Shown piece by piece: positions 1 through 64,000 of a stretch of 64,000 nt of DNA. The DNA lies in assembly GCF_000189635.1 (NCBI RefSeq), contig NW_002476559.1:1837654-1901653 (forward strand), in the 5' to 3' direction. This DNA is from Tetrahymena thermophila SB210. Its lineage: Eukaryota; Ciliophora; Oligohymenophorea; Hymenostomatida; Tetrahymenidae. Position 1 is the stretch's first letter. Each line of letters begins with the position of its first letter. Made by a program: the position numbers and the translations under genes. Under the pieces are notes generated by a model. The model made no database searches. It was not told where the DNA came from and saw only the letters and a program-made list of their open reading frames with translations.

Positions 1-497
1 TGAATTGACAGTCTAATGAATCTTTTGAAAAAACTTAAAAGATATGAAAAGAAATATTTGGTTGGTTGGAGTGATATCGAGTTTTTAAAAAGGTGTGAAA
101 AATTGAAAAAGAAAGATATTTTGAAGATTTGAGAAAAATTATTTGTTTAAATCTAGAGAATGATGGAGTGTAAGTAGATATTTGTGGCTAGGAAAATAAA
201 AAATGTTAAGCCTATTTAAATTGTATAAGGTGGGGAGTTGATTGATAGAGTGCGTGTTAATCAACAAAATTAACAAAGATAAAATTAAAGAATTGATTGA
301 TTAATAGCACTCTAAAAAATCTTTATTTAAACAAAGTAATGTTGAAATTTTCTGTTTAAATAAATAGAGGAGTAATAAATTGATAAATAAATTTAAGGTG
401 ATTAGTAAGCAATAATGAAAAATTAAGATATCATCAAAATAGTATTTTTAATAATTTAAATTACTTATTTATTTATTAACTTTGGTGAGATAGAATA

Positions 498-528
<31 letters not shown>

Positions 529-712
529 AAATAAATTAAAATTATTAAAAAATATAATTTGTTTGTTTGTTAATTTGATTTTTATTTATTTATTTATTTA
601 TTTATTTGCTTATGGATTGATTGATATCCGCCAAATTTAAATCGAAATATTATCAAAGAAATTTTATTTTTCAGACTTGAACAGAAAAATATCGCGCCAC
701 CGCCTGGCAAAA
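1..712. other. AT-rich noncoding stretch
   Basis: No coding region was recognised here. It holds runs of CAAT and AATA repeats (about 497-533) and TTTA repeats (about 580-606). The end nearest the minus-strand gene at 713 is presumably that gene's 3' flank. Confidence 0.6.
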
Positions 713-1948
713 TCAAAAGATTAGAAATAAATTAAAATTCTAAAATAAAATATAGTTGTTACCATCTAAGTAGTTAGTAGAATTATTCAAGTTGACATTG
801 CTGTTGAGATGACTCATTGTTGATGGTGTCAAAGCTTACTCGTTCGCTTTGCTGTTGCTTCTTTTGTGGAAACTGCTTTCTCCAAGTAAATTTTTATTTA
901 GCTGCTGCTTTAAAGTTCCATTTGTTAATAAGTTCTACTCACTTGCTTGCAAATTTTTTTGAGTTAGGGCTTGAAGGACTGAAGGGTTTGTCCAAAGCTA
1001 AGACAAGGACTCGTTGTTGAAAACTTCGCCTTCATCATCTTCCTGGTTGTTGATAGAATGCAATTATTGTTGGTAAAGGTTTGAGTTTAGAATTAATTTA
1101 GAGGTGCTCTGGTAATTCCATTTTTGAGTATTATTTGAATTTCCAACTAAAATATTTGTGTTATTTTTTACACTTTTATTTTTCAAAGAATTAAATTAGT
1201 TAAACGAATTTTGATTATAAGTTGGAGAGGAAAAATCAGCATTTATCTAAATATTTTAAATCATTTTTCCTCCTTCATAATTTTCATTTGCTTTGAAATC
1301 GCTAGTGTTGTTATTGTTATTGCTGCTATTTTTATTGTTGTTATTGTTATTCACGTTCGAATTGTCAAAAAATAATGATGATGAAAAATTATTTAGACTG
1401 TTTTCGCATGGAATATTTTTAATGGTTTTAAGTGGGTAATTTTGAATGCTGTTTCTAATGTTCGAGAAGTTATTTTAGAATCCGCTTATTCCCTTGCTTG
1501 TTGTTAAATTCAACGAGTAGGAAGTAGTATCCTTCAATGAATCAAGCATGTGATCTTCGAAGTGACTGGTTGAATTGCGCGATTGAGTTGCTGTAGTTTT
1601 TGAATTATTTTTATGATTTGAAGATTCAGGATCGTCGGAAGTTTCCAATATTGCCTTGGCTGAAATAATCGCTTTGCTGCTAGAAAGGAAAAGCTTCTTA
1701 TTCCCGTTAATTTAAAATCCATTCGAATTGCTTGCACTGCTTATGCCATTTGAAAGAGCAATATTGTTACTAAAAAAATTCTAATTTTAATCTGAAGTAT
1801 TTAATAATGTCGAATTGAATTAACGAGTGCTATTGTTAAACAATCTTGAACTGGCAAATGGGCTAATATGGTTGCTGCTATTATTCTTTGGTGAAGGAGA
1901 TTGCTCATCTCCGCTTTGCTAACCTTAAGGCATCTTGCATTCCAGCAT
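713..1948 (-). CDS. Asn/Ser-rich low-complexity protein, unknown function
   Basis: The frame is open for 411 codons on the minus strand, from the ATG at 1946-1948 to the TGA at 713-715, with TAA/TAG read as Gln. Asn, Ser and Gln dominate throughout. There is a poly-Asn run near residue 200 and an acidic patch (QEDDEGE) near residue 300. No enzyme motif, signal peptide or membrane segment is visible. The frame stays open upstream of the chosen ATG to a TGA near 2060, and an AG preceded by an A-rich tract lies near 1984, so this may be the last exon of a longer gene whose first exon I could not find. The codon-scale composition contrasts sharply with the flanking AT-only DNA, which is why I accept it as coding. 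Such Asn-rich proteins are common in ciliates; no function can be assigned. Confidence 0.6.
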
Positions 1949-4900
1949 ATGGCTGCTTTTTAAAAATAAATTTTCGTTAAAACTTTTATTTTTTTACAAA
2001 ATTTAAACACAAATAAATATGCATGAACAAATGAATAATCTAAATATTGCAATCACAAATCAAAGAATCATTCAATAAATAAATAAATAAATTAATCAAT
2101 CAATCCATCAATCAATCAATCAAAACAAGAAGAAAGTTAAAAAAATTGAAAAGGATTAAGAAATTAATGCTTATGCTTCTTTCTTTCTTTCCTTCCTTCC
2201 TTCCTTCCTTCCCCTTTTCTTAGAATTCTTTACATCTTAAAAATAATTACTCTATTCTCTATCTCATTTGATGATTCAACCAATTTCAAATAAACAAACA
2301 ATCAAGCTGCAAATAAACCAATTATTATCCAACCAATTTATTGTTTTATCTTACTTTTCATATTTGTTCAATCGTCAAATAACTCAAATTTTGCATAAAA
2401 GATATACGCGCTTACAATTTGCTTATATATTTTTTTTAGTATTTGCTAATTTGCAAAAATGAGATAAGTAAAGTAAAGTATTCAGTCTACTTCCAAATAT
2501 AAATAAATAAATAAATTTAGTTTTATTTTATCAAATTTAAATTTGGGAGTGGGCGGCTGATCTCACTCACTCAATTCATTCACAAACATATTACTCACTC
2601 AAACAATATTCACCACTGTTTGTTTGTTAATTTATAGCAGCATCGTTTGTAATTAAACATTTTTGGAATACAATCTATTTTCTAACATAAAATCAAATCT
2701 AAATTTAGCACTGCTTTTTTCTCAACAATGTGATTAACAAAACAGTTATAGTAATTTTTGAAATTATCTCTACTATATAAGTAGAATAAATATCACCAAG
2801 ATTTTTTTAGTATTTCAAAAAAAACACCGTTTTTGAGTTGCGGGTAATTGTATTAGTGAGTTATTGAGTCATTTACTCTTAGAAAATACTATAAATAGAT
2901 TGTTTAAATAGTTAAAGAGTATAATCTCTCATTACTTAATATTATTTATTGGTTTCTAGATAATAATTGAATCATTTTATTTGCTTGGATCGGCCAGTCA
3001 CTTTTACTTTTGAACATTTTGTTTGTTTATTTTGATTTGTTGAGATTTATCCTATAAAAGAACAATTTGCTTTTCATCGTTTTTTCATTGATGATGGAAG
3101 ATGATTTATTGATTTATTTATCGTGTTGCGGTTGTTATTCATATTGAAATAAACGGAGAATGAAGGATTTTACAATTGGTTGACGGAGTTGAAAAGATTG
3201 TCCTCTTTTATGTGGGGATTTTCAGCTAATTTGATATTTAGAATAAAATTAAAAATATGCTATTAAATTAAGTTATAAAATTATCCTTTTCTTAAATTAA
3301 AAATTTATATTTATATCTATCTATCTATCTCTCTATTTATGTATGTTTTTATCTATATTGAGAACCATAATGTGATTCGGGAATAGAATTTTGTCATTGT
3401 GATAATTAATTATTTTAAATATTTAGTTTATTAAAAATGAAAATTTTTATTAAGTTTTAATTTCACTCATTATTAATTTTTTAACAAATTATGTTTTGAA
3501 AATAATTAATTAGTTCAAAAATTTTAATTGAACCTATTTTTAATCAATTTAAAGATCTAGTTAAATATTATTTTTTAAATTTTAATTTAAAAATTCACCA
3601 GAAAATTACATTTAAGATATTATTTTTTAACTATTTTTAATTTCAAACTTTTTCATTTTTTTTCATAAAATAATTATTGAAACAATTTTTTTTGATAAAA
3701 TTTCTAACAAAACGCTACAAAAAAATTAAATGTTGATTCTAATTATACTTTTTTGGTGTGTTTTTATCAACTAAAGACTAATTGATAACTTAAAAGCGTG
3801 TTTGTACTCTTGATAGTTGAAAACTTTTTAAGTTGGCTTTGGAATTCATTTTTGAATAATAACTCTTATCTAAAGATAAAGGGGAAACAAAAATGGATAC
3901 TTTTGAAGAGATTGGTTTTGATTTGATTTATTGAATTAGATAGATTGATTTTCTGATTGATGAATAAAATTTCATCAAAATAAATTAACCAATTTGAAGA
4001 GGATAATTATTAATTAATTAATTTATTTATTGATTTATTAACTTTGATCCTAAAAAAATATTCTTTTAAAATAAATGGAAAAAACTTACTTTTAAACATT
4101 AATTTTTTGTGTGTTCCCTGTGTCATACAAGAATAATTTGTAGGTTTTTCTCACTCAGGATGGTTTCTTCTTTAATTTTATTGTCAAAATGAGTTCCAAA
4201 CACTATCGTACAGCGCTAGATTTAATGCAAAAAATTTGTATTTTTTTGAGGATTTTTTCTTTTTCTTCTGGTTTATGATTTTTTTGACTTTTGATTTCTG
4301 CAGCTTGATCGCTTTCTTTCTTTCTTTCTTCTTTCTAATGTGTTGATTGATATTAATTTATTTAAGATTGATTAACTTAATTATGTATTTGGATAGTTTG
4401 CTTATATGCTTGCTTATGTGTTTGTTTATTTATTTATTTATATATTAATTTATTTATTTGATTTTTTGTTTGTTTGTTTGTTTGTTTTCCCCTCTTATCT
4501 TCTTTTCTAAATTTTATTAATTTATCAAATTAAAAAAAATTATCAAAATTTTCTTTCTTTCTTGTTTAAAGAAGTTTTGTTTGTCTCTTCATCTTTTGAA
4601 TATGTATACTAAGATTGATTAATAGATACATAGATAGATATCTTAGATGCGAATACAAACAAAAAAATACCAAACAAAAATAATAAATAAAAAAGAAAGA
4701 AGGACTAGTTAATTAATTTTTTAACTCTTTCTTTTAGAGATAAGTAGAATGCTTTTATCTTTATAGATTATTAACTTTTTTTCTTTTTTCTTTTCTGATT
4801 CTTTCTTTTCTAAATATAACTATTTCGTTTCGATCAAACAAAATTTTATTTAGATGATATCCCAACCATGCTCACTCATCTCATCTCAAAATATTATCAA

Positions 4901-5945
4901 ATATTAAAATGCATTTTTTTAAATATTTTTCACAAATCTTAAACGGATTGAGTCGCAAAATCTTAAAAAACTATAATTCTAATATAAAACAAACGATGAG
5001 GCCTTGTTGATATATCTTAAAATTGACATTTCGAGCATTAACTAACTAAATTGATTTTGATAATTTAATTACAATTTAAAATAAAACCAATATAATATGA
5101 GCTAGTTAAAGTATTATAAAATTTAAAAATTCCCTCCAAAATGCGAAGTCTTACAAGTCTCCTAGCAAGTTTTTAGAAAATATAGCTGGAAAGTATCCAG
5201 AGGATCAATTCCTATAAATTAAATTTTTTTTAATTTTAAACCTATAATTTTAATAAAAAACTAAAATTTTTATTTAAAAATCAGTCAAATATGAAAGATA
5301 AATTTGTATTTTAGATGCTTATTTATTAGGAAGCAAAAAAAGTATTTTATTTTTTATTTAAATCTAAACTAAATTGTACTTTAAGTTATATTTCAAATAT
5401 CTTATTCCTGAAATTTATTAAAAAACCAACCTAAAAAATGGTTTGAATTTTGAAAAAAAGCTATTCTTTTTTGTAAAAAATAATTAAAATCTTTGATTTA
5501 ATTCAACGATTTGAATATTTTATTAAGATTTTAATTTAATTTTGAAAATTTAATTTAATTAATTTAAGAAATCACCAAAAACTTAATTTAATTAAAAAAG
5601 ATAAATTAATTAATTAATTAATTAAACACAATTTAAACCATAAATCAGATTAATTTAATTTCTAAAAAAACAACAGATAAATAAATAAATATTAATTCAA
5701 TAGTTAAATTTGAATGTTATCTCAATTAATACAAAATTATTTTGTTAGATTTCACAGATAAAACAAAAATAAACACAGAGATTTGCTAAGATATTATGTA
5801 AATAAATTCCATTTTTACTTTTTACTATTTTTATATTCAAAGAGTTTTTCAAAATGCCTTAAAAAATAATAAATAATTTTATTAATTTATCTGCTGCTTA
5901 AACAATAAATGTTGATTGATTTTTATTCATATTTTATAACTAAAT
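1949..5945. other. Long intergenic region with simple repeats
   Basis: About 4 kb without a recognisable gene on either strand. It contains CAAT/AATA runs (2075-2125), a pyrimidine CTTT/CCTT tract (about 2177-2212), a TCTA run (3317-3332) and many TTTA runs. Short open frames exist, as expected when TGA is the only stop, but none has coding-like composition. Confidence 0.55.
2177..2212. repeat. CTTT/CCTT pyrimidine microsatellite
   Basis: A near-pure tract of CTTT units passing into CCTT units, all pyrimidine on the plus strand. It lies upstream of the minus-strand Asn-rich gene. No function is implied by the sequence. Confidence 0.8.
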
Positions 5946-6960
5946 TCATTAATCGATGATAATTTAATCTGCCTTTACTCCTTTATTTGAAGCACTATCG
6001 CTATTCATGTTTATATCTCCCTGTTTCTTATCTATGCTACCAGTCTGAGGAAGGTCCTTTGTGTTTTTACTCTAAATAAATAAATAAATAATTTATATAA
6101 CAAATTACAATTTTATTATTTAATAGCGAATTAAAATAAAAATTGTATGAGCTATTTCAAAAATTCATATTTATTTTGCTATTTTAATACATATTTATTT
6201 ATTTATTTAATGCCTAAAAATAGCTATTTTATCCTTTGTGTTATTTTTATTTAATTTTTTTTTACCTTATGATGAATGTAAAGGACTATAAATCCTAACG
6301 CAATATTAAGCAAACCTATTTATTTTTTATTATTTGTAGAAAACTTTAATTTCCTCTATTTTATGCAAATTAAATTGATTACCTATGGCTAGAATGTATG
6401 CTGGTAAACCTAACATGATAGTACCTATACTATATTATTATAATACAAAATTTTTATAATTTCTTAATTTTCTGTTTTAATTAATCATTTTTATGTTGCT
6501 CTGTTCTGATAAAAGTGGAGCTTTTCGCATTGCGGATAATTGAAATTTAAAAATGAAAGCTCATTGAGCTAATTTATCTTACAATATATGGAATAATCCT
6601 CTGCCAAGCTAAGTTTCTAAGAAATTGAAGTATGTGAGCAATATTTTTAAATTGAATTCAGCCAATATAATCATCAATCCAAATACTCTATTAATTATTT
6701 TGAACAAAAATTGTTAAAAAAATAACACAAAGAGACTAAATAAGTAAACAGACAGATAGGCAAGGCATCTATCTAGCTGCTTATTCTAAATGAGTTAAAA
6801 AATTAAATGCAAATAATTACATCCAGTAAAAATTCCATATCTAATCTTTAAGAGACCATGGTTTTTGATCAGAAGAATAAACAAATCTTATGATGGGAAC
6901 AATCATTACAATTAAACCATCTAAAATAACAACAATTTTCAAGATAGTTTTTGGCTCCAT
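5946..6960 (-). CDS. COPI-associated membrane protein
   Basis: A small polytopic membrane protein of the COPI-associated family (known members sit in Golgi/vesicle membranes). I join five exons: 6821-6960, 6583-6687, 6383-6429, 6266-6315 and 5946-6071, giving 155 aa and ending in TGA. All introns are GT...AG and all phases agree. Hydrophobic segments lie near residues 5-25, 47-58, 78-98 and 100-112. The family hallmark GRGLFHIF follows the second segment at residues 75-82, assembled across an exon junction, which supports the splice model. The C-terminal 40 residues are hydrophilic and rich in Lys, Asp and Ser. The length matches family members. The exact cargo or partner cannot be read from the sequence. 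Confidence 0.85.
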
Positions 6961-7672
6961 TTCTTTTTCTGTTTTTATATATTAATCTGATACACGCTTT
7001 TGATAAATTAAAATGATATGTTTGATAGTTATTTTATTAATTGATATCTACCTATTTACTTAGTGTTATCTTTCTTTCTTTCTTGCTTGCTAACTAGTTG
7101 GTTTTATTCAAAAAATTTGTAGAAAAATTAATTTTAATTAATTCTTTACAAACAAATTCAAAATAGCTCATAAAAAATAGCTGGAAATAAACAAATAGTC
7201 ATTCACTACGAAAGGAGAAATAAGATTTATCATCTAATGTAGAGATTTTAATTAATATTAGATTTAACAAATTCCATTCAAAAACTTTTAATAAAACTAT
7301 TTAATTAAAAAAGATATATATATATATAAATATATATATATACTTTATTGATTTTATGAGCAGATTTATTTTTTCTATTTCTGGTTGTGCTAATTAAATA
7401 CTAATTGTAGTCTTTTTAAATTCTTTTAAAGTACTATTTAATGCAATATAAGGATCGTTTATAACGCCATAAATTATAAGAAATATAAGGAATGTTTGAT
7501 TATAAAATCAAATAAATTTAAAACGGGATTTATTTATTTATTTTCATCATGAAAAATGAATACATTTTTTATTAACAAACTCAAAAACAAAACAAACACA
7601 AAATCCTAAAAATAAATAAATAAATATATTTTGTTAAAAGAAAATAATCTTTTTTTATATTTAAAATAACTT

Positions 7673-7704
<32 letters not shown>

Positions 7705-8071
7705 TTTGAGTGTAGAGTTTGTTTTATGTATATTAGAATTATCACACAAAAATGAACTAAAAAGTTTGATGAAATATTTTTGATTATGAATTATTTTACT
7801 TTAATATGATTAGGAATTTAACTGAGCAAAATAAAGTAATATAATATTTATTTATTTAATTACTTACTTACTCAATATTTATACTGAATAAGAATCTAAT
7901 TTAATTATTTTGAAATTTAAAAATTTTATCAATTTCTTTCATTTAATTGCTTAAAATAATTGAAAAAAATTAAATAAAAAATTATAATTATTAATTAATT
8001 CATAAAAAATTTTAATTTCTTTAAAAAAACTAAATCGATAGATAAATAAATAATTAAACAAATTAATTAAT
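6961..8071. other. Intergenic region between divergent genes
   Basis: The space between the COPI-associated gene (minus) and the first 499-aa paralogue (plus) must hold both promoters. It has a TA microsatellite (about 7314-7342) and a TTTA run (7673-7701). No coding region was seen. Confidence 0.6.
7314..7342. repeat. TA microsatellite
   Basis: Alternating TA, interrupted once, in the upstream region shared by two divergent genes. Confidence 0.8.
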
Positions 8072-10143
8072 ATGGGAAAATAAAGGGCAAAGGCAATAAA
8101 GTTTGATAAAGAAAAAGAAAAACAAAATTAAAATGATGTGGAAGAGAGAGATGAAAAAAATCAATTAGTTTCTCAGAATAAAAAAATAAGAAAAGCTAAA
8201 TGGAAATATATATGCAGCATTTATCCCACAATACAATAAATTCAGAGCTTTTATTTGTATGGCTCACTAATTCTTCACACTAATTACGACCCAGATACTG
8301 TTTTTTCTAATTAAGCAATAGATCTAGTTCTACGCCATTAACAAATATAAAGTGTAATTATTGACAAATAGATTGGAGCTATTGAAACTAATTTTAATAT
8401 TATAAATCCTGGCTTAGTTGATTTTTCCTTCTTAGTTGAACACTACAAAAATAAATAATTATAAATATATTTTGATTTTGCCAAGAGTCTCAAGGATTTC
8501 TAAATATTTGTGAATGTAATCAACTAAAAAACAATAGACAAACAAAATGAATTGAAATCAAAACCAACACTGTTGGATGTATTTGATAAATAATATTTAG
8601 AATTTGAGAAGTGGGCTCAAAATTTAATTGAAAAACACTTTAAAGATGAGTTTTTTGGTTATAGCTTATACTAAGCTAACTACAGAAAAGGCTACGTTGA
8701 AATGAAAAAATAAGTAAATTCATAAAATTCCATTTCGCTCTTTGGTGAATCTATGAATGATGTTTATGAGGCTGAAATCTGTAAAATGAAGAACAAATCA
8801 GTTATGTTTGAAAAATGTAATTTATTTATTTAAACTCATTTGAAAATTGGTTCATTAAAAATAAAATTCTAAATTTATTCCTGATACTGGTTTTAATTTA
8901 TATTAAAGATTTTTAAAGCAAAAACTAGCTAAAAATTATTTTTATAAACCAAATGTTTAATTTTCAGAAACATCAAAAAAATAATTAATATTTAGAAAAG
9001 CCCATCATATCGAAAGGAGAGGGATATTAAAAATACACTTATTTATTTATTTTTGCTTAATAACATTTTATTTACTTTGATGATTCTGAATTTTTTAATA
9101 ATAAATTTAATTATTTGTATTTATATGCATTTGATTAAATTTTTTTAATTCATATCTAATTGAAGTTATTAAATGCTAAATGCAAATAATTAAAATAATA
9201 AAAAATGTAAATACTCTAAATTCTCTATTATTTATTTATTTATTAAATTTAACACCCCTCCCCCCAAAAACAAAACTTTTTGGCTGAATTTAAAATTTTT
9301 TATGTTATAAAATTTCGCTGAATTAATGAGGATTAATAGTAATTAATTATTATTTTTAATAATTAATTAGATTAAGATTTTAATATAGATTTAATATTGG
9401 AGTGTCTAGCTTTTGAAATTAGTGCTAATGCTAGCTCGCTGCCTTACTAAAAAAAATACTTATATTTTAGTACTATTGAGGGATTTTAACTGCCTGGAAC
9501 TTTGGAAATTTATAAAATAAAATTTTATGATTACAAGAAAAATGATCCGAATTTTTATTTTATATAAGAATTTGATTACTCTATGACTATTAATGTTCTT
9601 AAAGTTGATAATTTATGGTTAAAGAGGCTGATTAATATCAGGAAGGAGCTAGAAAATTATTAAATACCTAATAATCCACCTTTTATATTTGAAAATTCTT
9701 CAGAATTCAGCAGTCATAATAATATCTTAAATTTTAACGAAGAGGATAGTGATATTTTAAGTACAGTCAAAAATAATAATTTTATGCAGTCAGAAAAATT
9801 TGATTAAATGATAGATACCTCTTAAAATGGACAATAATATATAATAGGTAGTTTATAAGCAAGCAACTTTTTAGGTAAAAATGATAACAAATTAGCTAAT
9901 GCAGATACAGACCTATATTTTACTCCTGAGGTAATAGATTTAGCTGGCGATATAGATCGCTAAGAATACTTAAATAAGCAAGTCCTATAATTGCAATAGA
10001 AGGAAAAAATTGTTCAAAACTTAAATTAATTTTATTCTTATAAAAAGCAAGAACTAGAGCTATCTAATATTGAATATTCTTGTCAAGTTGAATACTTTTT
10101 AGATAAATATTACTCAGATCACGATAGTTCAAAGAATAGCTGA
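8072..10143 (+). CDS. Conserved ciliate protein of unknown function, copy 1
   Basis: I do not recognise the family. Exon 1 is 8072-8816 and exon 2 is 9389-10143. They join across a 572-base GT...AG intron to give 499 aa. The N-terminus is Lys/Glu/Gln-rich, followed by a mixed globular-looking region (motif YLYGSLILH near residue 60). A second conserved region in exon 2 has IEGFQLP and KFYDYKKNDP, then an Asn/Ser-rich linker and a conserved YFTPEVIDLAG block, and the protein ends in a Gln-rich probable coiled coil. Alignment with copy 2 at 13312-15314 fixed both splice sites, because conserved residues begin directly at the acceptor. The stop TGA stands where copy 2 has a Gln codon, so this copy ends four residues early. 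No catalytic motif, signal peptide or membrane span is visible. Confidence 0.8.
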
Positions 10144-10990
10144 TTCAAAGTCATCTGAGCAGCATTTAAAAGCGGCAATAAATGACAAATCTCCTTTTTA
10201 TTTATAAATTAAAAGATTTTACAAAATATTTTTTAAATTGAAAATTAAACTTATTGATTGATTATTGTGAGTGAATTAAGCCATATCTAGAAGATCAACC
10301 AACAATAATAATAGTTAATATATTATTTAGATAATCAAAACCGCAAACTTTATTCAATAATCAGTAAGTAATTACAATTCATCATTAAATAACTAACATA
10401 CTAATGAAAATACAAAATTTATAAATTAAAATACCAAATTATCTAAATAATTAATTAAATCTATATTAAATAAATACTAAATTTATTCAATAAATATAAA
10501 TAAATATATATTTCTTAATTTATTTTATTATCATACTAATATTCAAAATTGAATTTTTGTTAATTTAAAGATATAAATCAGTTTTTCTATTTAGAATAAA
10601 TTAAATTTATTGCTGAATTTATAACCACTGTTAAACAAACAACTTTAGTACATAAATATTATTTTCTTATCAAATAAAAATATTTAAATATTAGTTAATT
10701 TAATAGTTTATATAAAGTTTTTTTTATTTTAGTATTTATTTTATTTTAATATTTATTTAATTGATTGATGATACGTTTAATTCTTTATTTATTTATTTGT
10801 TAGCAAAAATAAGATTTTTATTTTTTTTAGGTATCTATCTATCTATCTATCTTACTTTTGTTCAAGGGTCTCCTTTGATTGATTATTATTAATTTGCAAA
10901 TAGCGAAATAAAAGAGTTAACACATAAATATTGCTTGAAGTAATAAATAGGCAACAAAATATAAATAATTCAGCAGATTAAACGAAAGAA
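10144..10990. other. Intergenic spacer
   Basis: AT-rich spacer between paralogue copy 1 and the kinase gene on the same strand. It starts with the old C-terminal codons of the paralogue (10144-10158), now beyond the stop. TTTA and TCTA runs are present (around 10833-10852). No gene seen. Confidence 0.6.
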
Positions 10991-12424
<1,434 letters not shown>

Positions 12425-13311
12425 TTTTCATATATTAAGCATATATGTATCTATGTAAATATTTATATTCTATTGTAAATTAAGCCATTTGAATGATGTA
12501 AGTAAAGAGCTAATTAATCAAAGTAATAATTGTAAATTTAAATAATTTATTATTATTGATGGTGAAGTTTGGATGAATGGATGGATGATTTTTTGTTATT
12601 ACATTTTGCTTAATTAAAAGAGATTAATTATTAAAATTTAAAAAATAAATTTTTTTAACTTGATAAGTTGTTTATAAAAATCTATTTACTGGTAGGAAAA
12701 TCTTTTATTTTAGTTTAATTGGGTATAAAAAAGATAATGAATGAATTTCAATATTTAATTAAGTTTAAAATATTCATAGTAGTATATTACTTACTACTCA
12801 TCAAAAATAAATATATTAGTTATTTATTTTACTCACTTTACATTATTTCTTTAAATTAAGTTATTAAATATTTATTTAAAGTTAATTTGTAGATAGATAA
12901 ATTAATTACAAAGCAGTTAAAGCATTTAATTTTTATAAATAGATTTTTTTTTATTCAGAAAAACAAATTTACTAAAATATGATATAAATTTAATCAAAAA
13001 TATAGATTTTTAAGCAATCATTTTGTATATTCGATTAGGTTTAAGATTTTAGTATAGGATAGTAAATAATGACTAGATTATTTACAAATTAAAATGATAA
13101 TTTTGTAGCCAAACAAATAGATTAAGAAACACTTATTTAGATTTATATTTATAGAAGCAGTGATAATTAATAAATTAATAAATAAATAAATAGTTAATTA
13201 GTTGGTGACTAAATCATAATTGTTAAATCATCAAAAATTTTCATTTCTTCTAAAAAACTAGATTAATTAGAAAAAAGATAAGTAAATAAATAAATATACA
13301 TACATATTACT
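12425..13311. other. Intergenic spacer
   Basis: AT-rich spacer between the kinase and paralogue copy 2. No gene or notable structure was seen apart from short AAAT/TTTA runs. Confidence 0.6.
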
Positions 13312-15314
13312 ATGGGAAAATAAGAACTTAAGGCAATTGAATGCGATACAGAAAAGGATCAGCAAAAAGAGGAAGAAGTTCAAGAATAAAATAAAAAAGT
13401 TGTTTCTTCCCGTAAAAATATAAGAAAAGCCAAATGGAAATATAGATGTGTCATGTATCCTACCATACAATAGAATTTTTGCTTTTATTTATATGGATCA
13501 TTGATTCTTCACTCTGATTATAATCCAGTTAATGTATTTTCTTCAGACACAATGGATCTAATCCAAAGACATTAATAAGTAGAAAGCGTTATTATTAACA
13601 AATAAGTTGGCGCTATTGAAATTAAATATAATATTATAAGTCCTGGAATTCTGGATTTTGCCTTCTTAGTTAAACACTTTGAAAATAAATAATTACAGTC
13701 ATTTTATAATTTCGCACAAAGTCTCAAGGATTTCAAAATATTTGTCGATGTAATCAACTAAAAAATTATTGACAAAAAAAAAATATTGAACAAGATGCCA
13801 AAGGTATTGGATATTATGGATTAACAATATTTCTAATTTGAGAAATGGGCTAACGATTTGATTGAAAAACATTTTAAAGATGAGTTTTTTTCGTATAGCT
13901 TATATTAATCAAACTACAGAAAAGGCTACGCTGAATTGAAAAAATAAGTTTCTTCACACAACACCATTTCTCTCTACGGATAATCAATAAGTGATGTTTA
14001 TGAAGCCGAAATATGCAAAATGAAGAACAAATCAGTTTAGTTTGAAAAATGTAATTTATTTTTATCAATTCATTTAATCATCAATAAAAATAAAATTCTA
14101 ATTTAATTCATGCTGCTTTATCTGAATCTAATCTAGCAAATTTATAAAACATATAAAGCTAATGTAAAAAAAATAAAATTAATTGACATTTGGTTTATAA
14201 TGCTTAAATTTAAATTACTTCATTCACTTTATGTTTAAATCTATTCCCATTCATTTTTTACAAAATAATTTATTTTTTTATAAATTAAATAAATTCTTTG
14301 AAGTATTTATTGAAATAAATTTTTGCATTAGAAATCAATTTATTTGCTACAACAAACACTTTATCATACAATTTTTTTATTTGTTGAATGGTGTTAAAAA
14401 TAAATTGATAAAACTTTTATTCATTTTAGAATTTTATTAAGAATAAATATCATCAATTTTGAATTTTTGTTCATATTTAAAATTAATTGTAATTAATGGG
14501 CTGTTTTTTATAAAAAGACTAAGATTTCAATATAGATTTATTGATGGAGTGTTTAACCTTTATAATCGGAGCTAATGCCAGCTAGCAATCATTTTAAAAA
14601 AAAAATCTCTAAATGAGCACCATCGAAGGGTTTTAATTACCAGTAACTATAGAAATTTATAAATTAAAGTTTTATGACTACAAGAAAAATGATCCAAACT
14701 TCCACTTTGTCTCTGAATATGATTACATGATGATAATTAATGTAGTTAAAGTTGACGATTTGTGGCTTAAGAGACTAATTGATATCAGAAAGGAATTGGA
14801 AAATTATAAAAAACCTAATAATCAGCCTTTTATGATTGAAGCATCATAAGAATTCAATCATATAAATAGTTTACTTTTCAAAGAAGAAGATAATGAAATT
14901 TTAAGAACTGTGAAAAAAAATAATTCTTTTAATCATATGCAGTTTGAATCGTTTGAAGATGCCATGGATTCATCTTATAAGGTAAATGAGGGTTTAATCA
15001 GCAGTTCCCATATAAGTTCTGTTGGAGTTAAAAGTGATAATGAAACAATTAATACAGATACATGCGAATATTTTACTCCTGAGGTAATCGATTTAGCTGG
15101 AAATAAAGAGCATTAAGAATATCTAAATAAACAAATAATGTAATTACAATAGAAGGATTAAATTGCTCAAAACTTAAATACATTCTTTTAGCTAAAGCAA
15201 TAAGAAATAGAGCTATCTAACATTGAGTATAGCTGCCAAGTTGAATATTTTTTGGACAAATTTTATTCTTCTGACAAAGAAGATTAAAAATAATGTCAAT
15301 TCAAAGTGGTTTGA
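13312..15314 (+). CDS. Conserved ciliate protein of unknown function, copy 2
   Basis: Paralogue of the gene at 8072-10143, with the same two-exon structure: 13312-14050 and 14536-15314, 505 aa. The intron is 485 bases and interrupts the same codon as in copy 1. Both begin MGKQ, share the KFYDYKKNDP region (residues about 290-300), the YFTPEVIDLAG block and the Gln-rich coiled-coil-like C-terminus. This copy reads four residues past the point where copy 1 stops. Protein similarity is clear along the whole length, but the linker (roughly residues 340-420) has diverged in sequence and length. The two genes flank the UMP-CMP kinase, so they were separated by, or duplicated around, that gene. Function unknown. 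Confidence 0.8.
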
Positions 15315-16417
15315 ATTAATTTTTCTCTTTAAAAAGTAGTAACAGTCTATCTATCTATCTCTGCTTAAATTAATTAACAAATAAATAGTAAAAAATTTCT
15401 AAAACACAAGATAAACTCTTTTTGACTCTTTAAAATATGATCTAATTACATCTTGAACAAAATAACCTTTGCCCACTATCTGATATATTTTGTTTATAAA
15501 ATTAAATAAATTATCTATAAATTTAATTTTTTTCGAATCAGTAATAATCAATAGACAAAACAATCAAACAAGCAAACAAACATATAAAAATAAATATAAA
15601 CAAATTCACTCTATCAAATAAAAAATTATATTTAATCATACTTATTATATACAAAAAATATATATAAACAAACACTTATACTCTAAATAATTAATAAATA
15701 AATTTATATTTTAATTACTGTCTTTCTTTCACATATTCAAAACTCTATTATCCTTAAATAATTTATATTCATTAAATTTGCAATAATTGATTCTAATATT
15801 TTAAAGATTCACTTAATAATCTTCATAATTAATTATAATAACTACTTTAATTTTTAATTCTAAATCTATTAAAGTAATTTATAATAAATTTTGAATAAAT
15901 TATGTTTTTGTAAATTTCTTTAAAAATTATTGACTTCAATAAAGCCCTATTTCATCAGTAAATATTTGTTATATAGATTTATTTATTTCAAAGGAATTAT
16001 AATAATTATATCTAAATTTAATTTTAATAAAGTTAAATTCGAAATAAATGTGAAGTGGCTGGCTAAACAGAGCTTTATTAAGTTAAAAAATAATTTATAT
16101 TAGAATGAATTAAATTAGAATAAATTTAAAAATAAATAATTTAAAATTCAAAAAAAAGTTAGAATTAATTAGGAATGCCAAAGAATTTTCTATAACTAAT
16201 AATTTTAAATAAATGAAAAATAAAACCAATATTTTGAAGATGTAATAGGTTTATATGTTAAATGATCTGATTAATTAATTATTTATTTATTAATTTAATT
16301 AGAAATTCTATCTTAAGTTTAATCATTTTGTTTTTATTATTTGATAATTTAAAAGATATATATATATATATATTAGTTACTTTGCATAAATTTCTTAAGA
16401 ATTATCAAGCAAGCATA
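15315..16417. other. Intergenic spacer
   Basis: About 1.1 kb of AT-rich DNA with a TCTA run just after the upstream gene (15347-15360). No coding region seen. The last 100 bases before the next ATG contain a short TA repeat (16356-16371). Confidence 0.6.
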
Positions 16418-17399
16418 ATGACTACTTTAAGTGAAAGTGAAAAGATTTGGCAAAAGTATAAAGAAAGATTCAGAAAGACAGACTATTCTCAATTTAAAAA
16501 GAAGAAATTCTATGAACCTATCAATATTGATAAGGAAAATGAAATTAAATCTGAGTTAACTAAATAAAAATAGTACGAAAGCTAATTTCCATATTATGAA
16601 GAACTTCCAAGGTAATCAATCAATCAATCAATTCATTATATTTTTTATTATGAAAAATCCCTCATTTTTTATTTTAAACTTGGCTCCTTATTAAAAAAAG
16701 AAATTTTATCCATTTTAGAATAATTTAACTAATATGTCATTCAAACTAAGTTAAAGCTTTTTGATAAATAAAAAACAGATTGAGCAGAAGATAATTGCTT
16801 CCTCGCAAAGGAATTGCTAAAATAGAACATTTCGGATATTTTGGAATATTTCTTGGAGCTGCATTTGGTAAACTTTTAGCAGAAGTGTATTATGGTAAGC
16901 TGAAATTAAGAATTTATACATGTTTTAAATAAGTAAATATATTTATTGAATTTATAATAGGAAATTTAGTAACAAGCTATAAAATCATGAAAACAAGATT
17001 TGTAATGGGCATGTTTTTTTCTACTTCTTTAAGTAAAGATTAATTTAGAATGAATACAAACTAAATTGACTATTTTTTGAAAATAATAAATAAAAGTGCT
17101 TATTACTAGTTTTACATTAGACTTTTAACCACAAAATCTGTAAATTAATAAAATTATTTTTATAAAATTATATCAAATGTTGTTAATAAAAATAATTTTA
17201 TAGAGGAATCAATGAACTCTAACATTTTGATGAAGTTTCAAACAGATATTTCGACTTGTAATTTGATGCATTTAAAGATGTTAATGATATAAAATATAAT
17301 GATCAAAGAATTGAAAAGAAAGATTATAATGCCATTTTGGATATTTTAGAATAAAGAAAATTAGAGTATAAAAAGAAGTAGTTGTTTGATCAGCTTTGA
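16418..17399 (+). CDS. Small protein with central hydrophobic region, unknown function
   Basis: I do not recognise the family. The best model has five exons: 16418-16611, 16779-16894, 16961-17032, 17121-17139 and 17204-17399, 198 aa, all GT...AG and in phase. Exon 4 is only 19 bases; without it the only way to keep the frame is a poor GAG acceptor. Exon 2 could also start at 16788, dropping three residues. The N-terminal 65 residues are charged (many Lys/Arg and Tyr). Residues about 85-105 form a hydrophobic stretch (YFGIFLGAAFGKLLAEVYYG), with a weaker second one after it. The C-terminal 60 residues are charged and probably helical. This layout resembles accessory subunits of mitochondrial membrane complexes, but that is only an impression. 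Confidence 0.65.
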
Positions 17400-18861
17400 T
17401 TAATTCGTAGTATGATTAATTGCTCAATAAAATGCCTACTAAATATACAGTTTAATCACTTCTCTTTTCAATAAAGCTTTATTGCAAAAAATCTGAAAAG
17501 TATAAAAAAACTTCCTCTCTTTTTTGGCATAAATTTATGAATGAACATATTAAAATAATTCCCTGTTTAAATCAAAGTAGGTTAAATTAAAATATGTTTA
17601 AATTTTATATAAAAAGTTATTTTGAGGTAACTAAATAAATAACTAACTAAAAATCTAAATCAAACGAATAAACAAGCTAAATTAAAAATAAAATCACAAA
17701 TTTTGTATCAATATATTCATCATAAAAGATATTTTTTTGTTATACGTTTTATGTAAAAGCTTGTTTTAATTAGATTCTTAAAATTGATTTTCAATTAATT
17801 ATTAATTTTATTAAATTTTCATCTTAAATTATTATTTATTAATACATAATTTTCAAATAATTGAATAATTATTTTATTTATAAATTCGCAGAGAAATTTT
17901 GGATCGATAAATAATTCCATATTTAAATAATCATTTAGACCAATATACATTTAAATTACAAATTATAGTAAAATAAATTGATTAATTCTTTAATTAATTT
18001 AACTTATTTAAAATTTAATTTTTATTTAAAATTGTATGCTCTTTTATATTTTAGAAAATATTCCAAGAGATTTAAGCAGCTGGGTATTTCTTTGTTGAAA
18101 ATGTTATTTATTTCTTCTGAATTTTGTTTAAAATCCATAAAAATTGTTTTTTAATTACTTTGAATATTTATTTGACATGCCTCTGAATAAAAGATAAATA
18201 AACTGTTAATTTAAATTTCAATTATTTTTAATTCTTGAATTAACTAAATAAATGGAATATTTTATTGAAATAGATTTTTAATTAAGTTTCTGTATCAAAC
18301 TCAAGGTAATGTATCTTTGTAAATTATAAAATGTCTACAACTATTGATCTGTTCGTTCAATCTTATATTCTAGTTTAAATAGAAAAATAAAGTAGAAAAT
18401 AGATAAAACAATTATTGAAAGAAGAAATAGATAAAAATATTAATAAAAAATCAAAATTTTAAAAATTCATTTGAAATAAATAGTCAGAATGTATGTTTTT
18501 TTTCTTTCTTTTTTTTGTTTGCTAACAAATTTACAAATTCAAGAATAAAAACATTAATTAAATTACTTGTAATTTATTTATTTAATTTACTAATTGCTTT
18601 CAAATATTTAAGAAAAGGTTCATCTTTTTGTGCATGTTTATTAATTGAATATAATTAATTTTATTTTGTACATTTATTCCTAAGTAAGTTTGTATTCAAT
18701 TGATTGTTTGTTTTTTTATAAATTATTGAATTAAGCACTAACAAAATTTATATTTTTTTTCTAAAAAGATTAAAATTTTAATTGTTAAAAATTTAATAAA
18801 AACAAACAAGAGATACTTTTATTTAGCAAAGGTTCTATAAAAAAGCTTACATTTATTCAAG
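17400..18861. other. Intergenic spacer
   Basis: About 1.5 kb of AT-rich DNA between two plus-strand genes. Nothing with coding-like composition was found on either strand. Confidence 0.6.
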
Positions 18862-20051
18862 ATGTCAATTATTCACGCAGTTATTTGCAGAGGCAAGGAA
18901 ACAACATTAGTCGAATATACTACAGCATCTGGTACATTCCCTTAAATCGCCAGAGAATTATTGAAAGTTGTCGACACAGAAACTAAATAGTTTATTCCAT
19001 ACAATGATAAATACGTCTTCCATTACATCAACGAAAACGACTTTACTTACATGTGTTTAACTGATGCTCACTTTTCTAAAAAGAATTCTTTTGGTTTTTT
19101 GACTGACCTTAAAGAAAGATTCTTAAATACCTTCACCTACGACTAAAGAATGGGCGCAATTAACTATTCCTTAAACAATGCATTCGCAGAAACTATTAAG
19201 AAACTTATGGTAAAATTCATTGATTATTTATTTATTTATTTCTAGCTTTATTTAAAGCAGAACATTCTGACTGACAATTTTAAAAAGCTTATAGCAATTG
19301 AGTTGAGATGAGCAATCCAAACAAATTTTATATGCAATTAAATAAAAAGCAGATTTATTGGAAATTCAGATAATTTAAATATTTTTATTGTTAAAATATA
19401 GAATCAATACAGCAGCGACTTAGAAGATGATAAATTGACTTAGTTAAAGCATTAAATTAATGACTTAAAGAATATAACAGCCGCAAATATTGGTAAATTG
19501 ATTTGTTTTAAGCTAGTATTTTGACAATCAAGAACATTTAATGAAAGTCAAGTTAAACAATGAACAAAAATAGCAAGCATGACATTAAAAAATTAAAATA
19601 GATAAAAATTTAAGCAAAAATAAATATAAAGAAATTAAAATTGAAATAGATTTAAATGAATAAATTAGTCAAAATATATTTAAATCAATTTAGTATTTCT
19701 TGTTGTTAATAATGCATTTACCAATTATACTTAATAAATAAATTAATAGATAATTTAATACAAAGATCAAACCGTATCGAATTGCTAGTTAGGACCACTT
19801 CCTCTATGAACGTTACTGCCAACAACATGAAATAACAAGTAAGCTTTTTTGGCCAATAAAAATCATGTTTAAATAATATTTTAATAAGCAATTATTTGCC
19901 TTGTTTTTTATATTCATCAATTTTAAATATTTCTGTTAAAAAAAAGGCTGGACAAATTAGAAGAGAAACTTATTTAAGAAGCATTAGAGTAAAATTAATA
20001 GTTGGAGCTGCTGCCGCCATTGGTACTCTCGGGTTCATATTTCTCGTTTGA
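18862..20051 (+). CDS. VAMP7-like longin R-SNARE
   Basis: A tail-anchored vesicle SNARE that should drive membrane fusion in the endolysosomal or secretory system. Four exons (18862-19209, 19402-19492, 19750-19838, 19947-20051) give 210 aa, close to the usual 215-220. Residues 1-116 form a longin domain beginning MSIIHAVICRG and ending before the first intron. The SNARE helix runs from about residue 117 to 180. The zero-layer arginine is Arg152 in NLIQRSNRIELLV, built exactly across the exon 2/3 junction, which confirms the acceptor at 19750. A C-terminal membrane anchor occupies about residues 191-210 with almost nothing after it, as expected. VAMP7 is the closest type; the exact compartment is unknown. 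Confidence 0.9.
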
Positions 20052-20118
20052 GATTAATACAATTTAAAAAGTTATAATAACAATAAATCTGACACTATCT
20101 AACAAATAATCAGCAATA

Positions 20119-20138
20119 TACATACACACACACACACA
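20119..20138. repeat. CA microsatellite
   Basis: A short run of CA dinucleotides in the 3' flank of the SNARE gene. Confidence 0.75.
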
Positions 20139-22429
20139 CCCTAATAAACAAATAATATAAAAAATTAATTTAATTAAAATCTTTATCTCTCTCAACTTTC
20201 ATAATACCTATTTGCATTAAGTTTCCGTTTAAACATTCTTTCTTTAATTAATTCATTAGTTCCATAATTCGTTCAATTTATCAAATATTTAAAAATAAAG
20301 ATATGAAAATTGTCAATTAAAAATTTAACAAAAAATGTAAATAAAAAATGTATTAAAATTGAATGTAAGAAATATTATAAAAATTAATCAAAATAAGTAT
20401 TGTATGTAAGCAAATTATGTTTTTTGTAAATTTTCTTCATTTAGCTTTAATAAAAACTTTAAAGAATTGTAAGTAGATAATATAAACAAAATAACCAATA
20501 AATTGAAAGAAATTTTTAATTTTTTATTTACTGATTCATAAAATTTAAATTGATTCATGTAAATATTTAAAATAAACAAATGATTTTCTTTTAAATTTTT
20601 TATTTTATAAAGGAAACTATTATTTATTTAGAATTTGATGTTGATCAAGAAATGATTAATTAATTTATAAATTAAGTCGTTTTTTATATTAGAAATATTA
20701 TTGAGATTTTACTATTAAAATGTAAAATTAAAAATATGTATTTTGATATTTTTTTTACTCTAGGATGATGATTTATTAGAAATATTAAAGCAATTTTTAA
20801 TAATTTATTCATTCATTAATATTATTTTTATGGCGGATTTTTAAGGCTGTTAATATTTTAGTTTAATCTTGGTTATATCTTTTTAAAATACATTTTTTAT
20901 ACTTTGCTGAATCAAAACGCTGTCTGTAAAAAGACTGCTAATATATAAATTAATTAATATAGAAAAAAATTAAAGTCATTTTTTAATGGGTTAATTTATA
21001 TTTATTATTTTAAATTTATATTTGATTATGAAGAATAGATTTTCTTTTTAATAGCCAAATTATTTATTTATTTATTTGTTCATTGATTGAATCAATTTTT
21101 TTTCTTTCTAATTGGTAGCAAATAAATAACATAATCAATCACAAATAAATTAAGGAAAATGTTTGAAAATTTTGCTTTATGCAGAATTAAAATATTTGGG
21201 TGCTTATTTGTTTTTAGTTTACAAGTTATTTGCACTTCAAAAAAGAAAAAGCTAATAAGGAAATTCAGTAACAATTATTAAGTATTTTGTAAAATTAATA
21301 TTTTTGAAATTGATTTAAAAAGCTCTTTATCAAGTTAATATTTATAAATCTTGTAAAAGCTTAAGTATTTTTTGACTGGTAACTCTTTGTTTGTTTGATT
21401 GTTTCTGAATTATTTTTGTATACTTGCTAGCTAAGAGGAAACAAATAAACAAACAATATCAAATTATTAAAATTTATAGACTCTATAATTAGAACAAAAT
21501 ATTTTTGGTAATAAACTTCAAAGCTCATATTTTGAAAAAAGTAAGTAAAGTATGTGGTCAAAATTAATAAAAAAAATACATTTTTTTTTTTAGTTTAGTA
21601 TAGGAATATTTAGAAATAGTAAAAATATCAATAGCAGCTTATTGTCATTTTATGTGAATTATGTTATTGTTACAGATTTTAATTTTTAGAAACAGCAAAT
21701 AAATTGAAGTTGATAAAAAAATCTATTTAGACTTGGTAAATAGATTAATTATAAACAATTCATTCATTATTTTTATGATTTTCTAGTTATCTTTTAAAGT
21801 TTTAAAAATATTACAACCAAGAAATCAATCAATTATTCATAGAAGAAGAAGAAATAATCTTTGAGTATTTCTAAATTTATAACCTATTAAAAAATTTCTA
21901 TCAACTAATTATTTTTATAAATCGATCAATCGCTTTCTTTCTTGCTTGCTCGAAAATTTTTACGATTTATGATAATTTTTCTTAAATTTGCTTGTTAATA
22001 AAAGAATTAATGTTATAAATATTAAATAATAAAATAACTATAATAGCAATATGATTTTTAACTTATATATAAAATAAGATTTATTTGATCTATTTTAATC
22101 CTTTAATGTTGAAATAACATTTTAATTTTTTAGAAATCTTCTTATATTTTTACTTAATGGAGCAATCAAATAAATACTTTTTTATTATGTTTAAACTGGA
22201 AGTATCTAATAGAGTTATTGAAAAAAAAATACATACAATCTCTAAATAAAATATTTCCTAAATATTCAATTAAATTTTGCAATTGAAATAAATTTTTACA
22301 TAGAAAAAGTATGACAAGTTTAATGTAGCCTTTTTTCTTTAGTGCCTCTATGATTACTGATAGTTTTTTAAATTTTAAGCATATATTATCTAAACCAATA
22401 GCTAGTAGAAAGAATAGATAATTTAATTG

Positions 22430-22456
22430 ATAGAGAGAGAGAGTGAGTGAGTGAGA
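22430..22456. repeat. GA / GAGT microsatellite
   Basis: A purine-rich run, first GA, then GAGT units, inside a gene-free region. Confidence 0.75.
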
Positions 22457-23542
22457 TAGATTCGCAAATCAATATTTTTTTAACTTAAGTAAATAAATCT
22501 TCATTTGTTCCAGAATAATAAGAAAGTCAATCAATCTAATATACTCCTGTCTATTGATAAATTAAAAATCATATCTGATATGACTTAAAAGCATTTATTT
22601 ATATGTTAGCAACTAGATGATTTAAAATTATACTAAATGATAACTTGAATAAATTTAGCTATTTTAATATAATTTGTAATTTGAAGGCGAATTTGCTGTG
22701 TGGTAAAAAAATGATAATTTTATGTGGCTAATTTTTTCAAACACTCTGTTTTGATTTGGTTGGAGAGTATTATTGTTCAAATTAGATTGTAATTAGCTTA
22801 TATGTTGAAAAAAATATAAATTTGCTTTGAAAAATTTTGATTGAAAGAATATCAAATTTAAGTGGGAAAAACAAACACAAACACAAACACAAAAACAGTC
22901 AGTCATACAAATTTTAATTCAAAAAGACTACATAAGAAATTAATAAATAAATAGATAAATGATTTGATCAATACTAATTAAGAAATATTATTATTATCAA
23001 TTTGTTATTATTTAATCGAAGAAAGGAAGAAAAAAATATAATACTCTAATTTAATCAAATTCATTCTGTTTTGTTTGTTTGGTTTCGAGCAAGAGCCTAT
23101 TAAATAAATTAAATTATTTTGGTGATGAGTGGCAACTTCCTATAATTTTAATTAATCATTAAAAAAAGAAATTTACTTTTTCTAAAAAAAACATTAGCAA
23201 CACAAACAAATAAATAAGTTATTGCTTGCTGAAAATAGAATTTGTAATAAATTATATAAGTACAAACAAGTATTATAAAATAACTGAAATATTCTACACT
23301 AAATAAATATCAATTAAATTTGTTAAATACCAAACAACAAACAAAGAAAGAAAGTATTTATTATCTCTCCATTAAATATTTTAAAACTGCTTTTTAAGAT
23401 TAGCAATTAAGAAATTCATTCCATCGATTAAATCTCTGTATAAAATTATATCCTCTGTTTCTTCTAGTACAGTACACTCATCTAAATATAATTAACAATA
23501 TAATTCATTTACACTATTGACAATCTTAGCAAAGGCTAGTCG

Positions 23543-23574
23543 TTCATTCATTCATTCATTCATTCATTCATTCT
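23543..23574. repeat. TTCA tetranucleotide array
   Basis: Eight consecutive TTCA units about 70 bases upstream of the start of the TLDc gene. Confidence 0.85.
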
Positions 23575-23645
23575 ATTTATTAAATAATATTATTGCAGTC
23601 TGTCTGATTTATTTGTTAATACACTTTTGAAATTCACTTAAGAAC

Positions 23646-25505
23646 ATGTTTTCATTTTTCAAGAAGAAAAAACACAACAAACATTCCTCAAAATCAAAAG
23701 AAAATAATTCAATTTGTGATGAATCAGGTAGTTAATCGAACAGATTCACTCTAGAAACACAAGAAGGCGAAATATCTGCTAAATTTAAGAAGGCGCAGAC
23801 TATCAGTGCTTACAATAATCATGGTTCGACCTAAGAAAATAATAACAGTAATTCAAGCACTAAATCTAACTCACCACAAATACCTAATCTGCAATAGACT
23901 ATGTCTTGTCCTCCAATATAACAAAAAGTCTTTATAGAATACGCGGTTCAGAAGGAGGAAACATTAGAAGACATATGTTTGAAATTCAAAATGGACAAGA
24001 GCTTTTTGATGGAGATAAATTAAATATGGGATGAGGATTAAGTCCCAAAATTTATAGTAGTAGAAGCAACTCCTATTTAGTAATAAATAATTAGAAATCA
24101 TGCTCTAAAAGAAGAGACTATCAATATTATTGAAAAGAATACCAACTTGCTTGGAGAAAATAAGAATAACTCATTCAATAATGATAACTAAGACGATATG
24201 GAAGAACTCAAAAAGAAAATTGCTTTCTTCTCAAATCTTGAAAAAAATGAGGATTTTCCCATGAAGCTTGTTACTGAGAATGGGATCATAAACGGAACTT
24301 TGATAATAAATAGCTTCATGATACACTTTTCGCCTGAAATGAAAGATTATAAGCGCTTGCAAAATGAAATAGAGCATCTCAAATCAAAGAAAGCTTACAA
24401 ATATCACAAATTTGATAATAACGAGCTAAGTGATTACTCTATTACGTTAGACTTCAATGATATTTTTCTAGCTGATATAAATGTCATTGAAGCTATCTAA
24501 ACTTAAAATTCAAAAGTTTAGAAAATGTAAGTTAAGCTAGACATATTCCTAACATAGGCATAGAACTGGTCTAGCAATTTCTCAAACAAAAGCTACTTGA
24601 AAGTAGAGTTTCTTTCTTCTTAGACATTTGAGCCAATAAACTAAAATGATAGTGAGAATGTGGGCAGAACCTATGTCCATTACATCCTTTAGAAGGTTTA
24701 ATATTTGATTGGGAAGAGCAGAAGCCATAATGAAGCTATAAATTAATTTACAGACAACTTTGAAACCCAGCCTTCTTAGAGTATCGTAAAGCACTACTAA
24801 GTAGTCTCGTGTGATTCTTTGAAATTAATGAATACTGACTCTGATTCGTTGTTTAGTACAGAATAAATTAATCCACCCAGACTCTAGATTTATCCATCCA
24901 TAATTGTTGGAACTTCTTCTGCTCCAAAAGATAACACAGGTCCTCTTGCATATAATAAGATATTAAGTTAGTAGTAATTTGAATAAATTGTGGATAGATT
25001 ACCTTGTTACATTCAAAATAACGACTGGCATTTAGTTTACTGTCCAATTAAGCATGGTTTTTCATATGAATAAATGATTAAGAGAACATAAAACATAGGT
25101 CCTCATGTCTTGGTTATTAGAGATGCAAAGCATAAATATATCTTTGGTGCCTTTGTCACTGAAGGATGGGTAAAAAGTACTACCACTTATGGATCAGCTG
25201 AATCTTTCTTATTTTCGTTCAAAAAAAACCCAGATAGCTATTAACGCAAGTATCAAAATATTTTGTGCTACAGAAACAGAAGTGGCTCAACTTAAATCTA
25301 ATATTGCAGCGATAACGGAATAGCAGTAGGCATCGACACTAAATTTGCTCTCTTCATCCACTACTCTCTTAGTAAAGGCACCACACATGCAACTCGACTG
25401 ATGCAAAATGACCTTCTCACTGAATCAAGCGATTTCAAAATTAGTGATTTCGAAATATGGGGTTTAGATTAATCTAAGCTGCGTTCATAGACGATATAGT
25501 TTTGA
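23646..25505 (+). CDS. LysM / GRAM-like / TLDc domain protein (OXR1/NCOA7-like)
   Basis: A single open frame of 619 aa, without introns. Residues 1-95 are Lys- then Asn/Ser-rich and probably disordered. Residues about 97-146 look like a LysM domain (VQKEETLEDICLKFKMD, then a short PKFIVVEAT strand). Residues about 203-240 (FPMKLVTENGIINGTLIIN) look like the GRAM-like piece found in OXR1. Residues about 415-612 form a TLDc domain, with IVDRLPCYIQNNDW, YIFGAFVTEGW and the terminal FEIWGLDQ. This order is that of OXR1/NCOA7, which protect against oxidative stress and, in animals, contact the V-ATPase. No signal peptide or membrane segment is seen. The frame continues for 35 codons beyond the stop to a second TGA; this is probably chance in AT-rich 3' flank. 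Confidence 0.88.
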
Positions 25506-27777
25506 ATAAATAACTCAATTAGCGAATCAAATAATCAAAGGGAATAACAAAAAATAAATATCTTATCCTTTAATTAAATGAATTACTCTGCTTATTCTAA
25601 TAGACTTCTCATAGATTGATTGCCTTAAGTTTTTGATAGAGTAGTATTATTTCGTTCTAGAGAAATCAAATATTTCTTTTTAGGTTCAGCAAATTAGAAA
25701 GAAGCTCTAAAAATCAATTCTTAACTTAAATTTTAATCATTTTACATAAATAGTTAGCTATTCTTTAACTAGAAGACTTAGATTTCTCGTTATTGTTAAA
25801 AATGCGCTGCACAAACAATCATTATTTGATGATTTAAATTTGATAAATATTTAGTTAGGCAAATAAATTTATTAATTTTGCTGTAAGTGTAAATAAAAAA
25901 ATTAAATATATTAAACCTACTGAAATCTAACTAACTAGCTAACTAAAATAGAAAGTGTTCAATCTGTTTCTCTCTCTTTCTATTTATTTTCTATGAGTTT
26001 GTCTCAATAGATTCAAGGGGAAATTTCATAAGAAGTCAAAGTATTTACAAAATTTACTAAAATTATAATGAAAACAAACTCTAATATATTAAAAAAACAT
26101 TTCAAATAACAACTGCAAACAAATCAACCAAGCAACATAACTAACTAACTAATAAATAAATAAACTAAATAACTTCTTTCCTACTTACTTATTACTATTA
26201 ATTAATTGATCTCAAAGAAAAAAAAACAAATCTTTATTATAATAAACTTTTAAATAAATAAATAAAATAATAAGTTTTGAAAATATTTTAAAAATTTTTT
26301 GTGTTTCTTATCTATTTATTTACTAATTTAAATATTTATTTGTAAGTATCATTCATTCATTATATCTATCCTTGCATTTTAGCTAATTTTATTTTTAATA
26401 CCAAATTTATTTTCTTAGTGTAAATTTATTTAAATAAATTGTCTTTTTAATTTAATTTACATTTAGTTCTTACAAACAAACAAACAAACCACTTTATTTT
26501 TTTAATAACAACATTCATCATTCATCATAAATTATAATTTTCTTATTTGTTACTGCTGCACATTAGAATAATTATATGGAGTAACAACTATATGTTTTTA
26601 ACAAACACTCATTTTTATATATAAACTCCATTTCCACAAATTTTTAGCTTTCTTTAAATTTATTTATATTACTTACTTATTAAATAAATATTAAATTTAT
26701 TATAGACTTTTAATTATTTAAAAAATATAATTTATAATTATAGCTAGATAAAGAGTACATAGTATTTTTAATTCTATTTATTTTATCATAATTTAATATT
26801 TAAAAATAACAAAATAAAGATTTTTCAAAAAAAATATTGGGGTTTTGTGGCAACTTTATTTTTCAAAAACAAATTTTAACTAATTTTATATTTAAAATAC
26901 AAAGAAAATTGTCTAAATTTGGAATCTATCTGCATGAATAAAATATTTTGCCCATAAAATTCAGCTGACTAGTTAGTTAATAATTTGATTTTATAAATAA
27001 GTAGTTAAATTTGAGGAAAAAATTTGGCCTATTTTTAACCAGTACTCAGTTTAGTTTGTAAAAGGATACCTATATTGACAAGTTTAACTGTATTATTTTA
27101 TTTAAAATATTCAGTAATTAATTGAATTGAATTCGATGAAAAATTTATTTGAATTAAAATCCATAACTATTAAACTAATTTTAGATTATTAATGAGTTTT
27201 TAAATAAAATAATATAATGAATGAGCTAAATAACATTTTTGTTTAGGTAATAATAAAGCTAGCTATTTAGTTAGTTAAAAAGTTAATGAATTAGTTTATA
27301 TGTGAAATTAAATTCTTAATAGATTTATTTATTTATTTATTTATATTTGAAAATAAAAAATAATTCATTTTAATCCTTCAGTCGCATCAGTTTTATAATT
27401 AAAAAAATAAATAAATAAATAGGTTATATTATAACATCTAGAATTAAAAATTATAGTAAATATATTGTGAATTGATTTTAAAGTTGCATTCTTTAATATT
27501 AATTTAATCAGAAATAATTAATAAAATCTAACTTTTGTTATTTACTAAATCAATCAATCAATCAATCTCTGCCCTCATTTATTATAAATAAAGGATTTTA
27601 AAAAAGAAGTAAGATAGAAAAACAGTTCTTAAACACAGCTAGTTATTTTAGAATAGAAATACATAAAATATATCTATAGACAGCATTCATTGATAAATAG
27701 ATAGATAGATAAATAAATAGAGAAATTGAATATATATTTGTTAAATTTTCTAAAAATTAAATAAATAAATCATTAAA
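25506..27777. other. Intergenic spacer
   Basis: About 2.3 kb of AT-rich DNA holding the 3' flank of the TLDc gene and the promoter of the Gln-rich gene. Several TTTA/AATA runs are present. No convincing gene. Confidence 0.55.
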
Positions 27778-28737
27778 ATGGCAACTAAATAACCTAATCA
27801 AAAATCGTAGTCTCAAATTGCATAATAGAATCCTGCTTAGCAACCTGCTAAAGATCAAAAACCTGCACAACAACCTGCTAAAGATGGGAAAAGTTCGACT
27901 GCTATTCCTGCTGCTAACGCAAAAGAAAATGGAAATAAAGATGCTAATTAGGAAAATAAAAGCTAAAATCAGAATTAAAATAGTAAAACCAATTTATAGC
28001 CTCAATAAAACGATCCTAATCAGAGAAAAGGAAGCAACATAGCACTTCCTAACAATTTGTAGCAGTAAAGTTAGTAAGAAAAAAATAATAAAAACAGTAT
28101 TTCTAAAGATTTAGTTTCAAATGATAATTAGTAACCTGGATAATAAAAATCAAATAATAGTGTAACAGCTGCAAAGCATTAGGGAGCAAATTCAGATTTA
28201 ATGGGAAATTTTTTTGATTCTTTTAATTAAATCCAGTAACCAGTCCATTTGGAATAGCAGAATTAAGAAACTAACAACCAATAGCAAGAAGAAAAAGATG
28301 ATTTAGACTTTAAAGATTAAGAAGACGATAATCTGAAACCTATTCCCACAGATGATCCTAAGGAATTAGAAAGACGTAAAAACTAGGTATTTTTTTATTT
28401 TATTATTTATTTATTTATGATAGATTATTTAATAAAATAATGCAATTTTATCAAAATAAAATAATGCAATTTTATCAAAATAAATAAATAAATATATAGG
28501 CAGAAATGTTTAAAAAGTATCTTGACAATACAGGAATATCTATGGCATTTTAAATTATTTATGCAGAAATATTATCTAAAAAGATAAACGCTGAAAATGT
28601 ATTTGGTTATACTGCTATGAGACTTAGATAGATAGGTAATGATCTAGCAGCAATCCAGCATGTAATATTTTAATATCAAAATTATATTTATTTTTAAAAT
28701 AAATCAATAAAATAACAAAAAGAAGGTAAAAAAGTGA
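27778..28737 (+). CDS. Gln-rich protein with conserved C-terminal block, unknown function
   Basis: Three exons (27778-28386, 28500-28661, 28723-28737) give 261 aa. The first 200 residues are Gln/Asn/Lys-rich and carry two copies of a PAQQPAKD motif near the start (residues about 18-33), then an acidic DDLDFKDQEDD stretch. They look disordered, and many Gln are written TAG or TAA. Exon 2 encodes an ordered-looking block, YLDNTGISMAFQIIYAEI followed by VFGYTAMRLRQIG, which is probably two helices and a likely interaction domain. Its spacing recalls dimerisation modules of the RIIa/Dpy-30 kind, but I cannot confirm that. The last exon adds only KVKK and the stop, so the 3' end is less sure. Intron 1 contains a tandem duplication of about 22 bases. 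Confidence 0.7.
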
Positions 28738-30153
28738 CTTTGGCATTCATTTTAAAAAATAAATTTGATAAACTAATTGATATGATACATGCATTCGTTT
28801 ATACATGCTAGTAAATTAAATCGAGAAATGATTTATTATAAAATAAATATTGAGTATATAATTTATTTATTTATTTGCTTTTAGAGTAATTTATTCTTTC
28901 CTTTTCTCAAAATAGTAGTTTCTTTTACTTTATGAAAGATTTTTGCAATTTAAATTATTGTTTCAAAGCAAATTATAAAATAATTATTATTTTTTTATTA
29001 TCATTTAAGTGGCCGAAATAAAGCCTAATATTAATTTAATTTATTGTAAAGTTATTATTAATTAGTAAATAAATGCATTTTCATAGGATTTTAACGATTA
29101 AATTGCTGATACACATAAAATAATTATGCTCATTAAAATATTTTAATGATAAAAAGTATCAAATGATTGATTGATTGGATATTTTATTTAGAAAGTTTAT
29201 TAACTATTGGTTAAAATAATTAAATTTTATTCCCTAATTAAAAAAAATAATTTTTTTTTAAATCAGAAATTGTTAAAAAAAGAATTTAAATAAGACATCT
29301 ATCTATCTTAAAAAAGAAAGTGTATATATATATATATAAAAGATATCATATAATGATAAAATTAATTTTACTTATTTTTATTTTATAAACTTTATATTGA
29401 AGATATTACTGAGGATAAGTAAGACTTTTATGTAAAATAGTTAAAATTAATATTTTTTAATGTGAAAATCTTTAGGTAGGGGTAGAAGGGTTACTGAGGC
29501 TTAGGTTTATCGAGGGGAGTTGTTTTAGGTTATAGTTGTGTTGTGTATCTGTCGAGAAAAGTTAGGGGTCTATTAATTAATGATAACAGATATTGGTCTA
29601 GGTCATTTTCTCTTATTGATGGAGGGAGTTTTTATATATCATCAATCTATATATCTATCTATCTAAAAATTGTATCAAGATAAAAATAAAACTTTATAAA
29701 ACTTATACATTGTAAATAAAAGATCGTTTAAATTATTTTTATTTGTTAATATTTTTAGTGAAGTTATAAAATGTATTAAAATTATTAATTTTCTTATTAA
29801 AATTAAAAACTCTTGCAAATTTCAAATAAAATATAAGTAATTACTTGTTTTAATAATAATGATAGATAGATATGTTGTTTCTTTAATAAAAAAATAATTC
29901 TTTTAATTTAATTCAAATTTTTTAAATTAAAAATAATATAAATAATAAAAATCATCATATAAAATATTAAAGAATACTTATTTATTCAATTAATTGCTAG
30001 TTTTAAATTTTTTATTAGATAGTATATTCAATCAATAGATTTATTACTAATTATGTATTTATTTATGTATCTATCTATATTTTCTTACTTGCTTGCTTAT
30101 TTTAAATACAAATTTAGTTATACTATAATGAGTTAGTTAGTTAGTTAATTATC
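28738..30153. other. Spacer with one unusual G-rich patch
   Basis: The spacer between two convergent genes is AT-rich except for a markedly G-rich plus-strand stretch at 29470-29635, listed separately. A TA run lies at 29323-29338. No protein gene recognised. Confidence 0.55.
29470..29635 (+). other. G-rich segment, possible noncoding RNA
   Basis: About 165 bases whose plus strand is rich in G and poor in C, unlike anything else in the window. It has G-runs at 29475-29490 and 29513-29517 and ends in GGAGGGAG followed by five T, which could serve as an RNA polymerase III terminator. A TA-rich, TATA-like run lies 130 bases upstream. I could not match it to tRNA, 5S, U1-U6, SRP or telomerase RNA from memory. 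It may be a noncoding RNA gene, a G-quadruplex-forming element or a remnant of inserted DNA. Confidence 0.25.
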
Positions 30154-31674
30154 TCATAATGTAAATTCTTGCTTGTGATTAGTTAAAAGTTCATATAAAT
30201 TTTATCTTCTTTGTTAAGTGATTTGGCTTGCTTTTGCAGAAACTACTTCTAAGGCTTCAAATTTAATATCTCTTGCACCTAACTTATTTATGCTTTGAGC
30301 TATTATGATGTTTATATTGAAAAAATATTTGATTAGAGAATTATTTATGAATTAGAAAATACTTTTATTGTTTAGTGAAGAAATAACTTATATATTGGCT
30401 TCAGAGTATTCTTGTTCAAAGTTGCTTGGATCAACTATAATAACTTCATTTTAAAATAAGCTACATTAGACTGGATATAAGAAATCTTCAATATTGAATT
30501 CCAAATGTTTCTTTTTATCTTCAATTATTTCTAATTACAAAGCTCCATCAATTGTCTTTACAACAGTTTAATTCACCTAGCCTATTAAAAAACAAACATA
30601 ATATAATTAATAAATACTTATTTATTTATTCAATAGCATACAGTTAAAAAGTTCGAATTATGCAGCTAATAGCAGAGCATCTAACAAATTACCATCATTA
30701 TTCACAACTCTTAAATTCAACTTTATTTCCTATTTATTTTATAGAAATTCCTTAATAAAACTTGTTTGCTTGCTTTATTGATTTATTGATTGACTAAAAT
30801 ATCTTTTTTATTCAGGTAGATTCAAAATATCTTTTTGATATTCTAAGTCACTCAAAGCCAACAAAAATATGTTTAAATAAATGAATTAATGTCACAAAAG
30901 AATATATTTTACCCAATACAAGTTAGGAATTTCCTTGCTGATTTGACATATTGCATAAATTGCTTGGTAATTTTTGCTTTGAATTTAAAAATATTTACTT
31001 AGTTTTAATTCTATTTAAAAAAAGCGAAATGCTTAATCAGTAACAAATTATGCTTTACTTGATTATATTCTAAATATATTAAGAGTAGTAGCTTTCTTAT
31101 TTCATAATATCGATTGGAGAGAAAACATCGCTAGATCCATGTTATCCTGAATTTAATTTAGCCTCTGCCTCTATTTATTTAATGGAATTACATTTATTTT
31201 TATTATTTATTTAGCTTCTTTAAACTAATTAATAGATAGATCATACCAATTAAATATTTCTAAGAAGTGACCAATTGATTAACTTGTTTATCTTCGTACT
31301 GCTTGATTTCAGTACTTGCCATAACTAGGGTTTATCCCATGCTTAACAAACTTACTTCATTTTCTAATAAATTGATAAATGAACATTAGCAAAGAAATTA
31401 AGAAGTAAATTAATTTGTATTTATAAATTAATTAATGAAATACTTCTCAAATATTTAATAGATCTGATTTATTCAAACTATCTTCCATCTTCTCTAATGC
31501 TTTATTTTGTGAATCTTTCAATGTATTCTTGGGGAAGAAGCTCTCTATATATAGCTTAATATATTAATAAAAGTGTAAGTATTTTTCTAATTAGGAATAT
31601 GAGAAAAGCTAAGTAAATCCTGCATATTCCTGACTCTCTATTTAAAAGAATAAAAATATTAAACCTTAATTCAT
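30154..31674 (-). CDS. Exosome core subunit, RNase PH-like (Rrp43/EXOSC8-like)
   Basis: A catalytically inactive ring subunit of the RNA exosome (RNA processing and decay). Well-supported exons on the minus strand are 31444-31554 (LLPQEYIERF, then IREDGRQFEQIRS), 31247-31363 (LLSMGQTLVMASTEIK), one starting at 31170, one ending at 30642 (RVVNNDGNLLDALLLAAQ), 30363-30581 (NEVIIVDPSNFEQE) and 30154-30299 (to TGA). The N-terminal EYIxRF...R-DGR and VIIVDP patterns fit EXOSC8 better than the other RNase PH-like subunits. The proposed first exon, 31665-31674, codes only MNQ and a split codon; this start is tentative. Splicing between 31170 and 30750 is unresolved: two or three alternative joins are possible and a lineage-specific insertion may exist there. 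Confidence 0.75.
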
Positions 31675-33530
31675 TCTACTTTGGTTATATTTAATTTGCT
31701 ATTAAGATCAAAATTTATTGCCAAAAACAAATTCTTTTAATTTATTATTTTTACAAATATTTTAATATCAATGAATGAGCATCTATCTATCTATTCGATT
31801 ATAGTCAATATATTTTTTGTTTGATATCAAAGAGTTAATTTTACTGCATTCATCTGTCTAGTTATTTATTTATTAATAATTTATTTGCTTCAAATTACTT
31901 CTAAATTTGCTTAATATATTTTAAATATATTGTTTATTAATTAAAAGAAGAAATAATTTTAAACGAATGTGACTTTTCTTTGTTATTATTTAAAATTTTA
32001 TTTTTAAACATATTATAGGTCATTGATAACTAAAAATTGCATCTTTCAAAGTATAAATAAAATATTTATTATTAAAATATTTCAGAACCAAACCAAACCA
32101 ATTTGTCTAAAATATTTTATAAGTAAATTAAATATTTTATTTTATAGTTTAGTCTTTTTTATTTTTAAAAATATTTAATATAAAGGAATATTTATTTTAT
32201 ATTAGAAGATTATATTTATAAATAAAATATTCACACTTAAATTACTAGTTTATTTTAAAAACCTTAATACCTCATTTCCTAAAAACTATCAGTGCTTTAG
32301 GGTAAATGCTAAAAGAGAAAGAACACAGGATATAGATAGAGATGAAATAAATTAAATTTGAAAGTTTAAAATGAGTTTTCTTACAGTATATTTACATAAA
32401 ATATCATATTAAATGCGGGCAATCAATTTTATAAGAAATAAGTAAATTGATGAAAATAAAAAAAATTAATTGGTTCAGCTTAAAATAGAAAAATAATAAA
32501 TAGAAGTATCTATCTACTTAATCTGGTTCCTTCCTGGTGAGTAGTACTATTTGAATGATTAATTTAAAGCCAAATTTTTATAATATAAAAGTGTATTTTT
32601 ATTATATTTTGAAATCATTTCTTATCATGTTAAAAATGACATTTTATTTTAAAATAGAAAATTGAATTGAATTTAAAACAAACTTAAAATCAAATTTATG
32701 AAAAAAAATTGAGACAGTTCTGTCTAATTTAAAATATTTTTAAGAAGAGTAAATGACGTAATCCATCCTTATTTTTAAATAAGATTTTATCTATTTTGCT
32801 AGAAAGAATTTTTATTAAAAAACTTTTGTATATTTTTGATAATTAAAAATAAGTGATTTAAAGATCAAATAAGTGATGTAATACCTACCAACCATTCTAG
32901 TAGATCAAATAAGCAAATAATAAATCACACTAACTTAAAAAATAACAATCACTTATAGATATATTTATGTAAAAGCAATTTCGAGTTTTTTAATCTTATA
33001 TTCAAAGATATTCACTTCATTTTACTCTATTTTGCCATTAAATAAAAATTGACCTTTTATTTTATAAAACTAAGTTTTTGGCTTATTATTTATTTGGTAG
33101 TTTTCAAATTTATATACAGTTAGTTGCTCATTTAAATTATTACAAAAGATAAATTTTATGGATCAGTAATTTTTTTACCTCATCTAACTATATATCTAAT
33201 TGAGTATTGATTTTAAATAAAGCTAATTATCTTTTTTAGACATGCGTTTATTCGAGATTTGAAAACTATTTTATAAAATTAACTTTATAAGATAATAACA
33301 AAGTTACAGATTACTTTTAAATAACTATTTTAAGTATTGAATAAATGTTTTAAAGATAAAAATAAAATTAGCTTTTTTTATGTGAAAAAAGACAAAATTT
33401 TTTTGAATTATTAATGTAATATGTGAGAACATTTAACTGTTGGAAGATCAAATATTAATTTTAAAACTAAAAATATGAAGTCTCTTTTTATAAACATTTT
33501 TTATTAAAAAAATAAAAATATTAGATAAAA
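31675..33530. other. Intergenic region between divergent genes
   Basis: About 1.9 kb of AT-rich DNA that must contain promoters for the exosome gene (minus) and the first four-TM gene (plus). No coding region or structured element recognised. Confidence 0.55.
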
Positions 33531-35084
33531 ATGACTAAAGTTTCTAAATCCAAAGTAGCAAATTCTCCTGAACATAACCATGAAGACCAACACATGGTAA
33601 TTGAGTATGGTTAAGACTAAGACTAGCAAACTGCTAAAGAAGAAGATTAAACAGGCAAAATAACAAAATCTCTAAAATTAAAAAGAATAATTACTATTAT
33701 TGTCACTATAGCTTTGCTTGTCGAACCAATTTATTCCACTTACATATCTTACAAGGCATATGATAAGTTTAATAGTTTAAATGACCAAATTAAAACAGAG
33801 GTTACCGATAGATACACTCAATTAATGATTTTAGATATTTCTGTTTCCTCTTCTTGTAATGCAGAGTGGGATACTTTATTCGTATGGATGTTTTAAGGAG
33901 CTAATATTAGATGTGATTGCAGAGGAAAATTAGGTGACAATATAACTCTTGATTTTTGTTCTCCTGACCAAGAAGCAGCTGGTTGCACTCAATTTAATTT
34001 TCTTGATTAAAAAGTCTTGTCCTTATATCCTTCAGGACCTAAAAACGATAATTCGACATAAATTTGCGTTAAGTAATATGTTGGAGGACCTACTTTTTCA
34101 ACTATAAAATCTTGGAGTTAGAATTGTCCTAGTGGATAAAGATTATGCGGAGGTTCTTCTATTGAGAGTTCAGTATGCATAGATAGTTCTTAACTATGCC
34201 CAATCAATTCTATTGTTGTTTAGCCTACAAATCCTGATCCAACAATCTACCTTGAGCAATAATAGTATAATTCAACCCATAACATTTATTACAGCAGAAC
34301 TAGTAATAACTTACCTATAAATTACTATAAAGTTACATCAGGTGAGGGCCCTTGCTATAATATAAACTAGGAAAATACCTATTAAGGTAGAGTTGATCCT
34401 TTCAATTTTAAAGTATAGAGATCTCCTTGTGAAGTAGATCCAAGATGGTAAAGGGTAGCTGAAGTTGGAGAATATTCTTATTATGTTGCTAGTGGGATAG
34501 ACCCTCCAACATACTTCAAGGAAGTGTGGAGCTTCTACTAAATAAGTGACCAATACAGATATGGTTTCTATGTTTCTCATTACCCAGATTGGAAATTCAA
34601 TTATAGAAATCTTATAAGCTAAGTAACTGATTTTGTAAATAATAGAGATAGGATTATGACCTATTAAACAACTCTTTTATATTTGAATGTAGCTAACTTA
34701 GCAGTTAATTGTTGCTTTGCTTTATTTTTGATTTATGTATTTATACAAAATGCAAGCGAAGAAGAAAAGGATAAGTATGTGGCTTGGAAAGACTACTATA
34801 ATAACATGATAAAGATTGCATAATTGGCAGTTTGTATATTTTAAGTTCTTAGTATTGCTGACTATTTGGATACATTTAAATAGTGCACAGACAATTAAGT
34901 TTCAGACTCAAGAACAAATTAAATTTTATAAAGTGTTTATAATTATATGGATACTTAAGTTTATGAAGCAGATAAGAAGCTAATCATAAGTACTGCTGCA
35001 GGATTTGCAGTATCAATACTTAGTTTTTTATTTACAATCTATTAGAAAAAGAAGAAACTAAAACAAGAAGAAAATAATTCATGA
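33531..35084 (+). CDS. Four-TM protein with Cys-rich ectodomain, copy 1
   Basis: Single exon, 517 aa, family not recognised. A hydrophilic N-tail of about 50 residues is followed by a membrane segment near 53-73 (IITIIVTIALLVEPIY). A large domain of about 300 residues follows, with many Cys (for example CNAEW, RCDCRG, CSPDQEAAGC) and Trp, which should be outside the cell or in a lumen and disulphide-bonded. Three more membrane segments lie near 380-402, 427-446 and 483-503, then a short Lys/Glu tail. Both ends should be cytoplasmic. It is the first of three tandem copies (next at 35998 and 38898). Its ectodomain is almost identical at DNA level to copy 2, whereas the N-tail differs completely. 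Unlike copies 2 and 3 it starts MTKVSK, not MG. A receptor or channel-like role is possible but not shown. Confidence 0.85.
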
Positions 35085-35997
35085 ATAAAAAAAGTCTATC
35101 TATCTATTATAATTTATAAATATTACTTATATTATTTTATTTGTTAAATTCAGTATAAATTTCATAAATTTTAAATTAAAATAATAAACAAACAATTATT
35201 TTTTATTTATCAAACCTAAATAATAAATTTTAATATTTAAAAAAATAATAATTTACTGTAATTTAAAATATTACCTTCATAAAAAAATAAATATGAAGTG
35301 ATATGTGCTAATGTTTTAACATAGAGATTGAAAATTAATTTTTTCAGCTTAGAGCCTTAGAAGTTAGAAATTTTAAGGTATTTAATAACAATTTAGTATT
35401 TAAGTAATATAATTTTATTGAGTTTATAGAAAGATGCTAGATATTATTGAAAAAATATCAATAAATATTTTAGCATTTTCTATGTTTTTCTAGTAATAGC
35501 TTAATACATACTCTCATAAATTGAGCTCAATAAATTAATTTATTTTTTGGTTATTATTTATTTTGTAAATACTTTTGAAAGATAAAATTTATTTCGAGAA
35601 ATAAATTTTAGAAATTCTCGAAAGAAAGAAGCTGAATTTAAATATATTTGTATTGGAGGAATAAATATACTAAATTCTTTGAAAAATATATTTTCAAATA
35701 AAATGATCAATTGTACAGACAGACATACAAATAAACAAATAACTAACGATCATATATTAATATTTTATTTTTTAAAAATCTTTGAGATCAAATAAGGAAT
35801 TTAGAAATAATGTAAAACAAAAACAATGGTTATTTTAGTTCAATTTAATTTATTGTTTGAAAAAAGCTTAATCCTAAAGTATAAAAAATAATTGATTGAT
35901 AACTAAATCATTTAGTAATTTAAAAAAATTTTTGGATACCTTTTTTTTATAATTAATTTTAAAAGTGTATTAAGATAAAAACTAATTATTAATTCAA
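35085..35997. other. Intergenic spacer between tandem copies
   Basis: AT-rich spacer between copies 1 and 2 of the four-TM family. No gene seen; it presumably holds the promoter of copy 2. Confidence 0.6.
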
Positions 35998-37551
35998 ATG
36001 GGATCAAGTACAACAAAGAATAAAGTTGTAAATTTGTAGCAGGATTAGTCAGTAGAGCTTAATCCTATGTGTTAGGAATAAGATCTAGAAAAATCAAATT
36101 AGGAGAAATAAACCCCCAAAAAAAGCGGAACTTCTCTATGTTTAAAAAGACTCGTTACTGTAATTGTCTCTGTTGCTTTACTAATAGAACCTATTTATTC
36201 TACCTACATCTCTTACAAGGCATATAATAATTTTAACAATTTAAGCGACCAAATTAAAACAGAAGTTACTGATAGATATACTCAACTGATGATTTTAGAT
36301 ATTTCTGTTTCCTCTTCTTGTAATGCAGAGTGGGATACTTTATTCTTATGGATGTTCTAGGGAGCTAATATTAGGTGTGATTGCAGAGGAAAATTAGGTG
36401 ACAATATAACTCTTGATTTTTGTTCTCCTGATCAAGAAGCAGCTGGTTGCATTCAATTTAATTTTATTAATGAAAAAGTCTTGTCCTTATATCCTTCAGG
36501 ACCTAAAAACGATAATTCGACATAAATTTGCGTTAAGTAATATGTTGGAGGACCTACTTTTTCAACTATAAAATCTTGGAGTTAGAATTGTCCTAGTGGA
36601 TAAAGATTATGCGGAGGTTCTTCTATTGAGAGTTCAGTATGCATAGATAGTTCTTAACTATGCCCAATCAATTCTATAGTTGTTTAGCCTACAAATCCGG
36701 ATCCAACAATCTATCTTGAGCAATAATAGTACAATTCAACTCATAACATTTATTATAGTAGAACTAGTAATAACTTGCCTATAAACTACTATAAAGTTAC
36801 ATCAGGTGAGGGTCCTTGCTACAATATAACTTAGGAAAATACCTATTAAGGTAGAGTTGACCCTTTCAATTTTAAAGTACAGAGATCTCCTTGTGAAGTA
36901 GATCCTAGATGGTAAAGGGTAGCTGAAGTTGGAGAATATTCTTATTTTGTTGCTAGTGGGATAGACCCTCCAACATACTTCAAGGAAGTGTGGAGTTTCT
37001 ACTAAATAAGTGACATATATAGATATGGTTTCTATGTTTCTCACTACCCAGATTGGAAATTCAATAATAGAAATCTTATAAGCTAAGTAACTGATTTTGT
37101 AAATAATAGAGATAGTATTATGACCTATTAAACAACCCTTTTATATCTGAACGTAGCTAACCTTGTTTTAAATGGTTTATTTGCTTTCTACTTAACATAT
37201 ATATTAATAAAAAAAATGAGTGAAGAGGAGTAAGATAAATTGGTCTAGTGGAAAGACTATTACAATAACTTGATTAAGATTGGATAGCTAGCTGTGTGCA
37301 TTTTTTAGGTCCTTTCAATTGAAGACTATTTATAAACATTTAAGTAGTGCACAGTCAACTTAGTTTCAGACGAAAGGACAAATAAAATTTTGCTATCTGT
37401 TTATACTTATATGGATACCTAAGTTTATGAAGCAGATAAAAAGCTAATCATAAGTACTGCTGCAGGTTTTGCAGTGGCCATACTTGGATTTTTATTCAAT
37501 CTCTATTAAAAAAGAAAGAAACAAAAAGAAGAAGAGTAATAATAAGAATGA
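35998..37551 (+). CDS. Four-TM protein with Cys-rich ectodomain, copy 2
   Basis: Single exon, 517 aa, the same length as copy 1. The protein begins MGSSTTKN; Gly2 with Ser/Thr at position 6 fits an N-myristoylation signal, so the cytoplasmic tail may be lipid-anchored as well. Membrane segments are in the same four places as in copy 1. From about 36289 to 37140 the DNA is nearly identical to 33825-34680, including third codon positions, while the N-tail and the last membrane segments have diverged. That pattern suggests recent gene conversion. The C-terminus ends in a Lys/Glu/Gln-rich tail. Function unknown. Confidence 0.85.
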
Positions 37552-38897
37552 ACGTATAGATAGATATATATAAATCAATAAATTTTATTATAAATTATCA
37601 AAAATAACTTTGTATTATATTTTGTTTAGTAAATTGTGTATAATATAAACAAATATATTTTTTCTACATTTTGTAATTTCTTAATGTAATTTTTTATTTT
37701 TTCTCTAAAATAAAAGGTTTTAAAGATCAATTAAAAAAAATAAAATCAATTTCTATTAAAACGCAATGGATTATTTCATTTATGTTTCTGTTTTTTGGAT
37801 TAACAAAAAAAAACAAATAATTACCTAAATGAATATAAAATTAGAGGCTTTGAGAACAAATAAATTTCTTAAAAGAAATTCAAATAGCAGAATAAATAAA
37901 TTTAAGACTCGAATTTTAGGAAAAGGATTATTTTCTTTCAATTGTAAGCAAAAAACAAAACAGATGAATGATCAATCAACCAATTTTAATTAGCAATTAA
38001 GATTGTGGCTAATCACATATAAAAAGTAAATTTATATGTAAAAATTATTATTTATTTAGCAATTCTTAATAGGATTGAAGTAATTCTTAAAAAATGCTTT
38101 ATTTAAATCTAAATAAATATAATCTTGTCATTTTTAGTATTCAAATAAAAGCTTTAAAGTATATTTTTTTCAATAGAAAAATAAAGAATTTAAAAAAATA
38201 GAAAATCCTTTAAAAGAAATACTTAGTTAGTTAGAAAGATATTTTAAAGAATTTAATTATCTTGTGTAATTTGGAATCTTTAAGGAAACTATAATTGAAG
38301 AATAATGTAATCTAAATATTAGACAATAATTCAAAATGGAAATTATCGCCATAAATAATAATATTTTCTGATCAATTAATTAATTTCGAATCTAATTTTA
38401 AAAAAGCGAGTCAAGCAATTAAACATATGTAAGCTCCTATTATTATTTTAGGAATTTTAAAGGTAAACTTTAGAATTAAAATTGAATTTTTCATTTATGA
38501 AAAATAGAAATTAGTTTTTAATAAATAAATAGGTTAGACCATAGAATTTATTAGTTTGAAAGTGTCTTGCTATTTTGGTGATAGATATTTTGGATTGCGA
38601 ATAAAATAGCCTGCTATTAGTGTCAGTGAGATCAAATAAAAGTTCAATATATTTCTTTAATTTTCTTATTAATGAGAAAAAAGCCTTATTTTGTTTGCAT
38701 TTATTTCTAAGGAGAACAAATATAAATATTTAATAAATTCCTTTTGCTTGCTTGCATAATGAATGAATAAATTAATTGTCTTTGTTTTTACTATTAATAA
38801 CCTTTCAATCAATAAATTAATTAACTTAAACTATTTTGATCAATTATTCCACTTGAAATTACACAAAAATTAAGTCAAAAAAAAAGTTAAGTGTAAA
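37552..38897. other. Intergenic spacer between tandem copies
   Basis: About 1.3 kb of AT-rich DNA between copies 2 and 3. I see no coding region and no clear remnant of a fourth copy. Confidence 0.55.
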
Positions 38898-40454
38898 ATG
38901 GGAACAAAAGCATCTAAAAGTGACAATCAAATAAATGAATCTGTAGAATTAAACAGAGTATTCAACAATCAATAAAATTAAAATAATGATGAGGAATGTT
39001 ATAAAAGTAGAGTCATTTAACCTGCGGAACCTGTTATAGATGAAACAAAAACAGATTAGCCTTAGAAAGCCTCATGCTTTAAAAGAATTTTTACTATAAT
39101 TGTCATTATTGCAACGCTAGCAGAAGCAGTTTACTCTTTATATTAGTCCTATTAAGGATATAAAGGATTCGATAACTTGAACAACTAAATATAAGGAGAA
39201 GTTACTGATAGATATGGTTTTAGAATGCTGCAAGACGTGTAGTCTTCTTCTTCTTGTAACGGAGAGTGGGAACCTTTGTTTGAATATATGTTTCAAGGAA
39301 CAAATATAAGATGTGATTGCAGAGCATAAGGAGGAGAAATCACTGTTGATTTCTGTATGCCAGACTAAGTAAATTGTATTCAATACAACTTCTTAGACGA
39401 AAAAGTGCTGTCTGTTTGGCCTTTTGGTATTGATAATGGGCTTAAATAGTAGCTATGTGTTAAATATTACACTGGAAATACTTTTGCATCAATAAAAGAC
39501 TGGCCAACAACGTGTCCTAGCGGATAAAAAAAATGTGGAGGTTAATCAATAGAATCTATGCTTTGCTTACCTGAAGATTAATAATGTCCCTTAAATGACA
39601 TGATTGTAGCTTTAACAAACCCTGACCCTTCAATTTTCAATGAATAAATGGTTTTTAATTCTACTCATACTTTATTCTATACAAGATAAAGCAATAAATT
39701 ACCTTTAAACTTATCAAAAGTTACTTCTGGAGAAGGTCCTTGCTATGACGTGAAATAAGAAAACACATATCAAGGAAGAGAAGATTTTTTTACTTATAAG
39801 GTTAGGAGAACTCCATGTGAAGTAGATACTAGATGGTCTAGAATAGCAGAAGTAGGTGAATACACCTTATTTAAATCTAATGGAGTTGATCCCGAGGATT
39901 ATTTCAAATAAATGTGGAGTTTTGAACCTATTAGTGACTAATACAGATATGGTTTTTATGTGTCTCATTATCCTGACTGGAAATATGAATTTAGAAACTT
40001 ACTGCAAAAAATTACATAATTTGTAGATTCAAGAGATACAATTATGTAATATTAAAAAGTATTATTAGGCATATGTGCTCTTTCCCTAGGTTCTAATATT
40101 CTCATTGGTATAAGTATTATATATCTATATCTGACAAGTGCGGATGAAGAAAAAAAACAAAAGTTTGATAAACAAAAAGATGGTTTCTAAACAACTATAA
40201 AATTAGCCTAAATAGGTATTGCCGTCTTTCAACTGATAAATGTAAATGATTATATAGGTGCCTTTTAAAGTGCAGCAAACAATAAAGTTTCAGATAATAG
40301 ATCAAATACAATTATTACAGATATTGGAGATTATTTGCATAATAAAGTCTACATAGCTGACAGAAATCTTATCATAGGAAATGTTGTTGGATTATTCTTT
40401 AGTTTAATTTCTCTTATCTATACTATTTATTAAGCAAAAAAGAAACAACAATGA
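38898..40454 (+). CDS. Four-TM protein with Cys-rich ectodomain, copy 3
   Basis: Single exon, 518 aa. It begins MGTKASKS, again fitting an N-myristoylation signal. It keeps the family layout: first membrane segment near 66-85, a Cys/Trp-rich ectodomain with SSSSCNGEWEPL, RCDCRA and SGEGPCYD, then three membrane segments. It is clearly more diverged from copies 1 and 2 than they are from each other, at both protein and DNA level, so it escaped the recent homogenisation. The conserved Cys positions suggest the same disulphide fold. It faces the minus-strand LRR gene end-to-end at its 3' side. Confidence 0.85.
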
Positions 40455-40887
40455 ATGTATCAATAGCTTTTTTTGATGAACTACTATTTATAGAAAATCG
40501 AATAAATAATAAATTAGTTATTCTTATCCTAAAAAATGTAAAAATTAACCAAAAAATTTAATAAATAAAAAATATTTTTAAAAAAAATTAATTATAAATA
40601 TTTAAGTTCAAACATAACCAAATAAATTTGTAAATATTTAAGCAGCAAAGCAAATATATATATATATGTATAAATAAGTAAGTAAAAAACTGATTTATCT
40701 TTTAAAAAATATATTTATATCATAGCATTGTAGAAAAATTTCACTCCAGACGAAATACCTAGAGAGAGGGTGTGTAAAAATCATATTACATATTTATGAT
40801 GAAAAGAAAACAATACTATATAAAACATATTATATTAAAGGATTCAAATATATTTATTTTTATCAGCCTTATTTCATCACTTATTTA
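40455..40887. other. Intergenic region between convergent genes
   Basis: The 433 bases between the stop of four-TM copy 3 and the stop of the downstream LRR gene are AT-rich 3' flank sequence for both. Part of it (about 40800 onward) resembles DNA at 47140-47215, beyond the stop of the other LRR gene, showing that the LRR gene duplication included the 3' flank. Confidence 0.6.
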
Positions 40888-43800
40888 TCAAAAGAAATAC
40901 ATTTTAAAAGCAACTAATCTTTTTAATTTAAGGCACTTTGCTTTAAATTATTTTAATTTCTCAATATCGTTGTCACTATTAATATAAATTAGTGTAAATT
41001 ACTAAAAAAATAAATAAAATATTTTTATATTAAATCAAAAATAATAAAGATGTTAACAAAATATAAAAAAGATAAATAAATAAAAAAAAATTAGATAATA
41101 AATAAATGAAAAGAGTTAGTTATATCGCTTAGAATTAATTTTTATATTCAAAAATATCACAATCCAAAATAAATAAATGTTTTTACCTTAGATCAAGTTT
41201 CAAATTTAGGAGATTAGTGCAATATCCTAAACCAGAAACTAAGCCTTATGCACCTTCATCATCTAATCCATTCATACTTTTTAAATATTGAAGAAAAAAT
41301 ATAAAGTTAATTAGTAAGTTAGAAACAAAAATGAATAAAAAATATGAAATAATAAGAAATTAATTAATAAAATTAAAACTTTAAAATGATAAAAATGAGT
41401 TAAATTAACAGACAAAGAAATAAAAAAAACGATCAAAATAAAATAAAAAAAAATAAATTAAACCTAATAAGTAAGTTAAATCAGTTAGTTATATTTTTTT
41501 AAATTAATTTTTATATTAAAAAAAATCACACTAAATAAATAAACTGTTTTTACCCTAGATTAAGTTTCAAATTTAGGAGATTAGTGCACTTTCCTAAACT
41601 AAAACCTAAGCTTGATGCCCCTATTGCACCAATTTAATTGTCCCTTTTTCAATATTGAAGAAAAAATATATAGTTAATTAGTTATTTAAAAAGAAAAAAT
41701 GAAGAAAAAATATGAAATGAATTAATAATAAAAGCAAAACTTGAAAATGAAAAAATGAGTTAAATTAATAAACAAAGAAACAAACAAATAAAAAATACAA
41801 GCAAAATAAAAAAAATAAATCAAATAAAAAGCTAATAAATAAATCATTAAAAACAGTTACTTACATTGTTTTAAATTCATTTTTATTTTGAAAAATATCA
41901 CAATCCAAAACAAATAAACTGTTTTTACCCTAGATCAAGTGTCAAATTTGATAGATTAGTGCACTTTCCCAAACCAGAACCTAAGCCCAATGCTCCAGCA
42001 CTAATTTTATTCATCCTTATTTAAAATTGAAGAAAAAATATATAGTTAATTAGTTGGTTAGAAGGAAGTATGAAGAAAAAATATGAAATAATAAGTAAGT
42101 AAGAAATGAATTTTGAAAAAATTATTTAAATTAAAAAACAAGCAAATAAATAAAAAATAAAAAGAAGAATAAAAATAGATCAAATAAAAAGCTAACAAAT
42201 AAATAAGTTAATACTGTTAGTTATATTATTTTAAGCTCATTTTTTATTCAAAAATATCATAATCCAAAACCAATAAATTTTTTTACCAAAGAACAAGTTA
42301 TAAATTCGAGAGATTAATGCATTTTGCTAAAGAAGAACTTAAGCCTGATGAACCTTTATCACCAATTTAATTTTCACTTTTTAAATTTTGAGAAAATAAT
42401 AGTTAATTAGTTAGTTAGAAGGAAAAATTGAAAAAAAATATGAAATAATAAAAAATGAATTTAATAGTTAAATAAAACTTGAAAATATAAAAATGAGTTA
42501 AGTTATAAGCAAATAAATAAATAAATATTACAAGAAGAATAAAAAAAAAGAAAAATAAATCAAATAAAAAGCTAATAATTAATTAAAGTAAAACAGTAAG
42601 ATTTATTATTTTAAATTCAAAAATATCACATTCCAAAACAAATAATCTGTGTTTACCCTAGATCAAGTTTCAAATTTAAGAGGTTAGTACACTTTGCTAA
42701 ACCATAAGCTAAGCCAGATGCACCTTCATCGCCAATTTTATTTTACCTTTTTAAATATTGAATAAAATATATAAAGTTATTTAGTAGAAGTAAAAAATAA
42801 AGAAAAGAAATTTAATAATAAGAATAGTATGAATAAATAATAAAAGTAAAACTTGAAAATTAAAAAATGAGTTAAATTAACAAAAAAACACAGAAATAAA
42901 TTAATTAAAAAAAATAAGCAGGATAAAAAAGGACAAATCAAATAAAAGCTAATAAATAATTTAAATCAGTTAGTTATATTATTTTAAATCAAAACGAATA
43001 AATTTTTTTTACTATAGATTAAGTGCCAAATTTGAGAGATTAGTGAATTTTGCTAAACAATAACCTAAGCCTGATGAACCTTCATTACCAATTTAATTTT
43101 CCCTTTTTAAATATTGAAGAAAATAATAGTTAATTAGTTAGTTAGTTAGTTAGTTAGTTAAAAGGATAAAATCAAAAAAAAAATGAAATAATTAAACAAA
43201 ACTAGAAAATATAAAAATGAGTTAAATTAACAAACAAATAAATAAATAAAAACAAAATTAATCAAATAAAAAGGTAATAAAAAATATAAGTTAAAACAGT
43301 TAGTAATATTATTTTAAATTCATTTTAATATTCAAAAATATCACAATTCAAAACAAATAAACTTTTTTTACTTCAGATTAAGTGTCAAATTTGAGAGATT
43401 AATGCACTTTACTAAATAAGAACCTAAGCTTGAAGCACCAATTGAACCAATTTTATTTTTCCTTTTTAAATATTGAAGAAAAAATATGAAATAATAAGAT
43501 ATGTATCATTGATAAATAATAAAGCAAAACATTATAATAGAAAAATAAGGTAAATTAAAAAATAAACAAAGAAATAAATCAATAAAAAAGCATGCAAAAA
43601 TAATAAAAAAAAGAAAATTAATCAATAAAATAAATTAATAAGTTAAAGCATTTAATAATATTATTTTATAATAATTTTTATATTCAAAAATATCACAATC
43701 CAAAACAAATAAACTGTTTTTACCTTAGATTAAGTGTTAAATTAGAGAGATTAGTGCACTTTCCTAAGCCAGAACCTATGCCTGATGCACCAATTGAACT

Positions 43801-46800
43801 AATTTGATTTAGCCTATTTAAATATTGAAGAAAATAAAAATAGTTAATTTGTTAGTTAGAAAGAAAAAAAAAGTTTATGAAATAATAAGATATAAATTTT
43901 TAATTAATAATAAAAGTAAAAATTCAAAATTCAAAAAGAAAAGATAAATTAAATTAAATTAGCAAGCAAGCAAGCAAGTAAGTAAGTAAACAAGCAAGCA
44001 AAGAAAGAAAGAAAGAAATAACAAACGCAATTACAGTAAAAAATTAAATTAAATTAGAAGCTGATAAATAAAAAAATTAAAATAGTTAGAGATATTATTT
44101 TAATTAATTTTAATATTCAAAAATATCACAATCCAAAACAAACAAACAAACTATTTTTACTCTAGAACAAGTACCAAATTTGAAAGATTAGTGCACTTTG
44201 CTAAACCTTAACTTAAACTTGATGCACCTCCGTCACCAATTTCATTACTACTTTTTAAATATTGAAGAAAAACATAAAGTTAATTAGTGAGTTAGTAGTT
44301 AAATAAGAAGAAATGTTATGAAATTAATTAATAATAAATAAAAAAAGCAAAACTTGAAAATATAAAAATGAGTTAAATGAATAAACAAATAAATAAATAA
44401 ATAAAAACCACAAAAAAAATAAATAAATAAATCAAATAAAAGCTAATAAATATATTAGTTAAAGCAGTTAGTTATATTATTTTAAATTCATTTTTATATA
44501 CTAAAATATTACAATCCAAAACAGATAAATTGTTGTTACCTTAGTTTAAGTGTCAAATTTAAGAGATTATTGCAGTTTCCTAAAGAAGAACCTAAACCTG
44601 AGGCACTAATTGCACTAATTTGATTTAGCCTTTTTAAATATTAATAGTTAATTAGTTAGTTAAAATGAAAAAAAATATATCAAATAATAAGAAATGGATT
44701 ATCTAATTAACAATAAAAGCAATACTTGAAAATGAAAAAATGAGTTAAATTAGAAAAAAGAAATAAATAAATAAAAAAAGCACAAAAAAAAAAATACAGT
44801 TAGTTATACTGTTTTAAATTCATTTTTATATTCAAATATAGAGGTGGGAATCGATTCAAAATAATAGATAAACTGATTATATAAAAACTCGATTATTTTT
44901 TAATAGCATAAGTTTTGATAAATTTTGAGGATGGATATGGGAGGGGTATGGTATTATGAAACATATGATATAAATATATTGTAAAGATTATTTTATTAGT
45001 TAAAATAAAATGTCTTTTCTATAAAATTAAATTAAAAAGAAAAAAATAATGTAATAAAATATTTTTTAATAATATATTGAAATAGTTTTTAATTTAATAA
45101 AATGGATTTTAATTTTGATATCGCTTCAAAAATAGAAAATTGAATCGATCAAAAAATATATTCGATTTCTATTCAAAAATATCACAATCCAAAACTATTA
45201 AACTATTTTTACTCTAGAACAAGTCTCAAATTTGAGAGGTTAGTACACTTTCCTAAACCAAAACTTAAGCTTTATGCACCTTCATCACCAATTTTATTTT
45301 CACTTTTTAAATATTGAAGAAAAAAAAAAAAAGTTAATTAGTTAGTTGGAAAAAATGAAGAAAAAATATGAAATAATAAGAATTTATGAATTAATAAATA
45401 ATAAAAGCAAAACTTGTTAATGTTAAAATGAGTTAAATTAACAAACAAATAAAAAAAAGAAAAAAAACATCAAATCTAATAAATAAATAAATAAGTTAAA
45501 GCAACTAGTTATATTATTTTAAATTCATTTTTATATTCAAAAACATCACAATCAAAACATACAAACTATTTTTACCTTAGATTAAGGTTCAAATTTGAGA
45601 GATTAGTGCACTTTCCTAAACCAGAACCTATGCCTGATGCACCAATTCCGCCAATTTAATTTTTCCTTTTTAAATATTGAAGAAAAATTAAGAGTTAATT
45701 AGTTAGATAGAAGGAAAAAATGAAAAAAAATTTGTGTTTTTACCCTAGATTTAGTGCCAAATTTGAGAGATTAGTGCACTTTGCTAAACCAGAAACTATG
45801 CCTGATGCACCAGTTGGGTCAATTTAATTTCTCCTTTTTAAATATTGAAGAAAAATAAAGATTTAATTAGCTATTAAAAGAAAAAATGAAGAAAAAATTT
45901 AAATAATATGAAATGAATTAATAATAAAAATAATAATTCAAAATCAAAAAATGAGTTAAATTAAAGAAATAAATAAATAATTAAAAAGCACAAGAAAAAA
46001 AAAATAAATAAATCAAATAAAAGCTATTAAATAAATAAGTAAAAGCAGTAGTTATATTATTTTTATATTTAAAAATATCACAATCCAAAACAAATAAACT
46101 ATTTATACCTTAGATTAAGTGTCAAATTTGAGAGATTATTACACTTTCCTAGACCAGAACCTAAGCCTGATGCACCAATCGCGCCAATTTAATTTTTACT
46201 TTTTAAATATTGAAGAAAAATTAAGAGTTAATTAATTAGTTAAAAGGAAAGAATGAAGAATAAATATGGAATAATAAAAAAAATGAAATTCTAAATAAAA
46301 GCGAAAATTTAAATGAAAAAATTAGTTAAATGAACAAACGACAAACAAATAAATTAATAAATAAATAAAAAAGACACCAGCAGAATAAAAAAAAAAAAAT
46401 TAAATCAAATAAAAAGCTAATAAAAAAATATTAGTTAAAACAATTAATTATATTTTTTTAAATTCATTTTTAGATTCAAAAATATCATAATCCAAAACAA
46501 ATAAACTGTTTTTACCTTAGATCAAGTGTCAAATTTGAGAGATTAATCTAATTTCCTAAACCATAACTTAAGATTAATGCGCCTTCATCATCTATATTAT
46601 TTTTCCTTTTTTATATTGAAGAAAAAATAAACAGATAATTTGTTAATTCGAAGGAAAAAATGAAGAAAAAATGCAAAACAAAAAATAAATAATAATCTAT
46701 ATAAAAATTGAATGATAATTAATTTAAAATAATTAAATGATATCTCTCTAAATAAAATAAAGATTAATAATATTAACAAATCAAATATACTTACTTATTT

Positions 46801-46945
46801 TCCAGATTAATATGGAGAACCTAAAGCGATTAAAATGAAGTGCTAAAAAACTTTTGTTGTCAATAAATATAAATTGAAATAATATTAATAAAAAGTAAAT
46901 ATTTACTTCTTTTAGATTGTTAAAATATTATTTCTATTATATCAT
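40888..46945 (-). CDS. Leucine-rich repeat protein, one repeat per exon, downstream copy
   Basis: An 18-exon gene giving 509 aa. Exon 1 is 46907-46945 (MIQQKQYFNNLKE) and exon 2 is 46795-46850 (LQVLHINLEN). Fifteen repeat exons follow: 46516-46605, 46109-46198, 45744-45833, 45576-45665, 45213-45302, 44540-44629, 44161-44250, 43724-43813, 43372-43461, 43013-43102, 42657-42746, 42287-42376, 41929-42015, 41554-41643 and 41187-41276. The last exon, 40888-40975, ends in TGA. Repeat exons are 90 bases (one is 87) and all share phase 2, so each encodes one LRR: N-x-IG-x-x-GASGLGSGL, then KCTNLSNLTLDL, close to the ribonuclease-inhibitor type. No stop or frameshift occurs in any of the 15. No signal peptide or membrane segment is seen. 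It is probably a cytoplasmic binding scaffold; the partner is unknown. Confidence 0.82.
43961..44018. repeat. AAGC/AAGT/AAGA tetranucleotide tract in an LRR intron
   Basis: A purine-rich tetranucleotide run inside the intron between the repeat exons at 43724-43813 and 44161-44250. It explains why that intron is longer (347 bases) than its neighbours. Confidence 0.75.
44839..45171. mobile_element. hAT-like MITE candidate inside an LRR intron
   Basis: A 333-base insertion that matches no other intron in the array. It begins TAGAGGTGGGAATCG, which resembles hAT-type transposon ends, and its other end read inward begins TAGAAATCGA, a shorter imperfect inverted match. The bases just outside are TTCAAATA and TTCAAAAA, a near-perfect 8-base target duplication as hAT elements make. 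It has no coding capacity, so it would be non-autonomous. Being in an intron it does not touch the coding sequence. Confidence 0.5.
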
Positions 46946-47215
46946 TTGTTTTATTTTATTTTTCAAAAATGATGACTATCAATTTATGCAAATTTAATTA
47001 ATTATAAATATATTGATAAATTAATTAACTTTTATATCAATATAAAAAAACACAAATAAATTTTAAAAATTATTAACGATGACTATTTTTTAAAATTGCA
47101 AAGTGCTATATATTTTAGGTTAATTTATCTGATTACAGTATATTAAAATATGAAACATATTATATTAAAGTATTCAAATATATTTATATTTATTGGCCTT
47201 ATCACCACTTATTTT

Positions 47216-50200
47216 TCATATAAAATACATTTTAAAATTAACTAATCTTTTTAATTAAAGGCATTTTGCTTTCAATTATTTTAATTTCTCAATATTGTTG
47301 TCGCTATTAATATAAATTAGATTAAATTACTAAAAAAATAAATAAAATATTTTTATTTTAAATCAAAAATAATAAAGATATATAAAAAATAAAAAAAGAT
47401 AAATAATTCAAAATAACTAGATAATAAATAAATGAAAAGAGTTAGCTATATCTTCAAATTAATTTTTATATTTAAAAACATCACAAATCAAAATAAATAA
47501 ACAGTTTTTACCCTAGATCAAGTTTCAAACTTAGGAGATTAGTACACTTTCCTAAACCAGAAACTAAGCCTGATGCACCTTCATCATCTATTTCATTCAT
47601 TCTTTTTAATTATTAATGAAAAAATATAAAGTTAATTAGTAAGTTAAAAACAAAAATGAAGAAAAAATATGAAATAATAAGAAATTAATTAATAAAATTA
47701 AAACTTTAAAATGAGAAAATGAGTTAAATTAACAGACAAAAAAATAAATAAAAAAACAATCAAAATAAAATAAAAAAATAAATCAAATTAAACCTAATAA
47801 GTAAATGAAATCAGTTAGTTTTTTTATTTTAAATTAATTTTTATACTCAAAAAAATATCAATCCAAAATAAATAAACTGTTTTTACCCTATATCAAGTTT
47901 CAAATTTAGGAGATTAGTGCACTTTCCTAAACCAGAACCCAAGCCTAATGCCCCAATAGCATTAATTTAATTGTCCCTTTTTAATGTTGAAGAAAAAATA
48001 TATAGTTAATTAGTTATTTAGAAGGAAATAATGAAGAAGAAATATGAAATAATAAGAAATTAATTAATAATAAAAGCAAAACTTGATAATGAAATAATGA
48101 GTTAAATTATCAAACAAAGAAACAAATAAATAAATAAAAAATACAAGCAGAATAAAAAAAATAATTCAAATAAAAAGCTAATAAACAAATCAGTAAACAC
48201 AGTTAGTTACATTATTTTAAATTCATTTTTATTTTGAAAAATATCACAATCCAAAACAAATAAACTGTTTTTACCCTAGATGAAGTGTCAAATTTGATAG
48301 ATTAGTGCACTTTCCTAAACCGGAACCTAAGTCTGATGCACCAGCACTAATTTCATTCATCCTTTATAAATATTGAAGAAAAAATAAAGAGTTAATTAGT
48401 TGGTTAGAAGGAAATATGAATAAAATTTATAAATAATAAAAAATGAATTATGAAAAAATTAGTTAAATTAACAAACAAGCAAATAAATAAAAAATAACAA
48501 GAAGAATAAAAAAAGAAAAATAAATCAAATAAAAAGCTAATAAATAAATAAGTTAAACTGTTAGTTATATTATTTTAAACTCATTTTTGAATTCAAAAAT
48601 ATCATAATCAATACTAATACATTTTTTTTACCATAGGTTAAGTGTCAAATTTGAGAGATTAGTGCATTTTGCTAAACAAGAACCTAAGCCTGATGAACCT
48701 TCATCGCCAATTTAATTTTCCCTTTTTAAATATGGAAGAAAATAATATTTAATTAGTTAGAAGGACGAATTGAAAAAAATATATGAAATAATAAAAAATG
48801 AATTTAATAGTTAAATAAAATTTGAAAATATAAAAATAATATAAATTATAAGCAAATAAATAAATATTACAAGAAGAATAAAAAAAAAGAAAAATAAATC
48901 AAATAAAAATCTAATAATTAATTAATGTAAAACAATAAGATTTATTATTTAAATTCATTTTTAAATTCAAAAATATCACAATCCAAAATAAATAATTTTT
49001 TTTACCATAGACTAAGTTTCAAATTTGAGAGATTAGTGCATTTTGCTAAACAAGAACCTAAGCCTTATGAACCTTCATCGCCAATTTAATTTAATCTTTT
49101 TAAATGTTGGAGATAATAATATTTAATTAGTTAATAAAATGGAAAAATTGAAAAAAATATATGAAATAATAAAAAATGAATTTAATAGTTAAATAAAACT
49201 TGAAAATATAAAAATCAGTTAAATTATAAGCAAATAAATAAATAAATATTACAAGAACAATAAAAAAAAAGAAAAATAAATCAAATAAAAAGATAATAAA
49301 TAATTAAAGTAAAGCAGTAAGATTTATCATTTTAAATTAATTTTTAAATTCAAAAATATCACAATCCAAATCAAATAATCTATTTTTACCCTAGACAAAG
49401 TGTCAAATTTAAGAGGTTTTTTTGTCCAAAATCTATTAAAAAAGGGAGGGGTGTAAAAATGAACCTAGCAGGCGTGGCAGGCGTGGCATGCTTGTGCTTA
49501 GTGAACTTAGTGAACTTAGACTGTAAAATATGAAATTTCTTAAATTCATATGTAAAGCATATAAAAAGAAAAAGAAAAAATAAAAACACTTAATAAATAC
49601 ATAATAATATAAAGAAAAATATATAAAAAAATTATAATGAAAAAAAAAAATAAAATAAAATAAAATATAATTAATTTTAAGATGTATTCTGAGTGCATTT
49701 ATATGTGCGAGTATTTCTATTCTATTCTATCACCAATTTTATTTTTCCTTTTTAAATATTGAAGAAAAAATGTCAAATTATTTAGTAGAAAAAATATACA
49801 AAAATAAGAAAAGTATGAATAAATAATAAAAGCAAAACATGAAAAGCAAAGAAATAAATAAATTAAAAAACACATGCAGGACAAAAAAAGGAAAAATCAA
49901 ATAAAAGCTAATAAATAAATAATTTAAACCAGTTAGTTATATTATTTTAAATTCATTTTTATGTTCAAAAATATCATAATCCAAAACAAATATACTATTT
50001 TTACTCTAAATGAAGTGTCAATTTTGAGAGATTAGTGCATTTTGCTAAGCAAGAACCTAAGCCTGATGAACCTTCATCACCAATTTAATTTACCCTTTTA
50101 AATATTGAAGAAAATAATAGTTAATTAGTTAGTTAGTGAGAAGGAAAAATTGAAAAAAAATAAATTTAGTAGTTAAATAAAACTTGAAAATATAAAACTG

Positions 50201-53200
50201 AGTTCAATTATAAGCAATTAAATATTACAAGTTGAATAAAAAAAAAAGCTAATAATTTATTAAAGTAAAACAGTAAGATTTATTATTTTAAATTAATTTT
50301 TAAATTCAAAAATATCACAATCCAAAACAAAATCTGTTTTTACATTAGATAAAGTGTCAAATTTAAGAGGTTAGTACACTTTGCTAAACCAGTAGCTAAG
50401 CCTGATGAGCCTTCTTCACCAATTTTATTTTTCCTTTTTAAATATTGAAGAAAAAATATAAAGTTATTTAGTAGAAGCAAAAAATAAAGAAAAAATATGT
50501 AATAAAAAGAAAAGTATGAATAAATAATAAAAACAAAACTTGAAAATAAAAAAATTAGTTAAATTAACAAAAAAAAAGAAATTAATTAGTTAAAAAAAAC
50601 AACCAGGATAAAAAAAGGACAAATCAAATAAAAAGTTAATAAATAAATAATTGAAAGCAGTTATTTTTTTTATTTTAAATTCATTTTTATATTCAAAAAT
50701 ATCATAATCCTAAACGAATAAACTGTTTTTACCCTAAATCAAGTGTCAAATTTGAGAGATTAGTGCATTTTGCTAAACAAAAACCTAAGCCTGATGAACC
50801 TTCATCACCAATTTAATTTTCCCTTTTTAAATATTGAATAAAATAATAGTTAATTAGTTAGTTAGTTAGTTCGAATTAAAAATTGAAAAAAATATGAAAT
50901 AATAAAAAACGAATTTAATTTTTAAATAAAACTTGATAATATAAAAATAAGTTAAATTAACAAACAAATAAATAAATAAAAACAAAATCATAAAAAGCTA
51001 ATAAAGATATTAGTTAAACAGTTAGTATTATTATTCTAAATTAATTTTAATATTCAAAAATATCCCAATTCAAAACAAATCAACTTTTTTTACCTTAGAT
51101 CAAGTGTTAAATTTGAGAGATTAGTGCACTTTAATAAATCAGAACCTATGCCTGATGCTCCTTTATAACAAATTACATTTTTACTTTTAAATATTGAAGA
51201 AAAAATAGATAGATAATTAATTATTTAGCATGAAAAAATGAAGAAATACTATGAAATAATAAGAAATGTATTAGAAATAAATAATAAAAGCAAAATATGA
51301 AAATATAAAAATAAGGTAAATTAAAAAATAAATTTACAAATAAATAAATAAAAACACAAGCAGAATAACAAAAATGAAAATTAATCAATAAAATCAAATA
51401 TATTAATAAGTTAAAGCATTTAGTTTTTTTTAATTTTTTATTTTCAAAAATATCGCAATCCAAAACAAATAAACTATTTTTACCTTAGATTAAGTGTTAA
51501 ATTAGAGAGATTTGTATACTTTCCTAAGCTAGAACCTAAGCCTGATGTACCACTTGCACTAATTTGATTTAACCTTTTTAAATATTGAAGAAAAAATTAA
51601 AAAGTTAGTTATATTGTTTTAATTCATTTTAATATTCAAAAATATCACAATCCAAAACAAACAAATTATTTTTACTCTAGAACAAGTTTCAAATTTGAGA
51701 GATTAGTGCATTTTGCTAAACCAGAACTTAAACCTAATGCACCTCCATCACCAATTTCATTTATTCTTTATAAATATTGAAGAAAAAATAAAGAGTAAAT
51801 TAGTTAGTTGGAAAACATGAAGAAAAAATTTGAAATAATTAGAAATGTATGAATTAAAAAATAATAAAAGCAAAACTTGAAAATGTAAAATTAATTAAAT
51901 TAACAAACAAATAAAAAAATAAAAAACATAAGCAGAATAAAAAAAGAAAAATAAATAAAATAAAATATATTAAATAGATAAATAAGTAAAAGCAACTAGT
52001 GATATTATTTTAAATTCATTTTTATATTCAATAATATCACAATCCAAAACAAACAAACTATATTTACCTTAGATTAAGTGTTAAATTTGAGAGATTATTG
52101 CACTTTCCTAAGCCAGAACCTATGCCTGAAGCGCCAATTGCTTCAATATAATTTTACCTTTTTAAATATTGAAAAAAAAATAAAGAGTTAATTAGTTATT
52201 TGAAGGAAAAATGAAGAAAAAATATATTTTTTTACCCTATATCAAGTGTTAAATTTGAGAGATTATTGCACTTTCCTAAGCCAGAACCTATGCCTGAAGC
52301 GCCAATTGGGCCAATTTAATTTTCCCTTTTTAAATATTGAAAAAAAAAAAATAAAGAGTTAATTAGTTAGTTAGAAGGAAAAAATGAAGAAAAAATAAAT
52401 GTTTTTACCCTATATCAAGTGTTAAATTTGAGAGATTAGTGCACTTTGCTAAACCAGAACCTAAGTCTGATGCACCAATTGCACTTATTTTATTTCTCCT
52501 TTTTAAATATTGAGAAAAAATAAATAGTTAATTAGCTAGTTAGAAGGAAAAAATGAAGAAAAATATGAAATAAAATGAAATGAATTACTAATAAAAAGAA
52601 AAATTCAAAATGAAAATGAGTTAAATTAAAGAAATAAATAAATAAAAAACTCAAGAAAAAAAAAGAAAAATAAATCAAATAAAAGCTATTAAATAAATAA
52701 GTTAAAGTAATTAGTTATATTATTTTAAATTCATTTTTATTTTCAAAGATATTACAATCTGTTACAAATAAACTATTTTTACCTTAGATTAAGTGTCAAA
52801 TTTGAGAGATTATTGCACTTTCCTAAACCAGAACCGATGCCTGATGCACCAATTTTTCCAATTGCCCTAATTACCTCAATTTAATTATTCCTTCTTACAT
52901 ATTGAAGAAAAAATAAAGAGTTAATTAGTTAGATAGAAAGAAAAAATGAAGAAAAAATATGAAATAATAAAAAATGAAATTATAAATAAAAGCAAAAATT
53001 TTAATTGAAAAAATGAATTAAATTAACAAATAAACAAAATAAATAAATAAATAAAAAACAATAGCAGAATAAAAATAATAAAATTAAATCAAATAAAACG
53101 CTAATAAAAAATTATAAGTTAAAACAATTAGTTATATTGTTTTTAAATTAATTTTTGAATTCAAAAGTATCATAATCGAAAACAAATAAACTCTTTTTAC

Positions 53201-53625
53201 CTTAGATCAAGTGTCAAATTTGAGAGATTAATGCACTAGCCTAAACCATAACTTAAGATTAATGCATCTTCATCACTAATATTATTTTTTCTTTTTAATA
53301 TTGAAGAAAAAATAAAGAGATAATTAGTTGGTTAGAAGGAAAAAATGAAGAAAAAATGTAAAGTAAAAAATAAATAATCATCTATAATTGAATGATAATT
53401 AAAATAAAATAATTAAAAACTATGTGTATAAATAAAATAAAAATTAGTAACACTAATAAATCTAATATACTTACTTATTTTCCAGATGGATATGGAGAAC
53501 CTAAAATGATTAAAGTTAAGTGCTAAAAAACTTTTGTTGTCATTAAATATAAATTGAAATAATATAAATAAAAAGTAAATATTTACTTCTTTAAGATTGT
53601 TAAAATATTATTTCTATTATATCAT
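47216..53625 (-). CDS. Leucine-rich repeat protein, one repeat per exon, upstream copy
   Basis: Paralogue of the gene at 40888-46945, 270 bases away in the same orientation. Exon 1 is 53587-53625, exon 2 is 53475-53530, and the last exon is 47216-47303. Sixteen repeat exons are intact: 53201-53290, 52783-52890, 52409-52498, 52236-52325, 52068-52157, 51676-51765, 51484-51573, 51094-51183, 50733-50822, 50344-50433, 50005-50094, 49006-49095, 48632-48721, 48275-48361, 47887-47976 and 47512-47601. A seventeenth (49390-49747) is broken by an insertion. Leaving it out gives a continuous 545-aa frame; including it brings an in-frame TGA at 49546-49548. The exon at 52783-52890 has 18 extra bases, in frame. 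The protein is the same kind of LRR scaffold as its neighbour. Confidence 0.75.
49390..49747 (-). pseudogene. LRR exon destroyed by a 0.3 kb insertion
   Basis: The acceptor-side 17 bases and donor-side 29 bases of a normal repeat exon remain, but the middle (about 44 bases) is replaced by about 312 bases of foreign sequence. The insert holds a G-rich motif, two copies of GGCGTGGCA in a row, three copies of an ACTTAGTGA-like word and a TATTC run at one edge. The interrupted exon is 358 bases, not a multiple of the repeat length, and reads into TGA at 49546-49548. Both splice sites survive, so whether the cell skips or retains it must be decided from RNA. Confidence 0.7.
49419..49730. mobile_element. 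Insertion of unknown type in an LRR exon
   Basis: About 312 bases with no counterpart in any sister unit. It is compositionally distinct at one end (GC-richer around 49465-49500, with short direct repeats). I see no convincing terminal inverted repeats or target duplication, and its edges are defined only by loss of similarity. It does not resemble the hAT-like element at 44839. It could be a transposon remnant or filler DNA captured during break repair. Confidence 0.4.
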
Positions 53626-54962
53626 TTGTTTTATTTTATTTTTCAAAAATATTGAATATATAGCAATTTATGGAAATTTAATTAATTAATTATAAATATA
53701 TTAATAAATTAATTAACTTTTATTTCAAATTAATTCAGACAAAAAGAAAAATAAATTTTAAAAATTATCAAATACAAATTAAAAAATATTGTTTTAGGAA
53801 GAGAAATCACAAAAAAGCTAAAAGTTAAAGTAAAATTAATTTTATTAAATCTTAATATTTCTATTAAAAATTTGTTTTTTCTTATAAAACTAGTAAGAAT
53901 CAAAAACGGGTATTCATATGTTGATAAATTCTATTTATTAATATACTTAAATTTTTATCAAACAATTTAAATATATTGTATATTTAGGTTTTAGTCCATT
54001 AATGAAGTGAATTTAAATACATTTAATACAGATATCATTAAAATTTTTTGAAAGAAATAAATCGATCAAAAATTAGAATTAGTTACTAGATACAAATATT
54101 AGTTATTTAATATTTATTTATTGATTGATAAAGAATATTATTCTAAGTAAATTTATATCAATCTTTATAATTAATTTTTCAATCAAATTTTTAATTAATT
54201 TTAGACTTTTTTTATAATTTTTAACAAACAAATCTTAATTAATTTTTAAATTTAAATAAAATTTATGGTATATTAATATTTTATGAAGTTAATTTCAATT
54301 TTAACTTTTTTAGGAAACAATAATAATAAACACACTATCACTATCTGAGAAGAAAATTTTTGTTTATTTTGAGAATTACTATTTTAATATATTTTCAAAC
54401 TTATTTGCATGGAATAACATCAAATTAAGTGTAAACTTTTTAAAAAATATCTCAAAATTTTTTAATAATTAAATTTGTCTATTTATCAGATTTTTTTTTC
54501 TTTTGAAAGATAGTTTTGTTGAGAAAGTTGCTCTATAAACTTTTAAGCTTTATATTTTAGATTATATTATTAAATTTATTAATTTAACTTGGATTTACTT
54601 TAAAATTATTTCTAATTTGAATTTAGAAAGTAAAAGAAAAGGATTCTATGACTTTTCCTTAAATCTTCTTTCGGAATTCATAAAAGCAGTATTAATTTAT
54701 ATATTCACTAATAGATTCTTTCTTTCTTTCTTTATTTATTTCTGACAACTAAATATACAATCGTGAGAAAAGAAATGAAATCTAAATAAGTTTTTTTTTG
54801 AATTTATTTGTTGTTTTAGTTAAAAGAATAGTAAAAGGAATTCATTCATTTGTTCATTAATTGTAAAGCCTTTAAATAATGATCAAACTTTTTTATAAGT
54901 ATTATAAATAATTTAATAAATACATTTAAAACAAATCAAAAGATTAAAAATCGAATAAAGAA
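53626..54962. other. Intergenic region between divergent genes
   Basis: AT-rich spacer containing the promoters of the upstream LRR gene (minus) and the cysteine protease (plus). The first 130 bases match 46946-47080, i.e. the 5' flank of the other LRR gene. A TTTC run lies at 54717-54732. No other gene seen. Confidence 0.6.
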
Positions 54963-56132
54963 ATGAGAATTACTTTTGTATTTTTATTGGCAATGCTAGG
55001 TGTTAGCATGGCCATAATAAACCAGAATTTCCATTATAATTCTACGAAGTAGTTGAATTTGACTTAAGTTAAATAGCTTTTCTCTAAATTCAAAGCTGAA
55101 CACAAGAAATTCTATAACTTTTTAGAAGAACAAAGGCGCTTTGAAATATTTAGATAGAATTTAGACATAATTTCCGAACTGAACTAAGTCGAAGAAGGCA
55201 CTGCTGAATATGGAATCACTTAGTTTTCTGATATGACAACAGAAGAATTTAAATCATAAATTTTAATTCCTTCTACCTATGCTAGAAACTTCACTGGTTC
55301 TAGATACCATGGATTCTAAAAAATTTCATAAGATGCTCCCACTTCTTACGATTGGCGTGATCATGGAGCTGTTACTCCTGTTAAGAATTAGGGTACTGTT
55401 GGTACTTGTTGGACTTTCTCAACAACTGGTAACATTGAAGGCTAATGGTTCTTGGCTGGTAATCCTTTAGTTTCTTTGAGTGAAGAACAAATTGTTGATT
55501 GTGATGGTTCTTAAGAACCTTCTACAGGTCATGCAGATTGTGGTGTTTTTGGTGGATGGCCTTATCTTGCCTTTGATTATGTTATTAATGCTGGTGGCCT
55601 TCCTTCAGAAGAGACTTATCCCTACTGCGTTGGTAATGGAGGTTGTTACCCATGTCCTGCTCCTGGATACAATGAAACTTTATGTGGACCTGCAGTTCCT
55701 TATTGCAACGCTACTGCTTACCCTTGCAGACAAGGATAAGTTCCAATTGCAGCAAAAATTGAAGACTGGAAGGCTTTATCCAAAGATGAAGACTCTATTA
55801 AGCAATAACTCTTTGAAATAGGTCCTCTCTCTGTTGCTCTCGATGCTTCTTATCTATAATTTTACAAAAAAGGTATTTCTGCACCAAAATTCTGCTCTAA
55901 GACTACCCTAAATCACGCAGTTCTTTTGACTGGTTATGGTATTGATAATGGTGTTGAATTCTGGAATGTCAAGAACAGTTGGGGAGCTAAATGGGGAGAA
56001 TAAGGTTATTTCCGTCTAAAAAGAGGTGTTGGAATGTGTGGTATTAATACTTAAGTTGCTACTGCAATTGTTAGCAAGTAAGCTTACTCTGAAAAGTTTA
56101 TGGAATATGAAGATTATGAACAACCATATTGA
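54963..56132 (+). CDS. Papain-family cysteine protease (cathepsin L-like), secreted or lysosomal
   Basis: Single exon, 389 aa, a preproenzyme of clan CA family C1. Residues 1-18 form a signal peptide ([17 protein letters not shown]). An I29-type inhibitory propeptide follows, with an ERFNIN-like motif ([17 protein letters not shown]) near residues 62-78. The mature enzyme starts near residue 125. The catalytic Cys is at 149 in [10 protein letters not shown], where most papains have GSCWAF; the oxyanion Gln is seven residues upstream; the catalytic His is at 318 ([10 protein letters not shown]) and Asn at 338 (KNSWG). Extra Cys-rich sequence around residues 215-255 is longer than in animal cathepsins. 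Ciliates secrete many such proteases or use them in phagosomes. All catalytic residues are present, so it should be active. Confidence 0.93.
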
Positions 56133-56829
56133 ATATTTAAATGAAAATTGATTAATTATTGACTTCTATATATTATATATCAAACAAAATATAATCCATA
56201 AATTTATAAAATCAAATTCATTAATTAATTTACTAACAACATACATGATTTCATTCATAAATTGATAAATATTTACCACAAATTTAAATGACTCTTTTTC
56301 AACAATAATAAATACTTAAATTTCTTTTTTTTAAATTAAGCTGCCTAAAAAGTAATCAAAAAATATTTTTAAGCATTTCTGTCTTAAAATAAAAAAGGTT
56401 AATAAATTTAAATAGTTAATTAATACAATTTTCTATTATTCCACAAAAAATTCAAATACTTATTTCTGTTTTCATAATAATATAATTTTACTTTTAAATT
56501 ATGTTAAGTTTTAAGCAATTTAATCACTTTTTAAACAAATTTTCAAAGTAAAATTGGAAAACTTCTTTTCAAATATAAAAACTAAATGAGTTTATTTTTT
56601 ATAAAATAATTTAAAAGCAATAAATATCTAATTAATAAAATACTATTATTATATTAGTTTAAAAGAATAATTAAAAAAAATTAAAAATAAATATTTTTAA
56701 TATTAATTCATTATTTATCAAATTATAATTGCAACTATTTATCTGCTTTAACTCTAATACTGTTTAGTTTCTATGCACAAGTATATAATTAATTAATTTA
56801 TTTATTTATTTATTTTTATTATTTGATCA
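56133..56829. other. Spacer between convergent genes
   Basis: About 700 bases of AT-rich DNA with a TTTA run (about 56797-56820), shared 3' flank of the protease and methionine aminopeptidase genes. No gene seen. Confidence 0.65.
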
Positions 56830-58667
56830 TCATAGGATTCCAACATTAAAGTCAAGAGCAGGGGAAGTGGAAAGTCTTGAAGTAAGGATTTCGTAACCTC
56901 CTTCAGTAATAACAAGTGTGTGTTCGAATTAACTACTTCTTTAACCATCAGCAGTAACCTTTTTATAGTTAAGTATATTGAAAATGTTTTGATAAAATAT
57001 ATTTTTTTACAGCAGTCCAGTCATCAGGCCATAAGACATCTTGGTGAGTACCCTGGTTAATCATAGGCTCTATAGTAAAAACGTGACCAACTTTCATGAA
57101 ATTAGGAGCCTTATTTTTGGGGTAGTGAGGAATGGTAGGCATAATGTGGAAAAGATTACCAATACCATGTCCACAATAAGTTCTATTGATTTCTAAACCC
57201 CTTTCGTGAATATACTTACCAATAATATTACCGACATCTCTATACATAGTACCAGGCTTGCAAATTTTGATGGCTTCTTCTAAACATCTATATGAATGTT
57301 CTACCTATAAAAGTTAATATTTTTTAAGAGATTAGTTATTTTAAGCAATTAATTAATAATTTTGATTTATTGATCAATCAATCGATTGAAAATATTTATT
57401 ATATTTTTTTAGAATAATGGCAATAGATTCAATATCTATGCTATTAGCACTGTCAAGAATAAGAAAAATAAATATACATTTTGATTATTTTCTTCAACTT
57501 TAAATATTTATTTTTTTTTTCATAGTTTTTTCATTTAGATTTGCATTTCAATAAACTGATCCAAAATAATAAATTTATTTGTGAAGATAATTTGAATTAA
57601 TTACCAAATAAGCAGATGATTCAGCAACTTTACCTACATGATAAGTTTCATTTAAATCTGTATGATAGCCAAATTTATAAAGAGAAATATCTAAGTTGAC
57701 TATATCTCCTTCTTCAAGAGGTCTATCATCTGGAATACCATGGCAAATAACTTCGTTAACACTAGTACAAATACTCTTGGGGAAATTGTGATAGTTTAGA
57801 GGTGAGGGATATGCATCATTTTCAATAATGAATTGATGAACTGCCTTATCAATTTCATCGGTAGTGATACCTGGTCTAACAAGACTGTGACCTAAGTCAA
57901 GAGCTTATCTGCCTATTATAATTTAAAGCAATAAATAAATATTTAATTTCTTAATCAATATTATAAAATAGTATTCATTCAATAAGCTAGTAGAAATGCT
58001 AATTTTAACATTTTTTATTTTAAAATTTCATTTAATAGCTTGCTTTTATATAAATGTTCAATTATTTACCCAACAAAGAAACCTTTCTCATCTTTTCAAT
58101 ATCTTCGAATGATTTTACTTCAATAACTTTGTTTGTGAATTTGGAGTTTATTTCATCGTTAGGAATACCGCTTGTAGCATAATCAGGCTTTTTAATGTGC
58201 TCAGGTACATACAATCTAGGGGATATTTTTCCTGGTCTTAAAGTACCCTAAATCATTAAAAAAATAGATTTAACTTCATGATAAATCTTTAATTGCGTAA
58301 TTGCAATTATATAATTGACAAACATTTTACTGTATAATTGAATTTGCTTTTAGCAACAGCTTATTCTTCCTCTAAATATTAATAATTAAAATATTTTTTA
58401 ATTTATTGCTGGCTGATATTCTATTCTTTTGCTTGTTTTTCATTCTAAAAAATTACATTTTTTATGGAATAGCTTATGAATTGGCCAGAAAGTTTTAAAA
58501 CAATCTTGTGAGCAGAAATAAGAAGGAGCTAATCCTAACTTAAGACAAGTAGGGCAATGCATACTTGCAGGTTTTCCACAACCTATAGTGCTGCAAGATT
58601 GGAGAACTTGAGACTTAGGCTTATCTTCAGTTGTTTTTTCTGTTGTGGTTGTATCTTTGACGTCCAT
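56830..58667 (-). CDS. Methionine aminopeptidase 1, zinc-finger type
   Basis: Removes the initiator Met from nascent proteins at the ribosome. Six exons (58457-58667, 58331-58371, 58070-58247, 57605-57912, 57011-57304, 56830-56958) give 386 aa, the same length as human MetAP1. The N-terminus has a complete C6H2 zinc finger: Cys25, 30, 38, 41, 52, 56 and His64, His68. In the pita-bread catalytic domain all five metal ligands are present: Asp218 (NLDISLY), Asp229 (HTDLNETY), His292 (CGHGIG), Glu325 (TIEPMI) and Glu356 (QFEHT). The supporting His201 (VICHGIP) and His299 are present too. The zinc finger marks it as the cytosolic type 1 enzyme rather than an organellar or type 2 form. All splice phases agree. 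Confidence 0.95.
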
Positions 58668-59452
58668 TTATCTACTTTTTACTAACTAATTTACTAACCA
58701 AAGTAATTATGATTAACTATTAAATTTGCAAAATTAATCTGTATTTATATTATAATTAAATTAATTCTTTCTAAGAAGATCTCTCATTAATTACTTAAAT
58801 TAGTAATTAGAGTATAAAAATTTTAAGCGAAAGTAGTAATTAAAGATTTGTTTATTTTAATTTAATATAATAATCTCAAAATAAAAAATACTTAGTTATG
58901 TTAGACATATTGCTAATAAAAATAAATCAATTAAACCCTATTCTAAAAATTAATAAAATAGTTATTAATGGTATAATTAATACACAAAAAAAATAATTCT
59001 AACTTAATCTTATAAATGCTTTTTAATATATTATTATAACAAATTTATCTTAGAAAAATAAAAAAATAATAGTTGTTTATCGAGTCTACAATTTAATTAA
59101 TATCATTTTTTATTTATTTAGCAAGTATTTTTAATAAATTAAAAATTAATTGATTAAATTCTATTTTACAATACCTGTTGTAAAATCAGATAGTATGAGT
59201 TGCTTTTGAAATATTAAATTTAAAAATATTTTTTATTTATTTCTCAATTTGAATTACTTCTCTCAACTAACAATTATTCTATCTATCTTTTTGAATAAAA
59301 CTACACTATCCAAGCAAGTAACTTCAAAAAATATTTTTAAATTAGAAAAATATTTTTAAGATTTAAATAATTTAAGTGTATTTAATTCGAAAATATAATT
59401 AGCGTTTTTATTATTTAAATATAAAATTTAAGTCATGTCAAATGTTGGTTTG

Positions 59453-59727
59453 AAAAATATTATTTGTTAAAAAAAGATGCTGTTTGAAATAAAAATATAT
59501 GATAATTACAAAGAAGGATAATAGGTAACTTTTAATTTAATAAAATCTATTAAATTAACAAATTTCTATTTAAGATACAATTTTTTAATATTGTATCCAA
59601 AAATATTATTTGTTAAAAAAAGATGTTGTCTTAAATAAAAATATACGATAATTACATATAAGGCTAATTAATAGATAAATTTTAATCTAATAAAATCTAT
59701 TAAAATAACTAATTTTTTTGTGATACA
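59453..59727. repeat. Diverged tandem duplication, about 130-base unit
   Basis: Both units start AAATATTATTTGTTAAAAAA and end near a TATTAAA..AAC stretch; the spacing is about 147 bases. They are similar but not identical, so this is an old duplication in spacer DNA. Confidence 0.65.
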
Positions 59728-60530
59728 TAGGTCTATCATTCTAAACTCATCGCTCACCCATTAAATTTAAATAGTTTTTTTGAATTTTTTAAGCTAATTT
59801 TTTGACTTATTATTTATCATAAAGCAATCAATAAATACTATGAATTATTCTTTGAATTTTATTTTTTAATTTTTAAAATATACAGATAAATTCCATTAGT
59901 TACTTATTTATCCATTAAAATATGAATAAAATTTTTAAAAATTATTTTAAATTTTGTAAAATGATAAAACAAAAATACAAAAATAAGTTTATCTTAGTAT
60001 ATAAATACTACAAAGTCTACAAAAGAATATCGAAAAATTTTGTAAAGAATTATGCTTTTTGATATCAAATTAATGAAAATAGTAAACTAAGAATAGAAGA
60101 AAATAAAATTAATAGAAATAACTCTTTAAATTAAATGATCGATAAGCTTCTAATCACTTTAAAAAATTTATATATATACTTTAATTTCTCTTAGATAGTT
60201 GCAAACTCAATCAAGGCCATGTTTAGAAATTATAACAAAAATTAGACAATTTTTTGAAGTTTTTTGTTATTAAATATTTGGTCCTAATTATTGCTAAATC
60301 TCAGTAAGTTTGTATGTCTTTTATATTAATTTTGTGAGACTGAAAACAAAATGATAAACAAATAAAAAAAATACCAGAGACAATTTATTAAAATTAGTTA
60401 ACTTTAATATTTTAAATATTTTATGGTAAAATGATTATAGATAAACCTAATTTACTTATTCTTTTATATTTGTCTCTTTGCTTCTTTCTTTTATCTAAGT
60501 TACTAAAATAAAAAGTCTACAAATAATTTT

Positions 60531-60918
60531 GAAACATTATGGCTAATGCTGAATTTTAGTTTAGAAAATTAAACTATTTATTCAAATTAATGAATAACAG
60601 AAACAATTAGGCCTTAAGTTAGTTATCTTTAAGCACTTTTAATCTAAATCCACAATATTTTTAAGTATTTTACAACTAACATTTTAATTATGACGCACAC
60701 TAATAATTTAAGATTATAAATGAATTTATGGTAAAAATGAACTTGTACACTATGAAAATTAAATTATTGATTAAAATAATGAATAATAGAAACAAAATTG
60801 CTTTATCTTATCTTTGAGTACTTTTTAATAATTCACGATATTTTTAAGTATTTAGCATCTTATATTCAAATTTTGGCAATAATAATTTAAGGATTTTAAA
60901 TGAGTTTCTGGTAAAATT
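60531..60918. repeat. Diverged tandem duplication, about 190-base unit
   Basis: Two similar segments share ATGAATAA.AGAAACAA, a TATTTTTAAGTATTT block and an AATAATTTAAG block in the same order. Similarity is moderate and the boundaries are approximate. Confidence 0.5.
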
Positions 60919-62000
60919 AAACATGAATATTATGAAATTGAAAATTAGAGAGTGATTACATTTTTTAATTAGGTTTTTGTGATATCGTAATTTATATAAA
61001 ATCAATCATGCTTATATCTAAAATTTAATTGCAAATATATATAAGTTTAAAATTAATATGACTATAAAAATGATCACTTCTTGATAATTTTTGAGCATCG
61101 CTCATCTTTACTTATCAGAGATTTTTAAGAATATTTATATAAAAAATAAAAGCTTTTATTATTCACATATTTATGGTCTATTTATTTCAAATTTTACAAT
61201 TATTTCATGTATTAATTATGATATTTATAAAAAGTCTACAATTTTGATGCTTACTATTATAAGAGTTCCTAAAATATCTTCAAATTATTTCACGAAAACA
61301 ATCAATCAACATATTTGTAAATTTTAAATCATATATCATGTTAAATTTTAACCAAAAAATATTTCATTTTTAATTTTTTAATAGAGTTTTTTATTTTAGT
61401 TTAATAATGATTTTATAAAATTTTTAAGTATGAATTTATTGCGTAAAAATAAAATCTAAAATATTTAAATTAAAACAGATAAATAAGTAAAAGCAGAATA
61501 ATATATATATTTATTGATAAGATTATTAAAAATATTTCATAAAAAAAATTGCTATGAATCTAAAATTATTCAAAAAATAATTTCTTTTGTAATCCAATAA
61601 TCATTTTATTGAAAATTAGGAAAAAACAAAGTATTTTCTAATTTTGGTTATATTCATTTAAAAAAATGAAAAACAATCTTGAATAATTTCCTTACTAAAT
61701 CAAAAAAAAATTATCAATGTTTGTTCAAGATGATTATGAGAAGAATATCACATAAATATTTTATATTTATCTTTAATTTGTAAATTATTAATTTTCGAAT
61801 TATCTATTTACATTAAATTTAGATTACAAATTTGGAAATGCTGAAAAATAAATAGTAAAAATTGTAATTTTTTACTTCTTATATTTAGTGCTCAATATAT
61901 TTATTTATTTGTTTCTTGTTCAAATGATAAAAAAGGTATAAAAAAGAGGTTTTAATTTAAGTTTATAATTGATTTTAATTAAATAAATAAATAAAATTAA

Positions 62001-64000
62001 ATGAAATTAAAAACTACTTTACTATTCTTGATAATAGCAGGATTTTTGCCTTTGATTTTAGCTGGCTCTTGCCGCTTTTATACTGACAAAGATGGTAATT
62101 GCGTATCAAAGTGTGTGTATCCTTAAATAGGAAATGCTGATACTAAAACTTGTTTGACTGATGATAGTTATTGTACTTAATTTTTCATCTAAACCTACAA
62201 TGTCTGTTCAAGCTAGTGTCCAAAAGGATTTGCTATAAAAGCTGCATAAGGAAAAAAATACTAATATTGTATTCCTTGCTAATTCTAAGATGAAAACGAA
62301 AAATGCTATGAGACTTGTCCATTTGATATGATTACAGACTATACTACTCAAAAATGCTTGAGTTCCCCTTCTTAGTGTTAAGCTTACTTTATTAGGGAAT
62401 CATAAGCTTGCATATCTGTATGTCCTCCTACTTATATTGTTGATAACACTCAAACTCCGAAACTATGTGTTAACTGTTATGCTAGTGGAGCTTGTGCTAC
62501 AAACAATGATGGAAATTAGAAACCAAGCATTGATAATAATAACAATAACAATGGAAACTCAGGTGCTATTAAGAATATTTCCTGTAATCTTTATCTTGCA
62601 GCTAATATGTATGAATGTTTGCCTTCATGTCCTCAATAATAGATTGCTTTACCTTAAGTTTAAGGCTAATCTTACATCTAATGTTAGTTGTGTCCTCCTT
62701 CTTTGCCTTATGTCAGCAATGATGGATCTACTTGTGTTAATTAATGCAATATTGGGGAAGTTTTGTACATGTAAAATTGTATTTTAATTTCTCAATGCAA
62801 ATTTAATGTCTATACAGATGATAATAAAAACTAATGGTGTGTTAAAAATTGTCCTCCTAATTAGATGCCTGTTTAAGTTAAAGATTAACAATATAGCATT
62901 TGCTAGTCTTGCTCTGCTGATAAATTCTTTGATCCTTTATTAAATTAATGTGCTGATACTTGTCCAATCTAAGATGCAACTGGAAAATTTTGTTTACCAA
63001 GTATAAAGAGTTGTAATGGCTACATATCAATTGATTAAAAGAAATGCTTAGCAAACTGCCCTTCAGATTAGTATGCTGAGAAGGGATAAAACTTTAATTA
63101 ATTCTAATGTGTTGCTGAATGCTAAAAGGGTCATTTCATTTTAACAGAAAATAAAGATAATATTGTGACTAATTATTGTGTTGAAACTTGTCCCTTTTTT
63201 TAATTTGTTGGAGCAAATAATACCTGTAGTCCAATAACTTAATGCACTAATTACTTGTCTATGGATGGATTAACCTGCCTTACTTCATGTCCAGCTGGAT
63301 AATTCCCTTAATTACTACCTACTTAGAAATTATTAACATGCTTGCCCTGTATGCAAAAGCTTTCTTCAGATGGTAAATCTTGTAATGATAGCTGTGGTAC
63401 TGATGAACTATATGATGTTTAACTTAGATAATGCTAAAATTAATCTTAATGTACAGGAATAAAATAAGATGGTATGTGCTTAACTCAATGCTAACTAGGT
63501 TATGTCCTCTCTATGGATAGCGCTATCAAAACTTGTGTGCCTATAAGTAGCTGTGCTAGTTATGTGTCAGCTGATAGATAGTCTTGTGTTAAAACCTGCG
63601 GACCTGATGAGGGTATAATGCCTTTGACTAATTAGTTATTCTGTGTTATTTGTCCCTTAGGCTTAGATACAGATGGAATAAGCTGCAGATCAAAATGTCC
63701 AAGCAGTTAAATATTTGATATTGCTAGCTTATCTTGTAAAGATATCAATAAATGCACCGGTATATTGAGTGCTAATGGATAAAGATGTGTTAGTGAGTGC
63801 CAATTTCCTGAAGTAAAACCTTCCCCATAAGCTACTTAATGTGCTTACAAGTGTGAAAGTGGTCAACTATTATAAGAAAATGGTGTATGTATAGATCCTA
63901 GTAATTGTACAGGTTACTAATCATCTAATGGATAATATTGCGTTTAAAATTGCAACTATATGCTTGAAATTGTAGGTGATTCAAATTCTACTCCAAAAAC
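62001..64000 (+). CDS. Secreted Cys-rich surface-type protein, 5' part
   Basis: The frame is open from the ATG at 62001 to the end of the window (at least 666 codons), so the 3' end is missing. Residues 1-23 are a signal peptide (MKLKTTLLFLIIAGFLPLILA). The rest is built from loose Cys-rich modules of roughly 45-60 residues with recurring C-x2-C and C-P-x-G patterns such as SSQCPKGFA, TCPFDMI, SVCPPTYI and TSCPAGQFP, in the style of furin-like or variant-surface-protein repeats. An Asn-rich linker is at about residues 178-185. No membrane segment or GPI signal is visible yet; either could lie beyond the window. Ciliates have large families of such proteins, often surface or secreted. No transport or enzyme motif is seen. 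Function unknown. Confidence 0.85.

What the first reader, a model, noticed from the sequence alone, without database searches (positions are those of the whole stretch)
40888..53625. A satellite-like region is really two genes built from one-repeat-per-exon LRR cassettes
About 12.7 kb looks like degenerate tandem DNA with no long open frame, so gene finders that use the standard code or demand long ORFs would miss it. On the minus strand every roughly 370-base unit contains a 90-base exon bounded by good splice sites, encoding one leucine-rich repeat. All exons have identical phase, and summed exon lengths give continuous frames of 509 and 545 codons with matching start and end exons. Growth by duplication of intron+exon units produces a protein whose repeat number can change without frameshift.
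Basis: partly seen in the sequence, partly recalled or inferred. Interest (0 to 1): 0.82.

Follow-up and report, generated by a model that had tools for sequence, protein, structure and literature searches.

The report
Two one-repeat-per-exon LRR genes, Tetrahymena
The repeat-like stretch is two neighbouring genes of the ciliate Tetrahymena, each built from about fifteen near-identical exons that each encode one leucine-rich repeat; this gene type is already published, but one copy carries what looks like a retrotransposon remnant that tends to sit at the same point of such exons.

Summary
Confirmed, with corrections. The region holds two minus-strand genes of the Tetrahymena thermophila SB210 somatic genome, read with the ciliate code: gene 1, 46945..40888, 18 exons, 499 aa; gene 2, 53625..47216, 19 exons, 536 aa. 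Of 31 intact repeat exons 28 are 90 bp; every intron after the first is phase 2. The frame is protected (1 gap event in exons, 52 in introns), but overall dN/dS is near neutral; scaffold codons are clearly conserved. The architecture is that of the 90-bp-exon, phase-2 group III LRR genes of Xiong et al. 2019 (PMC6564038), so the core is known. New here: the broken exon carries a tail that fits the Tt.REP retrotransposon. In 98 of 104 genomic copies examined the tail follows an LRR exon start, 18-19 nt into the exon in 93 of the 98. This suggests site-specific insertion into a coding exon, tolerated because losing one exon keeps the frame.

The parts
46907..46945 (-). gene 1 exon 1 (39 nt, MIQQKQYFNNLKE), ends phase 0
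   Evidence: length 39 in 40 of 40 genomic copies
46795..46820 (-). gene 1 exon 2 (26 nt, VLHINLEN), ends phase 2
46516..46605 (-). gene 1 repeat exon 1 (90)
46109..46198 (-). gene 1 repeat exon 2 (90)
45744..45833 (-). gene 1 repeat exon 3 (90)
45576..45665 (-). gene 1 repeat exon 4 (90)
45213..45302 (-). gene 1 repeat exon 5 (90)
44540..44629 (-). gene 1 repeat exon 6 (90)
44161..44250 (-). gene 1 repeat exon 7 (90)
43724..43813 (-). gene 1 repeat exon 8 (90)
43372..43461 (-). gene 1 repeat exon 9 (90)
43013..43102 (-). gene 1 repeat exon 10 (90)
42657..42746 (-). gene 1 repeat exon 11 (90)
42287..42376 (-). gene 1 repeat exon 12 (90)
41929..42015 (-). gene 1 repeat exon 13 (87)
41554..41643 (-). 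gene 1 repeat exon 14 (90)
41187..41276 (-). gene 1 repeat exon 15 (90)
40888..40975 (-). gene 1 end exon (88 nt, to TGA; cap KCLKLKRLV)
   Evidence: similar cap at the C-terminus of P0002, P0034, P0070
53587..53625 (-). gene 2 exon 1 (39 nt)
53475..53500 (-). gene 2 exon 2 (26 nt)
53201..53290 (-). gene 2 repeat exon 1 (90)
52783..52893 (-). gene 2 repeat exon 2 (111: 21 nt longer, in frame)
52409..52498 (-). gene 2 repeat exon 3 (90)
52236..52325 (-). gene 2 repeat exon 4 (90)
52068..52157 (-). gene 2 repeat exon 5 (90)
51676..51765 (-). gene 2 repeat exon 6 (90)
51484..51573 (-). gene 2 repeat exon 7 (90)
51094..51183 (-). gene 2 repeat exon 8 (90)
50733..50822 (-). gene 2 repeat exon 9 (90)
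50344..50433 (-). gene 2 repeat exon 10 (90)
50005..50094 (-). gene 2 repeat exon 11 (90)
49729..49747 (-). 5' remnant (19 nt) of a broken gene 2 repeat exon
49419..49728 (-). insert of about 310 nt in the broken exon (far end uncertain by a few A); its end next to the 5' remnant is repeated in the genome
49671..49728 (-). 58-nt conserved tail, proposed Tt.REP 3' tail (element antisense to the gene)
49390..49418 (-). 3' remnant (29 nt) of the broken gene 2 repeat exon
49006..49095 (-). gene 2 repeat exon 12 (90)
48632..48721 (-). gene 2 repeat exon 13 (90)
48275..48361 (-). gene 2 repeat exon 14 (87)
47887..47976 (-). gene 2 repeat exon 15 (90)
47512..47601 (-). gene 2 repeat exon 16 (90)
47216..47303 (-). 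gene 2 end exon (88 nt, to TGA)

Best explanation
Two paralogous Tetrahymena thermophila group III LRR genes, side by side. Shown: each has a short two-exon start (39 + 26 nt), an array of 15 or 16 intact repeat exons of 90 bp (or 87/111), and an 88-nt end exon, read with ciliate code 6; each repeat exon gives one LRR of about 30 residues. Inferred: the product is an LRR solenoid that binds some ligand, probably on its concave face; where in the cell it sits was not tested. Because repeat exons are multiples of three and the introns around them are phase 2, units can be gained by unequal crossing over or lost without breaking the frame. Gene 2 seems to show one such loss: a retrotransposon remnant, most likely the tail of the non-LTR element Tt.REP, sits 19 nt into one repeat exon, so that two introns and the broken exon can be spliced out as one 909-bp intron and the frame goes on.
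For: Gene models, splice sites and phases. Code 6 reading: 17 and 15 in-frame TAA/TAG in the first models, no in-frame TGA against shuffle means of 11.0 and 11.5. Frame protection: 1 gap event (21 nt) in 1431 aligned exon columns against 52 in 3465 intron columns, 39 of them not multiples of three. Genome sample: 241 of 253 units outside the window have exon length divisible by three and 232 are exactly 90; 0 of 275 exons have an in-frame TGA against a simulated mean of 56. LRR_6 hits at E 2.1e-28 (gene 1) and 9.2e-11 (gene 2). Scaffold codons w 0.19-0.29 against about 1.0 in neutral simulation. Family in the same genome: 1922 matches of a 33-mer with up to 3 mismatches, 0 in the control. Species: six contig lengths equal those given for T. 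thermophila SB210 proteins. Literature: PMC6564038, abstract and sections 9, 10, 11, 15, 24, 27.
Against: No transcript evidence could be used. Nucleotide identity of exons (84.8%) is hardly above introns (84.1%) in the global alignment, made with the older start model, and below them in unit-wise alignments (exons 82.5% with gap columns counted, about 83.7% without, by my arithmetic; introns 85.7% without). dN/dS between the two genes is 0.77 in repeat exons, and the wrong frames give 0.68 and 1.17. Strand-exposed codons evolve about as neutral simulation predicts. So one or both genes could be young and under weak constraint. Skipping of the broken exon is inferred: a 75-nt phase-2 alternative exon (49464-49390) is also open.
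Confidence: 0.93

Rival explanations
1. The two arrays are recent pseudogenes or unexpressed copies of group III LRR genes, carried as repeat-rich DNA, with open frames only because they are young.
For: Exon identity is no higher than intron identity to speak of; dN/dS 0.77 in repeat exons, not distinguishable from wrong frames; one repeat exon broken in gene 2; no near-identical protein of comparable length listed.
Against: At about 15% divergence the introns collected 52 gap events and the exons one, of 21 nt; by my arithmetic about 16 frame-breaking gaps were expected in the exons and none is seen. The GT/AG splice sites and both end caps are kept.
Confidence: 0.06
2. A non-coding satellite whose LRR-like reading is a by-product of ancient coding origin.
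For: Tandem units of 350-375 bp with no long ORF under the standard code.
Against: The one exon gap is a multiple of three; 0 of 275 sampled exons with in-frame TGA; scaffold codons strongly conserved.
Confidence: 0.01
3. For the broken exon: the tail spread by exon shuffling or gene conversion from one or a few original insertions, so the constant junction is shared descent rather than insertion specificity.
For: PMC6564038 reads the tail-bearing introns as a clade and shows extensive ectopic recombination of these exons; 36 of 98 tail-bearing flanks are closest to another tail-bearing flank; a 98% identical copy of nearly the whole insert occurs at C110:60622-60925.
Against: 36 of 98 is close to the 32% expected from the pool; 13 of 34 copies with long loci have as nearest flank an intact unit of their own locus; 75 distinct six-residue exon remnants among 98; several kinds of terminal short repeat at the junction.
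Confidence: 0.3

Closest known systems
[quoted passage not shown] 2019, PMC6564038)
   Same: Exons of exactly 90 bp in long arrays, phase 2 introns, one LRR per exon, introns of a few hundred bp with nucleotide-level repeats inside the gene, variable exon number between paralogs, REP remnants in some members.
   Different: Nothing in kind. Introns between repeat exons here are mostly 249-347 bp (paper's main peak about 257 bp). I add the two-exon start, exons of 87 and 111 bp, and a remnant inside an exon rather than an intron.
Tt.REP non-LTR retrotransposon (Fillingham et al. 2004, not held, not read; described in PMC6564038)
   Same: Conserved tail of about 54-58 nt, more than a hundred tail copies in the somatic genome, tight association with LRR units.
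   Different: The paper speaks of LRR introns as favoured targets; here the junction lies at a nearly constant point of the exon. The published tail sequence could not be compared.
Site-specific non-LTR retrotransposons such as R1 and R2 in rDNA (recalled, no call)
   Same: Constant 3' junction in a multicopy gene family.
   Different: The target here would be a protein-coding exon of a family with over a thousand genes in this species (1,500 LRR genes with a 90-bp exon, PMC6564038 section 10).
Plant NLR and receptor LRR genes, animal NOD-like receptors (recalled; PDB sequence match to 5irl and 5irm, there named uncharacterized protein)
   Same: LRR sequence, large and fast-changing family.
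   Different: No Pfam family other than LRR models was found in these two products; no immune function shown.

Membership tests
Tetrahymena group III 90-bp-exon LRR genes | At least three consecutive exons of exactly 90 bp | tested here: met
   12 consecutive in gene 1 and 11 consecutive in gene 2
Tetrahymena group III 90-bp-exon LRR genes | Phase 2 introns flanking the 90-bp exons | tested here: met
   16 of 17 and 17 of 18 introns are phase 2; the exception is the first intron, which does not flank a repeat exon
Tetrahymena group III 90-bp-exon LRR genes | Exons encode LRRs | tested here: met
   LRR_6 above its cut-off in both proteins
Tetrahymena group III 90-bp-exon LRR genes | Masked by one of the eight published consensus repeats | tested here: inconclusive
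Tetrahymena group III 90-bp-exon LRR genes | Long introns, main peak about 257 bp | tested here: met
   Most introns between repeat exons are 249-347 bp; four of 78-102 bp and those of 583 and 909 bp are exceptions
Tetrahymena group III 90-bp-exon LRR genes | Pericentromeric or subtelomeric place in the micronucleus | not testable with these tools
   Only the one assembly, which looks somatic, is held
Tetrahymena group III 90-bp-exon LRR genes | Spliced expression | not testable with these tools
   No RNA data
Tt.REP tail | Conserved sequence of about 54 nt with about 169 copies in the somatic genome | tested here: met
   58 nt conserved; 115 matches of a 33-mer with up to 3 mismatches, 145 and 172 first-look candidates of which 40 each were scored
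Tt.REP tail | Sequence identity with the published tail | not tested
   Fillingham et al. 2004 is not held and no micronuclear sequence was available
Tt.REP tail | Element body with reverse transcriptase next to the tail | tested here: inconclusive
   One RVT_1 match in the assembly, on C134, which is not among the 100 listed tail places; PMC6564038 says that most of the element is eliminated from the macronucleus

The most novel reading that the evidence does not exclude
The Tt.REP-like retrotransposon inserts site-specifically, in one orientation, 18-19 nt into the 90-bp coding exon of the LRR family (often after codons for N-Q-I-G-D), again and again. The LRR array is a safe haven for it: equal-phase exons of a multiple of three let the cell splice out the broken exon with its neighbouring introns, so an insertion in coding sequence costs one repeat and not the gene. 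The retrotransposon and the exon cassette would then drive each other's spread and change of repeat number.
Probability: 0.55. Interest if true: 0.6.

Novelty: new member of a known kind. Interest (0 to 1): 0.36.

Why it matters
It shows that raw-sequence reading can recover real genes for which no near-identical protein of comparable length was listed in a large protein collection, and it gives exact models for two of them. The wider value is the insertion pattern: if the retrotransposon picks one point of a coding exon, the published association of REP with LRR genes gets a mechanism (target choice plus frame-neutral exon loss) that can be tested by mapping REP copies in the micronuclear genome. 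The selection result, scaffold codons held and strand-exposed codons about free, fits a family kept for its fold while its surface drifts or diversifies.

Tried and rejected
Rejected: (1) the 155-nt single start exon used (529 and 566 aa). The 40 genomic copies show a 39-nt exon and an intron of varying length. Searches used the older gene 1 protein (the older gene 2 protein too), and the older start; gene 2 was searched again with the final model and both final proteins were scanned. (2) Positive selection at exposed codons: naive w 1.41 for non-scaffold codons and 1.35 for codons 1, 3, 26, 28 looked like it, but neutral simulation with the intron substitution spectrum gives 1.15-1.20 for the exposed codons and 1.62-1.75 for the rest, so it is not shown. 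The ratios of dN to intron divergence are biased, because pairs were chosen by intron similarity, and I do not use them. (3) dN/dS between the two genes as proof of coding: it fails against wrong-frame controls. (4) Off-frame TGA counts among the sampled exons reflect shared ancestry and are not used as evidence. (5) Reverse transcriptase next to a tail: one match only, elsewhere. (6) Literature on exon-specific non-LTR elements: four papers listed, none on Tetrahymena by title.

Rows dropped or not seen: one search counted 115 tail places and listed 100; 104 copies, all with up to 3 mismatches in the 33-mer, lay in the loci fetched, so 11 of the 115 were not examined. The exon start was sought only within 75 nt upstream of the tail and on one strand. 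Six of the 104 did not reach the exon-start score: two at 17 look borderline, four show no exon start; about 4% of shuffled segments reach the threshold. The start-exon set is the 40 copies scored of 500 candidates. In one search a pattern failed on two rows (L018, L136), which were counted by alignment columns instead. In one search, 17 exon pairs were aligned, and introns only where neighbouring exons were paired in both genes and lengths differed by no more than 80 nt. In one search exon pairs of unequal length were left out. Searches left out loci that repeat the window (L005, L010, L011, L022, L030) and two others (L009, L158). One search gave no exons outside the window through an off-by-one error of mine and was replaced. 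The protein searches scored only the 7990 and 7987 candidates sharing most words.
Full report
What is there. On the minus strand, 53625 to 40888, the window holds two gene models of the same build. Gene 1 (46945-40888): exons of 39, 26, 12 x 90, 87, 90, 90 and 88 nt, 499 aa. Gene 2 (53625-47216): exons of 39, 26, 90, 111, 11 x 90, 87, 90, 90 and 88 nt, 536 aa. Donors are GTAA or GTAT and acceptors AAG or TAG throughout. The first intron is phase 0; the others are phase 2. The genes need the ciliate code: the first models held 17 and 15 in-frame TAA/TAG codons, and the window has no ORF of 150 aa or more under table 11.

The start. Forty copies of this start from the same genome, the window's two included, show otherwise: 39 nt from the start codon to a GT in 40 of 40, ATG in 39 of 40, then 82-90 nt with lengths not in steps of three, an AG in 35 of 40, and then a short stretch that reads V-L-H-I-x-L in 17 of 40 and close variants in most others. 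So the start is a 39-nt exon, an 86-nt intron and a 26-nt exon. Annotated relatives begin in a similar way (P0007 MIQQNQYFDDLKD, P0001 MIQQNKYFYSLED), and the end exon resembles the C-termini of P0002, P0034 and P0070.

Whose genome. The window lies at G000:C17:1837654-1901653, in a 101.0-Mb assembly of 445 contigs. Six contig lengths of this assembly (73992, 131984, 243475, 63615, 31828 and 1868686) equal those given for proteins of T. thermophila SB210, labelled macronuclear. I take it to be the T. thermophila somatic genome.

Is it coding. Yes for the frame. Aligned unit by unit, the exons of the two genes have one gap event (21 nt) in 1431 columns and the introns 52 in 3465, 39 of them not multiples of three; by my arithmetic about 16 frame-breaking gaps were expected in the exons. 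There is no in-frame TGA in either gene against shuffle means of 11.0 and 11.5. In a sample from the loci fetched, 241 of 253 repeat units outside the window have an exon length divisible by three and 232 are exactly 90, and 0 of 275 exons contain an in-frame TGA, where simulated substitutions give a mean of 56 (range 43-76). Less so for amino acids: exon identity (84.8%) is hardly above intron identity (84.1%) in the global alignment (older start model), and unit by unit it is lower (exons 82.5% with gap columns counted, about 83.7% without; introns 85.7%). dN/dS between the genes is 0.77 in repeat exons; the two wrong frames give 0.68 and 1.17. Among nearest exon pairs of the genome sample it is about 1 overall. 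Split by codon class, the ten scaffold codons have w 0.29 (235 nearest pairs) or 0.19 (196 pairs chosen by flank), against about 1.0 in neutral simulation. Codons 1, 3, 26 and 28 have 1.35 against 1.15-1.20, and the rest 1.18 against 1.62-1.75. So the scaffold is conserved, the middle class is mildly constrained, and the exposed positions run at about the neutral rate; positive selection is not shown. Calling codons 1, 3, 26 and 28 strand-exposed rests on recalled knowledge of LRR folds. The sample was picked in part by a 21-nt motif in codons 21-27, which favours conservation there.

What it is. The products match Pfam LRR_6 and, by sequence, LRR proteins of known structure such as 9y6s, 5irl (a NOD-type protein by my recollection) and 7ju4 (radial spoke protein 15) (older gene 1 model). 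The architecture is that of the group III 90-bp-exon LRR genes of Xiong et al. 2019 (PMC6564038; abstract, sections 9, 10, 11, 15, 24, 27 and passages seen): arrays of exactly 90-bp exons, more than 98% phase 2 introns before them, 934 group III genes in T. thermophila, growth by exon shuffling. Among proteins of 0.55-1.75 times the length no near-identical record was listed for either gene (the best-scoring hits have 39-65% identity over 42-98% of the length), so they may be missing or differently modelled in public annotation; fragments and a merged model were not tested.

The broken exon. Between repeat exons 11 and 12 of gene 2 a further repeat exon begins at 49747, runs for 19 nt, is interrupted by about 310 nt of other DNA that also replaces its middle, and resumes for its last 29 nt. 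The end of the insert next to the 19-nt remnant is a dispersed repeat: 58 nt are nearly invariant among the copies aligned, and a 33-mer from it has 115 matches with up to three mismatches in the genome, 0 in the control. Length, copy number and company fit the conserved 54-bp tail of the non-LTR retrotransposon Tt.REP, of which PMC6564038 counts 169 copies in the somatic genome, tied to LRR genes. I could not compare sequences: the source paper is not held.

The junction. Of 104 copies examined (of the 115), 98 have an LRR exon start just upstream, on the same strand as read from the tail (about 4% of shuffled segments reach the same score). In these 98 the tail starts after 19 exon nt in 78, 18 in 15, 16 in 3, and 22 or 23 in 2. 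The remnant often reads x-N-Q-I-G-D; 75 different six-residue remnants occur among 98. Exons with GA at nt 17-18 are more common among targets (71 of 98) than among intact exons (153 of 275; Fisher p 0.004), though the search string itself contains GA there. Short terminal repeats between exon and tail vary (mostly GAATA units, also GGAAT, TGAAT, GAAT, GGAAAT and GAT), as is usual for 3' ends of some non-LTR elements (recalled). Nearest flanks are tail-bearing in 36 of 98, where 32% is expected from the pool (98 tail-bearing, 209 intact), and in 13 of 34 copies with long loci the nearest flank is an intact unit of the same locus. Recurrent insertion at one exon position explains this best; spread by shuffling of a few insertions remains possible, because recombination in this family is intense. 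PMC6564038 describes the targets as LRR introns; the words insertion site, target site, site-specific and target-primed do not occur in its main text, and my searches found no other paper on the point. Fillingham et al. 2004 could not be checked.

How it works, as far as inferred. Every intact repeat exon is a multiple of three and lies between phase 2 introns, so any whole number of units can be gained or lost. A broken exon can drop out as part of a longer intron (909 bp here), which costs one repeat and keeps the frame. That would make the array a tolerated target for the element. Skipping itself is not shown: a 75-nt open phase-2 exon (49464-49390) is an alternative. Function of the proteins is unknown; binding of varied ligands, as PMC6564038 suggests for bacterial recognition (section 27), is a guess.

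Noticed in passing
44939-44946 and 49444-49451 (also 9255-9262): The C-rich string CCCCTCCC occurs three times in the window (0.02 expected); two of the three lie in the two abnormally long introns of gene 1 (583 bp) and gene 2 (909 bp). On the other strand this is a purine tract (in gene 2 preceded by six A), like the A5G5 tracts said to set excision boundaries of eliminated sequences (PMC6698652, passages). It may mark places where micronuclear DNA was excised.
   Followed up: partly
44850-45180: Extra DNA inside the 583-bp intron of gene 1, not like the other introns; only weak partial matches elsewhere in the genome (four besides itself).
   Followed up: partly
G000:C110:60622-60925: A 98% identical copy of nearly the whole gene 2 insert (query 1-309 of 311) sits at the same exon position in another LRR unit with different flanks; either a short mobile unit in its own right or the same excision product.
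   Followed up: partly
33204-40454 (+): Three similar reading frames in a row (code 6), 551-626 aa, sharing motifs such as RYGFYVSHYPDWK; membrane proteins by eye only; no Pfam match.
   Followed up: partly
54621-56132 (+): Papain-family cysteine protease with I29 propeptide (Peptidase_C1 E 1.1e-63), next to gene 2.
   Followed up: yes
23631-25505 (+): TLDc-domain protein (E 5e-40).
   Followed up: yes
52783-52893, 48275-48361, 41929-42015: A repeat exon of 111 nt (21 nt longer, in frame) and a pair of 87-nt exons at corresponding places of both genes: frame-neutral size changes inside the 90-bp rule.
   Followed up: partly
60564-60937: Tandem duplication of about 180 bp, outside the LRR region.
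   Followed up: no
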